From Streptomyces asoensis (GTDB lineage: Bacteria; Actinomycetota; Actinomycetes; Streptomycetales; Streptomycetaceae): 64,000 nucleotides of DNA. The position numbers and the translations under genes are program-made. The notes under the pieces are model-generated. The model saw only the letters and a program-made list of their open reading frames with translations, made no database searches and had not been told where the DNA came from. The DNA lies in contig NZ_CP049838.1 in assembly GCF_013085465.1 (NCBI RefSeq), positions 8,804,001 to 8,868,000 on the forward strand, in the 5' to 3' direction. Below, one piece after another: positions 1 to 64,000 of the stretch. Within the stretch, counting starts at the first letter, position 1; each line of letters opens with the position of its first letter.

Positions 1-1608
1 CTTCTGGTCGACCGCGACCAGCCGGTCCACGCCGGGCAGGTCCTCCGTGATCGCCCCGACGAGCGTCGACTTCCCCGAGCCCGAGACGCCGGTCACCGCC
101 GTGAACACACCCAGTCCGAACTCCGCGGTCACCCCGCGCAGGTTGTGCCGGGTCACCGGACCGACCGTCAACCGGCCCCGGGCGGAGCGGACTTCACGTA
201 CGGGCGCCGGAGAACGGCCGAACAGGAAGCGTGCCGTCGCCGACTCCGCGACCGACGCCAGGTCCGCCACCGGGCCGCTGTGCAGCACCCGTCCGCCGTG
301 CTCGCCCGCCCGGGGGCCCACGTCCACCAGCCAGTCGGCGGCGCGCATCACGTCCAGCCGGTGTTCCACCACGAACACCGAGTTTCCCGCCGCCTTCAGC
401 CGTTCCAGCACCGTGAGCAGGGCCTCCGTGTCCGCCGGGTGCAGTCCCGCCGACGGCTCGTCGAGCACGTACACCACGCCGAACAGCCCGGACCGCAGCT
501 GGGTCGCGATCCGCAGCCGCTGGAGCTCGCCCGCCGACAGGGTGGGGGTGGCGCGGTCCAGACCGAGATAGCCGAGTCCGAGTTCGAGGACGGGAGCGAT
601 GCGGGTCCTGAGGTCGTCGGTGAGGACGCGGGCCGTCTCGGACGTCCCCTCGAGGAGCTGGGCCAGTTCCGCCAGCGGCAGCGCGGCCAGTTCCGCGATC
701 GTCCGGCCCGCGAAGGTCACCGCGAGGGACTCCGGCCGCAGTCGGCCGCCACCGCACGCCGGGCAGGGGGCGGCCGTCAGGAAGCGTTCCGCCCTGGCCC
801 GCAGGGTCTGGCTCCTGGAGTCCGCGAAGGTCTTCATCACATAGCGGTGGGCGCTCATGTAGGTGCCCTGGTAAGGGCGTTGGATGCGGTCCGCGTCCCG
901 CACCGGATGGACCGTCACCACCGGCTGCTCGTCCGTGAACAGGATCCACGCCCGCTGCTCGGCGGGCAGTTCGCGCCACGGGACGTCGACGTCGTGGCCG
1001 AGCGTGTCGAGGATGTCCCGCAGGTTCTTGCCCTGCCAGGCGCCCGGCCAGGCGGCGATCGCGCCCTCGCGGATGGACAGTGCCGGGTCCGGTACCAGCG
1101 ACTCCTCGGTGGCCCGGTGGACCTCGCCCAGGCCGTGGCACTCGGGGCAGGCCCCGGCCGCCGTGTTGGGGGAGAAGGCGTCCGAGTCGAGGCGCTCCGC
1201 GCCCGGCGGATAGTCGCCCGCCCGGGAGAAGAGCATCCGCAGCGAGTTCGACAGGTTGGTGACCGTGCCCACCGACGAGCGCGAGGTGGGCGCCGAGCGG
1301 CGCTGCTGGAGCGAGACCGCCGGGGGCAGCCCGGTGATCTCACCGACCTTCGGTGCGCCGACCTGGTGGATCAGCCGGCGCGCGTACGGCGCGACCGACT
1401 CGAAGTAGCGGCGCTGGGCCTCCGCATAGATCGTCCCGAACGCCAGCGACGACTTCCCGGAGCCGGACACCCCCGTGAACACGGCCACCACGTCACGCGG
1501 GACGTCGACGTCCACGCCCCGGAGATTGTGCTCGCGGGCTCCCCGGACCCGGACGTACCCGTCCTTCGTGGACGGCTCGTCGCCGTGCGGGGCGGGTGGG
1601 CTCGGCAT
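1..1608 (-). CDS. UvrA-like ABC ATPase, C-terminal end cut by window edge
   Basis: Two-cassette ABC ATPase related to excinuclease subunit UvrA; 536 residues are visible and the rest lies beyond base 1. Residues 46-53 carry a first Walker A (GVSGSGKS) followed by a UvrA-type FGTIYAEAQRRYFES stretch; a CPECHG zinc-type motif follows; the ABC signature LSAGELQRLRIATQL is near residue 357 and Walker B VYVLDEPSAGLHP near 375; a second Walker A (GVSGSGKST) starts at residue 507. The UvrB-binding region seems reduced, as in the short UvrA2/DrrC-type class linked to drug resistance, so a resistance or repair-accessory role is more likely than the housekeeping uvrA. The ATG at 1608 was chosen because conserved sequence (DGYVRVRGAREHNLRG) starts just inside it. 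Confidence 0.85.
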   Translation of the reverse strand, partial: MPSPPAPHGDEPSTKDGYVRVRGAREHNLRGVDVDVPRDVVAVFTGVSGSGKSSLAFGTIYAEAQRRYFESVAPYARRLIHQVGAPKVGEITGLPPAVSLQQRRSAPTSRSSVGTVTNLSNSLRMLFSRAGDYPPGAERLDSDAFSPNTAAGACPECHGLGEVHRATEESLVPDPALSIREGAIAAWPGAWQGKNLRDILDTLGHDVDVPWRELPAEQRAWILFTDEQPVVTVHPVRDADRIQRPYQGTYMSAHRYVMKTFADSRSQTLRARAERFLTAAPCPACGGGRLRPESLAVTFAGRTIAELAALPLAELAQLLEGTSETARVLTDDLRTRIAPVLELGLGYLGLDRATPTLSAGELQRLRIATQLRSGLFGVVYVLDEPSAGLHPADTEALLTVLERLKAAGNSVFVVEHRLDVMRAADWLVDVGPRAGEHGGRVLHSGPVADLASVAESATARFLFGRSPAPVREVRSARGRLTVGPVTRHNLRGVTAEFGLGVFTAVTGVSGSGKSTLVGAITEDLPGVDRLVAVDQK

Positions 1609-1721
1609 GGGAGAACTCCGTACGGGTCTTCGGCTGTGCGGCCGGCGCGGGGCGGGACAAACCCCGCAATCCTATGCGCGCGGGGTGTGCGACGCCCGGT
1701 GACCGGCGCGGGGGCCGGCGG

Positions 1722-2735
1722 TCAGCCGCCGCTCCGTTCCGCGTGCACGATCCCGGCGAGCCGCCGGTAGGAGTCCAGCAGCGCGGCACGGTCGTAGGTG
1801 CTGGTGGTGACCAGGACCTCCTGCGCCCCCGTCTCCTTCAGCACCGTCTCCAGCTCGTCCGTGACCTGCTCCTCGGTGCCCGCGAGGTGGCCGGTGAGCC
1901 CGGACTCGTAGAAACCGCGCTCCTTCGCGGTCATCGCGCGGACCTCGGCCTCTTCGGCGGGCGGCAGCGGCGGGAAGGTGCCGTGGGTGCGGGAGTACGC
2001 CATCGACCAGGCCTCCGGGACCAGGAGCCGCCGTGCCGCCTCGGGAGTCCCTGCCACCGCGATCGTGCCGGAGATGACCACATAGGGCTCCGACGCCCAG
2101 GGGGAGGGCCGGAAGAGGGCCCGGTAGCGGTCGATGCCGCGCCGCATCTTCTCGCGGCCGCGGAGGTCGCCGATGACCAGCGGCAGCCCCGCGCGGGCGG
2201 CGATCTCGGCGCCCTCGCCCATGGCGAGCACGAACGGCGGCACGGTCAGTCCTTCCGGGGGCCGTGCGTGCACCCCCGTGGGCGAGGTGCCGAGGAACCA
2301 GCCGAGCAGTTCCTGGAGCTGCCCCGCGAAGTCGTCCGCGTCGTCCTTGTCCCGCCCCAGTGCCTTGCGCACGCCGTCGGTGAAGCCCACCGAGCGTCCC
2401 AGGCCCATGTCGACGCGGCCCGGGAAGAGGGACTCCAGGACGCCGAACTGCTCGGCCACGACCAGGGGCCGGTGGTTGGGCAACATCACCCCGCCGGTGC
2501 CGACCCGGATCCGGTCCGTCGCGCCGGCCACGGCCGCGGCCAGCACGGTGGGCGCCGATCCGGCGACCCCGGGCACCCCGTGGTGCTCCGACACCCAGAA
2601 CCGGTGGTAGCCCAGCGCCTCCGCCTCCCGCGCCAGCCGCACGGTGTCCCGGAGCGCCGCGGCGGCGGTGTGGCCCTCGCGCGTGCGCGAGCGGTCGAGG
2701 ACGGAGAAGCGGGCCGAGGCGATCACGGAGCTCAT
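1722..2735 (-). CDS. LLM-class flavin-dependent oxidoreductase (MsnO8-like)
   Basis: A 337-residue luciferase-like monooxygenase. The TIM-barrel signatures of the family are plain: YHRFWVSEHHG at 43-53, RIRVGTGGVMLPNHRP at 75-90 and FPGRVDMGLGRSVGF from about 104. Such proteins use reduced FMN to oxidise small organic substrates; the substrate cannot be read from sequence. It has an ATG start and lies 113 bp upstream of the UvrA-like gene on the same strand, so the two may be cotranscribed, and it is divergent from the HAD phosphatase gene. The length is normal for the MsnO8/BacLuc-monooxygenase group. Confidence 0.87.
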   Translation of the reverse strand: MSSVIASARFSVLDRSRTREGHTAAAALRDTVRLAREAEALGYHRFWVSEHHGVPGVAGSAPTVLAAAVAGATDRIRVGTGGVMLPNHRPLVVAEQFGVLESLFPGRVDMGLGRSVGFTDGVRKALGRDKDDADDFAGQLQELLGWFLGTSPTGVHARPPEGLTVPPFVLAMGEGAEIAARAGLPLVIGDLRGREKMRRGIDRYRALFRPSPWASEPYVVISGTIAVAGTPEAARRLLVPEAWSMAYSRTHGTFPPLPPAEEAEVRAMTAKERGFYESGLTGHLAGTEEQVTDELETVLKETGAQEVLVTTSTYDRAALLDSYRRLAGIVHAERSGG

Positions 2736-2763
2736 ACGGGGTTCAACACCGCGGGGCCCGCTG

Positions 2764-2797
2764 GATTCCCCGCACGGCGCGTGCCGTGCGGGGAATC
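2764..2797. repeat. Perfect 15-bp inverted repeat (hairpin) in divergent promoter region
   Basis: Arms GATTCCCCGCACGGC (2764-2778) and its exact complement (2783-2797) enclose a 4-nt GCGT loop. It sits between two divergently transcribed genes, where a terminator is not expected, so it may be an operator or a leader hairpin of the minus-strand oxidoreductase gene. Confidence 0.6.
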
Positions 2798-2822
2798 ACC
2801 CGCTGTGTCGACGCGCGCTCGC

Positions 2823-2834
2823 CGGCAATTGCCG
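2823..2834. promoter_or_regulatory. 12-bp palindrome next to HAD gene promoter
   Basis: CGGCAATTGCCG is a perfect palindrome 19 bp before the GTG start of the HAD gene. A TAGGGT -10-like hexamer follows at 2841-2846, only 6 bp before the start codon, which suggests a leaderless or very short-leader transcript with the palindrome overlapping the promoter. Confidence 0.35.
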
Positions 2835-2852
2835 ACTGGCTAGGGTGATGGT

Positions 2853-3344
2853 GTGACCGACAGCAGCAAGCGGCCCGTCGCCGTCTTCGACCTGGACAAC
2901 ACCCTCGCCGACACGGCCCACCGGCAGCGGTTCCTGGAGCGCAGTCCGCGGGACTGGGACGCGTTCTTCGCGGCCGCGCCGCAGGACCCGCCGATCCCGG
3001 AGGGCGTCGCGATGGTGCTGGCCCGCGCCGAGGAGTGCGAGGTCGTCTACCTCACCGGCCGGCCCGAGCGCTGCCGACGCGACACGCTGGAGTGGCTCGC
3101 CGCGCAGGGGCTGCCGGAGGGCCGCGTCCACATGCGGCGCAACGACGACCGCAGGCCCGCCCGGCGCACCAAGTTGGAGACTCTTCGCCGACTGGCCCGC
3201 GACCGGGAGGTGCGCGTCCTGGTGGACGACGACGAGCTGGTGTGCGGCGACGCCCGACGGGCCGGCTTCACGGTCGTCCTGGCGCGCTGGACGGCCCCCT
3301 CGGGCACGCTGAAGCAGGCGCAGGAGCGCGAGGGACGTACCTGA
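2853..3344 (+). CDS. HAD-superfamily phosphatase (polynucleotide kinase phosphatase-like)
   Basis: A 163-residue HAD hydrolase with all four loop motifs: DLDNT at 13-17 (nucleophile D13, acid/base D15), YLTGRPE around 66-72 (Thr/Ser motif II), K107 in RRTKLET, and VDDDE near 124-128 (motif IV). The small size and the TGRPE motif match the phosphatase domain found in bacterial polynucleotide kinase/phosphatases and related 5'-nucleotidases; there is no kinase domain. Start is GTG at 2853; only a weak Shine-Dalgarno (AGGG) is present. The substrate is not deducible. Confidence 0.75.
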   Translation: MTDSSKRPVAVFDLDNTLADTAHRQRFLERSPRDWDAFFAAAPQDPPIPEGVAMVLARAEECEVVYLTGRPERCRRDTLEWLAAQGLPEGRVHMRRNDDRRPARRTKLETLRRLARDREVRVLVDDDELVCGDARRAGFTVVLARWTAPSGTLKQAQEREGRT

Positions 3345-3348
3345 GGGT

Positions 3349-3371
3349 CGGCCGGGCCCGAGGGCCGGCCG
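3349..3371. terminator. GC-rich hairpin between convergent genes
   Basis: CGGCCGG...CCGGCCG arms with a short central loop lie 5 bp after the HAD stop codon and 45 bp from the dodecin stop codon, in the right place for a bidirectional terminator. There is no U-tract, as is usual in Streptomyces. Confidence 0.5.
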
Positions 3372-3416
3372 TACAAGAGGGCGCGGCCCTGTGTGGAGGG
3401 TGTCGGAGTTCGACCG

Positions 3417-3632
3417 TCAGTTCGACTCGTCCAGGCGGAAGCCGACCTTCAGGCCCACCTGCCAGTGCGCGATGTCGCCGTTCTCGATCTGGCCGCGCAC
3501 CTGCGTCACCTCGAACCAGTCCAGGTTGCGCAGGGTCTGCGAGGCGCGGGTGATGCCGTTGCGGATGGCGTCGTCGACGCCGTCCGGCGAGGTGCCGACG
3601 ATCTCCGTGACCCGGTAGGTGTGCTTCGACAT
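3417..3632 (-). CDS. Dodecin (flavin storage protein)
   Basis: A 71-residue protein, the standard dodecin length, beginning MSKHTYRVTEIVG and containing the family features ITRASQTLRNLDWF (Trp39 is in the flavin-stacking position) and QVGLKVGFRLD at the C-terminus. Dodecins assemble into hollow dodecamers that bind riboflavin/FMN/FAD and, in bacteria, buffer free flavin or CoA. The ATG at 3632 was chosen over longer in-frame starts because it has a strong GAGAGGAG ribosome-binding site and fits family length. Its position beside flavin-dependent oxidoreductases may be coincidental. Confidence 0.92.
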   Translation of the reverse strand: MSKHTYRVTEIVGTSPDGVDDAIRNGITRASQTLRNLDWFEVTQVRGQIENGDIAHWQVGLKVGFRLDESN

Positions 3633-3766
3633 CAGGGTGCTCCTCTCGACCGTGACGGCCTCGTCACGTGTGTCACGCGTCACTCCACCGTGCCCCAAGC
3701 TGCGGCGGAGCGCGAGGCGTCGGACCGGACGGGTTCCTTCCGCCCGGCCCCTCTTGACCCCTCGTA

Positions 3767-3780
3767 TTGGTCCATACCAA
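3767..3780. promoter_or_regulatory. DasR/GntR-like operator palindrome
   Basis: TTGGTCCATACCAA is an interrupted palindrome (TTGGT-N4-ACCAA). Its core TGGTCCATACCA matches the Streptomyces DasR-responsive element core TGGTCTAGACCA at 10 of 12 positions (consensus recalled from the literature). It lies 83 bp before the start of a sugar-binding lipoprotein gene, the class of gene DasR usually controls. Confidence 0.5.
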
Positions 3781-3862
3781 AATCCGGGGCACCCGTACGA
3801 GCGCCGCGCTCGTCCCCCACGTCGGGCCCCTCGCCCCGTCCGCCGGGCAGAACAGGACCCCC

Positions 3863-5122
3863 GTGAGACGTCGCCTCCTCGCCCTCCTCTGCGTGTCCGC
3901 CTGCCTCCTGACCGCCTGTGGCGTGCTGCCGGGGACCGGGGGACCCGACCGCCGGACGGTCACGGTGTGGCTGATGAAGGACAGCGCGTCGCAGGAGTTC
4001 CTGGACCGGTTCACCGAGGACTTCGAACACGACCACCCGGACCTCGACCTCGACATCCGTATCCAGGAGTGGACCGGGATCGGCGGCAAGGTGGAGGCCG
4101 CGCTGGAGGCCGACGACGGGAACGGGCCGGACGTCATCGAGGTCGGCAACACCCAGGTCCCGCAGTACGTCGACGGCCACGGACTGCTCGACCTGACCCT
4201 GGAGTCCGCCGCGAAGTGGGGCCGGGACGACTGGCTGCCCGGCCTCGCCGAACCCGGACAGCAGCGCTTCCACCAGTACGGCATCCCCTGGTACGCCGCG
4301 AACCGGGTCGTGATCTACCGCAAGGACCTCTTCGAGCAGGCCGGCGTCACCGCCCCGCCCGCCACCCGCGCCGAGTGGCTGGCCGCCACCGAGAAGCTGA
4401 ACTCGGGCGGGAACCAGGGCATCTACCTGGCCGGGCAGGACTGGTACACGCTCGCCGGGTTCATCTGGGACGAGGGCGGCGACCTCGCCACCGAGGACGG
4501 CGGCCGCTGGGAGGGCGCCCTCGACACCCGGGCCGCCCTGCGCGGTATGGACTTCTACCGGCGGCTCCAGTCCCTCGGCGGCGGTCCCGTGGCGGCGGAC
4601 GAGGAACATCCGCCCCAGGCAGGGGTGTTCGCCACGGGCAAGGTGGCGCAGATCGTGGCCGTGCCCGGACTGGCCCGCGCGGTGGTGCAGCAGAATCCCG
4701 CCCTGGAGGGCGAGTTGGGCTTCTTTCCCGTTCCCGGCAAGCGCGCGGGCCGGCCCGGCGCGGTCTTCACCGGCGGCTCCGACCTCGTCGTCCCGGTCGA
4801 CACCGACGCCCGGGAGGGTGCCATCGCGGTGGTCGCCGCGCTGACCGGCGCAGAGTGGGACACCGAACTGGCCCGCACCATGAACTACGTGCCGAACAAG
4901 GCGAAGCTGGCGAAGTCCGTCGCCGGTGAGGAGGGGGTCGCGGCCATGGCGGCGGGGGCCGCGCAGGGCCGCGCGACCCCCAGCACACCCGAGTGGGCCG
5001 CCGTCGAGGCGGACAACCCGATCAAGGACTACATGACGAAGGTGCTCACCGGTGCCGACCCGGCGACCGAGGCCCGCCGCGCCGCCCGCCGGATCACGGA
5101 GGCGCTGACGGTGGCCTTCTGA
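3863..5122 (+). CDS. ABC transporter sugar-binding lipoprotein (orphan)
   Basis: A 419-residue extracellular solute-binding protein, family 1. From the GTG at 3863 it has a classic lipoprotein signal: VRRRLLALL, hydrophobic stretch, lipobox LTAC with lipidated Cys19. Mature protein shows TVTVWLMKDSASQEF, GPDVIEVGNTQVPQY and YGIPWYAANRVVIYRKDLF, typical of oligosaccharide receptors of the CUT1 type, with similarity to chitobiose receptors (inference). An in-frame ATG at 3767 would place 32 odd residues before the signal peptide and lies inside the operator, so it was rejected. No permease or ATPase gene is adjacent, so it must share membrane components encoded elsewhere (MsiK-type ATPase sharing is known in Streptomyces). 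Confidence 0.85.
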   Translation: MRRRLLALLCVSACLLTACGVLPGTGGPDRRTVTVWLMKDSASQEFLDRFTEDFEHDHPDLDLDIRIQEWTGIGGKVEAALEADDGNGPDVIEVGNTQVPQYVDGHGLLDLTLESAAKWGRDDWLPGLAEPGQQRFHQYGIPWYAANRVVIYRKDLFEQAGVTAPPATRAEWLAATEKLNSGGNQGIYLAGQDWYTLAGFIWDEGGDLATEDGGRWEGALDTRAALRGMDFYRRLQSLGGGPVAADEEHPPQAGVFATGKVAQIVAVPGLARAVVQQNPALEGELGFFPVPGKRAGRPGAVFTGGSDLVVPVDTDAREGAIAVVAALTGAEWDTELARTMNYVPNKAKLAKSVAGEEGVAAMAAGAAQGRATPSTPEWAAVEADNPIKDYMTKVLTGADPATEARRAARRITEALTVAF

Positions 5123-5163
5123 CGGCCTCGGCCGCGCTGTGGTCGGCGCTCAGTGGGCGCGCT

Positions 5164-5197
5164 GCTCAGCGGACGGTGCTCAGCGGACGGTGCTCAG
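5164..5197. repeat. 14-bp tandem duplication at the 3' end of egtD
   Basis: GCTCAGCGGACGGT occurs at 5164-5177 and 5178-5191, followed by the first six bases of a third copy. The egtD stop codon and its last residues (S-T-V-R) are encoded in the repeat, so the second copy duplicates the stop region. It probably arose by slippage. Confidence 0.7.
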
Positions 5198-6142
5198 TGA
5201 CAGCGCGAAGCGGCCCGCGCCGTCCGTCCACCAGTGGCTCAACTCCAGGCCGACGGCGGCCAGTTCCGTGCGCACTCCGTCCTCCCGGAACTTCGCCGAC
5301 ACCTCGGTGCGCAGTTCCTCGCCGGCCGCGAAGTCGACGGCGAGATCGAGTGCGGGAACCTTCACGGTCTGCGCCGTACGGGAGCGCAGCCGCATCTCGA
5401 TCCACTCGTTCCCCGCGTCCCAGAGAGCGACGTGGTCGAAGGCTCCGGGGTCGAAGTCGGCGCCCAGCTCACGGTTGACCACGGCCAGCACGTTCTTGTT
5501 GAACTCGGCCGTCACCCCGGCCGCGTCGTCGTACGCCCGCACCAGCACCCGCTCGTCCTTGACGAGGTCGGTGCCCAGCAGCAGCGTGTCGCCCGGCGCG
5601 AGCAGCGCGCGCACCGAGGCGAGGAACAGCGCGCGCTCGGCCGGCAGCAGGTTGCCGATCGTGCCGCCGAGGAACGCCACGAGGCGCGGCCCCGGGGTGT
5701 CGGGCAGTGCCAGTGCCGCCGTGAAGTCGGCGATCAGGGCGTGCACGTCCATCCCCGGCCGCTCGGCGATCAGGGCCTGCCCGGCCTGGGTGAGGGCGCT
5801 CTCGCTGACGTCGACGGGCACATAGGTGTCCAGGTCGGTCAGCGCGTCGATCAGATAGCGGGTCTTCTCCGAGGAGCCCGAGCCGAGTTCGACGAGCGTG
5901 CGGGCACGGGCCGCCGCGGCGATCTCGCCGGCCCGGTCCACGAGGATCTCGCGCTCGGCGCGTGTCGGGTAGTACTCGGGCAGTTCGGTGATCCGCTCGA
6001 ACAGCTCACTGCCGTGCGCGTCGTAGAACCACTTCGGCGGCAGGGTCTTCGGGGTGTCGGTGAGGCCGCGCTGGACGTCGGCGCGCAGGGCGGCGTCCGT
6101 GGCGTCCTCGGGGAGGGTGCGGGTGATGCGGAACGGGCTCAC
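5180..6142 (-). CDS. egtD: L-histidine N-alpha-methyltransferase EgtD
   Basis: A 320-residue SAM enzyme that trimethylates histidine to hercynine, the first committed step of ergothioneine synthesis. Family marks: PPKWFYDAHGSELFERI at 35-51, YYPTRAE, the SAM-binding ELGSGSSEKT at 85-94, and AFLGGTIGNLLPAE in the middle. The length equals that of characterised actinobacterial EgtD. The GTG start at 6142 overlaps the egtC stop by 4 bp (GTGA), indicating translational coupling; a longer upstream reading frame lies inside egtC and was discarded. It is the last gene of the operon. Confidence 0.95.
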   Translation of the reverse strand: MSPFRITRTLPEDATDAALRADVQRGLTDTPKTLPPKWFYDAHGSELFERITELPEYYPTRAEREILVDRAGEIAAAARARTLVELGSGSSEKTRYLIDALTDLDTYVPVDVSESALTQAGQALIAERPGMDVHALIADFTAALALPDTPGPRLVAFLGGTIGNLLPAERALFLASVRALLAPGDTLLLGTDLVKDERVLVRAYDDAAGVTAEFNKNVLAVVNRELGADFDPGAFDHVALWDAGNEWIEMRLRSRTAQTVKVPALDLAVDFAAGEELRTEVSAKFREDGVRTELAAVGLELSHWWTDGAGRFALSLSTVR

Positions 6143-6930
6143 GTGCCGGTCTCCTCGGTTGGTGCGGATGCCGTGTCGGTGCTCGGTTCCTTGAGCGGGG
6201 TGAGCAGGACGTCGGCGCGGCTCGCCGCGAGCAGGGTGCGGTCGGGGACCTCCTGCCAGCGCGGATCGTCGTCGTACGGTTCGGAGGCCACGACCGTGCC
6301 CCGGCCGGGCTCCGCCAGATACCAGAGGGTGTCGCCCCAGGCGGTGGCGGTGATGGACTCCCCGTCGGTGAGAAGCAGGTTGAGGCGCGAGCCGGGAGCC
6401 GCCGCGGCGACCTCGAGCACGGTGTCCGCCAGTGCCTGGCTCCCCGTGTCGCCGGCGCGCAGCCGGGCGAGGATCAGCGCCCAGACGAACGCGGAGTCGT
6501 TGCGCGCCTCCATCGACAGCAGGTCCGCGGCGGGCAGCGAACCGGTCAGCGACTCCAGTGAGCGCGGCCAGCCCGCGACCGCCCCGTTGTGGCTGAACAG
6601 CCAGGTCCCGGCCGCGTACGGCGCCGCCGCGGCCTCCGCGTCGGCACCCGCCAGCGTCGCGTCCCGTACGGCGGCCAGCAGCGCCCGGCTGCGTACGACC
6701 CGGGCCAGGTCGGCGAAGGACAGGTCCGACCAGATGGGGCCGGCCCGGCGGTAGCGGGCCGGCACCGGGTCCCCTTCGGCGTACCAACCGACCCCGAAAC
6801 CATCGGCGTTGACCGTCCCGTGCCGCTGCCGCCGGGGCGCCCACGATTGCCGGTACAGACTGTGCGGGGGCTCCAGGAGGAGCCGCCCGAGCGGCTCCCC
6901 GTGCCCCAGATACGCGAGGTGACGGCACAT
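6139..6930 (-). CDS. egtC: Gamma-glutamyl hercynylcysteine S-oxide hydrolase EgtC
   Basis: A 263-residue class II glutamine amidotransferase-type (Ntn) hydrolase that removes glutamate from gamma-glutamyl hercynylcysteine sulfoxide. It starts MCRHLAYLGH, so after Met removal Cys2 becomes the N-terminal nucleophile; NADGFGVGWY, WLFSHNGAV and DSAFVWALIL are further family motifs. The start codon shares one base with the egtB stop (TGATG), and the gene overlaps egtD by 4 bp. The requirement for an exposed N-terminal Cys fixes the start at 6930. Confidence 0.95.
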   Translation of the reverse strand: MCRHLAYLGHGEPLGRLLLEPPHSLYRQSWAPRRQRHGTVNADGFGVGWYAEGDPVPARYRRAGPIWSDLSFADLARVVRSRALLAAVRDATLAGADAEAAAAPYAAGTWLFSHNGAVAGWPRSLESLTGSLPAADLLSMEARNDSAFVWALILARLRAGDTGSQALADTVLEVAAAAPGSRLNLLLTDGESITATAWGDTLWYLAEPGRGTVVASEPYDDDPRWQEVPDRTLLAASRADVLLTPLKEPSTDTASAPTEETGT

Positions 6931-8300
6931 CAGACGGCCCCTGAGCGGGCCGTGCGGAACCCGGAGAAGATCTGCCGCCGGATCGGGTAGTCCCAGTTGC
7001 GGAACGTGCCCCGGCAGGCCACCGGGTCCACCGCGAAGGAGCCGCCGCGCAGCACCTTGTACTCGGGGCCGAAGAACACCTCCGAGTACTCCTTGTACGG
7101 GAACATGCGGAAACCGGGGTAGGGAAGGAAGTCGCTGGACGTCCACTCCCACACGTCACCGATCAACTGCCGTACCCCGAGCGGGGATTCCCCCGCCGGG
7201 TAGCTGCCCGCCGGGGCCGGCCGCAGGTGGCGCTGGCCCAGGTTGGCATGTTCGGGGGCGGGGTCGGCGTCGCCCCACGGGTAGCGCATCGAGCCCCCGG
7301 TCGCCGGGTCGAAGCGGGCCGCCTTCTCCCACTCCGCCTCGGTGGGCAGCCGGCGTCCGGCCCAGCGGGCGTAGGCGTCGGCCTCGTACCAGCACACGTG
7401 CAGCACCGGCTCGTCGGGCGGTACGACCTCGGTGACTCCGAAGCGGCGGCGCAGCCACTGCCCGCCGTCCCGGTGCCAGAACAGCGGCGCGTGGACGCCG
7501 TTGCGGCGAATGTGCGACCAGCCCTCCTTCGTCCACCAGCGCTCGTCGTCGTAGCCGCCGTCCTCGATGAACGCCTCGTACGCGCCGTTCGTCACCGGGG
7601 TGGTGTCGATGTGGAAGGGGGCCACCTCGCGCCGGTGCGCCGGCCGTTCGTTGTCCAGCGCCCAGGGCTCACCGGAGGTGCCCATGGTGAACGGGCCGCC
7701 GGGCACGAGGACCTCGGCCGGGCCGGTGAACAGCGGCACCGGATCCGGGTCGGGCGCGGTGAGTGCCTGGGGGCCGGTACGGAGCTGATGGGTGATCAGC
7801 ATGGTCTCGTCGTGCTGCTGTTCGTGTTGCGCGATCATCCCGAAGGCGAAACCGGCCTCCGTCAGCCGGGTGCCGCCGAAGTCGGCGGACTCCAGCACGT
7901 CCATCACCCGGCCGCGCACCTCCGCCGCGTAGCGGCGGGCCTCGCCGGGCGGCAGCAGCGGCAGGGAGGGCCGTTCGGCGCGCGAGTGCTCGAAGGCGTC
8001 GTACAGGCCGTCGATCTCGGGGTGCATCGCCTCACGGCCGGCCACCGTGCGCAGCAGCCACAACTCCTCCTGGTTCCCGATGTGTGCGAGGTCCCACACC
8101 AGGGGGGACATCAGCGGGGAGTGCTGGGCGGTGAGGTCGGGCTCCTCGACACAGCTCGTCAGGAGCGTGGTGCGCTCCCGGGCCGTGGTGAGGGAGGCGA
8201 GCACCCGGGCGCGGAGGGTGTCGGCGTCCGGGCCGGGGCCGTCGTCCAGGTCGGGAACGGCGTTCAGCGCCTGCCCGGTGTCCAGGGCGGGGTCGGTCAT
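6930..8300 (-). CDS. egtB: Hercynine oxygenase EgtB
   Basis: A 456-residue non-haem iron sulfoxide synthase joining hercynine and gamma-glutamylcysteine with O2. The N-terminal DinB-like domain carries the three iron ligands at H73 (LVWDLAHIGNQEE), H159 and H163 (AQHEQQHDETM); the C-terminal formylglycine-generating-enzyme-type domain has GGPFTMGT, RLPTEAEWEKAAR, GDVWEWTSSDF and LRGGSFAVDP. Length and order are as in mycobacterial EgtB. The ATG at 8300 forms an ATGA overlap with egtA. Confidence 0.96.
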   Translation of the reverse strand: MTDPALDTGQALNAVPDLDDGPGPDADTLRARVLASLTTARERTTLLTSCVEEPDLTAQHSPLMSPLVWDLAHIGNQEELWLLRTVAGREAMHPEIDGLYDAFEHSRAERPSLPLLPPGEARRYAAEVRGRVMDVLESADFGGTRLTEAGFAFGMIAQHEQQHDETMLITHQLRTGPQALTAPDPDPVPLFTGPAEVLVPGGPFTMGTSGEPWALDNERPAHRREVAPFHIDTTPVTNGAYEAFIEDGGYDDERWWTKEGWSHIRRNGVHAPLFWHRDGGQWLRRRFGVTEVVPPDEPVLHVCWYEADAYARWAGRRLPTEAEWEKAARFDPATGGSMRYPWGDADPAPEHANLGQRHLRPAPAGSYPAGESPLGVRQLIGDVWEWTSSDFLPYPGFRMFPYKEYSEVFFGPEYKVLRGGSFAVDPVACRGTFRNWDYPIRRQIFSGFRTARSGAV

Positions 8301-9598
8301 GTGCGGAGGTCCTTCCCGTACGCGCGGGTGTCCGTGCCGCGCAGGCGGTCGAGCAGGTCGTCGGCGGGGGTACGGCCCTTGAGGACGTACCGCTCCAGGT
8401 AGTCCGACACGGCGTCCGTCACCGCCTCGGTGGCGCCGAGGCGGGGCAGGGCCCGCAGAGCCGTGGTGAAGCAGGCGACGGCGACCTCGTGCAGCTCCGG
8501 GTCGGTCAGTCCGTACCGGGCCGCGTCGATCCACAGCGGATTGTGCGGGGCCGGCAGCGGCTGGGCCCGCTCGGCCAGCGGCTTCACCGCGCGATAGACG
8601 CTCTCGGCGGCCTCCGGATCGTCGAACAGCGCCGTCGTCACGGCGAGCGGCACGATCCAGCCGTCGTCGCCGGGCTGCGCGTCGATCATGCGCAGCTCCA
8701 GGTGCCCGCGTGGTCTGACCGGCGGGAACAGCGTGGTGAGGTGGTAGTCGAGATCCTCCCGGGTCGGTGCTCCCGTCCGGGTCCACTGCCGGAAGGTGAG
8801 CCGGTCGGGCACCTCCCACGGCCCGCTGTCGCGCCGTACGCACATCACCGGCGCGTCCAGCACATGCCGGGCCCAGGCCGCGCGCGGATCGCCGTCCAGG
8901 GCGGGTCCGCCCGCGCGGCCGGCGCCGATCTCCGTCCACAGCAGCTGCCGGGTGGAACGCCAGCCGGTGGGGGCGCCGCCGAGCAGCGGGGAGTTGGCGA
9001 AGGCCGCCACCAGGACGGCGCCGAGCGTGTGCGACAGCCACCAGCGCCGCCCGTGCCCCAGGGGGCCGGGCTCCTCGTACCCGGCGTCCAGGCAGACCTG
9101 CACGGAGGCCGAGGTGCACATCATGGCGCGGCCGGCCGGGCCCGTGCGGTCGAGGCACGCCTCCATGGCGTCGTAACGGGGCTCGTGGAGGAACCTGCGG
9201 GGTGTGCGCCAGGGGTCCGTGCCGTTGCCGGAGAGTACGAGACCCTGCTCGGCCAGGACCGCGCGGACGGCGGTCAGATCGGCGGAGACGGTGCCCACGC
9301 ACTCCATCAGGGAGGCGGCGGGCGGCGAGCTCAGTTCCAGCTGGCCGCCGGGTTCGACGGTGAGCGGTGAGCTCAGGGGCAGGGTGCGCAGTGCGGCGTA
9401 GGCCGCTTCGAGTCGTTCGGGTGTGACGGGGAGCCGCGGCTCGCGCAGCTCGTGGACGAGCCATTCCACCTCGACCCCGACGGTGCGAGGTGGTCCGGTC
9501 TTGAAACAGATGCCCCTGACCAGGGCCTCCACCTCGGCTTCGGTGAGGGCGCCGCGGGACGGGGTCTCGTCGGTACAGTCACTGACTGAGTCGGACAT
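8297..9598 (-). CDS. egtA: Glutamate-cysteine ligase EgtA
   Basis: A 433-residue ATP-dependent ligase making gamma-glutamylcysteine, the thiol donor for EgtB. GCS2-family features include GVEVEWLVHEL, LTVEPGGQLELSSPP, MMCTSASVQVCLDAG and HLELRMIDAQPGDDGW. The ATG at 9598 is preceded by a strong AGGAGG site at proper spacing and starts the operon; longer upstream starts run through non-conserved sequence. As the first gene of egtABCD its promoter should lie in the 308-bp gap before the PARG gene. Confidence 0.93.
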   Translation of the reverse strand: MSDSVSDCTDETPSRGALTEAEVEALVRGICFKTGPPRTVGVEVEWLVHELREPRLPVTPERLEAAYAALRTLPLSSPLTVEPGGQLELSSPPAASLMECVGTVSADLTAVRAVLAEQGLVLSGNGTDPWRTPRRFLHEPRYDAMEACLDRTGPAGRAMMCTSASVQVCLDAGYEEPGPLGHGRRWWLSHTLGAVLVAAFANSPLLGGAPTGWRSTRQLLWTEIGAGRAGGPALDGDPRAAWARHVLDAPVMCVRRDSGPWEVPDRLTFRQWTRTGAPTREDLDYHLTTLFPPVRPRGHLELRMIDAQPGDDGWIVPLAVTTALFDDPEAAESVYRAVKPLAERAQPLPAPHNPLWIDAARYGLTDPELHEVAVACFTTALRALPRLGATEAVTDAVSDYLERYVLKGRTPADDLLDRLRGTDTRAYGKDLRT

Positions 9599-9906
9599 GT
9601 CGGGATCCTCCTGAGATTCCACCATGCCACCGGTCCGGCCTCGGTGCGGCCGGACAGGCATCGCTCGTCCCACCCAAAACCCTCGAACGGATCCGCACAA
9701 GGGTACACAACCGTACATTCGGGACCGAGTTCGAGCTGTTTTCCAGGGGTTCCCGACCGGTCCGCGGAGTGTTTCCCGGCCCGGGAAACTCTGTTGCACG
9801 CGATGTCCAGGATCGCTCACGATGCGTGTATGAGCACGACGGGGGAGACGGGCGGGGCACGGGGGACGGCGCGGCGCGCGGCCATGGAGTCCACGGGGGT
9901 GGCCCC
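9599..9906. other. Divergent intergenic region, egtA / PARG
   Basis: 308 bp without an established gene. It holds a hairpin in the egtA leader (GTCCGGCC at 9633-9640 paired with 9648-9655), a 19-bp palindrome GTTTCCCGGCCCGGGAAAC at 9771-9789, and a possible 26-codon reading frame at 9830-9910. Promoters for both directions must be here, but no clear -35/-10 pair was recognised by eye. Confidence 0.5.
9771..9789. promoter_or_regulatory. 19-bp palindromic putative operator
   Basis: Nine-base arms GTTTCCCGG / CCGGGAAAC around a single central C, perfectly symmetric. It lies between egtA and the PARG gene and could control either. The cognate regulator is unknown. Confidence 0.4.
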
Positions 9907-9910
9907 ATGA
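9830..9910 (+). CDS. Possible 26-aa leader peptide coupled to PARG gene
   Basis: A short frame from ATG 9830 (MSTTGETGGARGT...) ends with TGA overlapping the ATG of the PARG gene (ATGA at 9907-9910). This is the geometry of translational coupling. It has no recognisable family and no strong ribosome-binding site, so it may be chance in GC-rich DNA. Confidence 0.2.
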   Translation: MSTTGETGGARGTARRAAMESTGVAP

Positions 9911-10767
9911 GCGCGCGGCTGCGCGGCATCGCGCGGGAGACGGAGGAGATCGTCGCGGCGGGGCGCTACCGCGCGTCCGACGGGCGCGAGGTGTCCCTCT
10001 CCGCGGCGATCGAGACCGCCCGGGTGGGGACGCGGATGGCGGGACCGGGTCCGGTCGAGGTGCCGGAGGGGCCGGCCGTGAACTCTCCGGCGCACGCCTT
10101 CGGTGACACGCTCGTCGAGGTCACCGGCGAGAGCAGCCTGGAGGCGGCCCGCCGGCTCGCCGACGCCGGCCCGGTCGCCGTGCTGAACTTCGCCTCCGCC
10201 CGCAATCCCGGCGGCGGCTACCTCAACGGGGCCCAGGCGCAGGAGGAGGCCCTGTGCCGGGCCTCCGCGCTGTACACGTGTCTGCTCGAGGCCCGCGAGT
10301 TCTACGACCACCACCGCGCCCACCGCGACCCGTTCTACACGGACCGCGTCATCCACTCACCGGCCGTGCCCGTCTTCCGCGACGACCGGGGCCGTCTGCT
10401 CGACGAGCCCTACGGCGTCGGCTTTCTGACGGCCGCCGCCCCGAACGCGGGCGTGGTGCTGCGGACGGCCCCGGAGCGCGCGTCCGAGTTGCCGGGTGCG
10501 TTGGCCGTCCGGGCCGGGCGGGTCCTGGAGACCGCCGCCGCGCACGGCTACCGGCGCCTGGTGCTGGGCGCGTGGGGCTGCGGGGTGTTCCGCAACGACC
10601 CCGCGCAGGTGGCGGGGGCGTTCCGGGCGCTGCTCGGCCCCGGCGGGCGGTTCGAGCGTACGTTCGATCATGTGGCGTTCGGGGTGCTGGACCGGACGCC
10701 GGGAAGCGTGGTGCTGGGCGCTTTCGAGAGGGTGTTCGACCGGAAGGGCCCTCAGGTCCAGCCGTAG
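9907..10767 (+). CDS. Microbial-type poly(ADP-ribose) glycohydrolase (TIGR02452 family)
   Basis: A 286-residue macrodomain-fold protein. It carries the PARG signature: NFASARNPGGGYLNGAQAQ at 94-112, giving GGG at 102-104 and catalytic Q112-E113-E114, plus GVGFLTAAAPNAG and GAWGCGVFRNDP in the C-terminal half. Enzymes of this type remove ADP-ribose polymers or ADP-ribose marks from proteins; several Streptomyces and phage-linked copies are known, but no ADP-ribosyltransferase is visible in this window. The ATG at 9907 was chosen because homologues start with an equivalent LRGIARETEEI helix. Its 3' end overlaps the opposite-strand MazF-like gene by 16 bp. Confidence 0.88.
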   Translation: MSARLRGIARETEEIVAAGRYRASDGREVSLSAAIETARVGTRMAGPGPVEVPEGPAVNSPAHAFGDTLVEVTGESSLEAARRLADAGPVAVLNFASARNPGGGYLNGAQAQEEALCRASALYTCLLEAREFYDHHRAHRDPFYTDRVIHSPAVPVFRDDRGRLLDEPYGVGFLTAAAPNAGVVLRTAPERASELPGALAVRAGRVLETAAAHGYRRLVLGAWGCGVFRNDPAQVAGAFRALLGPGGRFERTFDHVAFGVLDRTPGSVVLGAFERVFDRKGPQVQP

Positions 10768-11198
10768 CGCTCGTGCAGGCGGTGCCGGACCAGGTTGAAC
10801 CGCATCCGGTCCAGCGCGCAGGCCTCACGGCGCATGCCGTCCTCGTGCAGCCGCAGAACGCGGTCGACGTCCACCCAGGAGTCCCGCCCGGACCGGTCCC
10901 AGGGCCCGCCGCCGATCGGCACCCACTCGCGGTCGCCGTCGTGCCGCTTGCTCGACAGCTGTACGGCGAGGAAGGTCCCGCCCGCCTCCCGGGCGACGAC
11001 GAGCACCGGGCGGTCCTTGCCCCGGCCGTCGTTCTCCTCGAAGGGCACCCAGGTCCAGACGATCTCGCCGGGGTCCGGGTCGCCGTCGTGGGCGGGGGAG
11101 TACTCGGTGCGCACCCGGCCGACCTCGCGGGGGTCGGCCTCGGTGGTGGCGGAGGGGCCGGAGCGGCCCGGGACGTCTTCATCGGTAAACGCGGTCAC
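10752..11198 (-). CDS. PemK/MazF-family toxin-like protein, no antitoxin beside it
   Basis: A 148-residue protein whose core (PGEIVWTWVPFEE, KDRPVLVVAREA, LAVQLSSKRHDGD) matches the PemK/MazF endoribonuclease fold. Streptomyces carries many such solitary PemK-like proteins. No antitoxin-sized gene precedes it; the next gene upstream on the strand is flotillin. The GTG start at 11198 lies inside an inverted repeat and lacks a clear Shine-Dalgarno site, so its translation may be low or controlled. RNase activity cannot be confirmed from sequence. Confidence 0.72.
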   Translation of the reverse strand: MTAFTDEDVPGRSGPSATTEADPREVGRVRTEYSPAHDGDPDPGEIVWTWVPFEENDGRGKDRPVLVVAREAGGTFLAVQLSSKRHDGDREWVPIGGGPWDRSGRDSWVDVDRVLRLHEDGMRREACALDRMRFNLVRHRLHERYGWT

Positions 11199-11228
11199 GG
11201 GGGCACCCTAAGGGGTACCCCCGTGACC
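11193..11228. repeat. 15-bp inverted repeat covering the start codon of the MazF-like gene
   Basis: Arm GGTCACGGGGGCACC (11193-11207) pairs with GGTACCCCCGTGACC (11214-11228) with one mismatch and a 6-nt loop. The GTG start codon (11196-11198) lies in the stem. It may end flotillin transcription, hide the MazF-like start in mRNA, or bind a repressor. Confidence 0.6.
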
Positions 11229-11242
11229 ACTTCGTCAGCGGT

Positions 11243-12625
11243 TCACTTCTCCTCGACCGGCACACGCTGCGACGCCGGGTTCGCCGTCCCGTTGAGGGAG
11301 GAAGTCCCGTTCACCGCCTGCCCGTTCTGGTTCATCGAGGAGAGCAGCTGACGGGCCAGCCCCAGCCCCGTCCCGCCCATGGTGAGCGCCTTGGCCAACA
11401 TGTCGGCCACGCCGTCGGCGCCGTTGAGCACCACCATGTTGTCGACGTTGCCGAAGGCGGACGCGCCCGCCTGGACGATCTCCGGCCACTTCTCCGCGAG
11501 TTGCTGTGCGACGACGGCCTCCTGGTTCTCGGCGAGGGCGGCGGCGCGGGCCTTGATCGCGTCGGCCTCGGCGAGGCCCTGGGCCCGGTTCGCCTCGGCC
11601 TTCGCCAGGCCCTTCGCCTGCGTGGCGGCGGCCTCCGCCTCACCGGTGGACCGGGTCTCCGTCGCCTTGGCCTCGGCCGCCGAGATCCGGGCGTCGCGCT
11701 CGGCCTCGGCCAGCGTCCGCTTCTCGTACGCCTTGGCGTCGGCCGGCTTGCGGACATCGGCCTGGAGCTGCTGCTCGCGCCGCTGCGCCTCCAGTTCGGC
11801 GACCCGGGTCTCCTGGACCACGACCTCCTGGCGGGCCGCGGCGTCGGCGAGCGGTCCGGCCTGGCGGGCCTTGGCGTTGGCCTTGTCCTGTTCGGCCTGG
11901 TACCCGGCCTTGAGGATCTCGCTGTCCCGGGTGGCCTCGGCCATCCGCCCGAACGCCAGCTGCTCGGCCTCGGTGGCGAGCCGGTCGGCCTCCGCCTGCG
12001 CGATGCGCGCGTCCCGCCGCACGGCCGCCAGATGCGGGGCGGACAGGTTCTTGATGTACCCGGTCGGGTCCTCGATCTCGTGGATCTGGAGCGAGTCCAC
12101 GATCAGGCCCAGTTTCTCCATCTCCGTGCCGCACGCGGCACGGGCCTGCCCGGTCAGCTTCTCCCGGTCGCGGATCATGTCCTCGACCGTCAAGCCGCCG
12201 ACGATGGCCCGCAGATGACCGGCGAACACGGTGTGGACGCGCTCGGCCATCAGCTTCTGCTGGTCGAGGAAGCGGCGGGCCGCGTTGGCGATCGACACGA
12301 AGTCGTCGCCCACCTTGAAGATGACCACGCCCCGCACCTTCAGCGGAATGCCCTGGTGGGTGACGCAGTCCACGTGCAGTTCCGTCTGGTTCAGGTCGAG
12401 CGAGAGCTTGCGCACGGCCTGCATGCCGGGCGTCACGAGCGTGCCGCGCCCGGTGACGATCCGGAAGCCCATTCCCTCCTCGAGCCCCTCCAGCTTGTGC
12501 TTCGAACCAGAGATGATGAGCGCCTCGTTGGGCTCCGCGACCCGCCACATCAACTTGAACGCACCGATCAGGACGAGGACGGCGCCGATTGCCGCCCCGA
12601 CGATGAGACCGACTTCCATGGGCAT
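11243..12625 (-). CDS. Flotillin-family membrane scaffold (SPFH domain)
   Basis: A 460-residue flotillin. One N-terminal membrane segment (about residues 5-24, GLIVGAAIGAVLVLIGAF), an SPFH domain (LIISGSKHKLEGLEEG, VVIFKVGDDFVSI, DPTGYIKNLSAPHLA) and a long Ala/Glu-rich coiled coil (about 210-385) ending in a Gln/Asn-rich tail. Flotillins organise fluid membrane domains and typically pair with an NfeD protein; here a small NfeD-like gene lies 135 bp upstream. A second in-frame ATG two codons downstream is also possible. Confidence 0.93.
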   Translation of the reverse strand: MPMEVGLIVGAAIGAVLVLIGAFKLMWRVAEPNEALIISGSKHKLEGLEEGMGFRIVTGRGTLVTPGMQAVRKLSLDLNQTELHVDCVTHQGIPLKVRGVVIFKVGDDFVSIANAARRFLDQQKLMAERVHTVFAGHLRAIVGGLTVEDMIRDREKLTGQARAACGTEMEKLGLIVDSLQIHEIEDPTGYIKNLSAPHLAAVRRDARIAQAEADRLATEAEQLAFGRMAEATRDSEILKAGYQAEQDKANAKARQAGPLADAAARQEVVVQETRVAELEAQRREQQLQADVRKPADAKAYEKRTLAEAERDARISAAEAKATETRSTGEAEAAATQAKGLAKAEANRAQGLAEADAIKARAAALAENQEAVVAQQLAEKWPEIVQAGASAFGNVDNMVVLNGADGVADMLAKALTMGGTGLGLARQLLSSMNQNGQAVNGTSSLNGTANPASQRVPVEEK

Positions 12626-12760
12626 GCACTCCCCCGGTGCAGGGTGCCCTCGGGCACCGAACGTAACGGGAGTGTGGGCCCGCGCACGAGCCGTGTACAG
12701 ACAGGGCCGAACCGCTGTTGCCCGCTTGGTACATACGGCACACGACGGGCACGTGCCGCT

Positions 12761-12979
12761 TCAACCGCCGTACATCGCCGCGACATAGACCGTCCGCGGC
12801 GGAAGGTACTCCACCACCGTCACCATCGTCCCCCGCTCGATGCGTTCCGTGCCGGCGGCGGCGTAGGCCAGGAAGTGCTCCGCGCCGCCGCGCACGCGGA
12901 CGATCACCTCGCCGACGAGCCCGGGCCCGACCGTTCCGGTGACCCGCCCCATGAGCCCGACCATCGACGTATCGTCCAT
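12761..12979 (-). CDS. Small NfeD-type OB-fold protein
   Basis: A 72-residue protein (MDDTSMVGLMGRVTGTVGPG...) resembling only the C-terminal OB-fold domain of NfeD proteins: repeated GRVTG/GEVIVRV beta strands and VTVVEYLPPRTVYV at the end. It has no membrane segment or protease domain, unlike full NfeD. The ATG at 12979 is 2 bp after the amidase stop and the flotillin gene follows, so an amidase-nfeD-flotillin transcription unit is likely. Confidence 0.7.
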   Translation of the reverse strand: MDDTSMVGLMGRVTGTVGPGLVGEVIVRVRGGAEHFLAYAAAGTERIERGTMVTVVEYLPPRTVYVAAMYGG

Positions 12980-12981
12980 GG

Positions 12982-14430
12982 TCACAGAGTAGGGGCGGAA
13001 CGCCCTTCCACCGCAGGGCTTTCCACGGTGACCGGCTCCGGCGGCCACATCTCGTGCCAGCGCCGTTGCGCCTCCAGCTGCGCGGCGAGCGAGATCAGCA
13101 GCGGCTCGCTGTTCGCCGGGCCGAGCAGCTGCGCCCCGACCGGCAGCCCGCCGGGCGCGAAGCCCGCGGGGACGTTGACGCCGGGCCAGCCCAGCACGTT
13201 CCACGGCCAGGCGTAGGGGCAGGCGGCGATCATCGCGCGGTCGGTGGCGAATCCGCTCAGGTGCAGCATGGCCCCGATGCGGGGCGGGGGAGCGGCCGTC
13301 GTCGGCGCGAGGATCACGTCGTACTTGTCGAAGAAACCCCCGATACGGCGGTGCAGGACGGCCTCCGCGCGCCGGGCGGCCCGCAGCGGGACCCCGCCCA
13401 GCAGCCGGCCCAGCCGGGCGGCGCCCCGGGTGCGCCGGTCGAGAAGCGCGGGGAAAGGGGCCTCGGCGACCCGCTCGGCGATGCCCGCGGTCGCCCGGGG
13501 CACGAAGGTGAGGCCGATCTGTCCGTACGGCGGGTCGGCCTCCTCGACGGTGTGCCCGAGGCCCGCCAGCGTCTCGGCGACTTCGAGGACGCGGGCGCGC
13601 ACCTCGGGGCGCAGCCGGGCGGGTACGGCGGTGAACGGGGGCTTCAGCGACAGCGCGATCCGCAGCCGGCCGGGGTCACGGCCCACCGCCGCCGAGGCGT
13701 CGACGGCGGGCGGCCGGTGCGGGTCGTGCGCGTGGTTGCCGCTCGCCGCGTCGAGCAGCAGCGCCGCGTCCGCGACCGTACGGGCCAGCGTGCCGTTGAC
13801 GGTGATGCCGTGGAAGGACTCGCCGCGCGGCCAGGTCGAGACCCGGCCGCGCTGCGGCTTGATGCCGACCAGATGCGTCCAGGAGGCGGGGATGCGGACC
13901 GAGCCGGCCCCGTCCGAGCCGAGCGCGGCCGGCACCAGACCCGCCGCGACCGCGGCCGCCGAACCGCCGGAGGAGCCGCCCGGGGTGTGCTCGGTGCTCC
14001 ACGGGTTGCGGGTCGCACCGAAGGCCGGGCCCTCGGTGAACGGCCACTGTCCCAGCTCGCAGGTGTTGGTCTTGCCGACGATCACGGCCCCGGCGGCGCG
14101 CAGCCGCCGTACCGCCTCGCCGTCCTCGGTGACCGTGGGGTGCACGCCCTGACAGCCGAAGGCGGTCGGCTCGCCCGCCACGTCCATGTCGTCCTTGACG
14201 GCGACGGGGACTCCGAGCAGCGGCCGCCGGCCCCCGGCCGCCAACTCCCGGTCGGCCGCGTCGGCTTCGGCGAGCGCTGCCTCGGCCCGGATGATCCGGA
14301 AGGCGTTGAGGGTGCTCTGGCTCGCGTCGATCCGGGCGAGGGTCCGCTCGACGAGCGTGCGGGAGGACACCTCGCCCTCGGCCAGCGCGCGGGCGGTGGC
14401 CGTCAGGCCTGCGGCACGGTCGGGCGTCAT
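12982..14430 (-). CDS. Amidase (amidase signature family)
   Basis: A 482-residue amidase-signature hydrolase with the full Ser-cisSer-Lys triad: K79 (GVPVAVKDDMDVAG), S153 (GGSSGGS) and nucleophile S177 (GSDGAGSVRIPAS). The C-terminal half has FFDKYDVILAPTTAAPPP and LPVGAQLLGP. Substrate is unknown; these enzymes hydrolyse diverse small amides. No GatB/GatC neighbours, so it is not the tRNA amidotransferase. The ATG at 14430 precedes the first conserved helix; longer frames upstream enter the GH43 promoter region. Confidence 0.92.
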   Translation of the reverse strand: MTPDRAAGLTATARALAEGEVSSRTLVERTLARIDASQSTLNAFRIIRAEAALAEADAADRELAAGGRRPLLGVPVAVKDDMDVAGEPTAFGCQGVHPTVTEDGEAVRRLRAAGAVIVGKTNTCELGQWPFTEGPAFGATRNPWSTEHTPGGSSGGSAAAVAAGLVPAALGSDGAGSVRIPASWTHLVGIKPQRGRVSTWPRGESFHGITVNGTLARTVADAALLLDAASGNHAHDPHRPPAVDASAAVGRDPGRLRIALSLKPPFTAVPARLRPEVRARVLEVAETLAGLGHTVEEADPPYGQIGLTFVPRATAGIAERVAEAPFPALLDRRTRGAARLGRLLGGVPLRAARRAEAVLHRRIGGFFDKYDVILAPTTAAPPPRIGAMLHLSGFATDRAMIAACPYAWPWNVLGWPGVNVPAGFAPGGLPVGAQLLGPANSEPLLISLAAQLEAQRRWHEMWPPEPVTVESPAVEGRSAPTL

Positions 14431-14630
14431 GCGGGGCACCTCCGGGACGACGATGTCTACCGCACGGTAACGTCTGGCGGCCCGGCGGTGGAACGGCGCG
14501 CGGACGGAGAGGGTTTGACCGTCCGCCACAAGGGCGGCGGCCCGCCCCGCCACAGACGTCCCACAGGCATCGTCCGTTCCTGCGCAAAGGATTGACGTGT
14601 TCCTGCCTCGCCCCTACCTTCTGATCGACT

Positions 14631-14657
14631 TTCCGAACTTTGTTCGGAATTTCGAAC
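14631..14657. promoter_or_regulatory. Cluster of three CGAAC half-sites upstream of GH43 gene
   Basis: TTCCGAACTTTGTTCGGAA (14631-14649) is a perfect inverted repeat with an 8-bp arm, and its right arm forms a second dyad (GTTCG-N6-CGAAC, 14642-14657). CGAAC/GTTCG boxes thus occur at 14634, 14642 and 14653, 22 bp before the start codon of the secreted glycosidase, as expected for a carbohydrate-responsive repressor site. Confidence 0.55.
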
Positions 14658-14679
14658 CTTGAGCCGTAGGAGAGCCGCC

Positions 14680-16068
14680 ATGACGACCCGTCCCCCCGCC
14701 CCGTCCCGCCGTGCCCTGCTGCGCGCGATGGCCGTCCTGCCCGCCACGGCACTCGTGCTCGGCGAAGCGCCCGGCCTGCTCGGCACGGCCCTGGCCGCCG
14801 CACCGGCCGCCGGTTCGGCCACCCGCTACACGATCGTGCCGTTCCTCAACAGCGACGACGGAACGGTGAACGTCTACCAGTCCGACGACGCCACCGACTT
14901 CCGGCTGGTGCAGTCCTCCGCCTACACCCCGCCGAGCAACCGCATCCGCGACGCGAGCGTCTTCAAGCACACCAACGGCTACTACTACGTCACCTACACC
15001 ACCCACACCTGGCAGGACGCCAGCACCACCATCGGCTTCGCCCGCAGCTCCGACCGGGTCAACTGGACGTTCCTGTACGACTACACGGTCCCGATCGCCA
15101 ACCTCTCCCGCGCCTGGGCGCCGGAGTGGTTCGTCGACAGCGACGGCAGCGTCAACGTCATCGTGTCCTGCTCGGTGACCAGCGACGAGTGGATCTTCAC
15201 CCCGTATCTGCTGAAGGCCACCAACTCCGCGCTCACCGCCTGGAGTTCACCGGTCGCCCTGTCCGGCATCGGGCCGAACCACATCGACACCTACATCGTG
15301 AAGGTCGGCTCGACCTACCACGCGTTCACGAAGAACGAGACGGCGAAGTACATCGAGTACGGCACGGCGTCGAGCCTGGCCGGCCCCTACACGATCACCA
15401 GGACAGGTGACTGGGCGGGCTGGGGCAGCTACCGCGAGGGCCCGTCCGTCATCCAGCTCGACAACGGCGCCTGGCGGATCTTCTTCGACGGCTACGGCGA
15501 CGGCAACTACTACTGGAGCGACAGCTACGACTCCTTCGCCACCTGGAGCGCGCCCAAGGCGCTGCCCGGCATCTCCGGCACGGCACGCCACTTCACGGTC
15601 ATCAAGGAGACGGTGACCGGTGGCCCCACCCTCACGAAGAACGTCACCCGCTCCCTCCGGTCCGCCAACTACACCACCCGCTACTGGCAGGAGCAGTCCG
15701 CCCTGCTCAACCTGCCCGTGGTGACCAGCTCCAGCACCACCGCCGAGAAGCAGGCGTCCACCTTCACCGTCGTGGCGGGCCTCGCCGACGCGAACGCGTA
15801 CTCCTTCCGCGACGCCGCCGGCAACTACCTGCGCCACTACTCCTTCCGGGGCCGCTTCGACGCCAACGACGGCACGGCGTCCTTCGCGAAGGACGCCACC
15901 TTCATCGCCCGGACGGGATCGGCGAGCGGTTCGGTCCGCTTCGAGTCGTACAACTACCCCGGCTACTACCTGCGCCACTACAACTACCAGCTCCGGGTGG
16001 AACAGCCCGACGGCACGGACCTGTTCCGCCAGGACAGCTCCTTCGTGGCGGCGACCGCCTGGGCCTGA
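14680..16068 (+). CDS. Secreted GH43-like arabinosidase with AbfB (CBM42) domain
   Basis: A 462-residue exported glycosidase. Residues 1-47 form a twin-arginine signal (PSRRALLRAM, then a hydrophobic stretch ending ALAAAP). Residues about 50-325 read as the five-bladed beta-propeller of GH43/62-type arabinan or arabinoxylan enzymes (RIRDASVFKHTNGYYYVTYT, RAWAPEWFVDSDGS, GSYREGPSVIQLDNG). The last about 130 residues (SFRDAAGNYLRHYSFRGRF, NYPGYYLRHYNYQLRV) are an arabinose-binding AbfB domain. ATG at 14680 has AGGAG seven bases upstream. Likely acts on plant-wall arabinose side chains; which one cannot be told. Confidence 0.88.
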   Translation: MTTRPPAPSRRALLRAMAVLPATALVLGEAPGLLGTALAAAPAAGSATRYTIVPFLNSDDGTVNVYQSDDATDFRLVQSSAYTPPSNRIRDASVFKHTNGYYYVTYTTHTWQDASTTIGFARSSDRVNWTFLYDYTVPIANLSRAWAPEWFVDSDGSVNVIVSCSVTSDEWIFTPYLLKATNSALTAWSSPVALSGIGPNHIDTYIVKVGSTYHAFTKNETAKYIEYGTASSLAGPYTITRTGDWAGWGSYREGPSVIQLDNGAWRIFFDGYGDGNYYWSDSYDSFATWSAPKALPGISGTARHFTVIKETVTGGPTLTKNVTRSLRSANYTTRYWQEQSALLNLPVVTSSSTTAEKQASTFTVVAGLADANAYSFRDAAGNYLRHYSFRGRFDANDGTASFAKDATFIARTGSASGSVRFESYNYPGYYLRHYNYQLRVEQPDGTDLFRQDSSFVAATAWA

Positions 16069-16436
16069 GCCGCCTCCTGCTCACTCCCTGCTCACCCCGC
16101 CGCTCACCCTGCTCACTTTCCTGCGCGCCCACGAGAGGCCCGCGGTCGATGCGACCGCGGGCCTCCGCCGTCCGGGCGTCCCTCGAGGAGGCCCGGAGGA
16201 CCAAGCCAGAAACCCTCGAAGGTCCGTCATTTGACATTGCGGCTTCTTTAACGTTCACGAATGATCGGGACAGGTGAGACCCGCCGCACGGCGCGGACCG
16301 CATTCGGCCGCCGCGCCGCATGTGGCCACGGGGGGCCGGGGTCTCGGGAAAACGGGGGGACCACCCTCATGACGTCCATCGCCCTGGCCCCGTGCCCAGG
16401 TCGGGTCCATGGAAAGGTGATGGAGAGGATGACGTC
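16069..16436. other. Intergenic region between GH43 and LuxR-type genes
   Basis: 368 bp with no gene. It contains the GH43 terminator (16135-16165) and then a TTGACA hexamer at 16231-16236 in unusually AT-rich sequence, a likely -35 element for the regulator gene, although no convincing -10 at 17 bp was found. GGAGAGG directly before the ATG at 16437 is the ribosome-binding site. Confidence 0.5.
16135..16165. terminator. Strong hairpin terminator after GH43 gene
   Basis: Arms GAGGCCCGCGGTCG (16135-16148) and the exact complement (16152-16165) with a 3-nt ATG loop: a 14-bp perfect GC-rich stem 66 bp after the glycosidase stop codon. Confidence 0.75.
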
Positions 16437-17306
16437 ATGAGCTTGGGCAGCAGCCCGACGCAACAGCCCCTGACCCCAGCCGGCTCGCCGCTGGAGTCCC
16501 TGCTGCGGATCGCCGACACGCTCAGCAGCCTCGAGCGGTACGCCACCGAGACGGCCGGCCAACTGGTCCTCGCCGAGGACACGTGCGCCGAGGCCGCCGA
16601 GGCGCCGGGCAGCATCCGGTACGTCGAGGGCCGGGGCGCCGTCCAGGACGCCGTCGACGAGGTGCTGTGGCGGGCGAAGCGCGAGATCCTCACCTCCCAT
16701 CCGGACGGACCGGACCCCGCGCCCCCGCTGGACGAGACCTGGGCGGCGGTCCACGACCCCCTGACCCGCGGAGTCGTCATGCGGACGCTGTTCCAGCACA
16801 GCGCCCGGTTCTCCGAGCCGACGAAGAAATACGTGCAGCAGGTCATGAGTTACGGCGTGGAGGTGCGCACGCTCCCGGAGTTCTTCGACAGGCTGGTCGT
16901 CGTCGACGGTGAGGTCGCCGTCATCCCCGGCGGCGAACACGGCCACAGCGCGGCACTGATCCGGGACCGCGCCGTCGTCGCCTTCCTCGGTGACGTCTTC
17001 GAGCGGGCCTGGGTACGGGCCGAGCGGTTCCCGTTCCGTCCGGTACGTGCGGCGGACGCGGCCGGCGAGGTCGTGCCGGACCTGCGGCAGGCCATCACGA
17101 CGCTGCTGATCGAGGGCCGCTCCGACAAGGCGATCGCGCGCCGCCTCGGCATGAGCCTGCGGTCCGTGCAAAGCCATATCGCCTCCCTCCGCGAGCAGTA
17201 CGGCGCCCAGCACCGCTTCCAACTCGGCTACGAGATGGCGCGCGACGCGTACGCCGCCGCGCCCACCGTCGCCGTGCCCACCGCCCCGGCCGGGTCCGCC
17301 CCGTAG
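16437..17306 (+). CDS. LuxR C-terminal HTH regulator with PLD/TrmB-like sensor domain
   Basis: A 289-residue regulator. Residues about 70-200 (YVEGRGAVQDAVDEVLWRAK, REILTSHPDG, FFDRLVVVDGEVAVIPGG) resemble the phospholipase-D-like ligand domain seen in TrmB-type and many Streptomyces LuxR orphans. The C-terminus (about 215-275: LLIEGRSDKAIARRLGMSLR, SVQSHIASLREQYGA) is a LuxR helix-turn-helix. It has no receiver domain. It is convergent with, and 34 bp from, the biosynthetic operon at 17341-23583, and is the nearest candidate regulator for it, but this is only proximity. Confidence 0.85.
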   Translation: MSLGSSPTQQPLTPAGSPLESLLRIADTLSSLERYATETAGQLVLAEDTCAEAAEAPGSIRYVEGRGAVQDAVDEVLWRAKREILTSHPDGPDPAPPLDETWAAVHDPLTRGVVMRTLFQHSARFSEPTKKYVQQVMSYGVEVRTLPEFFDRLVVVDGEVAVIPGGEHGHSAALIRDRAVVAFLGDVFERAWVRAERFPFRPVRAADAAGEVVPDLRQAITTLLIEGRSDKAIARRLGMSLRSVQSHIASLREQYGAQHRFQLGYEMARDAYAAAPTVAVPTAPAGSAP

Positions 17307-17313
17307 TCGGCCC

Positions 17314-17339
17314 CGGCCGGGAACGGCTTTGTCCGGCCG
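17314..17339. terminator. Hairpin between convergent regulator and biosynthetic operon
   Basis: CGGCCGG (17314-17320) and CCGGCCG (17333-17339) form a 7-bp stem with a 12-nt loop, exactly filling the gap between two converging stop codons. Confidence 0.4.
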
Positions 17340-17340
17340 C

Positions 17341-18018
17341 CTACTTCTGCGCCATCAGCAGATACTCGTGCGACCGGTTCGTCCGCATCGGGTCGTCGTC
17401 CTTGACCGGCCAGTCGTAGAGGTGGACGCGTTCGTCCCCCAGGGTCAGATGACGGCCGAGCACGCGCGCCGCGTCCCAGGCCAGCGGGACGAACCGGTCC
17501 GCCAGCCGCCGGTTCTGGACGGCCACGACCGCGTAGGCGCCCGGCCGCATCACCCGAGCGACGGCCGCGAACGTCTCGTCGAGCGCCGCCAGATAGACGT
17601 CGTAGTCGCGCAGCGCGTACATCTGCCCGGGGTCGGGCGACTCGGCGTCCAGATCGGTGCCGAAGTACGGCAGGTCGCACAGGACGAGGTCCACGGTGCC
17701 GGGGTCGAGCGGAGGCTTGCGGGCGTCGCCGCAGAGCATGCGCTGCTCCGGGTAACGCGCGACGCGCTGTTGAGCCTCCTGCGCGCGCGAGGGGTTGATC
17801 TCGATGCCGACCCCGCGCCGCCCCTCGGCCGCGCAGGCCACCAGAGTGGTGCCCCACCCGGCGAAGGGATCGAACACCAGGTCGCCCGGCTTGCTCAACT
17901 CCGTTATCAGCGGCCGCAACTGGCTGACGAGACCACTCTGCCCCGCGACCTCCTCCAGTGCGAACTCCGGGTCCTCTGCGCCGAGCACACGCCAACTGGA
18001 AATCCCCATGACGGTCAC
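17341..18018 (-). CDS. SAM-dependent methyltransferase of the DNA/RNA (DLPY) type, last gene of biosynthetic operon
   Basis: A 225-residue Rossmann methyltransferase. Motif I is DPFAGWGTT at 50-58 and the catalytic-type motif IV is DLPYF at 115-119, the form used by N-methylating nucleic-acid enzymes (N6-adenine, N4-cytosine, or guanine-N2 of tRNA). Motif I comes before motif IV, the reverse of the common beta-class N6/N4 enzymes. There is no restriction gene beside it. The GTG at 18018 overlaps the MFS gene by 4 bp (GTGA); an ATG three codons in is the alternative. In this operon it could methylate the product or a nucleic-acid target for self-protection; neither is shown. Confidence 0.75.
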   Translation of the reverse strand: MTVMGISSWRVLGAEDPEFALEEVAGQSGLVSQLRPLITELSKPGDLVFDPFAGWGTTLVACAAEGRRGVGIEINPSRAQEAQQRVARYPEQRMLCGDARKPPLDPGTVDLVLCDLPYFGTDLDAESPDPGQMYALRDYDVYLAALDETFAAVARVMRPGAYAVVAVQNRRLADRFVPLAWDAARVLGRHLTLGDERVHLYDWPVKDDDPMRTNRSHEYLLMAQK

Positions 18019-19280
18019 GCAACCTTTCTGGTGGGGCCGGTATCGGAGACGGCCGGTCCGGCCGTGGGCAGCACCGGATGCACCGCGGCCCGGGGCAGCG
18101 TGCGCTCGAGGCGCAGCACACCCAGCGCGGAGCCTGCCGTGGCCGCCGCGAGCAGCAGCCACATCCCGGTGGCCGAGAGCGACAGCAGGGCCGTGAGCAC
18201 GGTCGGCGCGAGCGCGATGGGCACCGCCCAGGACAGCTGGTAGACCGCGAGATGACGGCCGCGGGTCTCCTCCGGCGCGGCCTGGGCCACCAACGCGGAG
18301 GCCGTGGCGCCGTGCAGCAGCTCGCCCGCGGTGAACGCGGCCACCGCGGCGAACACACCGGCGATCAGCGCGGCCCCGGTCGACACACTGCCGAGCACCG
18401 CGAAGGTGACGAACGACAGCGCGAAGATGCCCGCGCCGAGCGCCACCGCACGCGTTCGGCGATATCTGACCAGGACCCGGGTGACCGGAATCTGGAGCAC
18501 CGCGATCCCCACCGTGTTGACCGCGTACAGGACGCCCACCAGCGAGACGGGCGCGTCCAGTTCACGGGTGAGATACACCGGCAGGGCCACGGACAGCACC
18601 ATGTACCCGAAGGCGGTCGGGATGTTCAGCAGCGTGAGGCCCAGGAAGGGACGGTTGCGCGCCACCATCCGGTAGCCGCCCTTGCGGGAGACCCGGTCGC
18701 CCGCCGGCTGTGCCGACGCGCCGGGGCGGATCGTACTGAGCAGCGCGGCCGACAGCAGATAGCCGGCGGCCGCGCCGAGCACGACGAAGTAGAACCCGGA
18801 CTCGTCCAGGGCGAGGGCCGCGCCCGCGAGGAGGCCGCCCACGCCCATCCCGGCGTTGCGCAGACTGCGCTGGAGGGCGAGCAGCTTGTCCCGCTCGGCG
18901 CCTCGTACGATCTCCGCCACGAAGGACTGGATGGCCGGCGGGTAGGAGGTGTCGCCGAGCGCGACCGGCAGCACCACCGCGAACATGGCCACGCCGTTGT
19001 CGACCAGGGGATAGGTGCAGAACGCCGAGGCGCGCAGCACGTATCCGCCCACCAGCACGGCGCGGGCGCTGAAGCGGTCGATCAGCACGCCGGCGACCGG
19101 GTTGCTCACCAGACCGATCACCGAGGCGGCCGTCACGATCGCGCCGACCTGGGTCAGCGGCAGATCGGTGACGTGGTGGAAGTAGAGGAGCGACAGCGGC
19201 AGGTACATGCCGCTGCCGGTCGCGTCGACGATCATGCCCAGCATGTACTTGAAGCGGACGGACGACAGCTTCTCCCTCAT
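18015..19280 (-). CDS. MFS transporter (probable product exporter)
   Basis: A 421-residue major facilitator with about 12 hydrophobic segments. MFS motif A is present in the 2-3 loop (GVLIDRFSARAVLVGG), and YVLRASAFCTYPLV and GDTSYPPAIQSFVAEIV are typical of drug-type exporters. ATG at 19280 overlaps the ATP-grasp gene by 4 bp, and the stop overlaps the methyltransferase start. In an operon with two peptide-type ligases it most likely exports the finished small molecule and gives self-resistance. Confidence 0.88.
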   Translation of the reverse strand: MREKLSSVRFKYMLGMIVDATGSGMYLPLSLLYFHHVTDLPLTQVGAIVTAASVIGLVSNPVAGVLIDRFSARAVLVGGYVLRASAFCTYPLVDNGVAMFAVVLPVALGDTSYPPAIQSFVAEIVRGAERDKLLALQRSLRNAGMGVGGLLAGAALALDESGFYFVVLGAAAGYLLSAALLSTIRPGASAQPAGDRVSRKGGYRMVARNRPFLGLTLLNIPTAFGYMVLSVALPVYLTRELDAPVSLVGVLYAVNTVGIAVLQIPVTRVLVRYRRTRAVALGAGIFALSFVTFAVLGSVSTGAALIAGVFAAVAAFTAGELLHGATASALVAQAAPEETRGRHLAVYQLSWAVPIALAPTVLTALLSLSATGMWLLLAAATAGSALGVLRLERTLPRAAVHPVLPTAGPAVSDTGPTRKVA

Positions 19281-20584
19281 GCCGTCTCCACCGCCACGAT
19301 CTTCGTCTCCGCGATGACCCGGGCGCCCAGGGCACGCAGTCTGCGCTCGCATGCGACCCGGGTCGGGGCCGAACCCACCACCGCGGTGAGGAAGTCGGCG
19401 GAACCCGACGCCGGGGCGATCACCTGCCCCTCCTCGGCGAAGAGCCAGAAGCCCCGCACCCACTCCTCGTCGGGGACCGCGGGCAGCGAACGCACCAGAC
19501 CGGGCCGCTTCATCGTGAGCACCTGCCCCGACATGCAGCGCGGCCGCAGTCGCCCCTCGGCGTCCGTGGCGCCCTCGACCGCGGGCAGCGGGAGACCGGC
19601 CTCCGCACGGGTCACCTGCACGGCGAGCTGGATCCCGAAGAGGGTCTCGAACACCTCACGGATCTTCGCGCCGCCCGAGCGGCCCGCGATCTCGCACAGC
19701 ACCAGACGGTCGTCGGGCGTGTGGAACACCTCCGCGTGGAAGGCGTGCGTGCGCAGCCGCGAGTCCTCGGGCTTCAGGGCCGCCAGGGTCCGCTCGATCA
19801 GCGTGAGCAGCCGGGGGGTGAGCGGGTCGTCCACGTCCAGGGTCAGATCGACCCGCGGCCCGGGGTCGGCCCCGAACGAGGCCAGCTCGTACTGGTACTG
19901 GGAAGGCCAGGCGGCCACGGTGCGCCCGTCCACCACCAGCCCGTCGACATGGCACATCCGCCCGGGAACGTACGCCTCGATCAGCAGGTCGTCCCGCGGA
20001 CCGCCGCCGTAGGCCTGTGCGAGCCGCAGCTCCAGCTCGTCGGGGTCGGCGATGATGCGCAGCCCGATGGAGTTGTAGCCCGCCCGGTCCTTCAGCACCA
20101 CCGGGAATCCGTACCGTGCGGCGAAGTTGCGGGCCTCCCGGGCGGTGCCCGGCACGGTGTGCGGGGCGACCTCGATGCCGGCCCGCCGGGCCAGCCGCTT
20201 CATCAGGGCCTTGTCACGGAACGGCGTGATGTCGGCGCTCCACGCCCCGTCGAGGCCGAGACGCTCGCGCAGCCGGGCGGCGAGGAGCACGTCCGCCTCG
20301 TGGTGGGCGATGACGTGCGTGATCCGGTACTCCTCGGCGAGGGCGAGCGCGCGGGACGGCACCGCCTCGTCGTCGAGGGTGTCGAAGAGTTCGAGGTGGG
20401 TGAAGTCGTGGCCGGTGCCGTCCGGGATCTCCTCGCCGGCCAGCTCGATCTTGTCCCGGGCGGCGAGGACGACGACATCGCCCGGATACGGCGCCGAGCC
20501 GTCGAGGCCGGGCGCGTCCCCGTCCAGCCACCGGCGGTAGGGGAAGGCGGCGAACGGGTTGCGGTGCAGGACGAGGACGCTCAT
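19277..20584 (-). CDS. ATP-grasp amide/peptide ligase, first of two
   Basis: A 435-residue ATP-grasp protein. An N-terminal Rossmann-like part (MSVLVLHRNPFAAFPYRRWL) precedes the grasp fold: RDKALMKRLARRAGIEV, YGFPVVLKDRAGYNSIGL (ATP-binding Lys), LIEAYVPGRMCHVDGLVVDG, and the Mg-binding EIAGRSGGAKIREVF. It belongs to the carboxylate-amine ligase group (BtrJ, PGM1 and TabS are characterised relatives in concept) that activates a carboxylate as acyl phosphate and joins it to an amine. Both ends overlap neighbours by 4 bp. Substrates are unknown. Confidence 0.87.
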   Translation of the reverse strand: MSVLVLHRNPFAAFPYRRWLDGDAPGLDGSAPYPGDVVVLAARDKIELAGEEIPDGTGHDFTHLELFDTLDDEAVPSRALALAEEYRITHVIAHHEADVLLAARLRERLGLDGAWSADITPFRDKALMKRLARRAGIEVAPHTVPGTAREARNFAARYGFPVVLKDRAGYNSIGLRIIADPDELELRLAQAYGGGPRDDLLIEAYVPGRMCHVDGLVVDGRTVAAWPSQYQYELASFGADPGPRVDLTLDVDDPLTPRLLTLIERTLAALKPEDSRLRTHAFHAEVFHTPDDRLVLCEIAGRSGGAKIREVFETLFGIQLAVQVTRAEAGLPLPAVEGATDAEGRLRPRCMSGQVLTMKRPGLVRSLPAVPDEEWVRGFWLFAEEGQVIAPASGSADFLTAVVGSAPTRVACERRLRALGARVIAETKIVAVETA

Positions 20585-21882
20585 GCCGGGACCACCGTCC
20601 GGTCGCTCACCGGCGCGGCAGCGGCCAGGCCCGGCCGGCCGTCGGGGTCCTTCACCCAGACCTTCACCACGTCGCCGACGAGTTCCGCGCCGCGCCGGAT
20701 CGCCGCCGTGGTGTCCTCGCCGGTCACGGCGACCAGGCCGAGGCGGTCCCAGTTGTCCCGCAGGGGACGCACCGTCTCCCCGGGCCTGGCGCTGATGCGT
20801 ACCGCGAGCACATCGGCGAGCGCCTGTGCCTCGGCCACGCCGTCCACCGCCTCCACGACGTCGCCCGGCCGGCCCACCACGGACCGCACGGCGGCCCCGC
20901 CGTGCGCCTCGGGCCGGTCGGGTAGCTCCTCGGCCAGGCCGAAGGGCGCGGCGAGGGCGAGCTTGACGGTGTCGATGCCGTAGACGCTGTACACCAGGTC
21001 GGTGATGGCGTCACCGGCGATCCGGTTGTGGCTCTCGATGACGCGGGGACCGCGGGCGCCGATCCGGATCTCGGTGTGGCAGACGCCGTCCCTGACGCCG
21101 AGCCGGTCCAGGAAGCCGGTGACGGCCGCGCGTACCCGCTCGTCGACCCCCGCGCCGAGCCGGGCGGGGACCGCGTGGCCCAGTTCGGCGAAGTGCGCGG
21201 GGTCGGTGAACTTCTCGGTGACGGCGATGACCACATGGCGTCCGGCGGAGCTGAAGGACTCCACGCTGTACTCGGGGCCGTCGAGGTACTCCTCCATCAG
21301 GAAGTCCCGCAGCAGCATCAGCGTCGAGACCCGGTCCGTCCTGGTGCCCGACAGCCGCCGTACCTCGGCCCAGACCCGCTCGGCGTCGGCGGGCCCGTCG
21401 AGGCGGTACACACCGATACTGGCGGTGGCGTCCGTCGGCTTCACGATGAAGGGGTAGCCGTACCGCTCCCCGAAGGCGTCCAGGTCCTCGCGCCCGCGCA
21501 GCGGCCGGGCGTGCACCGCGTCGGGGTCGAGCCCGGCCAGGTGCTCGCGCATGACGACCTTGTCGCGGAAGCGCCGGGTCACCTCGTAGCCGGTGCCGCC
21601 CAGGCTGAACAGGTCGTTGACACGGGCCGCGTTCTCCAGGCCCGGCTCGGTGATCGAAGTGGCGGCGGCGAAGCCGGGGGAGTCCCACAGCCGCCTGGCT
21701 ATCGGCTCCACCAGGTCCCAGCGGGTGTAGTCGACGACCTCCACCCGGTCGGCGAGGCGCTCCTGCTCGGCACTGATCTTCGTGGGGTGCTGGAGCAGCA
21801 GGACGTACAGGCCCAACTGCTTGGCCTTGAACACGGTTTCGTCGGTGGCCCCGACGAGCAGCAGTGAACGCTCAGGATTCAT
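20581..21882 (-). CDS. ATP-grasp amide/peptide ligase, second of two
   Basis: A 433-residue ATP-grasp ligase, only distantly similar to its neighbour. Order: N-terminal domain (SLLLVGATDETVFKAKQLGL), TGYEVTRRFRDKVVMREHL, YGYPFIVKPTDATASIGVYR (ATP-binding), FLMEEYLDGPEYSVESFS, and catalytic metal site ESHNRIAGDAITDL. The C-terminal 100 residues match the extra domain of carboxylate-amine ligases (PGETVRPLRDNWDRLGLVA). Two different ligases in one operon suggest two successive amide bonds, as in small peptide antimetabolites. It overlaps the acetyltransferase gene by 11 bp. Confidence 0.87.
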   Translation of the reverse strand: MNPERSLLLVGATDETVFKAKQLGLYVLLLQHPTKISAEQERLADRVEVVDYTRWDLVEPIARRLWDSPGFAAATSITEPGLENAARVNDLFSLGGTGYEVTRRFRDKVVMREHLAGLDPDAVHARPLRGREDLDAFGERYGYPFIVKPTDATASIGVYRLDGPADAERVWAEVRRLSGTRTDRVSTLMLLRDFLMEEYLDGPEYSVESFSSAGRHVVIAVTEKFTDPAHFAELGHAVPARLGAGVDERVRAAVTGFLDRLGVRDGVCHTEIRIGARGPRVIESHNRIAGDAITDLVYSVYGIDTVKLALAAPFGLAEELPDRPEAHGGAAVRSVVGRPGDVVEAVDGVAEAQALADVLAVRISARPGETVRPLRDNWDRLGLVAVTGEDTTAAIRRGAELVGDVVKVWVKDPDGRPGLAAAAPVSDRTVVPA

Positions 21883-22588
21883 GGGTCCGTTCCGATCCGT
21901 TCCGGTGTGAGGGCCGCGCGTCCGTGCGCGGGCCCTCCGTGGGGGTGAGGGCGGGCAGGCGGTCGGCCGGCACCTGGTCCGCGGTCGCGGTGCCGGGCAA
22001 CTCGCCCACCGCAGCCGGGGATTCGGGCAGTTGCTCGATGGTCGCCCGTGGGGCGTTCACATGCACCCCCTTGGGCACGTCACGGAGCACCAGGGACATC
22101 GCGCCGATCAGGGCGTCGTCGCCGACGGTGATCGGCCCGAGCAGGGTGGCCCCCGCGCCGACCGTCACACCGTTGCCGAGCCGGGGATGCCGGCGGCCGC
22201 CCTGCCGGGCGCGCTCCTGCTCGTGCCACCAGCCGAAGGACCCGAGCGTGACCTGGTGGAAGAGTGACACGTCGTCACCGATGACGGCGGTCTCACCGAC
22301 CACGACCCCGCTGCCGTGGTCGACGAAGAACCGCCGGCCGATCTGCGCGCCCGGATGGATCTCGATGCCTCCGGTGAGCACCTTGGTGGTGGTGCACACC
22401 AGCCGCGCGACGAGACGACGGCCGTGCCGGTAGGCGAAGTTGCTCGTCCGGTGGCCCAGCAGGGCCAGCACCGTCGGATGCAGCAGCGCCTCGGTGCGGG
22501 ACCGGACCGAGGGGTCGCGGGCGACGATGACGTCGAGGGTCTCCCCGATCCGCCGGCGCAGCGAGGGCGAGGTGCGCGCCGGGCTCAT
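21872..22588 (-). CDS. Serine O-acetyltransferase (EpsC/CysE type)
   Basis: A 238-residue left-handed beta-helix acyltransferase. EpsC-type features: VIVARDPSVRSRTEALLHP, TGGIEIHPGAQIGRRFFVDH, GSGVVVGETAVIGDDVSLFH, RHPRLGNGVTVGAGATLLGP. These enzymes transfer acetyl from acetyl-CoA to the serine hydroxyl, giving O-acetyl-L-serine for the PLP enzyme encoded just upstream (4-bp ATGA overlap). A 60-residue Pro-rich tail follows the helix; it lacks the usual inhibitory Ile terminus, so feedback inhibition by cysteine may be lost (inference). Confidence 0.87.
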   Translation of the reverse strand: MSPARTSPSLRRRIGETLDVIVARDPSVRSRTEALLHPTVLALLGHRTSNFAYRHGRRLVARLVCTTTKVLTGGIEIHPGAQIGRRFFVDHGSGVVVGETAVIGDDVSLFHQVTLGSFGWWHEQERARQGGRRHPRLGNGVTVGAGATLLGPITVGDDALIGAMSLVLRDVPKGVHVNAPRATIEQLPESPAAVGELPGTATADQVPADRLPALTPTEGPRTDARPSHRNGSERTHES

Positions 22589-23583
22589 CCGGCCGGCCGC
22601 GACGCGCCGCCGACCGCGACCCGGGCCGGCTCCCGCGGGGCCTCCTGGGCCTCGGGCCACCAGCTGAGGTAGCGCTCTCCGGTGTCGGGGAAGACGGTGA
22701 CGACCGTGGCACCGGCCAGGTCGTGTCGGCGTGCAAGCTCCAGACAGCCGTACGCGGCGGCGCCCGAGGAGACACCGACCAGCAGTCCGGTGGCGGCGGC
22801 GATGGCACGGGTGGTGGCCGCCGCGTCCTCGTCCTCGACCACGATCACCTCGTCGATGACCGAGACGTCGGTGACCGGGCTGGTGAATCCGCCGTTCAGA
22901 CCGGGGATCCGGTGCGGTCCCGGCTCGCCGCCGGACAGCAGCGGGGAGCCCGCGGGCTCGACCGCCACGACCCTCAACGCCGGGTTGTGTTCCCGCAGAC
23001 GGTGGGCGATCCCGGTCAGGGTGCCGCCGGTGCCGACGCCGCACACCAGATGGTCGACGTCGCCGCCGGTGTCCCGCCAGATCTCCGGGCCCGTGGTCTC
23101 GTAGTGCGCCCGTACGTTGGCGGCGTTCAGGTGCTGGCCCGCGTACCAGGACCCGGGAGTGTCGGCGTGCAGCTTCTCGGCGCGCTCCACACAGCCGGCG
23201 AAACCGAGGGTGTGGTCGGTGAACTCGACCTCGGCGCCCAGCATGCGCAGCGTCAGCAGGCGCTCCCGCGAGGCGTTGTCGGGGAGCACGATCCGGCAGG
23301 CGTAGCCGCGGGCGGCGGCCAGCGCGGCCAGGGCGATACCGGTGTTGCCCGAGGTGGACTCGACGATCGTCCCGCCGGGCCGCAGTGCCCCCGACTCCTC
23401 GGCGGCGCGGAGCATGAACAGCGCCGCCCGGTCCTTGATGCTGGACAGCGGGTTGGCCGCCTCCAGCTTGGCCAGCACACGGGCGTCGGCGGGCAGCCCC
23501 GGCAGGCTCAGCCGCAGCATCGGGGTGTTGCCCACGAGTTCCTCGAGTGAGCCGACGACACTGCCGGTGGATGGTTCGGTCAC
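22585..23583 (-). CDS. Cysteine-synthase-like PLP enzyme (beta-substituted alanine synthase)
   Basis: A 332-residue fold-type II PLP enzyme. PLP Lys is K50 (NPLSSIKDRAAL); substrate loop TSGNTG at 77-82; phosphate loop VGTGGTLTG; TTGPEIWRDTGG and AVEPAGSPLLSGG follow. Housekeeping CysK has PETMS after the SGNTG helix, whereas this has PDNAS (101-105), and GIGAGF is replaced by GLNGGF; these changes near the active site argue for a nucleophile other than sulfide. First gene of a six-gene operon; GTG start at 23583. It is reminiscent of SbnA/DcsD-type enzymes in non-proteinogenic amino-acid pathways. Confidence 0.85.
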   Translation of the reverse strand: MTEPSTGSVVGSLEELVGNTPMLRLSLPGLPADARVLAKLEAANPLSSIKDRAALFMLRAAEESGALRPGGTIVESTSGNTGIALAALAAARGYACRIVLPDNASRERLLTLRMLGAEVEFTDHTLGFAGCVERAEKLHADTPGSWYAGQHLNAANVRAHYETTGPEIWRDTGGDVDHLVCGVGTGGTLTGIAHRLREHNPALRVVAVEPAGSPLLSGGEPGPHRIPGLNGGFTSPVTDVSVIDEVIVVEDEDAAATTRAIAAATGLLVGVSSGAAAYGCLELARRHDLAGATVVTVFPDTGERYLSWWPEAQEAPREPARVAVGGASRPAG

Positions 23584-23813
23584 GGGGCCCTCCGGATCGG
23601 TTCTGCTCGAGACGTGCCACGGGTTCCGTGCGCTTTTCCGTGGTCACGTGCACACCCAGAATCTGCCGCGCTCGGTGCGCGATGGCCACGCCGCCCATGG
23701 TTCGGGTTGCCGCACTGCACTGATTGCGGGGGTCCCGCGCGGCGTACCGCCTGGTTCAACTCCGTACGTTCGAACGCGAGGTCGAAGACCTGTCCGGATA
23801 CGGGGGTACGTTG
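23584..23813. promoter_or_regulatory. Divergent promoter region, biosynthetic operon / indigoidine synthetase
   Basis: 230 bp that must hold the promoters of both the six-gene operon and the synthetase gene. The only clear symmetric element is CGTTCGAACG at 23767-23776, 37 bp before the synthetase ATG. No standard -35/-10 pair was recognised. Confidence 0.4.
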
Positions 23814-26800
23814 ATGAAGAGCCGGGATGCCACCGCGTCTTGTCTGCCCGATCTGCTCAACTCGCAGGCTCTCGCCCGCCCCGGCGACATCGCCGTGGTC
23901 CACGAGGGGGAGTCGCTCACCTTCCGCGAGCTGGCCGACAAGGCCGATGACGTGGCGCGTTACCTGCACCACCTCGGCGTCGGCGCGGACGCGGGCGTGG
24001 GGCTCTTCGTCGAGCCCTCACTGGATCTGATGATCGGCGTCTGGGGCATCCTGAGATCCGGCGGCGCCTATCTCCCGCTCGCGCCCGACTACCCGGCTGA
24101 GCGCATCCGCCACATCGCGCAGGACGCCCGCATAGGCGTCGTCCTCACTCAGGAGTTCCTGCGGGACCGGCTGGCGGAGTTCCTCGCCGCGGACACCGTC
24201 GTCATCACCCTCGACGACGTCGTGGAGTTCACGAAGGGCCGGTCCGACGCGGATCCGGCCGAACTGCCCGACGGCCCGCGTCCGGCGGATCTCGCGTACG
24301 TCATCTACACCTCGGGCAGTACCGGTCGGCCCAAGGGCGTGACGATCGAGCACCGCTCCATCGCGCACCAGATGCGCTGGCTCACCGATTGCTTCGCGCT
24401 CGACGCCGGCAAGACCGTTCTCCAGAAGACCCCGATCAGTTTCGACGCGGCCCAGTGGGAGATCCTGGCTCCCGCGTGCGGCAGCCGGGTCGTGGTCGGG
24501 TCCGGTGGGATCCACCGGGATCCCACCGGCCTCGTCGAGGCCGTCACCCGCCATTCCGTCACCACCCTGCAAGGGGTGCCCACGCTGCTCCAGGCGCTGC
24601 TCGACACCGACGAACTCGACCGCTGCACCTCGCTCACCCACCTCTTCAGCGGTGGCGAGACGCTGTCCCGGTCACTCGCCGGACAACTCACCCGGGCGCT
24701 GCCGGGGGCCGATCTGGTCAATCTCTACGGCCCCACCGAGTGCACCATCAACACCTCGGCGTACACCGTCGATCCGGGGGCTCTCGACGAGGGTCCCGAC
24801 GCCCTGCCGATCGGCGTGCCGGTGACCGGCCTGCGCTACCACATCCTGGATGCCGAAGGCCGTCCCGTGGCGGTCGGTGAGACCGGTGAACTGCACATCA
24901 GCGGCGTCCAGTTGGCACGCGGCTATCTGCACCGGCCCGAGCTCACCGCCGACCGCTTCCTGCCGAACCCGAACCCGAGCCCGAGCCCGAGCCCAAGTCC
25001 GTACGGGAACCCGAACCCGAACCCGAGTCCGTACGCGCACGCGCCCGGTCACGACCGGTTGTACCGCACCGGCGATCTGGCGTACTGGAACCCCGACGGC
25101 ACCGCCCAGTTCGCCGGCCGGGCCGACAACCAGGTCAAGCTGCGCGGCTTCCGGATCGAGCTGGACGAGGTACGCCTGGCCATCGAGGCCCACGACTGGG
25201 TGCGGAACGCCGCCGTGCTGCTGCGCACCGACCCGCGCACCGGCGCCCAGAACCTGGTGGCCTGCATCGAACTGAGCCCGCGCGAGGCCGCGTTGATGGA
25301 CCAGGACGAGCACGGCGAACACCATGTGTCGAAGTCGTCCAAGCTCCAGGTCAAGGCCCAGCTGTCGAACCCGGGCGTGCGGGACGCGGCCGATCTCTCC
25401 GGGCGGCCCACCGTGCGCCTGCCCGGCGCCACCGCCCGTCCCGAACAGCGGCGCCGGGCCTTCGCCCGCAAGACGTACCGCTTCTACGAGGGCGAGCGGC
25501 TGGAGGCGGCGGACGTGCTGGCGGCGCTCGGCCGGTGCACCGAGGGCGTCGGTTCGCGTCGTCCCGAAGAGCTGACCCTGCCCGAACTCGGCGACGTATT
25601 ACGGAACTTCGGACAACACCTCAGCCCGGAGCGGCTGCTGCCCAAGTACGCGTACGCCTCCCCCGGATCCCTCTACGCGACGCAGCTGTACCTGGAACTC
25701 GCCGGGGTCGCGGGCCTGCCCGCGGGCTGCTACTACTACCACCCGGTCAACCACGAGCTGGTGCTGGTCCACCGCGAGGAGTCGGCCGAGACGGCCGGAA
25801 CCGCCGACGCCACCGGGGCACGGGTGCATTTCATCGGCCGCAGATCGGCGATCGAGCCGGTGTACAAGAAGAACATCCAGGAGGTCCTGGAGATCGAGGC
25901 CGGGCACATGGCCGGCCTGTTCGACGAGGTCCTGCCCGCCCACGGCCTCGCCCTCGCCGAAGCGCCCCACGACAGCGCTCCCACGCGGCTCCTGGGCTGC
26001 GCCGAGGACGACTACCGGCTGGGCTCCTTCGCGCTGGTGCCGTGGACGGCGGCGCACGGGCGACCCCCCGCGCACGACTCCCTCGACATCCATGTGCAGT
26101 TCCACCCGGGCAGCGAGGCCGGCCTGCCCGGCGGCCAGTACCGGTACCTGGACGGCAGGCTGCACCGGATCAGCGACGAGCTGGTCCTCAAACGGCATGT
26201 GATCGCCATCAACCAGGCCGTGTACGAGCGGTCGGGCTTCGGCATCACCCTCGTCAGCCGCGCCGCCGAGCAGGGCAGGGAGCGGCACAGCTATCTGGAC
26301 CTCGGCCGTGGGCTCCAGCACCTGATGATGAACACCAGTGGTCTGGGCTTCATGTCCGCCGGCTACAGCTCGCGCGCCGGGGACGACCTGCCCGCCGCCA
26401 GGCGTATGACGGCGATCCTGCGGGAGGCGGGGCAGCGCACCGGGCCCTCGTACTTCTTCGTCGGCGGTCCGGTCAGCCAGGACCAGCTCCGCCACGAGGG
26501 CATGCACGAGGACCAGGTGCACATGAAGGGTCCGGCGGAGCTGATCAGGGAGGACCTGGCGGCGTCGCTGCCCGCGTTCATGCTCCCCGGCCGGATCCTG
26601 GTGCTGCCCGAGCTGCCGCACACGCCCAACGGCAAGCTCGACACCAAGGCCCTGGAGGAGCACGTCGACGAGGCGGCGTCCGGCGCCCAGCTGGTGGTGG
26701 AGCCGCGCAACAAGGTCGAGGCCCGGCTGTGCGACCTGTGGAAGTCGGCGATGCAGCGCGACTCCCTCTCCGTGCACGACGACTTCTTCCAACTCGGCGG

Positions 26801-27755
26801 GAACTCGGTGATCGCGGTCGCGCTGGTCAAGCGGATCAACGAGGCGTTCGGGCTCAGCCTGCCGCTCCAGCTGCTGTTCGAGGCGACCACGGTGGCGAAG
26901 CTGGCCGAGGCGGTGGCCGCCCGAACCGCCGTGGCCACGTCCCGGCTCGCTCCGCTGCGGGCGGGGGGCAGCGAGCCGCCGGTGTTCTGCTGGCCGGGGC
27001 TCGGTGGCTTCACCATGAACCTGCGGCTGCTCGCGGCCCGTGCGCCGGGGGAGCGGCCGGTGTACGGCGTCCAGTCGCACGGCATCAACGAGGGCGAGAC
27101 GCCGTTCCCGTCCATCGAGGAGATGGCCGCCGCCGATGTCGCGGCGCTGCGGCGGGTCCAGCCGGCGGGGCCCTACACGCTGTGGGGCTACTCCTTCGGT
27201 GCGCGGGTCGCCTTCGAGACGGCATGGCAGTTGGAGCGGTCGGGCGAGCGGGTGGAGCGGCTGTTCCTGCTGGCACCGGGACTGCCGCGGGTGCCCGGCG
27301 TCCCGGAGGCGACACCGGCCGATGCACCGGCCGAGGCACTGGCCGACTTCGCCGATCCCGTCTTCACCACCGTCCTCTTCTCCGTCTTCGCCGGTACGGT
27401 CAGCGGCCCGGTCCTGGAGGAGTGCCTGCGCGAGTCCACCGACGCGGAGAGCTTCGCGCGGTTCGTCGATCGCCGGTTCCCGCAACTGGACCCCGACCTG
27501 GTCCGCCGGGTGGTGGCCGTGGTCTGCCGTACCTACGGGTTCACCTACGACCACGTCGACCCGGCCGCCCGTCGGGTCTCCGCGCCCGTCACGGTGTTCC
27601 GGGCGCGGGGCGACGAACCCTCCTTCATCGAACGCGTCCCGGGCCGCACCGTGGTCCCGCCCACCGTCGTCCAGCTGGAGGCGGACCACTACGGGGCGCT
27701 GCGCGACCCGGGCGTCGACGAGCTGGTGAAGGCGCTGCGGCGCGCCACGCCCTGA
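23814..27755 (+). CDS. Indigoidine synthetase-type single-module NRPS (A-Ox-T-TE)
   Basis: A 1313-residue one-module NRPS very like BpsA/IndC (about 1282 residues), which makes blue indigoidine from two glutamines. Adenylation core: YTSGSTGRPKG at 165-175, FDAAQWEI (substrate pocket as in BpsA), NLYGPTEC, YRTGDLAYWN. A flavin oxidase domain (about 480-880; KTYRFYEGERLEAADVL, PVYKKNIQEVLEIEAGHMAG, LQHLMMNTSGLGFMS) is inserted before the A10 motif (LPHTPNGKLD, about 937). Thiolation Ser998 (LGGNSVIA) and thioesterase Ser1127 (GYSFGAR) are intact. Leu596 is a TTA codon, so translation may need bldA tRNA. A 26-residue Asn/Pro/Ser repeat (384-409) is unusual. ATG at 23814 gives the best fit to BpsA. 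Confidence 0.93.
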   Translation: MKSRDATASCLPDLLNSQALARPGDIAVVHEGESLTFRELADKADDVARYLHHLGVGADAGVGLFVEPSLDLMIGVWGILRSGGAYLPLAPDYPAERIRHIAQDARIGVVLTQEFLRDRLAEFLAADTVVITLDDVVEFTKGRSDADPAELPDGPRPADLAYVIYTSGSTGRPKGVTIEHRSIAHQMRWLTDCFALDAGKTVLQKTPISFDAAQWEILAPACGSRVVVGSGGIHRDPTGLVEAVTRHSVTTLQGVPTLLQALLDTDELDRCTSLTHLFSGGETLSRSLAGQLTRALPGADLVNLYGPTECTINTSAYTVDPGALDEGPDALPIGVPVTGLRYHILDAEGRPVAVGETGELHISGVQLARGYLHRPELTADRFLPNPNPSPSPSPSPYGNPNPNPSPYAHAPGHDRLYRTGDLAYWNPDGTAQFAGRADNQVKLRGFRIELDEVRLAIEAHDWVRNAAVLLRTDPRTGAQNLVACIELSPREAALMDQDEHGEHHVSKSSKLQVKAQLSNPGVRDAADLSGRPTVRLPGATARPEQRRRAFARKTYRFYEGERLEAADVLAALGRCTEGVGSRRPEELTLPELGDVLRNFGQHLSPERLLPKYAYASPGSLYATQLYLELAGVAGLPAGCYYYHPVNHELVLVHREESAETAGTADATGARVHFIGRRSAIEPVYKKNIQEVLEIEAGHMAGLFDEVLPAHGLALAEAPHDSAPTRLLGCAEDDYRLGSFALVPWTAAHGRPPAHDSLDIHVQFHPGSEAGLPGGQYRYLDGRLHRISDELVLKRHVIAINQAVYERSGFGITLVSRAAEQGRERHSYLDLGRGLQHLMMNTSGLGFMSAGYSSRAGDDLPAARRMTAILREAGQRTGPSYFFVGGPVSQDQLRHEGMHEDQVHMKGPAELIREDLAASLPAFMLPGRILVLPELPHTPNGKLDTKALEEHVDEAASGAQLVVEPRNKVEARLCDLWKSAMQRDSLSVHDDFFQLGGNSVIAVALVKRINEAFGLSLPLQLLFEATTVAKLAEAVAARTAVATSRLAPLRAGGSEPPVFCWPGLGGFTMNLRLLAARAPGERPVYGVQSHGINEGETPFPSIEEMAAADVAALRRVQPAGPYTLWGYSFGARVAFETAWQLERSGERVERLFLLAPGLPRVPGVPEATPADAPAEALADFADPVFTTVLFSVFAGTVSGPVLEECLRESTDAESFARFVDRRFPQLDPDLVRRVVAVVCRTYGFTYDHVDPAARRVSAPVTVFRARGDEPSFIERVPGRTVVPPTVVQLEADHYGALRDPGVDELVKALRRATP
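24963..25040. repeat. Degenerate 6-bp tandem repeat inside the NRPS adenylation domain
   Basis: CCGAAC and CCGAGC hexamers repeat through 78 bp, coding for alternating Asn-Pro and Ser-Pro with two Pro-Tyr breaks. The reading frame is kept. The stretch lies between the conserved TADRFL and RLYRTGDL segments, where BpsA has a short acidic loop. Confidence 0.8.
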
Positions 27756-27848
27756 CCGACGGCCGGCACCGGCACCGGCACCGGCCCCACGACAGACCCA
27801 CGCGACCGACCGACGTGACCGACCGACGTGACAGACAAGGAAGCCCTC

Positions 27849-28073
27849 ATGCCCCACGTGACCATTCAGCACTTCCCGAAGTCCCTGACCGCAGAGCAGC
27901 GGTCCCGCCTGGTGGAGCAGGTGACGGCCGCCGTCCGGGAGGCGTTCGAGGTCGAGGAACGGGTGATCTCGATCGCCCTGGCGCCCGTCCCGCCCGAGGA
28001 CTGGGACGCGCGCGTCTACCAGCCCGAGATCGCCGCGCACCGCGAGGAGCTGGCGAAGGCACCGGGCTACTGA
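27849..28073 (+). CDS. 4-oxalocrotonate tautomerase-like protein
   Basis: A 74-residue protein starting MPHVTIQHFPKSLT; after Met removal Pro1 is the catalytic base of the tautomerase superfamily, and the helix AEQRSRLVEQVTAAV is typical. An in-frame start 21 bp upstream would bury the proline, so the ATG at 27849 (AAGGAAG before it) was chosen. It lies 93 bp after the indigoidine synthetase gene on the same strand and may be cotranscribed; it could tautomerise the reactive aminopyridinedione formed by the synthetase, which is an inference from position only. Confidence 0.8.
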   Translation: MPHVTIQHFPKSLTAEQRSRLVEQVTAAVREAFEVEERVISIALAPVPPEDWDARVYQPEIAAHREELAKAPGY

Positions 28074-28127
28074 GCGGCCCCTGGCGACGCCGCGCGGTCC
28101 GGAGCGCGCGAGCCGTACGCGCGGTGG

Positions 28128-28159
28128 ACCGGGCCGGGTTGTCGGGGCCCCGGCCCGGT
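28128..28159. terminator. Bidirectional hairpin terminator
   Basis: ACCGGGCCGGG (28128-28138) pairs perfectly with CCCGGCCCGGT (28149-28159), loop 10 nt, between the converging tautomerase and DUF3500 genes. Confidence 0.65.
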
Positions 28160-28176
28160 GGTCGGGCGGTCCGACG

Positions 28177-29517
28177 TCACCGGTGGTGCGGCGACGTCAG
28201 GTAGTGCTGCCTGAGGAGCTCCTTGCCGTAGTCGTTGCCGTTGGGGGTGCGGACGATGGAGTGGACGTGCTTCTGGGTGGCGCCGCTGCCCTGGGTGGCG
28301 CCGTACGCGCCCGCGAGGGGGCCCGGAGCCTGGCAGTCGACCTCGATCCAGACGACGGGGCTGTGGACGCGGACGTAGAAGGCGTCGTCGTCGCCGGTGC
28401 CGCCGGCCCAGGTGACGTAGGTGTCGTCGACATGCTTGCGGACCTCGGCCAGCGTCACCTTCGCCACGTCGGCCCTGGCGCGCCCGGTGAAGGCCTGCAC
28501 GATGCCGAGGAGCTTGGTCTTCTGGGCCGCGGTCAGGGCGTTGCCGCGGATGCCGGTGTACTCCTGGACCGCGTTGTCGGAGAACGCGCCCGCTTTCATC
28601 GACTCGTTGGACTTGGTGGACGACTCGATGGCGAGCGCCTGCTGCGCCTGGCTGAGGGAGTTGATGAAGGCGAGGCCGGCGACGACCTCCTCGTGGCAGA
28701 CGGTCACCGTCTCCCCGTCGATCTCCATCGAGGTCGGCTCCGAACCCCAGAAGCAGGGGCTCATCACGACCTGATCGCCGAGGACGAAGTAGTTGATGAC
28801 CAGATGGTGGCCGTCGAACTGGAAGCCCCAGGGCTCGGTCGCCGACGGGGTACCCAGCACGGTCCAGTAGTAGGCGTCCTCGTTGAAGGAGTCGGTGTTG
28901 CCGATGGCCTCGCCGGCCGCCTGGTTGATCTTCCGGATCTTCTCGGTGGTCTCCAGGCCGTCGGCGCTGAGCGCCGACTTCAACAGGGCTGTGCCCAGAG
29001 CCTTCTGATCGTCACTCAGGTCGGATAGGGACACGCCCTGGCGGGCGTAGGAGTCGACGTTGCTCCACAGCCGCCACTCGGTGGAGTGGACCGTGAACTG
29101 CGTCGAGGCCTTCTGGGTGTCGCTGAGCCCGGCCAGGAAGGCGTTCGCGGCGGCGATCACCGGGGCGGTCTTCACGCCCGTGGAGTGGATCGTGAACAGG
29201 TCGTCGATCCGCTTGCCGTCGGTGGTGAGACCGAAGAAGTCCTCGGTGATCGACTGGTTGCCGGGGCCCCCGGTACCGCCGCCCGGACCCCCGCTGGGCG
29301 CGCCGCTCGGCACCGCGCTCGGGTCGGTGGTGGCCGTGGCGGTGGCATCGTCGGCCAGCGCGGCCCAGGCTCCGGCCCCGCCCATGGTCGCGACGGCCGT
29401 GGCCCCGCCGGCGAAGAAGACCTTGCGCATGAAGTTGCGGCGGCTCGCGTGCGCACGGCGGCCGGCTTCGGACTGGGTCTCGTGGGCCGTCGGTTCACCG
29501 GAGTCGAGCTCGGTCAT
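28177..29517 (-). CDS. Exported DUF3500 protein (Tat signal)
   Basis: A 446-residue protein with a twin-arginine motif (ASRRNFMRKVFFAGG, about residues 25-39) placed after an extended polar N-terminus, a Ser/Gly/Pro linker near 60-85, and a large domain of unknown function DUF3500 (FQFDGHHLVINYFVLGD, MSPCFWGSEP, DDAFYVRVHSPVVWIEVDCQ, HVHSIVRTPNGNDYG). The conserved His-rich stretches suggest a metal or haem-related role but no reaction is established for this family. It is probably folded in the cytoplasm and exported to the wall. Confidence 0.82.
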   Translation of the reverse strand: MTELDSGEPTAHETQSEAGRRAHASRRNFMRKVFFAGGATAVATMGGAGAWAALADDATATATTDPSAVPSGAPSGGPGGGTGGPGNQSITEDFFGLTTDGKRIDDLFTIHSTGVKTAPVIAAANAFLAGLSDTQKASTQFTVHSTEWRLWSNVDSYARQGVSLSDLSDDQKALGTALLKSALSADGLETTEKIRKINQAAGEAIGNTDSFNEDAYYWTVLGTPSATEPWGFQFDGHHLVINYFVLGDQVVMSPCFWGSEPTSMEIDGETVTVCHEEVVAGLAFINSLSQAQQALAIESSTKSNESMKAGAFSDNAVQEYTGIRGNALTAAQKTKLLGIVQAFTGRARADVAKVTLAEVRKHVDDTYVTWAGGTGDDDAFYVRVHSPVVWIEVDCQAPGPLAGAYGATQGSGATQKHVHSIVRTPNGNDYGKELLRQHYLTSPHHR

Positions 29518-29683
29518 CGTCGCTGATTCCCTTCGTCACGGGCACGTCCCCGCTGAACGGCCGCCGGGTGATCACTCTGGAGGAGCCAACTGAGGCAGGC
29601 CTGAAGCGACGACCGGACGACCGTCGGAATCGGTGCGTGCGGGGCGTCCGTACGCGGTCCGAACTGCGGTTCTGTGAGAGCCC

Positions 29684-31288
29684 TTAGAGTTGCGGGGAAG
29701 ACGCGACGGCGGATCGGCCGGCCGTGGGAAGCGTCACCGAGAACTCGGTCAGCCCCGGTTCGCTCCGCACGTCGATCCGGCCGCCGTGCGCCTCCGTGAG
29801 GGCCGCCGCGATGGCCAGGCCCAGGCCCGTGCCGCCCTCCTCGCCGGGAGTGCGGGAGCGGGAGCCGTCGGCCCGGGTGAACCGCTCGAAGATCGAGGGG
29901 AGCAGGCCGGGCGGGATGCCCGGACCGTCGTCCCGTACGCGAATCACACACTGGGCGGCACCAAGCCCCGTTCCCGGTCCCTTTCCCGGCCCCGTTCCCG
30001 CCACCGACGGCGTCTCCGGCGTCTCCAGGGCCTCCAAGGTCTCCAAGGTCTCCAAGGTCTCCACGACGACGGTGACCTTGGTGCCGGCCGGCGTGTGCAC
30101 ACGGGCGTTGGCCAACAGGTTGGCCACCACCTGGTGGAGCCGGGACGGGTCGGCGACGACCGTCACGGGGCCGTCGAGGCGCAGCGCGAGCTGCCAGTCG
30201 TGCTCGCCTCCCGCGGCCTGCGCGTCCCAGACGGCCTCGGCGACCAGCGTCGCGAGATTCACCTCGGTCCGCTGGAGCGGCCGTCCCTCGTCGAGGCGGG
30301 CGAGCAGCAGCAGATCCTCCACCAGGCCGGTCATCCGGGCCGACTGGGCGGAGACGCGGTGCCAGGCCAGCTCCGGCGCGATCGTCCGGTTGCCGCCGTT
30401 CATGTACTCGGCGTACCCCGCGATCGAGGCGAGCGGTGTGCGCAGCTCATGGCTGGCGTCGGCGAGGAACCGGCGCATGCGTTCCTCGGTCCGCCGGCGT
30501 TCGGCGAGCGAGGACTCCACGTGGTCGATCAGCTGGTTGAGCACGAAGCCGACCTGGCCGGCCTCGGTGCCGGGGCCGGTGTCACGCGCCGCGACGCGGG
30601 CGAGGACGGCGACCTCGCCGCGGTCCAGCGGCACCCGGGCGACCTCGGCGGCGGTGGCCGCGACCCGGCCCAGCGGGCGCAGCTGCCGCCGTATGACGAC
30701 GGCGGAGGCGCAGGCCGCGGTGGCCAGTCCGATGGCGGCGATCGCCGCCTCGACGACGACCAGACGGTCGATCACCTGCTGCACGTCGGCCATCGGGAGC
30801 CCGGCCAGGACGGGGACCCCGTCGCCGCCGATCGCGGTCAGCCGGTAGGTGCCGAGGCCGGGGACGGTGCGGGTGTGCAGCGACCCGTCCGCGGTGATCC
30901 CCTTCAGGGCGGCACGTTGAGCGCCGGTGAGGACCCGCTTACGGCCGTCCTCGGTCACCACCTCGGCGGCGATGATCTCCCCGTCGGCGAACCGGGCCGC
31001 CAGGGTGCCGGCCGGCTGCCCGCGCTCGTTGAGGAAACCCAGATCCGTCGCGCCGCCCGTCCGGCGTTGCAACCCGCCCTGGCTGCGCTCGGCGGCGTCG
31101 GTGACGCGCTGGTCCAGGTCCCCGAGCAGATAGACGCGTTGGACGAGGACGGTGCTGAGCGCCATGACCGCGCACACGGCGACCAGGGTCACGGAGACGA
31201 AGAGCACGAGGCGGACGCGCAGGGACCGCCGGCCCAGACCGGCGCCGGACGGGCTCGCCCCGCGCCGCCGGCCCGGCAGGACCGTCAT
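29684..31288 (-). CDS. OmpR-linked sensor histidine kinase
   Basis: A 534-residue sensor kinase. Two membrane segments (about 25-50 and 175-200) flank an extracellular sensing domain; HAMP-like linker, then the phosphoacceptor H280 (FLADASHELRTPLASIAGYA), N box (VVANLLANARVH), G1 (VRDDGPGIPPG), F box (IFERFTRADGS) and G2 (GGTGLGLAIAA). Between N and G1 it carries a low-complexity Leu-Glu-Thr run. The ATG at 31288 overlaps the response-regulator stop (ATGA); an ATG two codons earlier is possible. Its partner is the adjacent OmpR-type regulator. Confidence 0.92.
   Translation of the reverse strand: MTVLPGRRRGASPSGAGLGRRSLRVRLVLFVSVTLVAVCAVMALSTVLVQRVYLLGDLDQRVTDAAERSQGGLQRRTGGATDLGFLNERGQPAGTLAARFADGEIIAAEVVTEDGRKRVLTGAQRAALKGITADGSLHTRTVPGLGTYRLTAIGGDGVPVLAGLPMADVQQVIDRLVVVEAAIAAIGLATAACASAVVIRRQLRPLGRVAATAAEVARVPLDRGEVAVLARVAARDTGPGTEAGQVGFVLNQLIDHVESSLAERRRTEERMRRFLADASHELRTPLASIAGYAEYMNGGNRTIAPELAWHRVSAQSARMTGLVEDLLLLARLDEGRPLQRTEVNLATLVAEAVWDAQAAGGEHDWQLALRLDGPVTVVADPSRLHQVVANLLANARVHTPAGTKVTVVVETLETLETLEALETPETPSVAGTGPGKGPGTGLGAAQCVIRVRDDGPGIPPGLLPSIFERFTRADGSRSRTPGEEGGTGLGLAIAAALTEAHGGRIDVRSEPGLTEFSVTLPTAGRSAVASSPQL
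30014..30062. repeat. 9-bp tandem repeat inside the histidine kinase gene
   Basis: CTCCAAGGT occurs three times in direct succession (30032-30058), preceded by two degenerate copies. On the coding strand it gives the Leu-Glu-Thr repeat between the N and G1 boxes. Length change by 9 bp keeps the frame. Confidence 0.75.
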
Positions 31289-32010
31289 GTCCATTCGTCC
31301 GCGGCTCTGAGCGCGTACCCCGCGCCGCGCACGGTACGGATCATCGGCGCCCGCCCCTTGTCGATCTTGGCGCGCAGTCCGTAGATGTAGACCTCGACCA
31401 GGTTCCCCTCGCCGTCGAAGGAGGCGTTCCAGACATGGTCGAGGATCTGGGCCTTGCTGAGTACCTGGTGCGGATGGCTCATGAGGAACCGGAGGAGGTC
31501 GAACTCCTTGGTGGTGAGCGGGACCGGCGTTCCGCCGCGCCGCACCTCGCGGGTGCTCTCGGCCAGCACGAGATCGCCCAGCACCCGTACGGGACCCTGG
31601 TCGGCGCTCTCGCCGGGGCCGGCCCTGCGCAGCAGACCGCGCAGCCGCAGCACGACCTCTTCCAGGGAGAACGGCTTGGTCACATAGTCGTCCGCGCCGG
31701 CCGACAGTCCGTCGATCCGGTGCTCCAGCGCGTCCCGTGCGGTGAGCATCAGCACGGGCAGCCGGGTGTTCTCGCTGCGCAGCCTGCGCAGTACCTCGAC
31801 CCCGTCGACGTCGGGCAGCATGCCGTCGAGGACGACGACGTGCGGGGCGCAGTCCCGCGCGATGCGCAGCGCGCTGCGTCCGTCGGCCGCCGAGAAGGAC
31901 CGCCACCCCGCCTCGGTCACGGCCGCGGACAGCAGCTCGGTGAGCTCGGGCTCGTCGTCGACTATCAGCACGCGAACCGTGCCCGCACGGGTACCGGGGA
32001 CGCCAGACAT
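31285..32010 (-). CDS. OmpR/PhoB-family response regulator
   Basis: A 241-residue regulator: receiver domain with acidic pair DD18-19, phosphoacceptor D62 (VVLDGMLPDVDG), Thr (MLTARDA) and Lys (YVTKPFS), then a winged-helix DNA-binding domain (LTTKEFDLLRFLMSHPHQVL, VYIYGLRAKID, IRTVRGAGYAL). Encoded upstream of, and overlapping by 4 bp, its histidine kinase. No transport or resistance gene lies next to the pair, so the regulon cannot be inferred. Confidence 0.94.
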   Translation of the reverse strand: MSGVPGTRAGTVRVLIVDDEPELTELLSAAVTEAGWRSFSAADGRSALRIARDCAPHVVVLDGMLPDVDGVEVLRRLRSENTRLPVLMLTARDALEHRIDGLSAGADDYVTKPFSLEEVVLRLRGLLRRAGPGESADQGPVRVLGDLVLAESTREVRRGGTPVPLTTKEFDLLRFLMSHPHQVLSKAQILDHVWNASFDGEGNLVEVYIYGLRAKIDKGRAPMIRTVRGAGYALRAADEWT

Positions 32011-32098
32011 GGCTCGACCCTCTCTCCGTTCGCCATGAGGAGCATGTGTGCGAGCTGAGCGTGCGCCATGGCGCGGACCGGCCGCCCGGCGGCCGGGC

Positions 32099-33220
32099 TC
32101 AGTGACGCGGCGACCGGCGGACGGTCAGCACGGCGACGTCGTCGTGCCGGCGGTCGTGCCCGGCGTACGCGCGGGCGTCCTCGTGCAGCGCCAGGGGCAG
32201 CTCGGTGGGGGACAGGTCGAGGTGCTTCATCAGACGTTCGTCGACCGGGTAGAAGGTGCCGTCGTGGGCGCGGGTCTCGGTGAGACCGTCGGTGGTCAGC
32301 ACGAGCGTGGAACCGGCCGGGAACGCGAACCAGTCGACCGTCGTGGGTTCGGCGGCCAGTTCGGCGAGCCCGAGCGGGACGCCGGTGTCCACCGCCGGTG
32401 TGGTGACGGCGCCGTCGTGCACCAACCGGGGCGGAATGTGCCCGCAGTTGACGACCTGCGCCTCCGCGCCCGCGTCGACGCCGATGATGAGGGCGGTGAC
32501 GAACCGCTCGTCGTCGCCGGTCTGTTCGGCGTAGGAGTTGTGCCGGACGACCGAGGCGTCCAGGGCGTCGACGAGCGCGGTGAGCGTGGGCTCCCGGTGG
32601 GCCGCCTCACGGAAGGCGCCGATGACGGCGAACGCGGCGCCGACGGCGGCCAGCCCCTTGCCCTGCACGTCCCCGATGAGCACGCGTGTGCCGAAGGGCG
32701 AGGCGACCACGTCGTAGATGTCGCCGCCGACGAGCCGGTCCTCCTGCACGGGTTCGTAGACGCCGTTGACCAGCACGTCGTCGGTGAGCAGGGGCAGGGG
32801 GTGCAGGATGTGCCGCTGCATGGCGGCGGCGGTGGAGCGCAGCCGCAGCATCTCGTGCTCGCGCGCGATGCGCCGGTGACAGGCGTAGACGGAGGCGGCT
32901 CCCAGGGCGAGGGTGAGCAGCACCAGCAGCGCCCGGTCGAGCCACCGGCCGTTGTCGTCGGCCCGTACGAGCAGCGTGAGGCTGACGAACAGGGTGGTCC
33001 ACGCGGCGACGAACTTCGTCTGCTGGACGGTGCACAGCGCGGACGCCGTGCCCGGCAGGAAGACCAGCAGTCCGAGGAGCCACACCTCGGATCCGGACAG
33101 GACGCCGAGGACCTCCACCAGGACCGTCACCGACAGCACACCGACGACCGTCTCGGCGTTGCCCGGGGGCTCGATGGCTTCGAGTGCGTCGGTGGGACGC
33201 ATCCGACGGGGACCGGTCAT
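32099..33220 (-). CDS. Membrane SpoIIE-type PP2C serine phosphatase
   Basis: A 373-residue protein with three or four N-terminal membrane segments (about 25-115) and a C-terminal PPM/SpoIIE phosphatase domain: AAMQRHILHPLPLL, EDRLVGGDIYDVV, RVLIGDVQGKGLAAV, NCGHIPPRLV, LVLTTDGLTETR, HDDVAVLTVRR. The metal-binding aspartates of the GGD, GDVQGKG and DGL motifs are kept. Enzymes of this group dephosphorylate anti-anti-sigma factors; the partner is not in the window. The ATG at 33220 is preceded by GGGAG. Confidence 0.88.
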   Translation of the reverse strand: MTGPRRMRPTDALEAIEPPGNAETVVGVLSVTVLVEVLGVLSGSEVWLLGLLVFLPGTASALCTVQQTKFVAAWTTLFVSLTLLVRADDNGRWLDRALLVLLTLALGAASVYACHRRIAREHEMLRLRSTAAAMQRHILHPLPLLTDDVLVNGVYEPVQEDRLVGGDIYDVVASPFGTRVLIGDVQGKGLAAVGAAFAVIGAFREAAHREPTLTALVDALDASVVRHNSYAEQTGDDERFVTALIIGVDAGAEAQVVNCGHIPPRLVHDGAVTTPAVDTGVPLGLAELAAEPTTVDWFAFPAGSTLVLTTDGLTETRAHDGTFYPVDERLMKHLDLSPTELPLALHEDARAYAGHDRRHDDVAVLTVRRSPRH

Positions 33221-33479
33221 GGGAACTCCCGCGCAGGTGGTGATCTCTCTGTACTTTAGACAGGTCGTCGGCCCGGGCGGGGGGTGACGCCGGCCGTGGA
33301 TCACGGCGGTCCCGGACGCGGGGCCGCCCCGCCACCGCTTCTCGGTCCCGCGCACCGACGGCGGCGGCTGAACGGGCGCCGGTGTCCACCCGTACCCCTT
33401 GCTGAACGCCCGTCCACGGGCCCGTCGGCAGGCGCGTCCACGGGTGGTGACGGGAAGAGCGCCGACCACGGAGTTGTAC

Positions 33480-33959
33480 GTGCTTCAGCAGCCCACGGCC
33501 CGCCTCGTGCGCGGTGCCGCACTGGCAGGCAGCCTGGCCATGCTTTCCCTCGCCACCGCGTGCAGCGGCGCCGAGAGCGATGCCACCGCCAAGAAGGGCA
33601 CACCCATGCCGACCGCGGTCACCGCCGCTCCCGCGGCCGGCGTCGTGGCACCGGCGAAGGTCGAGGTGATCGCCGGCCTGACCGGCTGCACGGCCAAGAT
33701 CCGCATCGACGCGGACGAGCTGCGCCAGGGCGTCTGCCACACGGAGGAATCCGACTACCTCATCACCACCTTCCCCGAGGAGCAGTACAAGGAGACGTGG
33801 CTCGAGTCGGCCAGCATCTACGGGGGCCAGTACCTCGTGGGTTCCCGCTGGGTCGTCAGCGCGCAGCCGAAGATGCTGACGCGGTTCCGGCCCGTGCTCG
33901 GCGGGGCCATCCGGCAGCTGGGCGGCACGGGCCCGAGCGCGGCGCCCAGCGCGTCGTAG
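33480..33959 (+). CDS. Small lipoprotein of unknown function
   Basis: A 159-residue protein. From the GTG at 33480 (GGAG six bases upstream) it has a lipoprotein signal with lipobox LATAC (lipidated Cys28). The mature part contains GLTGCTAKIRIDADELRQG, CHTEESDYLITTFPEEQYK and YLVGSRWVVSAQP, a pattern common to short Streptomyces lipoproteins with no known role; two cysteines could form a disulfide. Nothing nearby suggests a partner. Confidence 0.75.
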   Translation: MLQQPTARLVRGAALAGSLAMLSLATACSGAESDATAKKGTPMPTAVTAAPAAGVVAPAKVEVIAGLTGCTAKIRIDADELRQGVCHTEESDYLITTFPEEQYKETWLESASIYGGQYLVGSRWVVSAQPKMLTRFRPVLGGAIRQLGGTGPSAAPSAS

Positions 33960-34047
33960 CACCGCCGTCCCCGGCCATGGTCGGTGACGGTGTGGCGACG
34001 GTGACGGTGACGGTGACGAGATCATCCGGTCAGGAGCGGCCACGCCG

Positions 34048-34503
34048 TCACGGGCGCGGCCAGGGGCGGCCGCCGATGGCCTCGATGCCGTAGTTGAAGC
34101 GCCGTAGATAGCCCGCGAAGGCGGCGATGTCCTCGTCCGGCCAGTCGGTCATCACCTGGTCCAGGATGTCCACGATCCCCTCGCGCTCCGAGTCCAGCAG
34201 GCGCGTGCCCTCGTCGGTGAGCCGGAACTTGCGCGCCATCCCGCCCTCCGGGTCGGGGATCCGCTCGATGAGCCCCGCCCGCATCGCCGCCGCGGTCTGC
34301 CGGTTCAGGGTGGAGGCGTCCAGCCCGAAGGCGTCGCTGAGCTCCCCGATCGACATGGGGCCCTGGACCCGGATCCGGCTGAGCAGGATGTAGGCGCTGC
34401 GCTCCATGAGGCTGTTCTTGCGACGGCCGCCCCGCTGGTTCAGGAACGTGTGGCGGCTGAGCAGCATCTGCTCGTACTCGACCTCGTGCGTCGGCGTGTC
34501 CAT
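34048..34503 (-). CDS. MarR-family repressor of the divergent MFS gene
   Basis: A 151-residue winged-helix regulator with LLSRIRVQGPMSIGELSDAF, GLDASTLNRQTAAAMRAGLI and the wing DPEGGMARKFRLTDEG. It starts at the ATG 34503 with a strong AGGAGG site. It is divergent from a drug-type MFS gene 167 bp away, the classical layout of a ligand-responsive efflux switch. A TACAT-N5-ATGTA dyad lies in between. Confidence 0.9.
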   Translation of the reverse strand: MDTPTHEVEYEQMLLSRHTFLNQRGGRRKNSLMERSAYILLSRIRVQGPMSIGELSDAFGLDASTLNRQTAAAMRAGLIERIPDPEGGMARKFRLTDEGTRLLDSEREGIVDILDQVMTDWPDEDIAAFAGYLRRFNYGIEAIGGRPWPRP

Positions 34504-34578
34504 GTGCCCGACCTCCTGCTTCCGTGCGCCCGCACCATCCTGGCACACCGCTGTGCACGGGCCACAGCATGTGCTCGA

Positions 34579-34593
34579 TACATATGACATGTA
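34579..34593. promoter_or_regulatory. MarR operator candidate
   Basis: TACATATGACATGTA is a TACAT-N5-ATGTA dyad in unusually AT-rich sequence between the MarR and MFS genes, 78 bp before the MFS start. Confidence 0.5.
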
Positions 34594-34670
34594 CGATGCA
34601 CATCCTTCGCGTCCAACGCGCGGATCCTTCCCGCGGACCTTCACCGCACATCCCAAGTCGAGGAGTCCCC

Positions 34671-36128
34671 ATGGGCGCCCCCGCTCTCCAGCCCACGGCC
34701 CGCCCAGGTGCCGTGATCGCCACGCTGGCCTTCGCCGGCACCACCGCGGCGATCATGCAGACGCTGGTCACCCCCCTCATCGCCGAGCTGCCGCAGATCC
34801 TGGACACCTCGTCCTCGAACGCGGCCTGGGTGATCACGGTCACCCTGCTGGTGGCCGCCGTGTGCGTGCCCGTCGTCGGCCGCCTCGGTGATCTGCTGGG
34901 CAAGCGCCGGATGCTGCTCGCCTGTTCCGTGCCGCTGATCGTGGGCTCGGTGGTGTGCGCGTTCGCCTCCGACGTCGTGACGATGATCGTGGGGCGCGGT
35001 CTCCAGGGCATGGGCATGGGCATGGTGCCCCTCGGTATCGCGCTGCTGCGGGACGTCGTCCCGGCCGAGAAGCTCAGCGGCTCCATCGCGCTGGTCAGCG
35101 CCTCCATGGGCATCGGCGGCGCCATCGGCCTGCCGCTGGCCGCCGCGGTCGCCCAGTACGCGAACTGGCGCGTGCTGTTCTGGGGCTCCGCCGCCCTGGC
35201 CGCCGTCGTCGCCGTCCTGATCTTCATGCTCGTCCCGGACGTCCCCGCCGGCGCCAAGGGCCAGCGCTTCGACCTGCCCGGCGCGATCGGCCTCGGCGTC
35301 GGTCTGGTCTCGCTGCTGCTCGCGGTCTCCAAAGGCGCCGACTGGGGCTGGGCCTCGGGCACCACGCTCGGTCTGTTCGCCGCCGCCGTCGTGGCCCTCG
35401 TCGGCTGGGGCGTGTGGGAGGTGCGCACCACCGACCCGCTGATCGACCTGCGCACCACGGCCCGTCCCCGGGTGCTCCTCACCAACCTCGCCTCGGTCTT
35501 CATCGGCTTCGGCATGTACGCGAGCATGCTGGTGATGCCGCAGCTGCTCCAGTTCCCGGAGGCCACCGGCTACGGCCTCGGTCAGTCGATGCTCGCCGCC
35601 GGTCTGTGGATGGCGCCCGGCGGCCTGATGATGATGCTGATCTCCCCGCTCGGCGGAAAGCTCACCAACGCCCGCGGTCCGAAGTTCACGCTGGTCTGCG
35701 GCGCCCTGGTGCTGGCCGCCGGCTACTTCGTCTCCCTGGCCCTGATGGGCTCCGCCTGGGGCGTCATGGTGGTCACGCTCATCACCAGCGGCGGTGTGGG
35801 CCTCGCCTACGGCGCCATGCCCGCCCTGATCATGAGCTCGGTCCCGCTCACGGAGACCGCCGCCGCCAACGGCTTCAACACCCTCATGCGTTCGCTCGGC
35901 ACCTCGATCGGCTCCGCCGTCATCGGCGTGATCCTCTCCCAGATGACCACGACCATGGGCGGCTACACCTTCGCCTCCGAGGACGGCTTCCGCACCGCGC
36001 TCCTGGTCGGCGGCGCACTCGCCCTGATCTCCGCGGCCATCGCCGCCGTCATCCCCGCCGCCCGCGCCGCGGCGTCCGGCGAGGACACGACCGACCAGAG
36101 CGCCGCGCCCGAGCAGGCCAGGGTCTGA
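34671..36128 (+). CDS. DHA2-type MFS drug exporter
   Basis: A 485-residue transporter with about 14 hydrophobic segments, the size of the EmrB/QacA (DHA2) group. VVGRLGDLLGKRRMLLAC is MFS motif A and LGIALLRDVVPAEKLSGSIA with GIGGAIGLPLAAAVAQ matches the antiporter motif C region. ATG at 34671 follows GAGGAG. Divergent MarR gene and operator suggest induction by a toxic ligand. Confidence 0.9.
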   Translation: MGAPALQPTARPGAVIATLAFAGTTAAIMQTLVTPLIAELPQILDTSSSNAAWVITVTLLVAAVCVPVVGRLGDLLGKRRMLLACSVPLIVGSVVCAFASDVVTMIVGRGLQGMGMGMVPLGIALLRDVVPAEKLSGSIALVSASMGIGGAIGLPLAAAVAQYANWRVLFWGSAALAAVVAVLIFMLVPDVPAGAKGQRFDLPGAIGLGVGLVSLLLAVSKGADWGWASGTTLGLFAAAVVALVGWGVWEVRTTDPLIDLRTTARPRVLLTNLASVFIGFGMYASMLVMPQLLQFPEATGYGLGQSMLAAGLWMAPGGLMMMLISPLGGKLTNARGPKFTLVCGALVLAAGYFVSLALMGSAWGVMVVTLITSGGVGLAYGAMPALIMSSVPLTETAAANGFNTLMRSLGTSIGSAVIGVILSQMTTTMGGYTFASEDGFRTALLVGGALALISAAIAAVIPAARAAASGEDTTDQSAAPEQARV

Positions 36129-36133
36129 GACAC

Positions 36134-36169
36134 CGGAGGGGGGCGACCGCGGCAGGTCGCCCCCCTCCG
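36134..36169. terminator. Perfect 15-bp hairpin terminator after the MFS gene
   Basis: CGGAGGGGGGCGACC (36134-36148), 6-nt loop, and its exact complement (36155-36169), starting 5 bp after the MFS stop and lying before the converging regulator gene. Confidence 0.8.
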
Positions 36170-36198
36170 TGCCACCTCCGCTGCGTGCCGCCCCCGCG

Positions 36199-36843
36199 CT
36201 ACGTCAGATCCAGCAGCCCCCTGCGTACCGCCTCGGACACCGCCGACGCCCGGTTGTCCGCACCCAGCTTGCGGTAGACCCGCACCAGGTGCGTCTTGAC
36301 GGTCGCCTCGCTCAGGAACAGCGCCTCGGCGATCGCCCGGTTGCTCAGCCCCTCCGCGAGCAGCCGCACCACCTCCACCTCCCGCCCGCTCAACTCCCGC
36401 TCCGGAGCCGGGCTTTGGGCGACCAGCTCGCCCACCACCTCCGACGCCAGCCCGAGCGCACCGGCCGCGGCACCCCGTACCGCCCGGAACAGCTCCTCGG
36501 GCGGCCCCGCCTTCAGCACGTACCCCCGGGCACCCGCCTCCAGCGCGCGCACCACATCGGCCCGGCCCGAGTAGCTCGTCAGCATCACCACCGGGACCCC
36601 CGGCGCCTCGGCCGCGAGCCTGCGCACCGCCTCGATCCCGTCGATGCCGCCGCCGCTGCCGAACCGCAGGTCCATCAGCACCAGGTCCGGCGCCAGCCGC
36701 GCCGCGAGCCGTACGGCGTCCTCTCCTGACCCCGCCTCGGCGGCCACCTCGAGATCCGGCTCGCCCTCCAGCAGGGCGCGCAGCCCCGCCCGTACGACGG
36801 CGTGGTCGTCCGCCACCAGCAGACGCAACGGCGCACCGCTCAC
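36199..36843 (-). CDS. NarL/LuxR-family response regulator
   Basis: A 214-residue regulator with receiver phosphoacceptor D58 (DLVLMDLRFGSG), VVMLTSYSGRADVV, YVLKAGPPEELF and a LuxR helix-turn-helix (LSGREVEVVRLLAEGLSNR, LFLSEATVKTHLVRVYRKLG). The GTG start at 36843 overlaps the kinase stop by 4 bp (GTGA), so the pair is one operon. Confidence 0.93.
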   Translation of the reverse strand: MSGAPLRLLVADDHAVVRAGLRALLEGEPDLEVAAEAGSGEDAVRLAARLAPDLVLMDLRFGSGGGIDGIEAVRRLAAEAPGVPVVMLTSYSGRADVVRALEAGARGYVLKAGPPEELFRAVRGAAAGALGLASEVVGELVAQSPAPERELSGREVEVVRLLAEGLSNRAIAEALFLSEATVKTHLVRVYRKLGADNRASAVSEAVRRGLLDLT

Positions 36844-38090
36844 CGGGCGGCCACCCGGGCCGCCGGGCGGCTCTTCGCCAGGGCGGGCACCGTCGCCCGG
36901 ACGCAGGTGCCGCGCCCCGGCACGCTGCCCACGTCGAGATCCCCGCCGCACTCCCGCAGCCGCGCCCGGGCGGCCGGGATGCCGAGCCCACGGACGGCCT
37001 GAGCGGGGACGCCGACCCGGCCGGTCTCGAACCCCGCGCCGTCGTCGCGCACCTCGAGCTCCGTCCGGTCCGCGTACCCGTGCAGGGTGACCAGGACGTT
37101 CACCGCACGCGCGTGTTCGCGGACATTGGCCAGCGTGCTCTGCGCCACCCGGAACAGGGTCGCCGCCGTGGGCCCGTCGAGGGCCGGCCGGCGCTCGCCC
37201 ACCGAGAGGAACCGCACCCGGGCCGCCGCGCCCTCCGCCTCCGCCCGCGCGCACAGCAGCCGCAGCGCACCCTCCAGACCGGCTTCGTCCACGGCGGACG
37301 GCGTCAGATCGCGGATGATCCTGCGGGTCTCGGCGAGATTGGCATGCAGACCGTCGGCGACCGCCCGCATCCGGGTCCGGGCCACCTCCGGCGTCGTGTC
37401 CCAGTCGCGGTCGGCGGCCTGAAGCAGCATCACCCCGCCCGAGAGCTCCTGGGCCAGCGTGTCGTGCAGGTCCCGGGCGATCCGGGCCCGCTCGGCCAGC
37501 ACGCCGGCCTGCCGCTGCTGCCGGGCCAGTACGTCCCGGGTGCCCCGCAGCTCCTCGACCAGCCGCAGCCGTTCGGCCGCGCTGCGCTGCTGGGCGCGGT
37601 AGAGGGCGACGGTGCCCCACACGGCCGCCACCGGGATCAGCACCAGCTCCGGATCGAACTGCCCCGCGCTGCGGACGAGTTGACCGGCCAGGACGACCGA
37701 GAGGGCGGCCACCGCCGCCCCGGCCGCCCGCCGGCCGAGCACCCGCAGGGCCGCGCAGGCCAGCGGCAGCGCGCACCACACATAGGCGGCGGTGAGCGAT
37801 GCGGGCGCGAGGAGGACCAGCGCGGTCCACAGCGCCAGCAGCGCCACGACCCACAGGTGCCGGCCGATCCGGCCCAGCCGCTCACCGGCCGCGAGCCCGC
37901 CCGCGTACACCAGCGCCAGCAGCCCGCTGACGCTCACGATGTCCCAGCACAGCCCGATCCTCAGCTGCACCAGCCGGACCAGCCCGGCGCCCACGACGAC
38001 GAAGAACGTGAGGTGGGCGAGGAGGTCGGCGGTGGGCCGGCTTCCGCGGGCCGCCCTCGCGGGGGTGTGGACGGGAGCGCGGTCGGACAC
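36840..38090 (-). CDS. NarL-type sensor histidine kinase
   Basis: A 416-residue kinase with five or six membrane segments in residues 22-165, a HisKA_3 dimerisation helix with phosphoacceptor H209 (RARIARDLHDTLAQEL), and an ATPase domain (VAQSTLANVREHARAVNV, LEVRDDGAGFE, GLGIPAARARLRE). GTG start at 38090 after AAGGGG. Typical of Streptomyces DesK-like sensors, which detect membrane or cell-wall stress; the signal here is unknown. Confidence 0.92.
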   Translation of the reverse strand: MSDRAPVHTPARAARGSRPTADLLAHLTFFVVVGAGLVRLVQLRIGLCWDIVSVSGLLALVYAGGLAAGERLGRIGRHLWVVALLALWTALVLLAPASLTAAYVWCALPLACAALRVLGRRAAGAAVAALSVVLAGQLVRSAGQFDPELVLIPVAAVWGTVALYRAQQRSAAERLRLVEELRGTRDVLARQQRQAGVLAERARIARDLHDTLAQELSGGVMLLQAADRDWDTTPEVARTRMRAVADGLHANLAETRRIIRDLTPSAVDEAGLEGALRLLCARAEAEGAAARVRFLSVGERRPALDGPTAATLFRVAQSTLANVREHARAVNVLVTLHGYADRTELEVRDDGAGFETGRVGVPAQAVRGLGIPAARARLRECGGDLDVGSVPGRGTCVRATVPALAKSRPAARVAAR

Positions 38091-38180
38091 GGCAGATCCC
38101 CTTGGACGATGATCCGTTCGAACAAGGGGCCCGAGTCTATCCGGCAGCTGTAGGGACCGTGTGAGGAAGGCCGCGTCCCG

Positions 38181-39341
38181 TCAGGCGCCCGGATGCAGCC
38201 CGAGGAAGCCCGGCGTCGGGTCGCCCTCGACCTCGCCGAAGTACAGCGCGAACGTCTGCTTCAGCCGCTCCACCCCGGCCCGGTCGGACATGAAACGGGG
38301 GAAGCCGTCGAGGTTGGCGTTGCGGTACTCCCAGATCGGCTTCAGACCGGCCGGGGGAGTGATGTCGGTGCGCACCGACCAGCCGTTGAAGGACGCCTGC
38401 TGCGTGGCCGTGGACAGCTGCCAGTTGAGGTAGAGCTTGGCGGCCGTGCTGTTGGCGGCCTGCCTGAGGATCGCCGCCCGCTGCCCCCACGCCATGAACG
38501 GGGCGCTGTCCGGGACGACCCACTTCACCGGACCGGTGACGAGCGGCGCCCCGGAGCCGCCGACGCCGATCGCGTACTGCCCGGCGCGTACGGCGTCGCC
38601 GGGGGAGTTGCTGCCGCGCGCGAACCGGACGTCCTGCGCGGCCAGCCGGGCCACCCAGTCCCAGCCGTAGTGCTCGACGTACAGCGAGTACAGGAAGAGC
38701 ACCGCGTCGTCGTCGTGCGGGAACGACGAGGCGATCTTCCCCTTCCACCTCGCGTCGAGCAGGTCCAGCGGGGTGCGCGGCGCGTCCGTGCCCACGGCGT
38801 CCGGTCCGTACATGAAGCTGAAGCCGATCGCCGCGATCGCGACCCATGCGCCCTGCGGGTCCTTGAACCTGTCGTGCACCTTCGAGAACCCGGCCGGCCT
38901 GTACGACAGCAGGCGGCCCTGGGCCTTCCAGCGGTCGAAGTCCTGGAGGGTCTGGAGCTGGACGACGTCGGGCACGAGGGTGCCGGTGGCGAGCTGGTTG
39001 TCGACGCGTACGTCGTGGTACTTGCTGTAGTCGACGATCAGCTTCAGGTCGATGTCCGGGAATTGCTTCAGGAACGCGGCCTTGGTGCCGTCCTGCTGGG
39101 TCGGGGTGTCGCCGCCGGCGTAGACGACGAGCCTGCCGCCTTCCGCGAGCGCGGCCCGGTACAGCTCGTCGAGGGACCGGGTCTCCTCGGCGCCGGAGGC
39201 CCACCGGGAAGCGGCCGACGCCGGGGAGGCGGATGCCGGGGAGGCGGATGCCGGGGTGGAGGCGGCGCCGAGGGCGCCGAGGCCGAGGGCGGCACCGGCA
39301 CCGGTGGTGAGCAGGCGCCTTCTGCTGGGGAAGCTGGGCAT
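38181..39341 (-). CDS. ABC transporter substrate-binding protein, Tat-exported, orphan
   Basis: A 386-residue periplasmic-binding-type protein. Twin-arginine signal PSRRRLLTTGAGAALGLG (residues 5-22), then a repeated Ala-Ser-Pro spacer. Family 1 features of iron/2-aminoethylphosphonate-type receptors: LVVYAGGDTPTQQDG, FLKQFPDIDLKLIVDY, GTLVPDVVQLQTLQDF, FMAWGQRAAILRQAAN. No permease or ATPase gene is adjacent. ATG at 39341. Confidence 0.82.
   Translation of the reverse strand: MPSFPSRRRLLTTGAGAALGLGALGAASTPASASPASASPASAASRWASGAEETRSLDELYRAALAEGGRLVVYAGGDTPTQQDGTKAAFLKQFPDIDLKLIVDYSKYHDVRVDNQLATGTLVPDVVQLQTLQDFDRWKAQGRLLSYRPAGFSKVHDRFKDPQGAWVAIAAIGFSFMYGPDAVGTDAPRTPLDLLDARWKGKIASSFPHDDDAVLFLYSLYVEHYGWDWVARLAAQDVRFARGSNSPGDAVRAGQYAIGVGGSGAPLVTGPVKWVVPDSAPFMAWGQRAAILRQAANSTAAKLYLNWQLSTATQQASFNGWSVRTDITPPAGLKPIWEYRNANLDGFPRFMSDRAGVERLKQTFALYFGEVEGDPTPGFLGLHPGA
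39220..39260. repeat. 15-bp direct repeat in the signal-to-mature linker
   Basis: GCCGGGGAGGCGGAT occurs at 39220-39234 and 39235-39249 with a partial third copy, coding for the Ala-Ser-Pro-Ala-Ser spacer of the substrate-binding protein. Confidence 0.65.
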
Positions 39342-39532
39342 GGCGGGGAGACCTCTTTCGAACGCTGAGGGGGGTGTGGGACCGGGCGCCACGGTCGAGG
39401 TCGATTCTGCTGCGCCCGGCGGCCGGCCCGCGTCGTCCGGACGGAGCGGACGACGTGCGTGCGATGGAATCCCCGTTCAACCGTTCGGTTGAACGCCTCT
39501 TCCCCGAGGAGCGTCGCTACGGAGGAGTGCCG

Positions 39533-40522
39533 TCACGGCCGGGCCAGCCGCCGCATCGTCAGCGCGAGGTGCAGCCGCAGCCGGCCCTGGGGCGTGCGCA
39601 CCGGCCACCCCAGCAGATGCTCGGCGTGGGCCAGCCGGTCCTGGAGGGTGGAGTGGTGGACGTTCGCCTCGGCCGCCGCCGACCGCAGACTCGCGGTGGC
39701 GGTGACGGCGTGCAGGGTGGTGAGCAGCCAGGGGGCGTCCGCGGCGGCCGCCTCGACCGCGAGGACGTCCGCCGGGGGTTCGGCCCCCGGCGCGACGAGG
39801 TCGGCCAGCAGGGCGATGCCGCCCAGCTCGTCGGCGTACACGACCCGGAGGCCCGGGTCCTGCGCGGTGCCGTCCGCGGTGAAGCGCAGCGCGGTGCGGG
39901 CCGCGGCCCAGGAGCGGGGCAGGTCAGGCACGGGCACGGCGGGCCCGACCCCCACCCGGCCGGCCGGAACCGCGTCCCGGGCGTCCGCGGGCAGCACCCG
40001 GGGCCGGCCGCCGGGCGTGGCCAGGGCGCGGGCCGGGGCGGCGGGAGCCAGGCCGAGGCGGCGGGCCGCGTGCAGCCGGGCCGGTTCGGCTGCCGTGGCG
40101 TCGAGGAGCGTCTCGACCAGGGCGGGATCGTCGAGCGGCGCCCGCCCGCGGGTGCGGTCGAGCACGACGCGGGCCGCGCCGGCCGCCCGTTCCAGGATCA
40201 CGGCGTCCACGACGCTGGGCATCGCACCGGCGCGTTCCAGCCACAGTGCGGGCGGCCCGTCGGGCGTCAGCGCCGCGCACGGCCAGTCCGGGTCGGGTGG
40301 CAGCTCCGTGTCCCGGCGCGTGCCGTCGGGCTCCACCCGGACCCGCACCCGCCGGTCGGCGTCGACGAGCCGCGCGGGCACCCCGGCCAGCACCGCCGCC
40401 CCGCGCATCAGCGCCTCCACCCCGGCCCGGGACTCGGCCAGCCGGTCGAAGTAGGCGATGACCCGCACGGCGGCGCCGGCGTCCGGGTCCAGCGCGGTCA
40501 GGCGCCCGGCCAGCTCTTTCAT
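39533..40522 (-). CDS. PucR/CdaR-family transcriptional regulator
   Basis: A 329-residue protein whose C-terminus is the PucR helix-turn-helix (SLRSAAAEANVHHSTLQDRL, AHAEHLLGWPVRTPQGRL); the central part (GVGPAVPVPDLPRSWAAA, RVVYADELGGIALLADL) matches GGDEF-like linker regions of the family. The start at ATG 40522 gives a sensible length; longer frames enter non-conserved sequence. Ligand and targets are unknown. Confidence 0.8.
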   Translation of the reverse strand: MKELAGRLTALDPDAGAAVRVIAYFDRLAESRAGVEALMRGAAVLAGVPARLVDADRRVRVRVEPDGTRRDTELPPDPDWPCAALTPDGPPALWLERAGAMPSVVDAVILERAAGAARVVLDRTRGRAPLDDPALVETLLDATAAEPARLHAARRLGLAPAAPARALATPGGRPRVLPADARDAVPAGRVGVGPAVPVPDLPRSWAAARTALRFTADGTAQDPGLRVVYADELGGIALLADLVAPGAEPPADVLAVEAAAADAPWLLTTLHAVTATASLRSAAAEANVHHSTLQDRLAHAEHLLGWPVRTPQGRLRLHLALTMRRLARP

Positions 40523-40992
40523 ACGGCCATGATGCGCCACGCGAGCGCCGACGAGGAGGGGTGCGGCCACCGCTTCCGATCGGGACCCGGCCTCGACGGT
40601 AGGTTCCGGGCTCGTCGAGGGGCGCCCTGTCCGCGGCGTCCCGCGCTGCCGCCGTCCCACTCCAGGGCCGCCGTGAGGACGAGCTCGCGGTCGGCCTTGT
40701 CCAGGCCGATCTCGCCCTGAACGCCCTGTTCGGGCCGGCCGTCGAGGCCCTGCGCGGCCCGGACGCACCCGGCACCCCCGTCAAGTCCGGGCACGTCGTC
40801 CGCGGCGGGCGTCTGCGCCCCGGCGGCCGGACATCGCCCGGAGCCCAACCGGCGACGCCGAAGACGGGCAAGAAGGACGGCGTCGTCCACCACAAGCGCC
40901 TCGGCGCACTCGACAAGCACCCCTGCATCCGCCTGGACGGCGACTCCCGGGTCCCCGGCCGCGGCAAGCTGCTGACCCGCTCACCACGGGTG
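40523..40992. other. Gene-poor stretch with a coding remnant
   Basis: 470 bp between the PucR and esterase start/stop sites with no intact gene. It holds an open plus-strand frame at 40603-40985 with coding-like base composition (separate entry). No terminator, promoter or repeat was recognised. Confidence 0.5.
40603..40985 (+). pseudogene. Degenerate coding remnant of unknown family
   Basis: One plus-strand frame from just after a TAG at 40600 has third-position G/C near 88 percent with a much lower second-position G/C, the pattern of true Streptomyces coding DNA, and reads ELAVGLVQADLALNALFGPA ... GKKDGVVHHKRLGALDKHP. There is no start codon near its beginning, and it runs on without stop into the antisense of the esterase gene, so it looks like a gene fragment left after a deletion. 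I do not recognise the family. Confidence 0.4.
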
Positions 40993-41967
40993 TCACTCGG
41001 CGAGCAGCCGGCGCAGCCAGTCCAGGTGGGCCGCGCGGGCCGACCTGGACAGCGCGGCCTGCGGTGCGAAGCCGTCGAAGCCGTGGAAACCGCCCGGCCA
41101 GACATGCAGTTCCGCGACCCCGCCGGCCTGCCAGATCCGGGAGGCGTAGGCGACGACCTCGTCCCGGAACGTCTCGGCGGAGCCCACGTCGAGAAAGGCC
41201 GGCGGCAGCCCGGACAGGTCCTCGGCCCGGGCGGGCGCCGCGTACGGGGAGACGTCCGGGCCGCCGCGCCGCTCGCCGAGCAGGGCCGTCCACCCGGTCT
41301 CGTTGGCCGTGCGGTCCCAGACGCCGAGGCCTGCCATCTGATGGCTGGAGGGGGTGTCGTTGCGGTCGTCCAGCATCGGGCACATCAGCAACTGGCCGAG
41401 CGGTCGGGGCCCTTGACGGTCGCGCAGCAGCAGGGCGAGCGCGGCACCGAGGCCGCCGCCCGCGCTGGCCCCGGCGAGCACGATCCGCTCGGGGTCCGCA
41501 CCCAGTTCCGAGGCGTGCTCCGCCGTCCACAGCAGACCGGCGTACACGTCGTCGACGGGTGCCGGATGCGGGTGCTCGGGCGCCAGTCGGTACTCCACGG
41601 ACACCACGACCATGTCCAGTTCCCGCGCCCAGTCCAGGGCCACGTCCACGCCGACCCGGTTGTTGCCGAGGACCATCCCGCCGCCGTGCACGTGATAGAC
41701 GACCGCACGCGGGCGCTCCGGAGCCGGCGAGGTGGGCCGGCAGATCAGCAGCGAGATCTCGGGGGAGCCCAGGGGCCCCGGCACCGTCCGGTCCTCGACC
41801 TCGAAGGCCCCGCCCAGGGTCAGGTCCAGTTCGGCCAGCAGGGCGATCCCCGGCCCCTGACGGACGGCTTCGATGTCCTCGGGGGCCAGCCCCGGCTGGA
41901 TCATCTCCCGGATGAGTTCCAGGGCGGCGCCGAGTTCGGGGTCGAAGGGCGGCGGTGCGGACGTCAT
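40993..41967 (-). CDS. HSL-family alpha/beta hydrolase (esterase)
   Basis: A 324-residue esterase of the hormone-sensitive-lipase family: oxyanion motif HGGG at 94-97, nucleophile S168 in GASAGG, acid in DVGSAETFRDE (about 255) and His in WPGGFHGFDGF (about 285). It hydrolyses short-chain esters; the natural substrate is unknown. The ATG at 41967 gives the usual length for the family. Confidence 0.9.
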   Translation of the reverse strand: MTSAPPPFDPELGAALELIREMIQPGLAPEDIEAVRQGPGIALLAELDLTLGGAFEVEDRTVPGPLGSPEISLLICRPTSPAPERPRAVVYHVHGGGMVLGNNRVGVDVALDWARELDMVVVSVEYRLAPEHPHPAPVDDVYAGLLWTAEHASELGADPERIVLAGASAGGGLGAALALLLRDRQGPRPLGQLLMCPMLDDRNDTPSSHQMAGLGVWDRTANETGWTALLGERRGGPDVSPYAAPARAEDLSGLPPAFLDVGSAETFRDEVVAYASRIWQAGGVAELHVWPGGFHGFDGFAPQAALSRSARAAHLDWLRRLLAE

Positions 41968-42137
41968 GGGCTTCTCCTCACGCGGAGCGCGGTTGCGCGG
42001 CGGCTCGTGCGGCCCATGATCGGCGCACCCGCCGCCCGTCCGGGCACCGCCGTACGGCGGGAGCTGCCCGCCGTACGGCGGGTGGCAGCCATGCCCCCGC
42101 TCCGCAGCTTGCCAGGTCATGACCTTCTGTTCACCTC

Positions 42138-42187
42138 TGCGGGGTGGAAAGCGGCAGCCGTGGCCGACAACGATTTTCACCCCCGCA
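42138..42187 (+). promoter_or_regulatory. Long leader hairpin upstream of terC
   Basis: TGCGGGGTGGAAA (42138-42150) can pair with TTTTCACCCCCGCA (42174-42187) through one bulge and one wobble, enclosing a GC-rich loop; it ends 21 bp before the terC start. Alx/TerC genes in many bacteria are under Mn2+ yybP-ykoY riboswitches, but the conserved bases of that riboswitch were not found. Confidence 0.35.
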
Positions 42188-42208
42188 CAGGTACCAGGAG
42201 TGACCACC

Positions 42209-43216
42209 GTGAACGTCTCGCTCTCCGTCTGGCTGCTGACCGTCGCGGCGCTGTGCGCGCTCGTCGCCGCCGACTTCTTCATCGGCCGCAAACCGCACGA
42301 CGTCTCGGTCCGCGAGGCCGGGACCTGGACCGTCGTCTGGGTCGTCCTCGCCTGTCTGTTCGGCCTCGGTGTGTTCCTCTTCGGGGGCGGCAGACCGACG
42401 GGGGAGTTCTTCGCGGGCTACATCACCGAGAAGTCGCTGAGCGTGGACAACCTCTTCGTGTTCGTCCTGATCATGGGCAAGTTCGCGGTGCCCTCGCAGT
42501 ACCAGCAACGGGTGCTGATGGTGGGCGTGCTGGTGGCCCTCGTGCTGCGCGCGCTGTTCATCGCCGCGGGCGCGGCGATCATCTCGACGTTCTCCTGGGT
42601 GTTCTACCTCTTCGGAGCCTTCCTGATCTGGACGGCGTGGAAGCTGATCCAGGATGCCAAGAAGGGCGGGCACGAGGAGGAGTACGAGGAGAGCAAGCTG
42701 CTGAAGGCCGTCGAGAAGCGTTTCGGCGTCGCCGACCGCTATCACGGCACGAAGCTGTGGATCGAGCAGAACGGCAAGCGGGTCATGACCCCGATGCTGG
42801 TCGTCATGCTCGCGATCGGCTCCACCGACGTGCTGTTCGCGCTCGACTCGATCCCCGCCATCTACGGGCTGACCGAGGACCCGTACATCGTGTTCACCGC
42901 CAACGCCTTCGCGCTGATGGGCCTGCGGCAGCTGTACTTCCTCATCGGCGGCCTGCTGAAGAAGCTGGTCCACCTCAGCTACGGCCTGTCGGTCATCCTC
43001 GGCTTCATCGGCGTCAAGCTGGTGCTGCACGCGCTGCACGAGTCCGGGGTGCACGTGCCCGAGATCGGCATCCCCTTCTCGCTCGGCTTCATCGTGCTCG
43101 TCCTCGCGGTCACGACCTTCACGAGCCTGCGGGCCTCCGCGCGACAGGAGCGACAGGAGCGACAGGAGGGGCAGGGGCGGCAGGACGGGCCGGCGCGGGA
43201 CGGCTCTACGGTGTAG
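42209..43216 (+). CDS. TerC-family membrane protein
   Basis: A 335-residue integral membrane protein with about eight or nine segments. TerC signatures: LSVDNLFVFVLIMGKFAVP and GSTDVLFALDSIPAIYGLTED with the acidic residues thought to bind metal. Recent work on TerC/Alx links it to Mn2+ export and metalation of secreted enzymes. The C-terminal tail is a Gln-Glu-Arg repeat (ERQERQEGQGRQ). GTG at 42209 has AGGAG eight bases upstream; an earlier GTG at 42200 is possible. It overlaps the FkbM gene on the other strand by 11 bp. Confidence 0.93.
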   Translation: MNVSLSVWLLTVAALCALVAADFFIGRKPHDVSVREAGTWTVVWVVLACLFGLGVFLFGGGRPTGEFFAGYITEKSLSVDNLFVFVLIMGKFAVPSQYQQRVLMVGVLVALVLRALFIAAGAAIISTFSWVFYLFGAFLIWTAWKLIQDAKKGGHEEEYEESKLLKAVEKRFGVADRYHGTKLWIEQNGKRVMTPMLVVMLAIGSTDVLFALDSIPAIYGLTEDPYIVFTANAFALMGLRQLYFLIGGLLKKLVHLSYGLSVILGFIGVKLVLHALHESGVHVPEIGIPFSLGFIVLVLAVTTFTSLRASARQERQERQEGQGRQDGPARDGSTV

Positions 43217-44153
43217 GCGCGGCGTCCGCGCGCATCATCACGCAGTCGAACTCGATCACCCGTCCCGTGGTCGCCTCGCGCGTCACGGGATACATGCCGG
43301 TGATGCCGAACCCGGCGGCCTCGTACACCGCGACGGCCTCGCCCATGCCGGGACTGCCCTCGTACAGCTTCAGCACCGCGACCTCGGACTGCATCCCCAC
43401 GAACTCCGCGATCCGCTCCCCGGCCCCGGCGAACACCTCGAGGTCGTAGCCCTGGGTGTCCATCTTCAGGTAGGGGCGCGGATCGGCGAGGCCGTCCAGT
43501 GCCTCGGTCATGACCTCGTCCAGCCGGCGGACGCGGATCTCCTCGGTGTCGGCCTTCGCGAACCTGCTGTAGCGGCCCTTGCCGTAGTCGCTGGCCGGCA
43601 GCAGGGAGTTCATCGTCTTCCAGCCGACGTGGATCTCGGCCGTCGTCTCCTCGCGGCCCAGTCCGCACCGGTAGACATGCCAGTCGGGGTCGTCCGCCGC
43701 GGCCTTCTCGAGCCGGGCGAACGTCTCCGAGGTGGGCTCGAAGGACGCGATCCGGCCGGTGTAGCCGAGTTTCCGCAGCCGCCTGGCGTACTGGCCGTTG
43801 TTGGCGCCGACGTCGAAGACGCAGTTCACGCCGTAGAGCTCCAGCATCGCGGCCACGTGCTGGGTGCAGAGGTACTCGGCGGCCGCCAGCTGGAGTCTGC
43901 GCTCGTCCCGCCCGCCCGGGGTCTCCATCAGGAGCAGCGCGCCGGTGTCGCCCAGCCGCACGGCGTCGCCCTCGGAGACCTCGGACCGTGCCGCGTCCCG
44001 GGTTCGCCGCAGCACCCAGGTGTCCTTGTCCGCGCCGGTCACCCGGTACGCGCCGCCGCGTCGCGAGACCACCGCCGTCCCCGGTCCGAGGTCGGTCACC
44101 TGGACGCCGATACGGGGCATCAGGCCGAGCAGTCGTCGATAGAGGGTCTGCAT
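43206..44153 (-). CDS. FkbM-family SAM methyltransferase
   Basis: A 315-residue methyltransferase. The SAM motif is VFDVGANNGQYARRLRKLG near residue 110; SFEPTSETFARL, EIRVRRLDEVM, YLKMDTQGYDLEVFAGAG and LYEGSPGMGEAVAVYEAAGF match FkbM enzymes, which O-methylate sugars or polyketides. The first 90 residues form an extra N-terminal domain not usual in FkbM proteins. No glycan or polyketide genes are near. Confidence 0.85.
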   Translation of the reverse strand: MQTLYRRLLGLMPRIGVQVTDLGPGTAVVSRRGGAYRVTGADKDTWVLRRTRDAARSEVSEGDAVRLGDTGALLLMETPGGRDERRLQLAAAEYLCTQHVAAMLELYGVNCVFDVGANNGQYARRLRKLGYTGRIASFEPTSETFARLEKAAADDPDWHVYRCGLGREETTAEIHVGWKTMNSLLPASDYGKGRYSRFAKADTEEIRVRRLDEVMTEALDGLADPRPYLKMDTQGYDLEVFAGAGERIAEFVGMQSEVAVLKLYEGSPGMGEAVAVYEAAGFGITGMYPVTREATTGRVIEFDCVMMRADAAPTP

Positions 44154-44258
44154 CTGCCCAGCCCTATCAGACGCGACGGGAGGCGGTCTGCGGGTTGAAC
44201 GAGATTCGCCGATCGGATTACCGGACGGAGATACGCGGGCCGGTCCGGCCGGTGTCCC

Positions 44259-44289
44259 TTGACTTCGAGAGCGCTCCAAGGTCTAGCGT
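44259..44289 (+). promoter_or_regulatory. MerR-type promoter with 19-bp spacer
   Basis: A -35 TTGACT (44259-44264), an exactly 19-bp spacer containing a dyad (GAGAGCGCTC), and -10 TAGCGT (44284-44289). The over-long spacer with an operator inside it is the hallmark of promoters activated by MerR-family regulators, and the CTTGACTTCGAG start is common to many such sites. It precedes the F420-type oxidoreductase start by 56 bp. No merR gene lies in the window. Confidence 0.7.
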
Positions 44290-44345
44290 CACCGGGGCCG
44301 CTGAACGGCGAGGAAGACCGTGGGACCGGACGATCGGAGACGGAC

Positions 44346-45227
44346 ATGCGTGTGGGCGTGCACATCAACCAGTTCGGCAACGCGGGGGGTGCGCCCGCGC
44401 TGGGCGCCGAGCTCGCCGCGGCCGGTGCCGCCGCCGAGGCGGCCGGGGTGAGCCGGCTGTCGGTGATGGACCACTACTTCCAGATGGAGTTCAACGGCGG
44501 CGCCGAGGCCCCCATGCTGGAGGCCTACGCGACGCTGGCGTACCTCGCCGCCCACACCTCCACGGTCAGGCTCGGCGCGCTGGTCACCGGCGTGACCTAC
44601 CGGCACCCCGGACTGCTCGCCAAGATCGCCACCACACTCGACGTGCTGTCCGGCGGACGGGCCTCGCTGGGTATCGGAGCGGCCTGGTACGACCGTGAGC
44701 ACGAGGGGCTCGGCGTGGCGTTCCCGTCGACGGCCGAGCGGTTCGAGCGGCTGGAGGAGGCCTTGCGCGTCTGCCTGCGGATGTGGGACCCGGACGACAA
44801 CGGGCCGTTCGAGGGCGAGCACTACCGCCTGGCCGAGACCCTGTGCGTGCCCGCCCCGGTCAGCTCCCCGCACCCGGAGATCCTGATCGGCGGCGGAGGC
44901 GAGCGCAAGACGCTGCGGCTGGTCGCCCGGTACGCGGACGCCTGCAACCTCTTCGCCTCGACCCCCGAGGAGGTCCGGCACAAGCTGGACGTCCTGCGCG
45001 GGCACTGCGAGGCGGAGCGGCGCGACTACGACACCGTCCTGAAGACGATCACCTACTCCGGCGACGCCGCGGACGAGGGTGATCTGGACGGCCTCCTGCG
45101 TGACCTCACCGGTTACACCAAGCTGGGCATCGACACGGTGATCCTCGCGCCGCGCCTGGGGGAGACGGCGGGCTGGATCGAACGTTTCGTGGCCCCCGCC
45201 GTGCTGCGGCTGGCCGAGCTGGACTGA
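44346..45227 (+). CDS. LLM-class F420-dependent oxidoreductase
   Basis: A 293-residue luciferase-fold enzyme (MRVGVHINQFGNAGGAP, SVMDHYFQMEFNGG, TSTVRLGALVTGVTYRHPG, LAKIATTLDVLSGGRASLGI, AWYDREHEGLG, ILIGGGGERKTLRLVARYAD). The motifs match the F420-binding branch of the family. ATG at 44346. Expected to reduce or oxidise a small molecule; likely induced by a MerR-type sensor of electrophiles or metals, judged from its promoter. Confidence 0.9.
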   Translation: MRVGVHINQFGNAGGAPALGAELAAAGAAAEAAGVSRLSVMDHYFQMEFNGGAEAPMLEAYATLAYLAAHTSTVRLGALVTGVTYRHPGLLAKIATTLDVLSGGRASLGIGAAWYDREHEGLGVAFPSTAERFERLEEALRVCLRMWDPDDNGPFEGEHYRLAETLCVPAPVSSPHPEILIGGGGERKTLRLVARYADACNLFASTPEEVRHKLDVLRGHCEAERRDYDTVLKTITYSGDAADEGDLDGLLRDLTGYTKLGIDTVILAPRLGETAGWIERFVAPAVLRLAELD

Positions 45228-45235
45228 CCGGAGCC

Positions 45236-45295
45236 GGGATCGTGCACGTCGGGATCGTGCACGCCGGGGTAGCGCACGCCAGGGGCGTGTACGCC
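45236..45295. repeat. Four degenerate 15-bp tandem repeats
   Basis: Units GGGATCGTGCACGTC, GGGATCGTGCACGCC and two diverged copies lie head to tail right after the oxidoreductase stop codon. Each holds a GTGCACG-type near-palindrome. Confidence 0.65.
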
Positions 45296-45323
45296 GCGCA
45301 CGCCGGGGGGCGCGTACGACGAA

Positions 45324-45353
45324 AAGGGGCCCGGAAACCGCTCCGGACCCCTT
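45324..45353. terminator. Bidirectional hairpin terminator
   Basis: AAGGGGCCCGGA (45324-45335) pairs with TCCGGACCCCTT (45342-45353) with one mismatch and a 6-nt loop; A-rich on the left and a CTTC on the right. Between converging genes. Confidence 0.75.
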
Positions 45354-45398
45354 CATCCCCCACGTCGTGCTGTCTCGCCCGTCAGGCGGTCGGGGCGG

Positions 45399-45962
45399 TC
45401 AGGCGGCCGCGACCTCGCCCGCGTGGCCGTGCAGACGGGCCACGACCTCGGTCAGCTGGGCGGCGACCTCGGCGTCGTCCACCGGGTGGGTCTCGGCGAA
45501 GCGGGTCAGCGAGCCCGGGATGGAGAGCTTGAGGTCCTCGATGACCTTGCCGCCGGCGATGCCCACGGCCTTGCGGGCCTCGTCCTGCGCCCACACGCCG
45601 CCGAACTGGCCGAACGCGGTGCCGACCACGGCGACGGGCTTGCCGCCGAAGGCGCCGGCGCCGTACGGGCGGGACAGCCAGTCGATGGCGTTCTTCAGGA
45701 CGGCCGGGATGGTGCCGTTGTACTCGGGGGAGAAGAGCAGGAAGGCGTCGGCGGCCTGGGCGGCCGCACGCAGCTTGGCGGCGGCGGCCGGGACGCTGCC
45801 CTCGACGTCGAGGTCCTCGTTGTAGAAGGGGATCTCGGCCAGGCCCTCGAAGAGGTCGACGGTGGCGCCCTCGGGAGCGACCTTGACGGCCGCCTCGGCG
45901 AGCTGGCGGTTGGTCGAACCGGCGCGAAGGCTGCCGACGAGCGCGAGGATGCGGACAGACAT
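45399..45962 (-). CDS. NAD(P)H-dependent FMN reductase
   Basis: A 187-residue flavodoxin-fold reductase: VGSLRAGSTNRQLAEAA (phosphate loop), FSPEYNGTIPAVLKNAIDWL and GGKPVAVVGTAFGQFGG are the FMN-binding segments of the NADPH-dependent FMN/quinone (ArsH/ChrR/SsuE) group. It is controlled by paired palindromes shared with a divergent TetR gene and may reduce quinones or azo compounds. ATG at 45962. Confidence 0.92.
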   Translation of the reverse strand: MSVRILALVGSLRAGSTNRQLAEAAVKVAPEGATVDLFEGLAEIPFYNEDLDVEGSVPAAAAKLRAAAQAADAFLLFSPEYNGTIPAVLKNAIDWLSRPYGAGAFGGKPVAVVGTAFGQFGGVWAQDEARKAVGIAGGKVIEDLKLSIPGSLTRFAETHPVDDAEVAAQLTEVVARLHGHAGEVAAA

Positions 45963-46000
45963 GGGTACTCCCAGGGGCTGAAACATTGCCGTTACGAATC

Positions 46001-46014
46001 CGGACCGAGGTCCG
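46001..46014. promoter_or_regulatory. TetR operator, copy 1
   Basis: CGGACCGAGGTCCG: perfect 6-bp arms around GA, 39 bp upstream of the FMN reductase start. Confidence 0.7.
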
Positions 46015-46038
46015 TTTAAATGTTCTAGCATCCTAACC

Positions 46039-46050
46039 GGACCGCGGTCC
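46039..46050. promoter_or_regulatory. TetR operator, copy 2
   Basis: GGACCGCGGTCC, a perfect 12-bp palindrome with the same half-site as copy 1; centres are 37 bp apart. It lies 32 bp before the TetR start. Confidence 0.7.
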
Positions 46051-46081
46051 AGTTTCATTCCCGATGCTTTACGCTGAGTTC

Positions 46082-46765
46082 ATGTCCGCCGTTCTGCCTC
46101 CCTGTCCGGAGCCCGAGGAGAGCCTGACCGAGCCCGAGCTGCTGCATCTGGGGCCGGCCGGCGACGAGCCGTGTCTGCGCGCCGACGCGGCCCGCAACCG
46201 GGCCAGGCTGCTGGACGCCGCCGCCCGGCTGATCGCCGAGCACGGCGCCGCCGGGGTCACGATGGAAGCGGTGGCGAGCGCGGCGAACGTGGGCAAGGGC
46301 ACGGTGTTCCGGCGCTTCGGCGACCGCACCGGGCTGCTGACCGCGCTCCTGGACCACTCGGAGCGGAACTTCCAGGCCGCGTTCCTGAGCGGTCCCCCGC
46401 CGCTGGGGCCGGGCGCGGAGCCCGTGGAGCGACTGCGGGCGTTCGGCGTCGCCATGCTCAGGCGGGCCGTGGACGAACTGGACCTTCAGCTGGCGGCCGA
46501 GCCCGGACCGGACCGCCGGTACTCCGTGCCGCCGCGCCGTGTCCACCACAGCCACCTGGTACTGCTGCTGCGCCAGGCCCTGCCCGACGCGGACGTCGAA
46601 CTGCTGGCCCACACGCTGATGGGGTACCTCAACCCGGTCCTCGTCCACCACCTCACCCGGCAGTGCGGCATGCCGGCGGCGCGGTTGGAGGCCGGCTGGA
46701 GCGAACTGGTCGACCGGGTGACCAGCGGTGTGCCGAGCGGGACGCCGGTCAGGGCTGCGCAGTGA
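46082..46765 (+). CDS. TetR-family repressor (first of two)
   Basis: A 227-residue regulator: N-terminal helix-turn-helix (ARLLDAAARLIAEHGAAGVT, MEAVASAANVGKGTVFRRFG) and a ligand-binding C-terminus. The ATG at 46082 is used; an upstream ATG is possible. Divergent from the FMN reductase, with two matching operators between them, so it very likely represses both. Its 3' end overlaps the converging monooxygenase gene by 17 bp. Confidence 0.92.
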   Translation: MSAVLPPCPEPEESLTEPELLHLGPAGDEPCLRADAARNRARLLDAAARLIAEHGAAGVTMEAVASAANVGKGTVFRRFGDRTGLLTALLDHSERNFQAAFLSGPPPLGPGAEPVERLRAFGVAMLRRAVDELDLQLAAEPGPDRRYSVPPRRVHHSHLVLLLRQALPDADVELLAHTLMGYLNPVLVHHLTRQCGMPAARLEAGWSELVDRVTSGVPSGTPVRAAQ

Positions 46766-47876
46766 AGAGATCGACGACGGCCTGCGGGGCGTCCTCGGCG
46801 AAGAGGGTCACGCCGCTGTGGGCTGAGTCGGCCGCGGACGCCGCGCTGCGCGGGAACAGCTTCTCCTCGTAGGCGGCCAGCGCGGCCTCGCGCTCTCCCG
46901 GGTGCGCGGCCAGGGCCAGGCCCAGTTCGGCGCCGTCCAGCATCGCGAGGTTGGCGCCCTCGCCCGCGAACGGCGACATCAGATGGGCGGCGTCGCCGAG
47001 CAGGGTGACGCCGGGGACGCGGTCCCAGCGGTGGCCGACCGGCAGGGCGTGGATCAGGCGCGGCACCAGTGGTCCGTCGGCATCCGCGACCAGCGCCCGC
47101 AGGCTCTTGTCCCAGTCCGCGAAGTGCTCCAGAACGTGACCCCTGGCCGCCTCGGTGTCGCCGAAGTCGACGCTGTCCGCCCAGTCCTCGGCGACCCGCA
47201 GGGCGGTGTAGACGTGCAGGCTGCCGTCGGGCTCGCGGTGCGCGAGGAAGCCCTTGCCGGGGCCGAGCGCGAGGAGGAACCCGCCGCCGACCACCCCGGC
47301 GCTCACCGGATGGCTTACGTCCGCTTCCAGCAGGTCCGTCTCCACGAACGACACGCCCGTGTACGCGGGCCGGGCGTCGGAGAGCAGCGGGCGGATCCGT
47401 GACCAGGCTCCGTCGGCGCCGACCAGCAGGTCCGTGGTGAAGGCGGAGCCGTCCTCGAGACGCACCTCGTGCCGCCCCTCGCCCAGCGGACGCGCACCGG
47501 TGATCTTCGTGCCCCAGCGGACCGTTCCCTCGGGCAGTGAGTGCAGCAGCAGGTCGCGCAGGGCGCCCCGGTCGACCTCGGGGCGCTCGCCGGCCCCGTC
47601 GTCGGCGCCCTCGAAGCGGACCACCGCGTCCTTGTCGAGGACCCGGGTGGCCTGGCCGCCGGGCAGGACCAGCGTCCGGAACTCCTCGTGCAGTCCGGCG
47701 GCGCGCAGCGCCTCCTGGCCGGAGTCCAGGTGGATGTCGAGCATGCCGCCCTGTGTCCGGGCGCCGGGGGAGGCGTCCAGGTCGAAGACGGCCGCCTCGA
47801 CGCCGTGCACGTGCAGCACTCGGGCGAGGGTGAGGCCGCCGAGTCCGGCGCCGATGATCGCTACGGGGTGATGCAT
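46749..47876 (-). CDS. FAD-dependent monooxygenase, TetX-like
   Basis: A 375-residue flavoprotein hydroxylase: FAD dinucleotide motif IIGAGLGGLTLARVL at the N-terminus, LLVGADGAWSRIRPLL, and GDAAHLMSPFAGEGANLAML. The sequence resembles TetX and related aromatic hydroxylases that inactivate or tailor polycyclic aromatics. ATG at 47876 follows AGGAGG. It is encoded just after a TetR gene on the same strand, so the pair is probably a repressor-controlled detoxification unit. Confidence 0.88.
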   Translation of the reverse strand: MHHPVAIIGAGLGGLTLARVLHVHGVEAAVFDLDASPGARTQGGMLDIHLDSGQEALRAAGLHEEFRTLVLPGGQATRVLDKDAVVRFEGADDGAGERPEVDRGALRDLLLHSLPEGTVRWGTKITGARPLGEGRHEVRLEDGSAFTTDLLVGADGAWSRIRPLLSDARPAYTGVSFVETDLLEADVSHPVSAGVVGGGFLLALGPGKGFLAHREPDGSLHVYTALRVAEDWADSVDFGDTEAARGHVLEHFADWDKSLRALVADADGPLVPRLIHALPVGHRWDRVPGVTLLGDAAHLMSPFAGEGANLAMLDGAELGLALAAHPGEREAALAAYEEKLFPRSAASAADSAHSGVTLFAEDAPQAVVDLFTAQP

Positions 47877-47893
47877 GGGTCCTCCTGTGGTCG

Positions 47894-48565
47894 TCATTCG
47901 GGTACGGCGGTCCGCTCGATGCCGCCGATCAGCGCCTGGAGCCCCCAGGAGAGGCGGGCTTCGGGCGGACCCGAGAGCAGCGGTCCGGCGAGGCCGGCGA
48001 TGTGCGGGTGGGTCCGCTCCGACGCCTCCTGCACCGCGTGCCGCAGGGCGTCCCAGTCCTCCTGGGAGGCCTCGTCGGTGTGTTCGGCGGCCGTCGCGGT
48101 GGCGTGCTGGAGCAGCAGGTCGACGCCCCACGCGGCCTGTGCGGGCGGCACCCCGCCCTCGTCGAGCAGGGCCAGCAGGGTCTCGATCAGGTCCAGGTAG
48201 TGCGGGCCGCTGGGCCGGGCGGTGAGCGCGGAGCGGGCGAGGTCCGGGTAGGCGAAGAGCATCTCGGTGTACGAGGTGAGCACCCTCTCGAGCCGCTCGC
48301 GCCAGCTCCCCGCGGCCGGAACGGTCCCGACCGTGCCCAGCAGCTCGTCGAGCACGGCCGCGTGCAGCTCCGCCGTGTTGCGGACGTACACGTACAGGGA
48401 GGCCGGGCCGGTGTCGAGCTCCTCGGCCAGGCGCCGCATGGTCAGCTTCCGCAGGCCTTCGGCGCGCAGCACCGCGAGGGCGGCGGCCACGATGCCCTCC
48501 CTGGTCAGAGCGGGCTTGGCCGGGCGCTCACGGCGACTGCGCGGGGTGTCGGGGCGTGCTGTCAT
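47894..48565 (-). CDS. TetR-family repressor (second of two)
   Basis: A 223-residue TetR protein with HTH (REGIVAAALAVLRAEGLRKL, RLAEELDTGPASLYVYVRN) of the TetR/TetR_C subgroup, whose C-terminal domain resembles that of tetracycline repressors. It ends 17 bp before the TetX-like gene and starts beside a perfect 22-bp palindrome, so autoregulation is expected. Confidence 0.92.
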   Translation of the reverse strand: MTARPDTPRSRRERPAKPALTREGIVAAALAVLRAEGLRKLTMRRLAEELDTGPASLYVYVRNTAELHAAVLDELLGTVGTVPAAGSWRERLERVLTSYTEMLFAYPDLARSALTARPSGPHYLDLIETLLALLDEGGVPPAQAAWGVDLLLQHATATAAEHTDEASQEDWDALRHAVQEASERTHPHIAGLAGPLLSGPPEARLSWGLQALIGGIERTAVPE

Positions 48566-48573
48566 GTCTTTAC

Positions 48574-48595
48574 CGTACCGAACATGTTCGGTACG
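48574..48595. promoter_or_regulatory. Perfect 22-bp TetR operator
   Basis: CGTACCGAACA followed by its exact mirror complement, 9 bp upstream of the TetR start codon. Confidence 0.75.
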
Positions 48596-48607
48596 AACAA
48601 GTACGTC

Positions 48608-48621
48608 ACGAACATGTTCGT
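48608..48621. promoter_or_regulatory. Second copy of the TetR operator core
   Basis: ACGAACATGTTCGT repeats the core of the 22-bp palindrome; centres are 30 bp apart, three helical turns, which allows cooperative binding. Confidence 0.6.
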
Positions 48622-48681
48622 TGACGGCTCATCGGATTTCGGTGTCCCCCGCCCGGAGGGCCGCTCACAGCTTCTGCCAAG

Positions 48682-49731
48682 ATGCCGTACGTCATGGTGC
48701 AGATACCGAACACGCCCGCGCCGACGAAGTCGCCGGCGCCGCGCCCCGTGCCCACGAGCGCCGACGTGGCCCGCCTGGCCGGCGTCTCGCGCGCGACCGT
48801 CTCCTACGTCCTGAACAACGCCAGTGCCGTACGCATCAGCGAGCCCACCCGCCGCCGCGTGCACGATGCCGCCAAGGAACTCGGGTACGTGCCGCACGCG
48901 GCCGCCCGTACCCTGCGGGCCGGACACAGCCGCATGGTCCTGATGCCCACCCTGCCCGTCCCGGCGGGCCCCCTCTACTCCCAGTTCGTGCACGACTTCC
49001 AGGGGGCGCTGAGCCGCCTCGACTACACCGTCGTCCAGTACGGCGCCACCGGTCTGCGCGGTGACGACGCCGCCCGGGCCTGGGCCGAACTGCGGCCCGT
49101 CGCCGTGCTGGTGCCCAGCCCCGGCGTCGGCCCGGAGGGGGTCGCCGTACTGAAGAGGTCCGGCGCCCGGGCCGTGGTGACCCTCGGTCCCGAGGCGGTC
49201 GAGGGCGCCCGAGCGCTGCTCCTGGACCACGCCGACGTCGGCCGTAGCGCCGCCATGCATCTGTACGCCCGCGGCCGCCGCCGGATCGGGGTGGTCGTCC
49301 CGGCCGAGCGCGGCATGGAGATGTTCGCCGCGCCCCGCCTGGCCGGCTCCCGCGAGGCGCTGCACGGCACGGACGCCACCGTCACCGAGCTGTCCCTGGC
49401 CTACACGGAGGAGTCCGCGGCCGCCCTCGCCGCCCGCTGGCCCGTCCTCGGTCTCGACGCCGTCTTCGCCTACAACGACGAGTACGCCATGCTGCTGATG
49501 CGCGCCCTTCAGGAGGCGGGCGTGCGCGTCCCCGAGGACGTCGCCGTCATCGGCGCCGACGACCTGATGCTCGGGCGGCTGCTGCGGCCCCGGCTCAGCA
49601 CCGTGCGGATCGCGCTGCCCTCCGGCCGCGACCTCGCCTCGCTGGTCGACCGGGCGGTGCGCAGCCCCGCGGCCGCCCCCGAGTCGCACGAACCGTTCGG
49701 AGCCACCGTGGTGCAGCGCGACTCCAGCTGA
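48682..49731 (+). CDS. LacI-family regulator
   Basis: A 349-residue LacI protein: helix-turn-helix and hinge TSADVARLAGVSRATVSYVL, RRRVHDAAKELGYVPHAAAR and a periplasmic-binding-type effector domain (RRRIGVVVPAERGMEMF, LDAVFAYNDEYAMLLMRALQ, EDVAVIGADDLMLG). A second ATG at 48694 is an alternative start. It is followed after 25 bp by pobA on the same strand, so it probably controls the aromatic operon, an unusual regulator type for that pathway (IclR or AraC regulators are more common). Confidence 0.9.
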   Translation: MPYVMVQIPNTPAPTKSPAPRPVPTSADVARLAGVSRATVSYVLNNASAVRISEPTRRRVHDAAKELGYVPHAAARTLRAGHSRMVLMPTLPVPAGPLYSQFVHDFQGALSRLDYTVVQYGATGLRGDDAARAWAELRPVAVLVPSPGVGPEGVAVLKRSGARAVVTLGPEAVEGARALLLDHADVGRSAAMHLYARGRRRIGVVVPAERGMEMFAAPRLAGSREALHGTDATVTELSLAYTEESAAALAARWPVLGLDAVFAYNDEYAMLLMRALQEAGVRVPEDVAVIGADDLMLGRLLRPRLSTVRIALPSGRDLASLVDRAVRSPAAAPESHEPFGATVVQRDSS

Positions 49732-49756
49732 ACTACGGTCGCAGGGGAGGCGTGCC

Positions 49757-50935
49757 ATGCGTGCGACGGTCGGCATCATCGGCGGCGGCCCCGCGGGACT
49801 GCTGCTCGCCCGGCTGCTGCACCGCGCGGGAGTCGACTGCGTGGTCCTGGAGAGCAGGGCCAGGCAGTACGTGGAGCGGCGCCAGCGTGCCGGAATGCTG
49901 GAGCAGGGCACGGTCGACGCCCTGCGCGAGGCGGGCGCCGCCGACCGGCTCGACACCGAGGGCCTGGTGCACCACGGCATCGAGCTGCGTTTCGACCGTG
50001 AACGCCACCATCTCGACTTCCCCGTCCTCACCGGCGGCCGCACGGTCACGATCTACGCCCAGACGGAGATCGTGAAGGATCTCGTCGCGCTTCAACTCGC
50101 CGACGGGCCGCCCCTGTTGTTCGAGGCGGCGGCGCTCGCCGTGGAGAAGCCGCTGAGCGGGTCGCCCGTCGTGCGGTTCCTGCACGAGGGCCGTGAACAG
50201 ACCCTCTCCTGTGACTGGGTCGTCGGCTGCGACGGTTCGCACGGTGTCGCCCGCGACGCCTTCCCGGCCGCCGCGGGCCGGACGTACACCCACGACTATC
50301 CGTACTCCTGGCTCGGTGTCCTCGCCGAAGTGCCGCCCTCCTGCGAGGAGTTGATCTACGCACGCCATGAACGCGGCTTCGCCCTGCACAGCATGCGTTC
50401 GCCGCGGATCTCCCGGCTCTACCTCCAAGTCCCCAACGGCACCCGCCTGCTCGAGTGGCCCGACGACCGGATCTGGGACGAACTCGCCGCCCGCTTCGCC
50501 GTCGACGCCGACTGGACGCTGCGCCCCGGCCCGATCATCAGCAAGTCCGTGACGCCGATGCGCAGCCTCGTCCACGAGCCGATGCGGCACGGTCGGCTGC
50601 TGCTCGCCGGGGACGCCGCCCACATCGTCCCGCCGACCGGCGCCAAGGGGCTCAACCTCGCCGTCTCGGACGTACGGCTGCTCGGCGGCGCCTTCGCCGA
50701 ACTGCGCGCCACCGGGTCCACGAGGCTGCTGGACGGGTACTCGGATCTTTGTCTGCGACGTGTGTGGCAGGCGACCCGCTTTTCCGACGACATGACTAGG
50801 ATGTTGCACGCTCAACCAGATGGAGATGCGTTCGACCATCGGATGCAGCTCGCCCGGCTGCGCCGGATCACCGCATCCCGCCACGCCGCCGCCGAACTGG
50901 CGGCCAACTACACGGGACTTCCCCTCCCCCTGTGA
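49757..50935 (+). CDS. pobA: 4-hydroxybenzoate 3-monooxygenase PobA
   Basis: A 392-residue FAD/NAD(P)H aromatic hydroxylase converting 4-hydroxybenzoate to protocatechuate, at the length normal for PobA. Motifs: FAD IIGGGPAGLLLARLL, ESRARQYVERRQRAGMLEQG, GCDGSHGVARDAFP, YPYSWLGVLAE and LLAGDAAHIVPPTGAKGLNL. GGGGAGG precedes the ATG. Protocatechuate ring-cleavage genes (pca) are not in the window. Confidence 0.93.
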   Translation: MRATVGIIGGGPAGLLLARLLHRAGVDCVVLESRARQYVERRQRAGMLEQGTVDALREAGAADRLDTEGLVHHGIELRFDRERHHLDFPVLTGGRTVTIYAQTEIVKDLVALQLADGPPLLFEAAALAVEKPLSGSPVVRFLHEGREQTLSCDWVVGCDGSHGVARDAFPAAAGRTYTHDYPYSWLGVLAEVPPSCEELIYARHERGFALHSMRSPRISRLYLQVPNGTRLLEWPDDRIWDELAARFAVDADWTLRPGPIISKSVTPMRSLVHEPMRHGRLLLAGDAAHIVPPTGAKGLNLAVSDVRLLGGAFAELRATGSTRLLDGYSDLCLRRVWQATRFSDDMTRMLHAQPDGDAFDHRMQLARLRRITASRHAAAELAANYTGLPLPL

Positions 50936-50974
50936 GAGCCGCGAGTCCCGCGGGTCACCGATCGGAGAGCCTTC

Positions 50975-52411
50975 ATGCCGCTGCTCGACCCCAAGAACTG
51001 GCAGTCCCGCACCTTGTCGGGCCCCCGGTACACCGTGACCGAGCCCGCCACCGGCGACCCGCTGGGCACCGTCGACCTGGCGGGCGCCGCGGACGTCGGT
51101 CCCGCCGCCGAGGCCGCCCGCGCCGCGCAGACCGAGTGGGCCCGGCTGCCCCACTTCGTACGCGCCGGTGTGCTGCGCAAAGCCGGCGACCTGTTCGCCG
51201 CACACGCCGACGAACTGCGCGAGTGGATCGTCCGCGAGTCCGGATCCATACCCGGCAAGGCCGACTTCGAGCTGCACGTCGCCGCCCAGGAGTGCTACGA
51301 GGCCGCAGCCCTCGCCTCCCGCCCGGCCGGACAGGTCCTGCCCAGCGAGGCGCCCCGGCTGTCGTACACCCGGCGGGTGCCCGTCGGCGTCGTCGGCGTG
51401 ATCTCCCCGTTCAACGCCCCGCTGATCCTGTCGATCCGGTCCGTCGCGCCCGCCCTCGCGCTCGGCAACGCGGTCGTCCTCAAGCCGGACCCGCGTACGG
51501 CGGTGTGCGGTGGACTGGCCCTGGCCGCGGTCTTCGCGGAGGCCGGCCTGCCCGAGAACCTCCTGCACATCCTCCCGGGCGGCGCCGAGACCGGTGCGGC
51601 CCTGGTCGCCGACCCGCGTGTGCCGGTGATCTCCTTCACCGGCTCCACCGGCGCCGGCCGCGCGGTCGGCGAGGCCGCCGGCCGCCACCTCAAGCGGGCC
51701 CACCTGGAACTCGGCGGCAACTCCGCCCTGATCGTGCTGGAGGACGCCGACCTGGACGCGGTGATCTCCACCGCGGCCTGGGGTTCCTTCTTCCACCAGG
51801 GCCAGATCTGCATGACCACCGGGCGCCACCTGGTGCACGCCTCCCTCTACGAGGAGTACGTGGAGCGACTCGCGGCGAAGGCCGACGCCCTCGCCGTCGG
51901 CGACCCGCACCGCGCGCAGGTCCACCTCGGCCCGCTCATCGACGACGGCCAGCTCGCCAAGGTGCACGGCCTGGTGGAGGCCAGTACCGCGGCCGGCGCC
52001 AAGCTCGCCGCGGGCGGCAGGCACGAGGAGCTCTTCTACCGGCCGACCGTCCTCGCGGGCGTCGACGACGACACCCCCGCCTACGCGGAGGAGGTCTTCG
52101 GCCCGGTGGCCCCCGTCCGCGCCTTCAGCACCCTGGACGAGGCGGCGGATCTGGCCGCGCGCAGCTCCTACGGCCTCTCGCTCGGCATCGTCACCCGGGA
52201 CGCCGCCCGCGGTCTCGACCTCGCCGAACGCGTCCCGACCGGCATCGTGCACATCAACGACCAGACGGTGAACGACGAGGCCGTGGCGCCCTTCGGCGGG
52301 GTCGCCGCCTCCGGCACCGGCGCCCGCTTCGGCGGCGAGGCCAACCTCGAGGCCTTCACCGACGTGCGCTGGACGACGGTGCGCGCGGACGTGGCGCCGT
52401 ACCCCTTCTGA
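50975..52411 (+). CDS. Aromatic aldehyde dehydrogenase (benzaldehyde/vanillin type)
   Basis: A 478-residue NAD(P)-dependent aldehyde dehydrogenase with catalytic C279 (GQICMTTGRH) and general base E245 (HLELGGNSA). SFTGSTGAGRAVGEAAG binds the cofactor, and EEVFGPVAPV and HINDQTVNDEA are typical of the vanillin/benzaldehyde subgroup. It follows pobA by 39 bp; together they would take 4-hydroxybenzaldehyde to 4-hydroxybenzoate and on to protocatechuate. Confidence 0.9.
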   Translation: MPLLDPKNWQSRTLSGPRYTVTEPATGDPLGTVDLAGAADVGPAAEAARAAQTEWARLPHFVRAGVLRKAGDLFAAHADELREWIVRESGSIPGKADFELHVAAQECYEAAALASRPAGQVLPSEAPRLSYTRRVPVGVVGVISPFNAPLILSIRSVAPALALGNAVVLKPDPRTAVCGGLALAAVFAEAGLPENLLHILPGGAETGAALVADPRVPVISFTGSTGAGRAVGEAAGRHLKRAHLELGGNSALIVLEDADLDAVISTAAWGSFFHQGQICMTTGRHLVHASLYEEYVERLAAKADALAVGDPHRAQVHLGPLIDDGQLAKVHGLVEASTAAGAKLAAGGRHEELFYRPTVLAGVDDDTPAYAEEVFGPVAPVRAFSTLDEAADLAARSSYGLSLGIVTRDAARGLDLAERVPTGIVHINDQTVNDEAVAPFGGVAASGTGARFGGEANLEAFTDVRWTTVRADVAPYPF

Positions 52412-52453
52412 GTACTCCCGTGCCGGGGACTCCTGTTCCGGGGACTCCCGGGT

Positions 52454-52858
52454 CTACTCGGCCTGGGCGGCCGGGGAGCCGTCGGCCCCGGCCTTGGCCT
52501 GCTCTTCCTCGATCGACTTGCGGACCTCGTCCATGTCCAGCTTGCGCGCCTGTCCGATGACGTCCGTGAGGGCGGCCTCGGGCAGGGCGCCCGGCTGTGC
52601 GAACACGGCGACCCGGTCCCGCACGATCATCAGCGTCGGGATCGACTGGATACCGAAGGCCGCGGCCAGCTCCGGCTGCGCCTCGGTGTCGACCTTGCCG
52701 AACACCAGGTCCGGGTTCTCCTGCGCGGCCTTGTCGTAGACCGGGGCGAACTGACGGCACGGGCCGCACCAGGACGCCCAGAAGTCGATCAGGACGAAGT
52801 CGTTGTCGGTGACCGTCTGGTCGAAGTTCTCCTTGGTGAGCTCCACGGTGCTGCTCAT
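52454..52858 (-). CDS. Thioredoxin with C-terminal extension
   Basis: A 134-residue thioredoxin-fold protein with the canonical WCGPC redox motif (C31, C34) in FVLIDFWASWCGPCRQF and the cis-Pro QSIPTLMI. About 25 charged residues (KSIEEEQAKAGADGSPAAQ) extend the usual C-terminus. ATG at 52858 has GAGGAA upstream. Reduces disulfides; sits beside a flavoprotein disulfide reductase gene transcribed divergently. Confidence 0.93.
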   Translation of the reverse strand: MSSTVELTKENFDQTVTDNDFVLIDFWASWCGPCRQFAPVYDKAAQENPDLVFGKVDTEAQPELAAAFGIQSIPTLMIVRDRVAVFAQPGALPEAALTDVIGQARKLDMDEVRKSIEEEQAKAGADGSPAAQAE

Positions 52859-53001
52859 GGCGTGATTCCTCTTCCCGGTGCTTCCTGTCAGGGCTCCCCT
52901 GACATGGGGTGAAACCGTCCGCGACAACACGGCCGGCCCGACGCGTATTCCGCGCCCCTACCCGTGTGGCCTCCCGGCACACCACCCACCAGACTGACCC
53001 C

Positions 53002-54420
53002 ATGACGGAAACGGAAACCAACCTGTACGACGTGGTTGTGCTCGGAGCCGGGCCCGTGGGGGAGAACGTCGCCGACCGCACCCGTGCGGCCGGCCTCACC
53101 ACCGCGGTCGTGGAGAGTGAACTGGTCGGCGGCGAGTGCTCGTACTGGGCCTGCATGCCCAGCAAGGCCCTGCTGCGCCCGGTGATCGCCCGCGCGGACG
53201 CCCGCAGGCTGCCCGGCCTGCGCGAGGCGGTGCAAGGCCCGCTGGACACGGCGGCGGTCCTCGCCCGCCGCAACTGGTTCACCGGCGACTGGACGGACGA
53301 CGGTCAGGTCGACTGGATCAAGAGCATCGGCGCGGACCTCTATCGCGGCCACGGGAGACTGACCGGCCCGCGCACGGTGACGGTCGGGGACAAGGTGCTC
53401 ACGGCCCGCCACGCGGTCGTCGTCGCCACCGGGACCCGCGCCGCACTGCCCGACCTGCCGGGCCTCGCCGAGGTCAGGCCCTGGACGAGCCGGGAGGCGA
53501 CCAGCGCCCAGTCCGCGCCCGGCCGGCTCGTCGTGGTCGGCGGGGGAGTCGTCGCGACCGAGATGGCCACCGCCTGGCAGGCCCTCGGCTCGCACGTCAC
53601 CCTGCTCGTGCGGGGCAAGGGCCTGCTCGACCGGATGGAGCCGTTCGCGGGCGAACTGGTCGCCGAGGCGCTCACCGAGGCCGGCGCGGACGTGCGCACG
53701 GGCACCTCGGTGGCGTCGGTGACCCGCTCCGACGGTACCGTCGTGGTCGTCACCGACACCGGCGAGCGCATCGAGGCCGACGAGATCCTCTTCGCCGTCG
53801 GCCGCGCCCCGCGCACCGACGACATCGGCCTGGACACGGTCGGCCTGGCACCCGGCTCCTGGCTCACCGTCGACGACAGCCTGCGCGTCACCGGCACCGA
53901 CTGGCTCTACGGGGTGGGCGACGTCAACCACCGGGCCCTCCTCACCCACCAGGGCAAGTACCAGGCCCGGATCGCGGGCGCCGCCATCGCCGCCCGCGCC
54001 GCCGGGACGCCCCTGACCCAGACCGACCCGTGGAGCGCCCACGCCGCCACGGCCGACCACGAGTCCGTCCCCCAGGTCGTCTTCACCGACCCGGAGGCGG
54101 CCGCCGTCGGACTCTCGCTCGCCGAGGCGGAACAGGCCGGACACCGGGTGCGGGCCGTCGACGTCGACATGTCGTCGGTGGCCGGAGCGGGGCTGTACGC
54201 CGAGGGCTACAAGGGCCGCGCCCGGATGGTCGTCGACGTGGAGCAGGAGATCCTGCGCGGCGTCACCTTCGTCGGCCCGGGTGTCGGCGAGCTGATCCAC
54301 TCGGCGACGATCGCGGTCGCCGGCCAGGTCCCGCTCGCCCGGCTGTGGCACGCCGTCCCGTCCTACCCGACGCTCAGCGAGGTGTGGCTGCGGCTGCTGG
54401 AGGCCTACCGGGACAACTGA
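53002..54420 (+). CDS. FAD-dependent pyridine nucleotide-disulfide oxidoreductase
   Basis: A 472-residue enzyme of the glutathione reductase/lipoamide dehydrogenase/mercuric reductase superfamily. FAD motif VVLGAGPVGENVADR (13-27); redox pair C46 and C51 in GGECSYWACMPSKAL (CX4C); second Rossmann LVVVGGGVVATEMATAW; GVGDVNHRALLTHQGKY; C-terminal dimer domain with HAVPSYPTLSEVW. The active-site loop differs from lipoamide dehydrogenase (GGTCVNVGCIPSK), so its partner thiol is uncertain. ATG 53002. Confidence 0.88.
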   Translation: MTETETNLYDVVVLGAGPVGENVADRTRAAGLTTAVVESELVGGECSYWACMPSKALLRPVIARADARRLPGLREAVQGPLDTAAVLARRNWFTGDWTDDGQVDWIKSIGADLYRGHGRLTGPRTVTVGDKVLTARHAVVVATGTRAALPDLPGLAEVRPWTSREATSAQSAPGRLVVVGGGVVATEMATAWQALGSHVTLLVRGKGLLDRMEPFAGELVAEALTEAGADVRTGTSVASVTRSDGTVVVVTDTGERIEADEILFAVGRAPRTDDIGLDTVGLAPGSWLTVDDSLRVTGTDWLYGVGDVNHRALLTHQGKYQARIAGAAIAARAAGTPLTQTDPWSAHAATADHESVPQVVFTDPEAAAVGLSLAEAEQAGHRVRAVDVDMSSVAGAGLYAEGYKGRARMVVDVEQEILRGVTFVGPGVGELIHSATIAVAGQVPLARLWHAVPSYPTLSEVWLRLLEAYRDN

Positions 54421-54446
54421 GGGAACCGGGCCTACCGGCCTGCCCC

Positions 54447-55091
54447 TCAGGGGAGTTCGAACCCCAGCGCCCTCGCGGCCGGCTCCGCCGTCGGCTGCGT
54501 CCAGCGTTCGAGCACGGCCTGGTTGGCCGAGAGCGAGCGCGGTTCGGCCCGGTCGAGGTAGAGCAGACCGTCGAGGTGGTCCGTCTCGTGCTGGACGATA
54601 CGGGCGGGCCAGCCGCCGAACACCTCGTCCAGCGGCCGGCCGTGCTCGTCCGCACCCGTGAGCCGCACCTCGGCGTGCCGGGCCACCACCGCCTGGTAGC
54701 CCGGCACGCTCAGGCAGCCCTCGAAGAAGGCGGCACGGGCCGAACCGACCGGCTCGTACGACGGGTTGACCAGGACCCGGAACGGCTGGGGCACCCGGCC
54801 GCGGGCCAGCCGCACCTCTTCCGGCACCGGCGCCGGGTCCTCGATGACGGCGATCCGCAGCTCCACACCGACCTGCGGGGCGGCGAGGCCGACGCCCGGC
54901 GCCGCGTGCATGGTCACGCGCAGGGCCTCGACGAACCGGGCCAGCAGAGCGGGGTCGAGCTGGCCCTCGTAGCGCGGTGTGCCCGTCCGCAGGATCGGGT
55001 CTCCGGCCGCGACGATGGGCAACGGGCCGCCGGGGGCGAGGAGTTCCTCGATCCGTTCGGCAAGGGGCGCGCGGGGACTGGGAGATGCCAT
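54447..55091 (-). CDS. def: Peptide deformylase
   Basis: A 214-residue metalloenzyme that removes the formyl group from nascent N-terminal formyl-Met. All three motifs are present: GVGLAAPQ at 66-73, EGCLS, and HETDH (metal-binding HExxH). About 25 extra residues precede the fold. Streptomyces has several copies; this is a paralogue in an accessory location and could protect against natural deformylase inhibitors, although no inhibitor genes are near. The ATG at 55091 has only a weak ribosome-binding site. Confidence 0.92.
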   Translation of the reverse strand: MASPSPRAPLAERIEELLAPGGPLPIVAAGDPILRTGTPRYEGQLDPALLARFVEALRVTMHAAPGVGLAAPQVGVELRIAVIEDPAPVPEEVRLARGRVPQPFRVLVNPSYEPVGSARAAFFEGCLSVPGYQAVVARHAEVRLTGADEHGRPLDEVFGGWPARIVQHETDHLDGLLYLDRAEPRSLSANQAVLERWTQPTAEPAARALGFELP

Positions 55092-55120
55092 CGGGCCAGC
55101 ATGCCACGACCGCATGGCAT

Positions 55121-55134
55121 GTGACTCACGTCAC
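55121..55134. promoter_or_regulatory. Crp-like binding site
   Basis: GTGACTCACGTCAC has the form GTG-N6-GNCAC, the recalled Streptomyces Crp consensus, and GTGAC/GTCAC arms are symmetric. It is 30 bp upstream of the deformylase start and 118 bp before the PepSY protein gene. Confidence 0.45.
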
Positions 55135-55251
55135 TCGAAGTGGCGGGAACTCGGCGCCGTCCGCCGCCGACTACTGGTGCGTCACGGCTGAAAAACGTCC
55201 CCCGGGCCGCTGACCCCGACCCACTCCTCCTGCCCCCGGAGAAGCCCCACC

Positions 55252-56649
55252 ATGTCCACCGCTCCCCCGACAACCACGGACGAGGCCCCGCAAGCAGCGG
55301 CCCCCGCGCCGAAGTCCCGCGGTCCGTGGGCCCCGCTGCGCCCGCTGATACTGCGTCTGCACTTCTACGCCGGCGTGTTCGTGGCGCCGTTCCTGCTGGT
55401 CGCCGCAGCCACCGGGTTCCTCTACGCCGGCGCGTTCCAGGCCGAGAAGCTCGTGTACTCCCACGAGATGACCGTGCCGGTCGGCGACGCGTCGCTGTCG
55501 ATGTCCGAGCAGGTGGACGCCGCCCGCAAGGCCTACCCCGAGGGTACGGTTTCGGCCGTCCGCCCGTCGCCGGAGGACGACGCCACGACCCGGGTGATGC
55601 TGTCCGGCGTCAAGGGCGTCGACGCCACCCACACCCTCGCCGTGTTCGTCGACCCGTACACGGGCAAGGTGCGCGGCGCGCTGGAGCAGTACGGCTCCAC
55701 CGGCGCGCTGCCGCTGCGCACCTGGATCGACGAGTTCCACCGCGATCTGCACCTCGGCGAGAACGGCCGCCTCTACAGCGAACTCGCCGCCAGCTGGCTG
55801 TGGGTGATCGCGGGCGGCGGTCTGGTGCTCTGGTTCTCCCGGCGGCGCGCCCTGCGCAAGGTCCGCGGCACCGCCGGACGGCGCCGCACGCTGGGTCTGC
55901 ACGGCACCGTCGGCGTGTGGGCCGCCGCCGGCTTCATCTTCCTGTCCGCGACCGGACTGACCTGGTCCACCTATGCGGGCGCCAACATCGACGTACTGCG
56001 CACCTCGCTCGGCCAGGCCACCCCGTCGGTCTCGGCGGCCGCGAGCGGCGGCGAGCACGCCGGTCACGACACGGCCTCCGGCGCGGGCGGGGACGGCGAG
56101 CACGGCGTCGGCCTCGACGAGATCCTGGCCGCCGCGCGGGCCGAGGGCCTGGGCGACCCGGTCGAGATCGTCCCGCCCGCGGACGCCTCCTCCGCGTACG
56201 TGGTCAAGCAGGTGCAGCGCAGCTGGCCCGAGAAGCAGGACGCGGTGGCGATCGACCCGGCCACCGGCGAGGTCACCGACGTGCTGCGGTTCGACGACTA
56301 CCCGCTGCTCGCCAAGCTGACCCGCTGGGGCATCGACCTGCACACCGGCGTCCTGTTCGGCCTGGTCAACCAGCTCGCGCTGATGCTTCTCGCGGGGTCC
56401 CTGATCCTGCTGATCGTGTGGGGATACCGCATGTGGTGGCAGCGCGGCCGCGGTTCCGCCTTCGGCCGGCCCATCCCGCGCGGCGCCTGGGCGCAGGTCC
56501 CGCCGTACGTCCTCGTCCCGCTGATGGCGGCGGTCGCCGTGGTCGCCTACTTCGTCCCGCTCCTCGGCATCCCGCTGGCCGGCTTCCTGGTCGTGGACGT
56601 CGTCCTCGGCGAGATCGCGCACCGGCGGGGGCGGCGGGCGGCTGCCTGA
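55252..56649 (+). CDS. PepSY-associated TM-helix membrane protein
   Basis: A 465-residue membrane protein with four to six helices: LRLHFYAGVFVAPFLLVAAA near the N-terminus, RTWIDEFHRDLHLGENGRLY, LWVIAGGGLVLWFSRRRALR, GLHGTVGVWAAAGFIFLSAT, then a His-rich insertion (GGEHAGHDTASGAGGDGEHG) and a PepSY extracellular domain. Related proteins (PiuB/YdhE type) take part in iron-siderophore reduction or uptake; the His-rich loop could bind metal. Its Crp-like upstream site suggests global control. ATG at 55252. Confidence 0.85.
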   Translation: MSTAPPTTTDEAPQAAAPAPKSRGPWAPLRPLILRLHFYAGVFVAPFLLVAAATGFLYAGAFQAEKLVYSHEMTVPVGDASLSMSEQVDAARKAYPEGTVSAVRPSPEDDATTRVMLSGVKGVDATHTLAVFVDPYTGKVRGALEQYGSTGALPLRTWIDEFHRDLHLGENGRLYSELAASWLWVIAGGGLVLWFSRRRALRKVRGTAGRRRTLGLHGTVGVWAAAGFIFLSATGLTWSTYAGANIDVLRTSLGQATPSVSAAASGGEHAGHDTASGAGGDGEHGVGLDEILAAARAEGLGDPVEIVPPADASSAYVVKQVQRSWPEKQDAVAIDPATGEVTDVLRFDDYPLLAKLTRWGIDLHTGVLFGLVNQLALMLLAGSLILLIVWGYRMWWQRGRGSAFGRPIPRGAWAQVPPYVLVPLMAAVAVVAYFVPLLGIPLAGFLVVDVVLGEIAHRRGRRAAA

Positions 56650-56662
56650 GCGAGCCTGTGCA

Positions 56663-56707
56663 CGACGAGCGGCCCGGCGGCAGAAGTCACCGCCGGGCCG
56701 CTCGTCG
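56663..56707. terminator. Perfect 18-bp bidirectional hairpin terminator
   Basis: CGACGAGCGGCCCGGCGG (56663-56680) pairs with its exact complement at 56690-56707, loop 9 nt, in the gap between two converging genes. Confidence 0.85.
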
Positions 56708-56715
56708 TCCCGGGC

Positions 56716-57087
56716 TCAGGCCTCGGGGAAGTCCCCGGCCAGCGCCGCGGCGAGCCGCAGGTGCGGTCCCGCCTCCGTGTGCCGCCCCTGTCGCTCCAGG
56801 GTGCGGCCCAGCATCAGCCGGGCGTAGTGCTCCACCGGGTCCCGCTCGACGATGAGCCGCAACTCGGTCTCGGCGCGGAGCAGTTGGGCCGAGTGGTAGT
56901 AGGCGCGGGCCAGCAGCAGCCGCGGTCCGGTCTGCTCCGGCACCTCCTCGACCAGCCCGACCAGCACCCGCGCGGCGGCGGCGTACTCCTTCGCGGCGAA
57001 GAACAGCTGCGCCCGCTCCCACCGCTCGGCCGGCGTTCCGTGGGCGTAGTAGGCGGTGTTGTCGGTCGTCTCGTATGTGGTGTCCAC
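56716..57087 (-). CDS. Small TPR-repeat protein
   Basis: A 123-residue tetratricopeptide protein (RWERAQLFFAAKEYAAAARV, RLLLARAYYHSAQLLRAETE, HYARLMLGRTLERQGRHTEA: three TPR units). It is a short scaffold for protein contacts; the partner is unknown. GTG at 57087 follows AAGGAGG. Confidence 0.82.
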   Translation of the reverse strand: MDTTYETTDNTAYYAHGTPAERWERAQLFFAAKEYAAAARVLVGLVEEVPEQTGPRLLLARAYYHSAQLLRAETELRLIVERDPVEHYARLMLGRTLERQGRHTEAGPHLRLAAALAGDFPEA

Positions 57088-57161
57088 TCGTGCCTCCTTC
57101 GAGGCCGACAACCGGGCATGGTGGTTGAATATTCCACTACCTGGAGGGGGGCGTGGGTGCG

Positions 57162-57614
57162 CTACCGAGCCGCGCGGGTCAGCTCCGCCAGCTCCGCCTC
57201 GGCCCGCTCGGTGACGCGGGCGAGGACGCGGCCGGTGGCCGCCAGGTCCTCCGGCGGGATCCCGGCATAGATCCGGGCCGAGATCTCGCCCGTCTCGGCG
57301 CCGACGACGGCGAACAGCTCACGCCCGGCGTCCGTGGGCCGGACCAGAGGGCCGTCGGCCGCCAGCAGCCCTGCGGCGAGCAGCCCGTCGACGGTGGCGT
57401 GTACGTCCGCCGCTTCGGTCTTGAGTGCGTCGGTCACCCGCTCGACGAGCGCGCCGCGTTCCAGCGGTCCGTCGGCGGTGACGGCCGCCCGCAGGGTGAT
57501 CTGCTCCTGGAAGGTGGCGCCGTGCCGTGCCAGGACTCGCTCCAGGACGGCGCGGCCCGCGTAGTGGGCCAGCCCTATGGTGCGGCCGCCGACGGGCGGT
57601 GCGGTGTCGGTCAT
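57162..57614 (-). CDS. Winged-helix-like regulator next to MarR gene
   Basis: A 150-residue protein (GLAHYAGRAVLERVLARHGA, ALVERVTDALKTEAADVHAT, GLLAAGLLAADGPLVRPTDA) resembling MarR-type winged helices in size and in the RPTDAG stretch (wing region LTDEG). It follows the MarR gene by 2 bp on the same strand, so they are one transcript. Function uncertain. Confidence 0.6.
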   Translation of the reverse strand: MTDTAPPVGGRTIGLAHYAGRAVLERVLARHGATFQEQITLRAAVTADGPLERGALVERVTDALKTEAADVHATVDGLLAAGLLAADGPLVRPTDAGRELFAVVGAETGEISARIYAGIPPEDLAATGRVLARVTERAEAELAELTRAAR

Positions 57615-57616
57615 CG

Positions 57617-58099
57617 TCACTCCTGCGTTCTCTCGTCGGTGAGGTCGAGCGGTACGTCGAGCAGAAGGGCCAGTTCGCCGGTGAGCGCGCGGGTTCGCGG
57701 GCTCTTCAGGCCGCCGAGCGGTTCCAACAGCTGCTCCAGCAGCCCCTGGACCACCTTGACGGCCCGCTGTGTCACGTCCTGGCCCCGCTCGGTCAGAGCG
57801 AGCTGTACGGCGCGCGGGTCGCGGGGATCCCGGGTGCGCTCGATCAGGCCGGCGGACTCCAGGGCGCGCGCCAGCTTGGAGACATAGAGCGGCTCGAGGC
57901 CGGTGTGGTCGGCGAGACGCCGCTGGCTGGGTCGTTCGCCGCCTCGCTGCATCCCGTACAGCGAGGCGACCAGCGAGTACTGGGCGTGGGTGAGGCCGAG
58001 CGGGGCCACCGCCCGGTCCACGGCCACGCGCCACTTCGTCGACAGCCGCCACACCAGAAACCCGGGCGTCGCCCCTTCGGGACCCTTGCGCTCACTCAT
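57617..58099 (-). CDS. MarR-family regulator
   Basis: A 160-residue winged-helix protein: LTHAQYSLVASLYGMQ, RRLADHTGLEPLYVSKLARAL, and the wing RTRDPRDPRAVQLALTERG. Two 10-bp direct repeats lie directly upstream (58113 and 58128), likely its own operators. The downstream partner is a second winged-helix gene, a typical MarR pair controlling an efflux or oxidative-stress response elsewhere. Confidence 0.88.
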   Translation of the reverse strand: MSERKGPEGATPGFLVWRLSTKWRVAVDRAVAPLGLTHAQYSLVASLYGMQRGGERPSQRRLADHTGLEPLYVSKLARALESAGLIERTRDPRDPRAVQLALTERGQDVTQRAVKVVQGLLEQLLEPLGGLKSPRTRALTGELALLLDVPLDLTDERTQE

Positions 58100-58419
58100 G
58101 GTCGATAGAGTACATGGCTACTATGTCCATGGCTACTTAATCTCTGCTGCTGCGTCGGGAGTGACACGAGAGTCGGGAAACCGGGTTTGCTGCGACTTGC
58201 GCCGAAGCAGGCTCAGGGGGATGCGTCCGGCTCGAACGAAGAAGCGAAGGTGTGCGGCGTGTTCCGCTCGGACCGCGAGTCGGGACACGTCGGTCGACGT
58301 CGACTGCGCCACCCACCGGCGCCGCGTCCCGGACCGCCCCGACCGGCATGGCCGTGCACGTTCCGGCACCTGGACCGGGTTCGTCGGCCATCGTCGCCAG
58401 CAGCTCAGTGGAGGAACCC
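58100..58419. other. Intergenic region between MarR operon and P450
   Basis: 320 bp with no gene. It holds the CATGGCTACT direct repeats (58113-58122 and 58128-58137), a perfect GTCGACGTCGAC palindrome at 58293-58304, and GGAGGAA directly before the P450 GTG. No -35/-10 pair was recognised. Confidence 0.5.
58113..58137. promoter_or_regulatory. Paired CATGGCTACT direct repeats, MarR operator candidate
   Basis: CATGGCTACT at 58113-58122 and 58128-58137, 15 bp between starts; the first also forms an AGTA-N6-TACT dyad. They lie 13-38 bp upstream of the MarR start. Confidence 0.5.
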
Positions 58420-59601
58420 GTGACCGTCGTACCCATGACCGAGATCGACATGTTCGCGACCTCGGATCAGCGCACCCGCTACGAGCAGTACCGGCACCTG
58501 CGCGAGCTGGGCGCCGTCGTCCGGCTGCGCGAACCGGACGTGTACGCGGTCACGCGCTACGACGAGGTGAAGGCCGCGCTGGCCGATCACGCCGCTTTCA
58601 TCTCCGGCGAGGGCGTGGGATTCAACCCGGTCGTGAACCAGATGATGCGGGGCGTCACCCTCGTCAGCGACCCGCCGGAGCACGACGTGCTGCGCTCCGT
58701 CGTCGGGGCCGGACTGCGTCCCCGCGCTCTGCGCGGTCGCGGTGAGGAGGTCGCCCGGAAGGCGCGGGACCTCGTCGACGAAGTCGTCGCCAGGGGCGAG
58801 ATCGACGGCGTCGCCGAGCTGGCCCAGGCGATGCCGATGGCGGTCATCCCCGACTTCCTCGGACTGCCCGAACGCAACCGGGAGCACCTCTACGAGTGGG
58901 GGCAGGTGGGCAACGACCTGCTCGGTCCGGTCACGGAACGCACCCCGCACAACCTGGAGATGACGCGGCGCCTGTTCGAGTTCGCCCACGAACTCGCGGC
59001 CGACAGGGAACTCGCGCCGGGAAGCCCCGGTGCCGCCATGCTCGAAGCGGCCGATCAGGGTGTCATTCCCCAGGAGAAGTGCCCGCTCCTCCTCGTGGAC
59101 TTCATCGGACCGTCGCTGGAGACCACGGCCGCGGCGATCGGCCATTTCCTCGTCGTCTTCGCCGAGCGTCCGGACCAGTGGGCCGCGCTGCGCGCCGAGC
59201 CCGGGCTCGTGGCTTCGACGATCAACGAGCTGCTCAGATTCGAGAGTCCCCTGCGGGGCCTCACCCGCGTCGCGGCGCGCGACACGGAGCTCGGCGGGGT
59301 GACGATCCCGCAGGGCGCGCGGGTGTGGACCCTCTTCGCCTCGGCGAACCGTGACGAACGCAAGTGGGAGCGCGCGGACGAGTTCGACCTCCGCCGCAAT
59401 CCGCTGGACCACCTCGGATTCGGATACGGAGCGCACAGCTGTGTCGGACAGGGCGCGGCCCGCCTCGAACTGAACACCCTGATCCACGCGCTTCTCGAGG
59501 CCGTCGAGCGCATCGAACTCACCGGCGATCCGGTGATCGCGGAGAACACGCTGCTCAACACCTACGCCGAGATCCCCGTCCGACTTGTCGCGAGAAAGTG
59601 A
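58420..59601 (+). CDS. Cytochrome P450 (class I, atypical I helix)
   Basis: A 393-residue P450. Haem-thiolate C341 (FGYGAHSCVGQGAARLE), ExxR at 270-273 (ELLR) and a K-helix to meander region are intact. The I-helix oxygen groove reads IGPSLETT (229-236) instead of the usual AGxDT, so the acid-alcohol pair is E234-T235 but the preceding Ala-Gly is replaced by Ser-Leu. No ferredoxin gene lies beside it. GTG at 58420 with GGAGGAA. Substrate unknown; convergent with the dihydropteroate synthase gene. Confidence 0.92.
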   Translation: MTVVPMTEIDMFATSDQRTRYEQYRHLRELGAVVRLREPDVYAVTRYDEVKAALADHAAFISGEGVGFNPVVNQMMRGVTLVSDPPEHDVLRSVVGAGLRPRALRGRGEEVARKARDLVDEVVARGEIDGVAELAQAMPMAVIPDFLGLPERNREHLYEWGQVGNDLLGPVTERTPHNLEMTRRLFEFAHELAADRELAPGSPGAAMLEAADQGVIPQEKCPLLLVDFIGPSLETTAAAIGHFLVVFAERPDQWAALRAEPGLVASTINELLRFESPLRGLTRVAARDTELGGVTIPQGARVWTLFASANRDERKWERADEFDLRRNPLDHLGFGYGAHSCVGQGAARLELNTLIHALLEAVERIELTGDPVIAENTLLNTYAEIPVRLVARK

Positions 59602-59754
59602 CCCGACACCCATCGACACCCGTGAGCTGGTGCGGCCGGGAGCGGAACGCGTTCAAGGCTGCCCGAGCGGTGGTGTCGGCGTGGCCCTGCCCTTCACCTT
59701 GATCCGGCACGACGCGGACGTGGCGCGCCGAGCGTTTCGTCCAGCGCCGGGATG

Positions 59755-60606
59755 TCACCACCCACCCTCCTTGGCCATTTCCAGGGCCTCGAAGACCGTG
59801 AGCGCGTCGCGGAGGGCGGCGACGTCGTGGGTGCGGATGTAGTCGGCCCCGCTGCGCGCGGCGTACAGCTCCGCCGCCAGGGTGGCCGGGCCGATCTCGG
59901 GAAGAGCGCTCCCCGTGAGCGTCCGCAGAAAGGACTTCCGGGACGGGGAGACCAGCACCGGTACGTCGAAGCGTGCTTTCAGCCGTTCCAGATGGGCCAG
60001 GGTCCGCAGCGACGGTTCGGGACCGCTGCCCAGGAAGTAGCCCAGCCCCGGGTCGATGACCAGCCTGTCGTGACGGACGCCTGCCGTCTCCAGTGCTGCC
60101 AGGCGCTCGGCGAAGAACTCCTCGATGCCCCTGCACACTTCCGTGGGATCGGTCCGTACCTTGGTCGCGGGGCCGTGACGTTGTACGGAGTGCATGACGA
60201 TGAGCCGGCAGTCGGTGTCCGCGAGCTCCTCGTACCGGGCGGGCTCGCCGAATCCCTGGATGTCGTTGAGATACCTGGCGCCACGCGCGGCGGCGAACCG
60301 CTGCGTCGCGGGCTGAAAGGAGTCGACCGACACCGGAATACCCTCGGCGACCAGCTGATCGACGACGTCGGCCAGCCGCCCCATCTCCTCGTCCGCGGTC
60401 ACCCTCTGGGCCCCCGGATGGCTCGCGGCAGGCCCGAGTTCGATGACGTCGGCCCCGTCCGAGCGCAGCCGGCGCGCGTGCGTCACCGCGGCTTGCGCGG
60501 TCAGGAATCGGTTCCCGTCCGAGAACGAATCCGCGGTGATATTGACGATCCCGACCAGCGAAGGCCGACGGATTCCCACCGGTGAGGGAGTCGCGCGCTC
60601 ATCCAT
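59755..60606 (-). CDS. folP: Sul-type (sulfonamide-insensitive-like) dihydropteroate synthase
   Basis: A 283-residue DHPS that joins pABA to hydroxymethyl-dihydropterin pyrophosphate. [11 protein letters not shown] (21-31), [11 protein letters not shown] (93-103), YLNDIQGF (112-119), [16 protein letters not shown] (185-200), SRKS (222-225) and IRTH (257-260) are present. Where ordinary FolP has a DIGGESTRPG loop, this has [11 protein letters not shown] (56-66), and the DPG loop lacks the GK...HN of FolP; both match my memory of plasmid Sul1 (GPAASHP, SIDSFQPETQR, LNDIQGF). It overlaps metF by 8 bp. Probably a chromosomal Sul homologue giving sulfonamide tolerance; resistance itself is not shown. 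Confidence 0.86.
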
Positions 60607-61510
60607 GGAGCTCGAGGTTCTGATAGATCTCGGCCGTCACCGTCGAGAAGTTCATGGTCATGAAATGCAGTCCGGGAGCCTCTTCGGCAAGCAGGCGGCG
60701 GCACATCTCGGTCGCATGGTCGATGCCGAGTGCTCTGACCGCTTTGGGGTCTTCCTGCACGGCGAGCATGCGCTCGGCCAGTCGGGCCGGGACGGCGGCG
60801 GTGGAGAGAGTGGGAATGCGTCGCAGTGAGCGGATGGTGGTGACCGGCATGATCTCCGGGATGATCGGCGTCTCACAGCCGGCCGCCGTCACACGGTCGC
60901 GGAAGCGCAGGTAGTCCTCGACGTCGAAGAACATCTGGGTGACGGCATAGTCCGCTCCGGCCCGGCACTTGGCGACGAAATGGCGGATGTCGCTGTCCCG
61001 GTCGGAGGAACGCGGGTGCATCTCGGGGAAAGCGGCGACGCCGACGCAGAAGTTCCCGGACTCCCTGATCAGGCTGACCAGTTCGGCCGCGTACCGGATA
61101 CCCGACGGATGCCTGGTCCAGGGGCCGAGCGGGTCACCGGGCGGGTCTCCGCGCAGAGCGAGAATGTTGCGCACGCCCTGGTCGGCGTAGTGGCCGAGAA
61201 TGTTGCGCAGCTCGGCGACGCTGTGGTCGACCGCGGTGAGGTGGGCGACAGGGGTGAGGGTGGTCTCCTGGGCGATCCGCCCGGTGATGTCGACGGTCCG
61301 GCCTCGCGTCGAGCCGCCGGCACCGTACGTCACGGAGACGAAAGCGGGCGACAGGGCCTCCAGCCGGCGGATCGCGGTCCAGAGTCCGGCTTCGGCCGCC
61401 GCGTCGCGAGGCGGCATGAATTCGAACGAGTAGGAGCGGCCACCTCGTGCGAGGAGGTCGCGAATGGATACTGCGCTGTCTGCTCTTGTGCTGGGGATAC
61501 CGAGCGCCAT
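60599..61510 (-). CDS. metF: Methylenetetrahydrofolate reductase MetF
   Basis: A 303-residue FAD enzyme reducing 5,10-methylene-THF to 5-methyl-THF for methionine synthesis. FEFMPPRD (catalytic E30), [39 protein letters not shown] and PEIMPVTT are family motifs. Its ATG at 61510 lies after the metE terminator, suggesting its own promoter, and its stop overlaps the start of the Sul-like DHPS gene. Confidence 0.95.
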
Positions 61511-61584
61511 GTGAACAAGCCGTCCGATCGTCGCAGTTCGTGGACTGTCGACCTGCTGATGCTGTCTCCGATGCCGATGCCGAT

Positions 61585-61619
61585 GCCGGGGGAGGACGGC
61601 GAGTGCTTCCTCCCCCGGC
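61585..61619 (-). terminator. metE terminator
   Basis: GCCGGGGGAGGA (61585-61596) pairs perfectly with TCCTCCCCCGGC (61608-61619), loop 11 nt, between metE and metF. A GATGCC triplet repeat lies on its metF side. Confidence 0.7.
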
Positions 61620-61642
61620 CTGCTCGGCCGCTCGGCCTGCCG

Positions 61643-63961
61643 TCAGGGCGCGGAGAGTTCCTCACGGACCGTGCGGGCGGCGGCGACCAGGTTCTCCAGC
61701 GAGGCGCGGGTCTCGGGCCAACCGCGGGTCTTCAGGCCGCAGTCGGGGTTGACCCAGAGACGCTCGGCGGGAATGGCCCTGAGGCCGGTACGGAGCAGCT
61801 CGGCGGCCTCCTCGGCGCTCGGGACGCGGGGGGAGTGGATGTCGTAGACGCCCGGTCCGGCCTCGCGCGGGTAGCCGTGCGCGGCGAGTTCGCGGGCGAC
61901 CTGCATGTGGGAGCGGGCGGCTTCGAGGCTGATGACGTCGGCGTCGAGGTCGTCGATGGCCTGGACGATGTCCCCGAACTCGGCGTAGCACATGTGGGTG
62001 TGGATCTGCGTGTCCGGACGCACTCCGCCGGTGCTGAGCCGGAACGCCTCGGTGGCCCAGGCCAGGTAGGCCGGGCGGTCGACGGTCCGCAGCGGCAGGG
62101 TCTCGCGCAGCGCGGGTTCGTCCACCTGGATCACCGAAGTCCCGCCCGTCTCCAGGTCGTCGACCTCGTCGCGCAGGGCGAGGGCGACCTGGCGGGCGGT
62201 GTCGCCGAGGGGCTGGTCGTCGCGGACGAAGGACCAGGCGAGCATGGTGACGGGGCCGGTGAGCATGCCCTTGACCGGGCGGTCGGTGAGGGACTGGGCG
62301 TACGTCGTCCAGCGCACGGTCATCGGTTCGGGGCGGGAGATGTCGCCGGCCAGGATCGGCGGGCGGACGTAGCGGGTGCCGTAGGACTGCACCCAGCCGT
62401 GCTCCGTGGCCAGGTACCCGGTGAGCTGCTCGGCGAAGTACTGGACCATGTCGTTGCGTTCGGGCTCGCCGTGCACGAGGACGTCCAGTCCGGCCTTCTC
62501 CTGGAAGGAGACGACGTCCTGGATCTCGGCCCTGATGCGCTCCTCGTAGCCGGCGGTGTCGATCCGGCCGGTGCGCAGGTCGGCGCGGGCGGTGCGCAGT
62601 TCGCCGGTCTGCGGGAAGGAGCCGATGGTGGTGGTCGGCAGGAGGGGCAGGCCGAGGTGGGCGCGTTGGGCCGCGGCCCGCTCGGCGTACGGCTGGGAGC
62701 GGCGGGCGTCGGTGTCCCTGACGGCGGCGGCGCGGGCGCGGACGGCCGGGTCGTGGGTGATGGGGGAGTTGGCCCGGGCGGCGAGGTCGGCCCGGTTCGC
62801 GGCCAGTTCGCCCGTGATCGCGTCGGTGCCGAGGGCCAGGCCCCTGGCGAGGGCGACGACTTCGGCGGTCTTCTGGCGGGCGAAGGCCAGCCAGCGCCGG
62901 ATCTGCGGCTCGATGTCCCGCTCCAGGGCCGTGTCGAGGGGCACGTGGAGCAGCGAGCAGGAGGCGGCCACGTCGACCCGGTCGGCCAGCCCGAGCAGGG
63001 TTCCGAGGGTGGCGAGGGACTTCTCCAGATCGTTGATCCAGACGTTGCGGCCGTTGACGACACCGGCGATCAGCCGCTTGCCGGGCAGGCCGCCCACGGC
63101 CGCGAGGGCGTCGAGGTTGGCGGCTGCGGCGTCGGTGAAGTCCAGGGCGAGCCCGTCGACGGGGGCCTTGGCCAGGACCGGCAGGGCGTCGCCGAGCCGG
63201 TCGAAGTAGGAGGCGACCAGGAGCTTGGGCCGGTCGGTGAGGGCGCCGAGATCGCGGTAGGCGCGGGCGGCGGCGTCCAGTTCGGCCGGGGTGCGGTCCT
63301 GGACGAGGGCGGGCTCGTCCAGCTGTGCCCACTCGGCGCCGGCCGCGCGCAGGTCGGCGAGGACCTCGGCGTACACCGGCAGCAGCCGGTCCAGCAGGGT
63401 GAGCGGCTCGAAGTCCGCGGGCACGCCCGGGGCGGGCTTGGCGAGCAGCAGGTAGGTGACCGGGCCGACCAGCACCGGGCGGGCGCCCAGCCCGAGGGCG
63501 AGGGCCTCCCCGAGCTCGGCGACCTGCTTGGCCGGATCGGCCGTGAAGACGGTGTACGGGCCCAACTCGGGCACCAGGTAGTGGTAGTTGGTGTCGAACC
63601 ACTTGGTCATCTCGAGCGGCGCGACGTCCTGGGTGCCGCGTGCCATGGCGAAGTAGCCGTCGAGCGGATCGGTGGCGACGGCGGCGCGGTGGCGGCCGGG
63701 GATCGCGCCGACCATGACGGTGGTGTCCAGGACGTGGTCGTAGTACGAGAAGTCGCCGGTCGGGACCTCGTCGATGCCGGCGTCGGCGAGCTGCCGCCAG
63801 TTGGCGGCGCGCAGTTCGGCGGCGGTGGTTCGGAGGGCGTCGGCGGTGACGCGGCCCTTCCAGTAGCCCTCGATGGCCTTCTTCAGTTCCCGGTTCGGGC
63901 CCTGGCGGGGGTAGCCGTACACGGTGGCCCGTGCTGCCGCGGCTGCGGACTTCGCTGTCAC
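61643..63961 (-). CDS. metE: Cobalamin-independent methionine synthase MetE
   Basis: A 772-residue enzyme transferring methyl from 5-methyl-THF polyglutamate to homocysteine. Zinc ligands are all present: H656 and C658 (HTHMCYAEF), E680 (VISLEAARS) and C741 (NPDCGLKTRG). N-terminal YGYPRQGPNRELKKAIEGYW and VVNGRNVWINDLEKSL are typical. GTG start at 63961 follows GAAGGAG. In Streptomyces metE is often controlled by a B12 riboswitch; only 39 bp of upstream sequence is visible, so this cannot be tested here. Confidence 0.96.
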   Translation of the reverse strand: MTAKSAAAAARATVYGYPRQGPNRELKKAIEGYWKGRVTADALRTTAAELRAANWRQLADAGIDEVPTGDFSYYDHVLDTTVMVGAIPGRHRAAVATDPLDGYFAMARGTQDVAPLEMTKWFDTNYHYLVPELGPYTVFTADPAKQVAELGEALALGLGARPVLVGPVTYLLLAKPAPGVPADFEPLTLLDRLLPVYAEVLADLRAAGAEWAQLDEPALVQDRTPAELDAAARAYRDLGALTDRPKLLVASYFDRLGDALPVLAKAPVDGLALDFTDAAAANLDALAAVGGLPGKRLIAGVVNGRNVWINDLEKSLATLGTLLGLADRVDVAASCSLLHVPLDTALERDIEPQIRRWLAFARQKTAEVVALARGLALGTDAITGELAANRADLAARANSPITHDPAVRARAAAVRDTDARRSQPYAERAAAQRAHLGLPLLPTTTIGSFPQTGELRTARADLRTGRIDTAGYEERIRAEIQDVVSFQEKAGLDVLVHGEPERNDMVQYFAEQLTGYLATEHGWVQSYGTRYVRPPILAGDISRPEPMTVRWTTYAQSLTDRPVKGMLTGPVTMLAWSFVRDDQPLGDTARQVALALRDEVDDLETGGTSVIQVDEPALRETLPLRTVDRPAYLAWATEAFRLSTGGVRPDTQIHTHMCYAEFGDIVQAIDDLDADVISLEAARSHMQVARELAAHGYPREAGPGVYDIHSPRVPSAEEAAELLRTGLRAIPAERLWVNPDCGLKTRGWPETRASLENLVAAARTVREELSAP

Positions 63962-64000
63962 GGAAATCTCCTTCGCGAGACATCTCCCTGGGATCCCGGG

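Follow-up and report, generated by a model that had tools for sequence, protein, structure and literature searches.

In D-cycloserine biosynthesis, the CysK homologue DcsD couples a non-sulfide nucleophile, hydroxyurea, to O-acetylserine; the pathway also comprises an ATP-grasp enzyme and an MFS protein, along with genes of the arginase, racemase and homoserine-acetyltransferase types. Plant synthases of beta-substituted alanines (mimosine, willardiine, pyrazolylalanine) are likewise CysK-fold enzymes, which couple a heterocycle to O-acetylserine. Minimycin (oxazinomycin) is made by MinA-MinB-MinC, the product of a glutamine-specific A-Ox-T-TE NRPS and a tautomerase being taken up by MinB (PMC8724604), and a further source reports 3-aminopiperidine-2,6-dione as an intermediate (PMC10989907). 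In Streptomyces phosphonoalamide biosynthesis, two ATP-grasp ligases, PnaB and PnaC, place a non-protein alanine analogue into a dipeptide; that amino acid comes from phosphonopyruvate, and the accessible part of the source names neither a CysK-like enzyme nor an NRPS (PMC11867202).

The cluster described here lies in a window of 64,000 nucleotides from Streptomyces asoensis (NZ_CP049838.1, positions 8,804,001 to 8,868,000) and comprises nine ORFs from 16.4 to 28.1 kb:

K: 23583-22585, minus strand; CysK-like PLP enzyme of the PALP/cysKM family, separate clade; GTG start
E: 22588-21872, minus strand; EpsC-type SAT (serine acyltransferase) with a QVTLG..GWW segment
A1: 21882-20581, minus strand; L-amino acid ligase (ATP-grasp_4 and LAL_C2), kin of BL00235 and BacD
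A2: 20584-19277, minus strand; second ATP-grasp ligase, whose profile has the L-amino acid ligase 4wd3 as its best match of solved structure
F: 19280-18015, minus strand; MFS exporter (MFS_1, PF07690, 4e-44)
M: 18018-17341, minus strand; small SAM methyltransferase, N6_N4_Mtase-like, with a DLPYFG motif
Divergent K-NRPS intergenic region: 23584-23813; putative promoter region
NRPS: 23814-27755, plus strand; IndC-type, A-Ox-T-TE; start picked by eye, the ORF opening at 23724
Tautomerase: 27849-28073, plus strand; 4-oxalocrotonate-tautomerase type (PF01361), Met-Pro start
Regulator: 16437-17306, plus strand; C-terminal LuxR/GerE-like HTH; ATG at 16437, a further in-frame ATG upstream at 16320

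As in the minimycin pathway, an NRPS and a tautomerase occur with a second enzyme that would capture their product. MinB transfers that product to a sugar, whereas K is proposed to attach it to a serine unit, with an amino acid and peptide as the putative products instead of a nucleoside. A search of the window gave no match to an IndA/MinB gene, and MinC-type domains (HAD phosphatase and DUF4243) do not occur among the Pfam matches of the cluster ORFs. The NRPS shares its domain order and A-domain pocket motifs with the indigoidine synthases IndC, IdgS and BpsA, but it does not form a stand-alone pigment locus, as the tautomerase and K adjoin it. In their proposed role, A1 and A2 recall PnaB and PnaC. 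A CysK homologue, an ATP-grasp enzyme and an MFS protein are shared with the D-cycloserine pathway, whereas arginase, homoserine acetyltransferase-like and racemase domains were not found in the nine ORFs. This and the score of A1 against the DdaF model (22 bits, cut-off 840) lend no support to the dapdiamide/cycloserine-precursor style suggested in a sequence-only reading made earlier. That reading knew of no described cluster with this gene set, and none emerged from a search of open-licence papers. In plants, heterocycle coupling is a side activity of OAS-TL, whereas K belongs to a bacterial clade of its own, in linkage with enzymes that make rings.

Layout and protein families of the cluster

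The operon of six overlapping genes proposed from sequence is real: all six ORFs are open on the minus strand, without internal stops, and overlap by 4 (K/E), 11 (E/A1), 4 (A1/A2), 4 (A2/F) and 4 bp (F/M). The last value presupposes GTG 18018 as the start of M; a start at the methionine of an MG.SSW motif, as called in several relatives, would give a short gap. The six genes stay together as a set, but they form only part of the cluster, with the divergent NRPS, the tautomerase and the regulator beyond them. No sigma-70 consensus site was found within 16000-28500.

Two dissimilar ATP-grasp ligases had been predicted, and A1 and A2 are indeed dissimilar. A1 scores 56 bits against the BacD model (cut-off 850), and both ligases show kinship to L-amino acid ligases in their relatives and, for A1, in the LAL_C2 domain. 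The match of F to MFS_1 agrees with the predicted exporter. For M, the folds nearest to an AF2 model (pLDDT 78.6) are Trm11/TrmN m2G methyltransferases.

The NRPS has the make-up of an indigoidine synthase, with Pfam A, T and TE domains and an Ox insertion that has no Pfam match and was recognised by homology to IndC proteins. Its pocket motifs (FDAAQWE, TTLQGVPT, LFSGGE and NLYGPTECTIN) are those of other IndC proteins; among the matches listed, FDAAQWE occurs in 117 of 120 IndC homologues. A single TTA codon is present, at codon 596. By its size the tautomerase gene might have encoded an MbtH protein, which its Met-Pro start and PF01361 match (33.2 bits, cut-off 22) rule out; against the PptA model it stays below the cut-off (77.6 bits, cut-off 83). 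The same domain is fused C-terminally to IndC in 39 of the 116 homologues longer than 1150 aa among those listed. The regulator scores slightly below the GerE cut-off (22.8 bits, cut-off 23.5).

Conservation and linkage of the NRPS to K

Of 80 A2 loci fetched, 70 carry A2 at 150 bits or more, the cut-off for all counts of A2 loci. K and A1 accompany A2 in 50 of these and K, A1 and F in 36, a conservation that disfavours chance assembly of the gene set. F occurs in 39 and M in 25 of the 70, M being absent from most K-II loci, and the regulator family adjoins 13. NRPS and K are found together in 21 loci, 16 of which also have the tautomerase, and wider fetches add the NRPS in relatives whose first flank ended short of it. 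The gene lists come from a codon-based caller that missed some genes, such as K of L005, which was found by tblastn.

Across 199 Streptomyces genomes, including that of the window, the Ox segment is present in 29, namely in 8 of 10 genomes with A2 and in 21 of 189 without (Fisher p 3e-6); where both occur, the NRPS lies within 20 kb of A2 in six of eight genomes. In a tree that draws on every second homologue among the matches listed, irrespective of linkage to K, the NRPSs known to be K-linked do not form a single clade, several NRPS lineages being linked. Moreover, IndA is absent from all 35 cluster-linked NRPS loci. It is present in eight of nine unlinked ones, a count that leaves out seven more NRPS-positive genomes without an NRPS in the first flank, and K occurs in none of the nine within the stretch fetched. 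Thus, across the loci inspected, either K or IndA accompanies the NRPS, but not both. Since in these nine genomes the NRPS lies outside the K cluster, eight times in an IndA-type cluster, the ring would there have to be supplied in trans.

One locus, L143, is ligase-free: it comprises a regulator of the same family, for which GerE passes the cut-off, an NRPS-tautomerase fusion, an EamA exporter, E, K and a cupin.

K and the serine donor

K narrowly misses the CysK equivalog model TIGR01139 (339.6 bits, cut-off 350.95) and passes the cysKM subfamily model TIGR01136 (348.4, cut-off 344.15). The TIGR01139 score alone is not decisive, as the K-type protein of genome G056 (L111) passes it at 352.3. 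Other PALP proteins of the same genome are at most 43% identical to K. A place within the housekeeping cysteine synthases had been named as the outcome that would overturn the sequence-only reading; in a quick tree, K-type proteins stand apart from 10 actinobacterial CysK rows (SH-aLRT 99/97). That tree covers 28 of 30 loci, without the K of the window (L112) and L103 (stop in the aligned stretch), as well as without the own-genome row of L084 and the frameshifted row L058_11362, and contains long branches (L083 and others).

E. coli CysM reads PDNMS at the loop that is PETMS in CysK and PDNAS in K. The change to PDNAS had been taken as a sign of a new nucleophile, a weak argument that was rejected as proof, as the 43%-identical paralogue in the same genome reads PENTS. 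On the alignments, Q150-H151 and GLN230GGF hold the more telling changes, H151 and N230: CysK has QF in 11 of 11 proteins, and the six of these 11 in which the second pattern was read show GIGAGF or GLGAGF. H151 and N230 occur together in 49 of 50 K proteins from NRPS-positive genomes and in three of nine from NRPS-negative ones, a signature confounded with K phylogeny. We propose that K is a beta-heteroaryl-alanine synthase, the nucleophile of which is most likely supplied by the NRPS and tautomerase. The earlier suggestion of a beta-substituted alanine as product core is likely to hold, as far as we infer it from the genes.

Acetylated serine as the donor is consistent with E, which passes the EpsC model NF041874 (156.6 bits, cut-off 150), and stays below the CysE model TIGR01172 (166.2, cut-off 210.65); a search of its genome gave no further SAT homologue. 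However, L001-L006, L010 and L012 lack E, and of the 16 genomes searched these eight yielded no SAT homologue, the other eight having one. As the eight without it include the six closest relatives tested, acetylated serine is uncertain as the donor, and O-phosphoserine may serve instead. Arg225 of K was considered as a mark of O-phosphoserine use and dropped, its distribution among relatives not matching the absence of E.

A proposed pathway and its alternatives

On balance, we lean towards a small peptide with a heteroaryl-alanine core as the product that the cluster makes and exports, the ring coming from the NRPS and tautomerase and being coupled by K. The reactions that we infer for it, together with the C-C bond, the sequence in which the ligases act and the site of methylation, would run as follows. 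The NRPS would activate L-glutamine, cyclise it to 3-aminopiperidine-2,6-dione and dehydrogenate it, and, as in minimycin biosynthesis, the tautomerase would give a C-nucleophilic tautomer, here taken as 3-amino-2,6-dihydroxypyridine. Serine would be acetylated by E, where present. From the serine donor K would form PLP-aminoacrylate, to which it would add the pyridinedione and not sulfide, in the place that the C-glycosynthase MinB/IndA fills in C-nucleoside pathways. The resulting beta-(aminodioxopyridinyl)-alanine is predicted as C8H11N3O4 ([M+H]+ 214.0822, calculated by hand). M may N-methylate the ring amine, A1 and A2 would extend the resulting residue by one or two more amino acids, and F would export the finished product.

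K could instead make an ordinary block, be it cysteine, 2,3-diaminopropionate or some other small beta-substituted alanine, while an ATP-grasp ligase joins a separate NRPS ring through its amine or another group. This we consider rather unlikely, although K passes the broad cysKM model, one K-type protein also exceeds the cut-off of the CysK equivalog, K occurs without a linked NRPS in some genomes, and L050 has the ligases and an AsnB set but no K. Against it, ligase-free L143 retains NRPS-tautomerase, E and K together, H151 and N230 are unlike CysK and track NRPS presence, and the score for the SbnA equivalog TIGR03945 is far from its cut-off (236 bits against 349.95). Plant CysK-type enzymes do form N-linked heterocyclic alanines, and the same ring and the same K might be joined by an N-C bond, the ring amine or imide nitrogen attacking the aminoacrylate as in willardiine or mimosine. 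This alternative is somewhat less probable again: many loci retain a tautomerase close to K and, in the minimycin pathway, the NRPS-tautomerase product is the MinB substrate for C-glycosidic bond formation (PMC8724604).

An indigoidine pigment locus in its own right, consisting of the NRPS and tautomerase and adjoining the operon by chance, would fit the named indigoidine synthases among the NRPS homologues and the frequency of the Ox segment in Streptomyces. It is nonetheless very improbable given the linkage across several NRPS lineages, the enrichment with A2, the either-or with IndA and the content of L143. Least credible, to the point of being nearly negligible, is a housekeeping cysteine operon with unrelated ligases. 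SAT and CysK-like genes do adjoin, and the genome has no other detected SAT, but K forms a separate clade, the cluster lies at 8.8 of 10.04 Mb, E is absent beside K in close relatives, and in Microbispora E is fused to A1.

If the heteroaryl-alanine pathway is correct, it would be a new route to such amino acids from glutamine and serine and would connect the well-known indigoidine enzyme with amino acid antimetabolites; one NRPS product would be expected to yield a nucleoside where IndA acts on it and an amino acid where K does. IndC, tautomerase and a K with QH/GLNGGF would make a small gene signature for finding more, and biocatalysis could profit from a CysK-fold enzyme with possible C-C bond-forming activity.

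A broader version is more tentative and, in our view, probably too wide as a whole: K would form a C-C bond to the NRPS pyridinedione, IndC and tautomerase would feed C-nucleosides (IndA) or C-linked amino acids (K), and an unrelated AsnB set would replace the NRPS in some relatives, giving modular antimetabolite peptides with interchangeable rings. AsnB occurs in six of nine NRPS-negative genomes, and in five of the six it adjoins PrpF/oxalomesaconate-tautomerase, acyl-CoA-dehydrogenase and dihydroorotase-like genes; amide, tautomerisation, dehydrogenation and imide-ring functions would be represented in this set, a point that also favours the heteroaryl-alanine pathway itself. A DAHP synthase, aminodeoxychorismate synthase and nitrosuccinate-lyase set, which resembles a 4-aminophenylalanine route, was dropped as an alternative ring source for Streptomyces and Kitasatospora relatives, as wider fetches placed the NRPS in the same clusters. 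Three Micromonospora loci (L027, L028, L041) also carry a set of this type, which may be the ring source there; for two of them NRPS regions were inspected, and these are separate from the cluster and hold IndA.

The six-gene operon and its divergent NRPS

The six overlapping minus-strand genes described in the sequence-only reading are all present in the sequence. They are called K, E, A1, A2, F and M here. By Pfam and NCBIfam, K is an enzyme of the PALP/cysKM kind, E a serine acyltransferase (SAT) of the EpsC type, A1 a ligase with ATP-grasp_4 and LAL_C2, A2 another member of the ATP-grasp group, F an exporter of the MFS type and M a small methyltransferase whose SAM motif is N6_N4_Mtase-like. 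The window (8804001-8868000) is contained in a single 10.04-Mb contig, and Streptomyces is the source of most named close homologues. That reading had omitted the divergent NRPS and the tautomerase gene. Features of the window outside the operon are:

5180-9625, minus strand: egtD-egtC-egtB-egtA, a full ergothioneine operon (4/4 above NCBIfam cut-offs)
9826-10767: microbial PARG-type protein (PF10021; TIGR02452 above cut-off)
23814-27755, divergent from K: NRPS of 1313 aa with A, T and TE domains (Pfam)
After the NRPS: tautomerase gene; 74-aa product with a Met-Pro start, a member of the Tautomerase family
28177-29517: DUF3500 protein, adjoining the tautomerase gene

The DUF3500 gene was kept out of the cluster because none of the families at the relatives' loci was seen to match it.

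Between the A core of the NRPS and a weak AMP-binding_C match sits the oxidase (Ox) segment of indigoidine synthases, which has no Pfam match. A search with this segment matched 1108 proteins among 8000 candidates, and the named matches include the “Putative indigoidine synthase IndC” of S. davaonensis. The A domain shares its pocket motifs with the other IndC proteins; among the matches listed, 117 of 120 homologues have FDAAQWE. Its code, read by eye at the PheA anchor positions, is the glutamine-type DAWQFGLIN(K). Among the matches listed, 39 of the 116 IndC homologues longer than 1150 aa carry a C-terminal tautomerase fusion according to blastp (38 by motif). The NRPS gene contains a single TTA codon, which in Streptomyces often signals bldA control.

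The chemistry of such enzymes is outlined in section 6 of a review (PMC8724604): in minimycin biosynthesis, MinA, with A, Ox, T, TE and Tau domains, oxidises and cyclises glutamine, and the resulting intermediate has two fates, spontaneous coupling to indigoidine or tautomerisation by Tau to the substrate that MinB uses for the C-glycosidic bond. For IdgS, another paper (PMC10989907) reports that the TE makes (S)-3-aminopiperidine-2,6-dione first and that Ox dehydrogenates afterwards. The nucleophilic tautomer would be an amino-dihydroxypyridine. By this chemistry, the NRPS and tautomerase next to K therefore place a C-nucleophile maker beside a beta-replacement enzyme. The best reading of the cluster is as a compact representative of an undescribed family in which the indigoidine monomer becomes an amino acid and this, in turn, a peptide. 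The reaction of K, the coupling of the ring to a serine unit, is a prediction.

K or a C-glycosynthase as partner of the NRPS

The rival partner for the NRPS product is IndA (Indigoidine_A, PF04227), or MinB, the C-glycosynthase of C-nucleoside pathways. IndA occurs in none of 35 loci with the NRPS inside a K/ligase cluster (with K beyond the stretch examined in L160 and on the neighbouring stretch in L144-L149 and L157), compared to 8 of 9 loci with the NRPS elsewhere in the genome, and thus the NRPS/tautomerase product maker pairs either with the C-glycosynthase or with K. In the stretches examined, K is absent from all nine unlinked loci, several of which carry UPRTase-, PRAI- and PRPP-synthetase-type genes besides IndA; the ninth, L154, has neither IndA nor K. 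Locus L143 combines E and K with an NRPS-tautomerase fusion, the regulator, an MFS gene, a cupin and an EamA transporter. Its 19.5 kb contain no ligase, so that K is tied to the NRPS and not to ligases alone. In the NRPS tree, the K-linked proteins are spread over several lineages.

IndC clusters with Indigoidine_A (L150-L153, L155, L156, L166, L167), of which several contain PRAI-like, UPRTase, PRPP synthetase, FMN oxidoreductase and EamA genes, are probably further C-nucleoside pathways. One lies on a 241-kb contig of an S. lavendulae genome.

Conservation and replacement of the ring-making genes

Scanning one genome per species with an A2 profile yielded 80 loci, 70 of which contain A2 at fixed score limits. 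Within 10 kb on either side of A2, these 70 loci contain K (50), A1 (55), E (31), F (39), M (25), the NRPS (21) and the tautomerase (20); longer stretches revealed the NRPS in the same cluster for several relatives whose flank had stopped short of it. Across 199 Streptomyces genomes, the window's own among them, 8 of 10 with A2 have the Ox segment, versus 21 of 189 without A2 (Fisher p 3e-6). It lies <20 kb from A2 in 6 of the 8 genomes with both, and on another contig in G014, where K was not seen at the A2 locus, and in G038. The gene-level links are strong. Two genomes have A2 without the Ox segment: G012 has the AsnB set described below, and G046 has A2, another ligase and an FMN reductase, with no ring-making set found in the stretch examined around A2. 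Distant relatives of A2, about 28-34% identical, occur in Bacillus, Vibrio, Thermoactinomyces, Paenibacillus, Tumebacillus, Chromobacterium and others (L059-L065, L068-L071, L076); these loci have no K match and belong to other peptide pathways.

The Ox segment is absent from 9 of 36 genomes searched, and in six of the nine AsnB is found at the locus (L031, L032, L050, L054, L055, L057). Beside it, all but L057 carry PrpF-family, acyl-CoA-dehydrogenase-like and dihydroorotase-like genes, with 4-oxalomesaconate tautomerase as the best model for the PrpF-family protein. This AsnB family is within the flank in 0 of 27 Ox-positive genomes. The set matches the four functions of NRPS plus tautomerase, namely amide formation, ring closure, dehydrogenation and tautomerisation, and we infer that it makes a similar ring. 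K adjoins the set just past the first flank in L054 and L055; no close K was found anywhere in the L050 genome.

K, its serine donor and the larger relatives

K is at most 43% identical to other PALP proteins of its own genome, three of which read as CBS, CysM-like and SbnA-like. In a quick tree from 28 of the 30 loci of a CysK-model search, the K group (53 rows) is set apart from 10 CysK rows (SH-aLRT 99 and 97). The CysK model does not decide the identity of K, since the window's protein narrowly misses the cut-off (NCBIfam) and the K-type protein of G056 exceeds it (352.3). After the conserved Gln, K has His151 (QH), where 11 of 11 CysK proteins have QF and CBS-like rows QY; its GLNGGF, with Asn230, corresponds to GIGAGF or GLGAGF in the 6 of 11 CysK proteins for which this pattern was read, and to GVGEDF in CBS-like rows. 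Both positions presumably line the acceptor channel, as in OASS structures. Among K proteins from NRPS-positive genomes, 49 of 50 have both His and Asn, and the remaining one is frameshifted; among those from NRPS-negative genomes, 3 of 9 have both, and the others have DG, EG, AG or HT. The Fisher p of 1e-5 is a guide only, because NRPS presence goes along with K clade.

E is the sole SAT homologue of its own genome. Such a homologue was found in 8 of 16 genomes searched and not in those of L001-L006, L010 and L012 (E-value 1e-10), so that K there needs either an acyltransferase of unrelated type or a different donor, with O-phosphoserine as a candidate. In the stretch examined, E was also not seen in L027, L028, L040, L041, L044, L045, L047, L048, L051 and L052. 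A terminal-Trp tail, mostly ASAGSW, is found at the end of 13 E proteins (L025, L026, L029, L031, L032, L037, L038, L046, L053, L057, L058, L158, L143), most of which belong to the second K clade; the window's E does not have it. In the cysteine synthase complex, the SAT tail docks into the partner enzyme; by analogy, this tail may dock into K.

In large relatives (L007, L009, L043, L045, L047, L051 and L052 with L144-L149 and L157; L159, L163, L164), the core is accompanied by genes of the 4-aminophenylalanine type and by several additional ATP-grasp ligases, in some cases also by nitrite-forming CreE/nitrosuccinate-lyase-like genes. Their likely product is a peptide containing amino- or diazophenylalanine.
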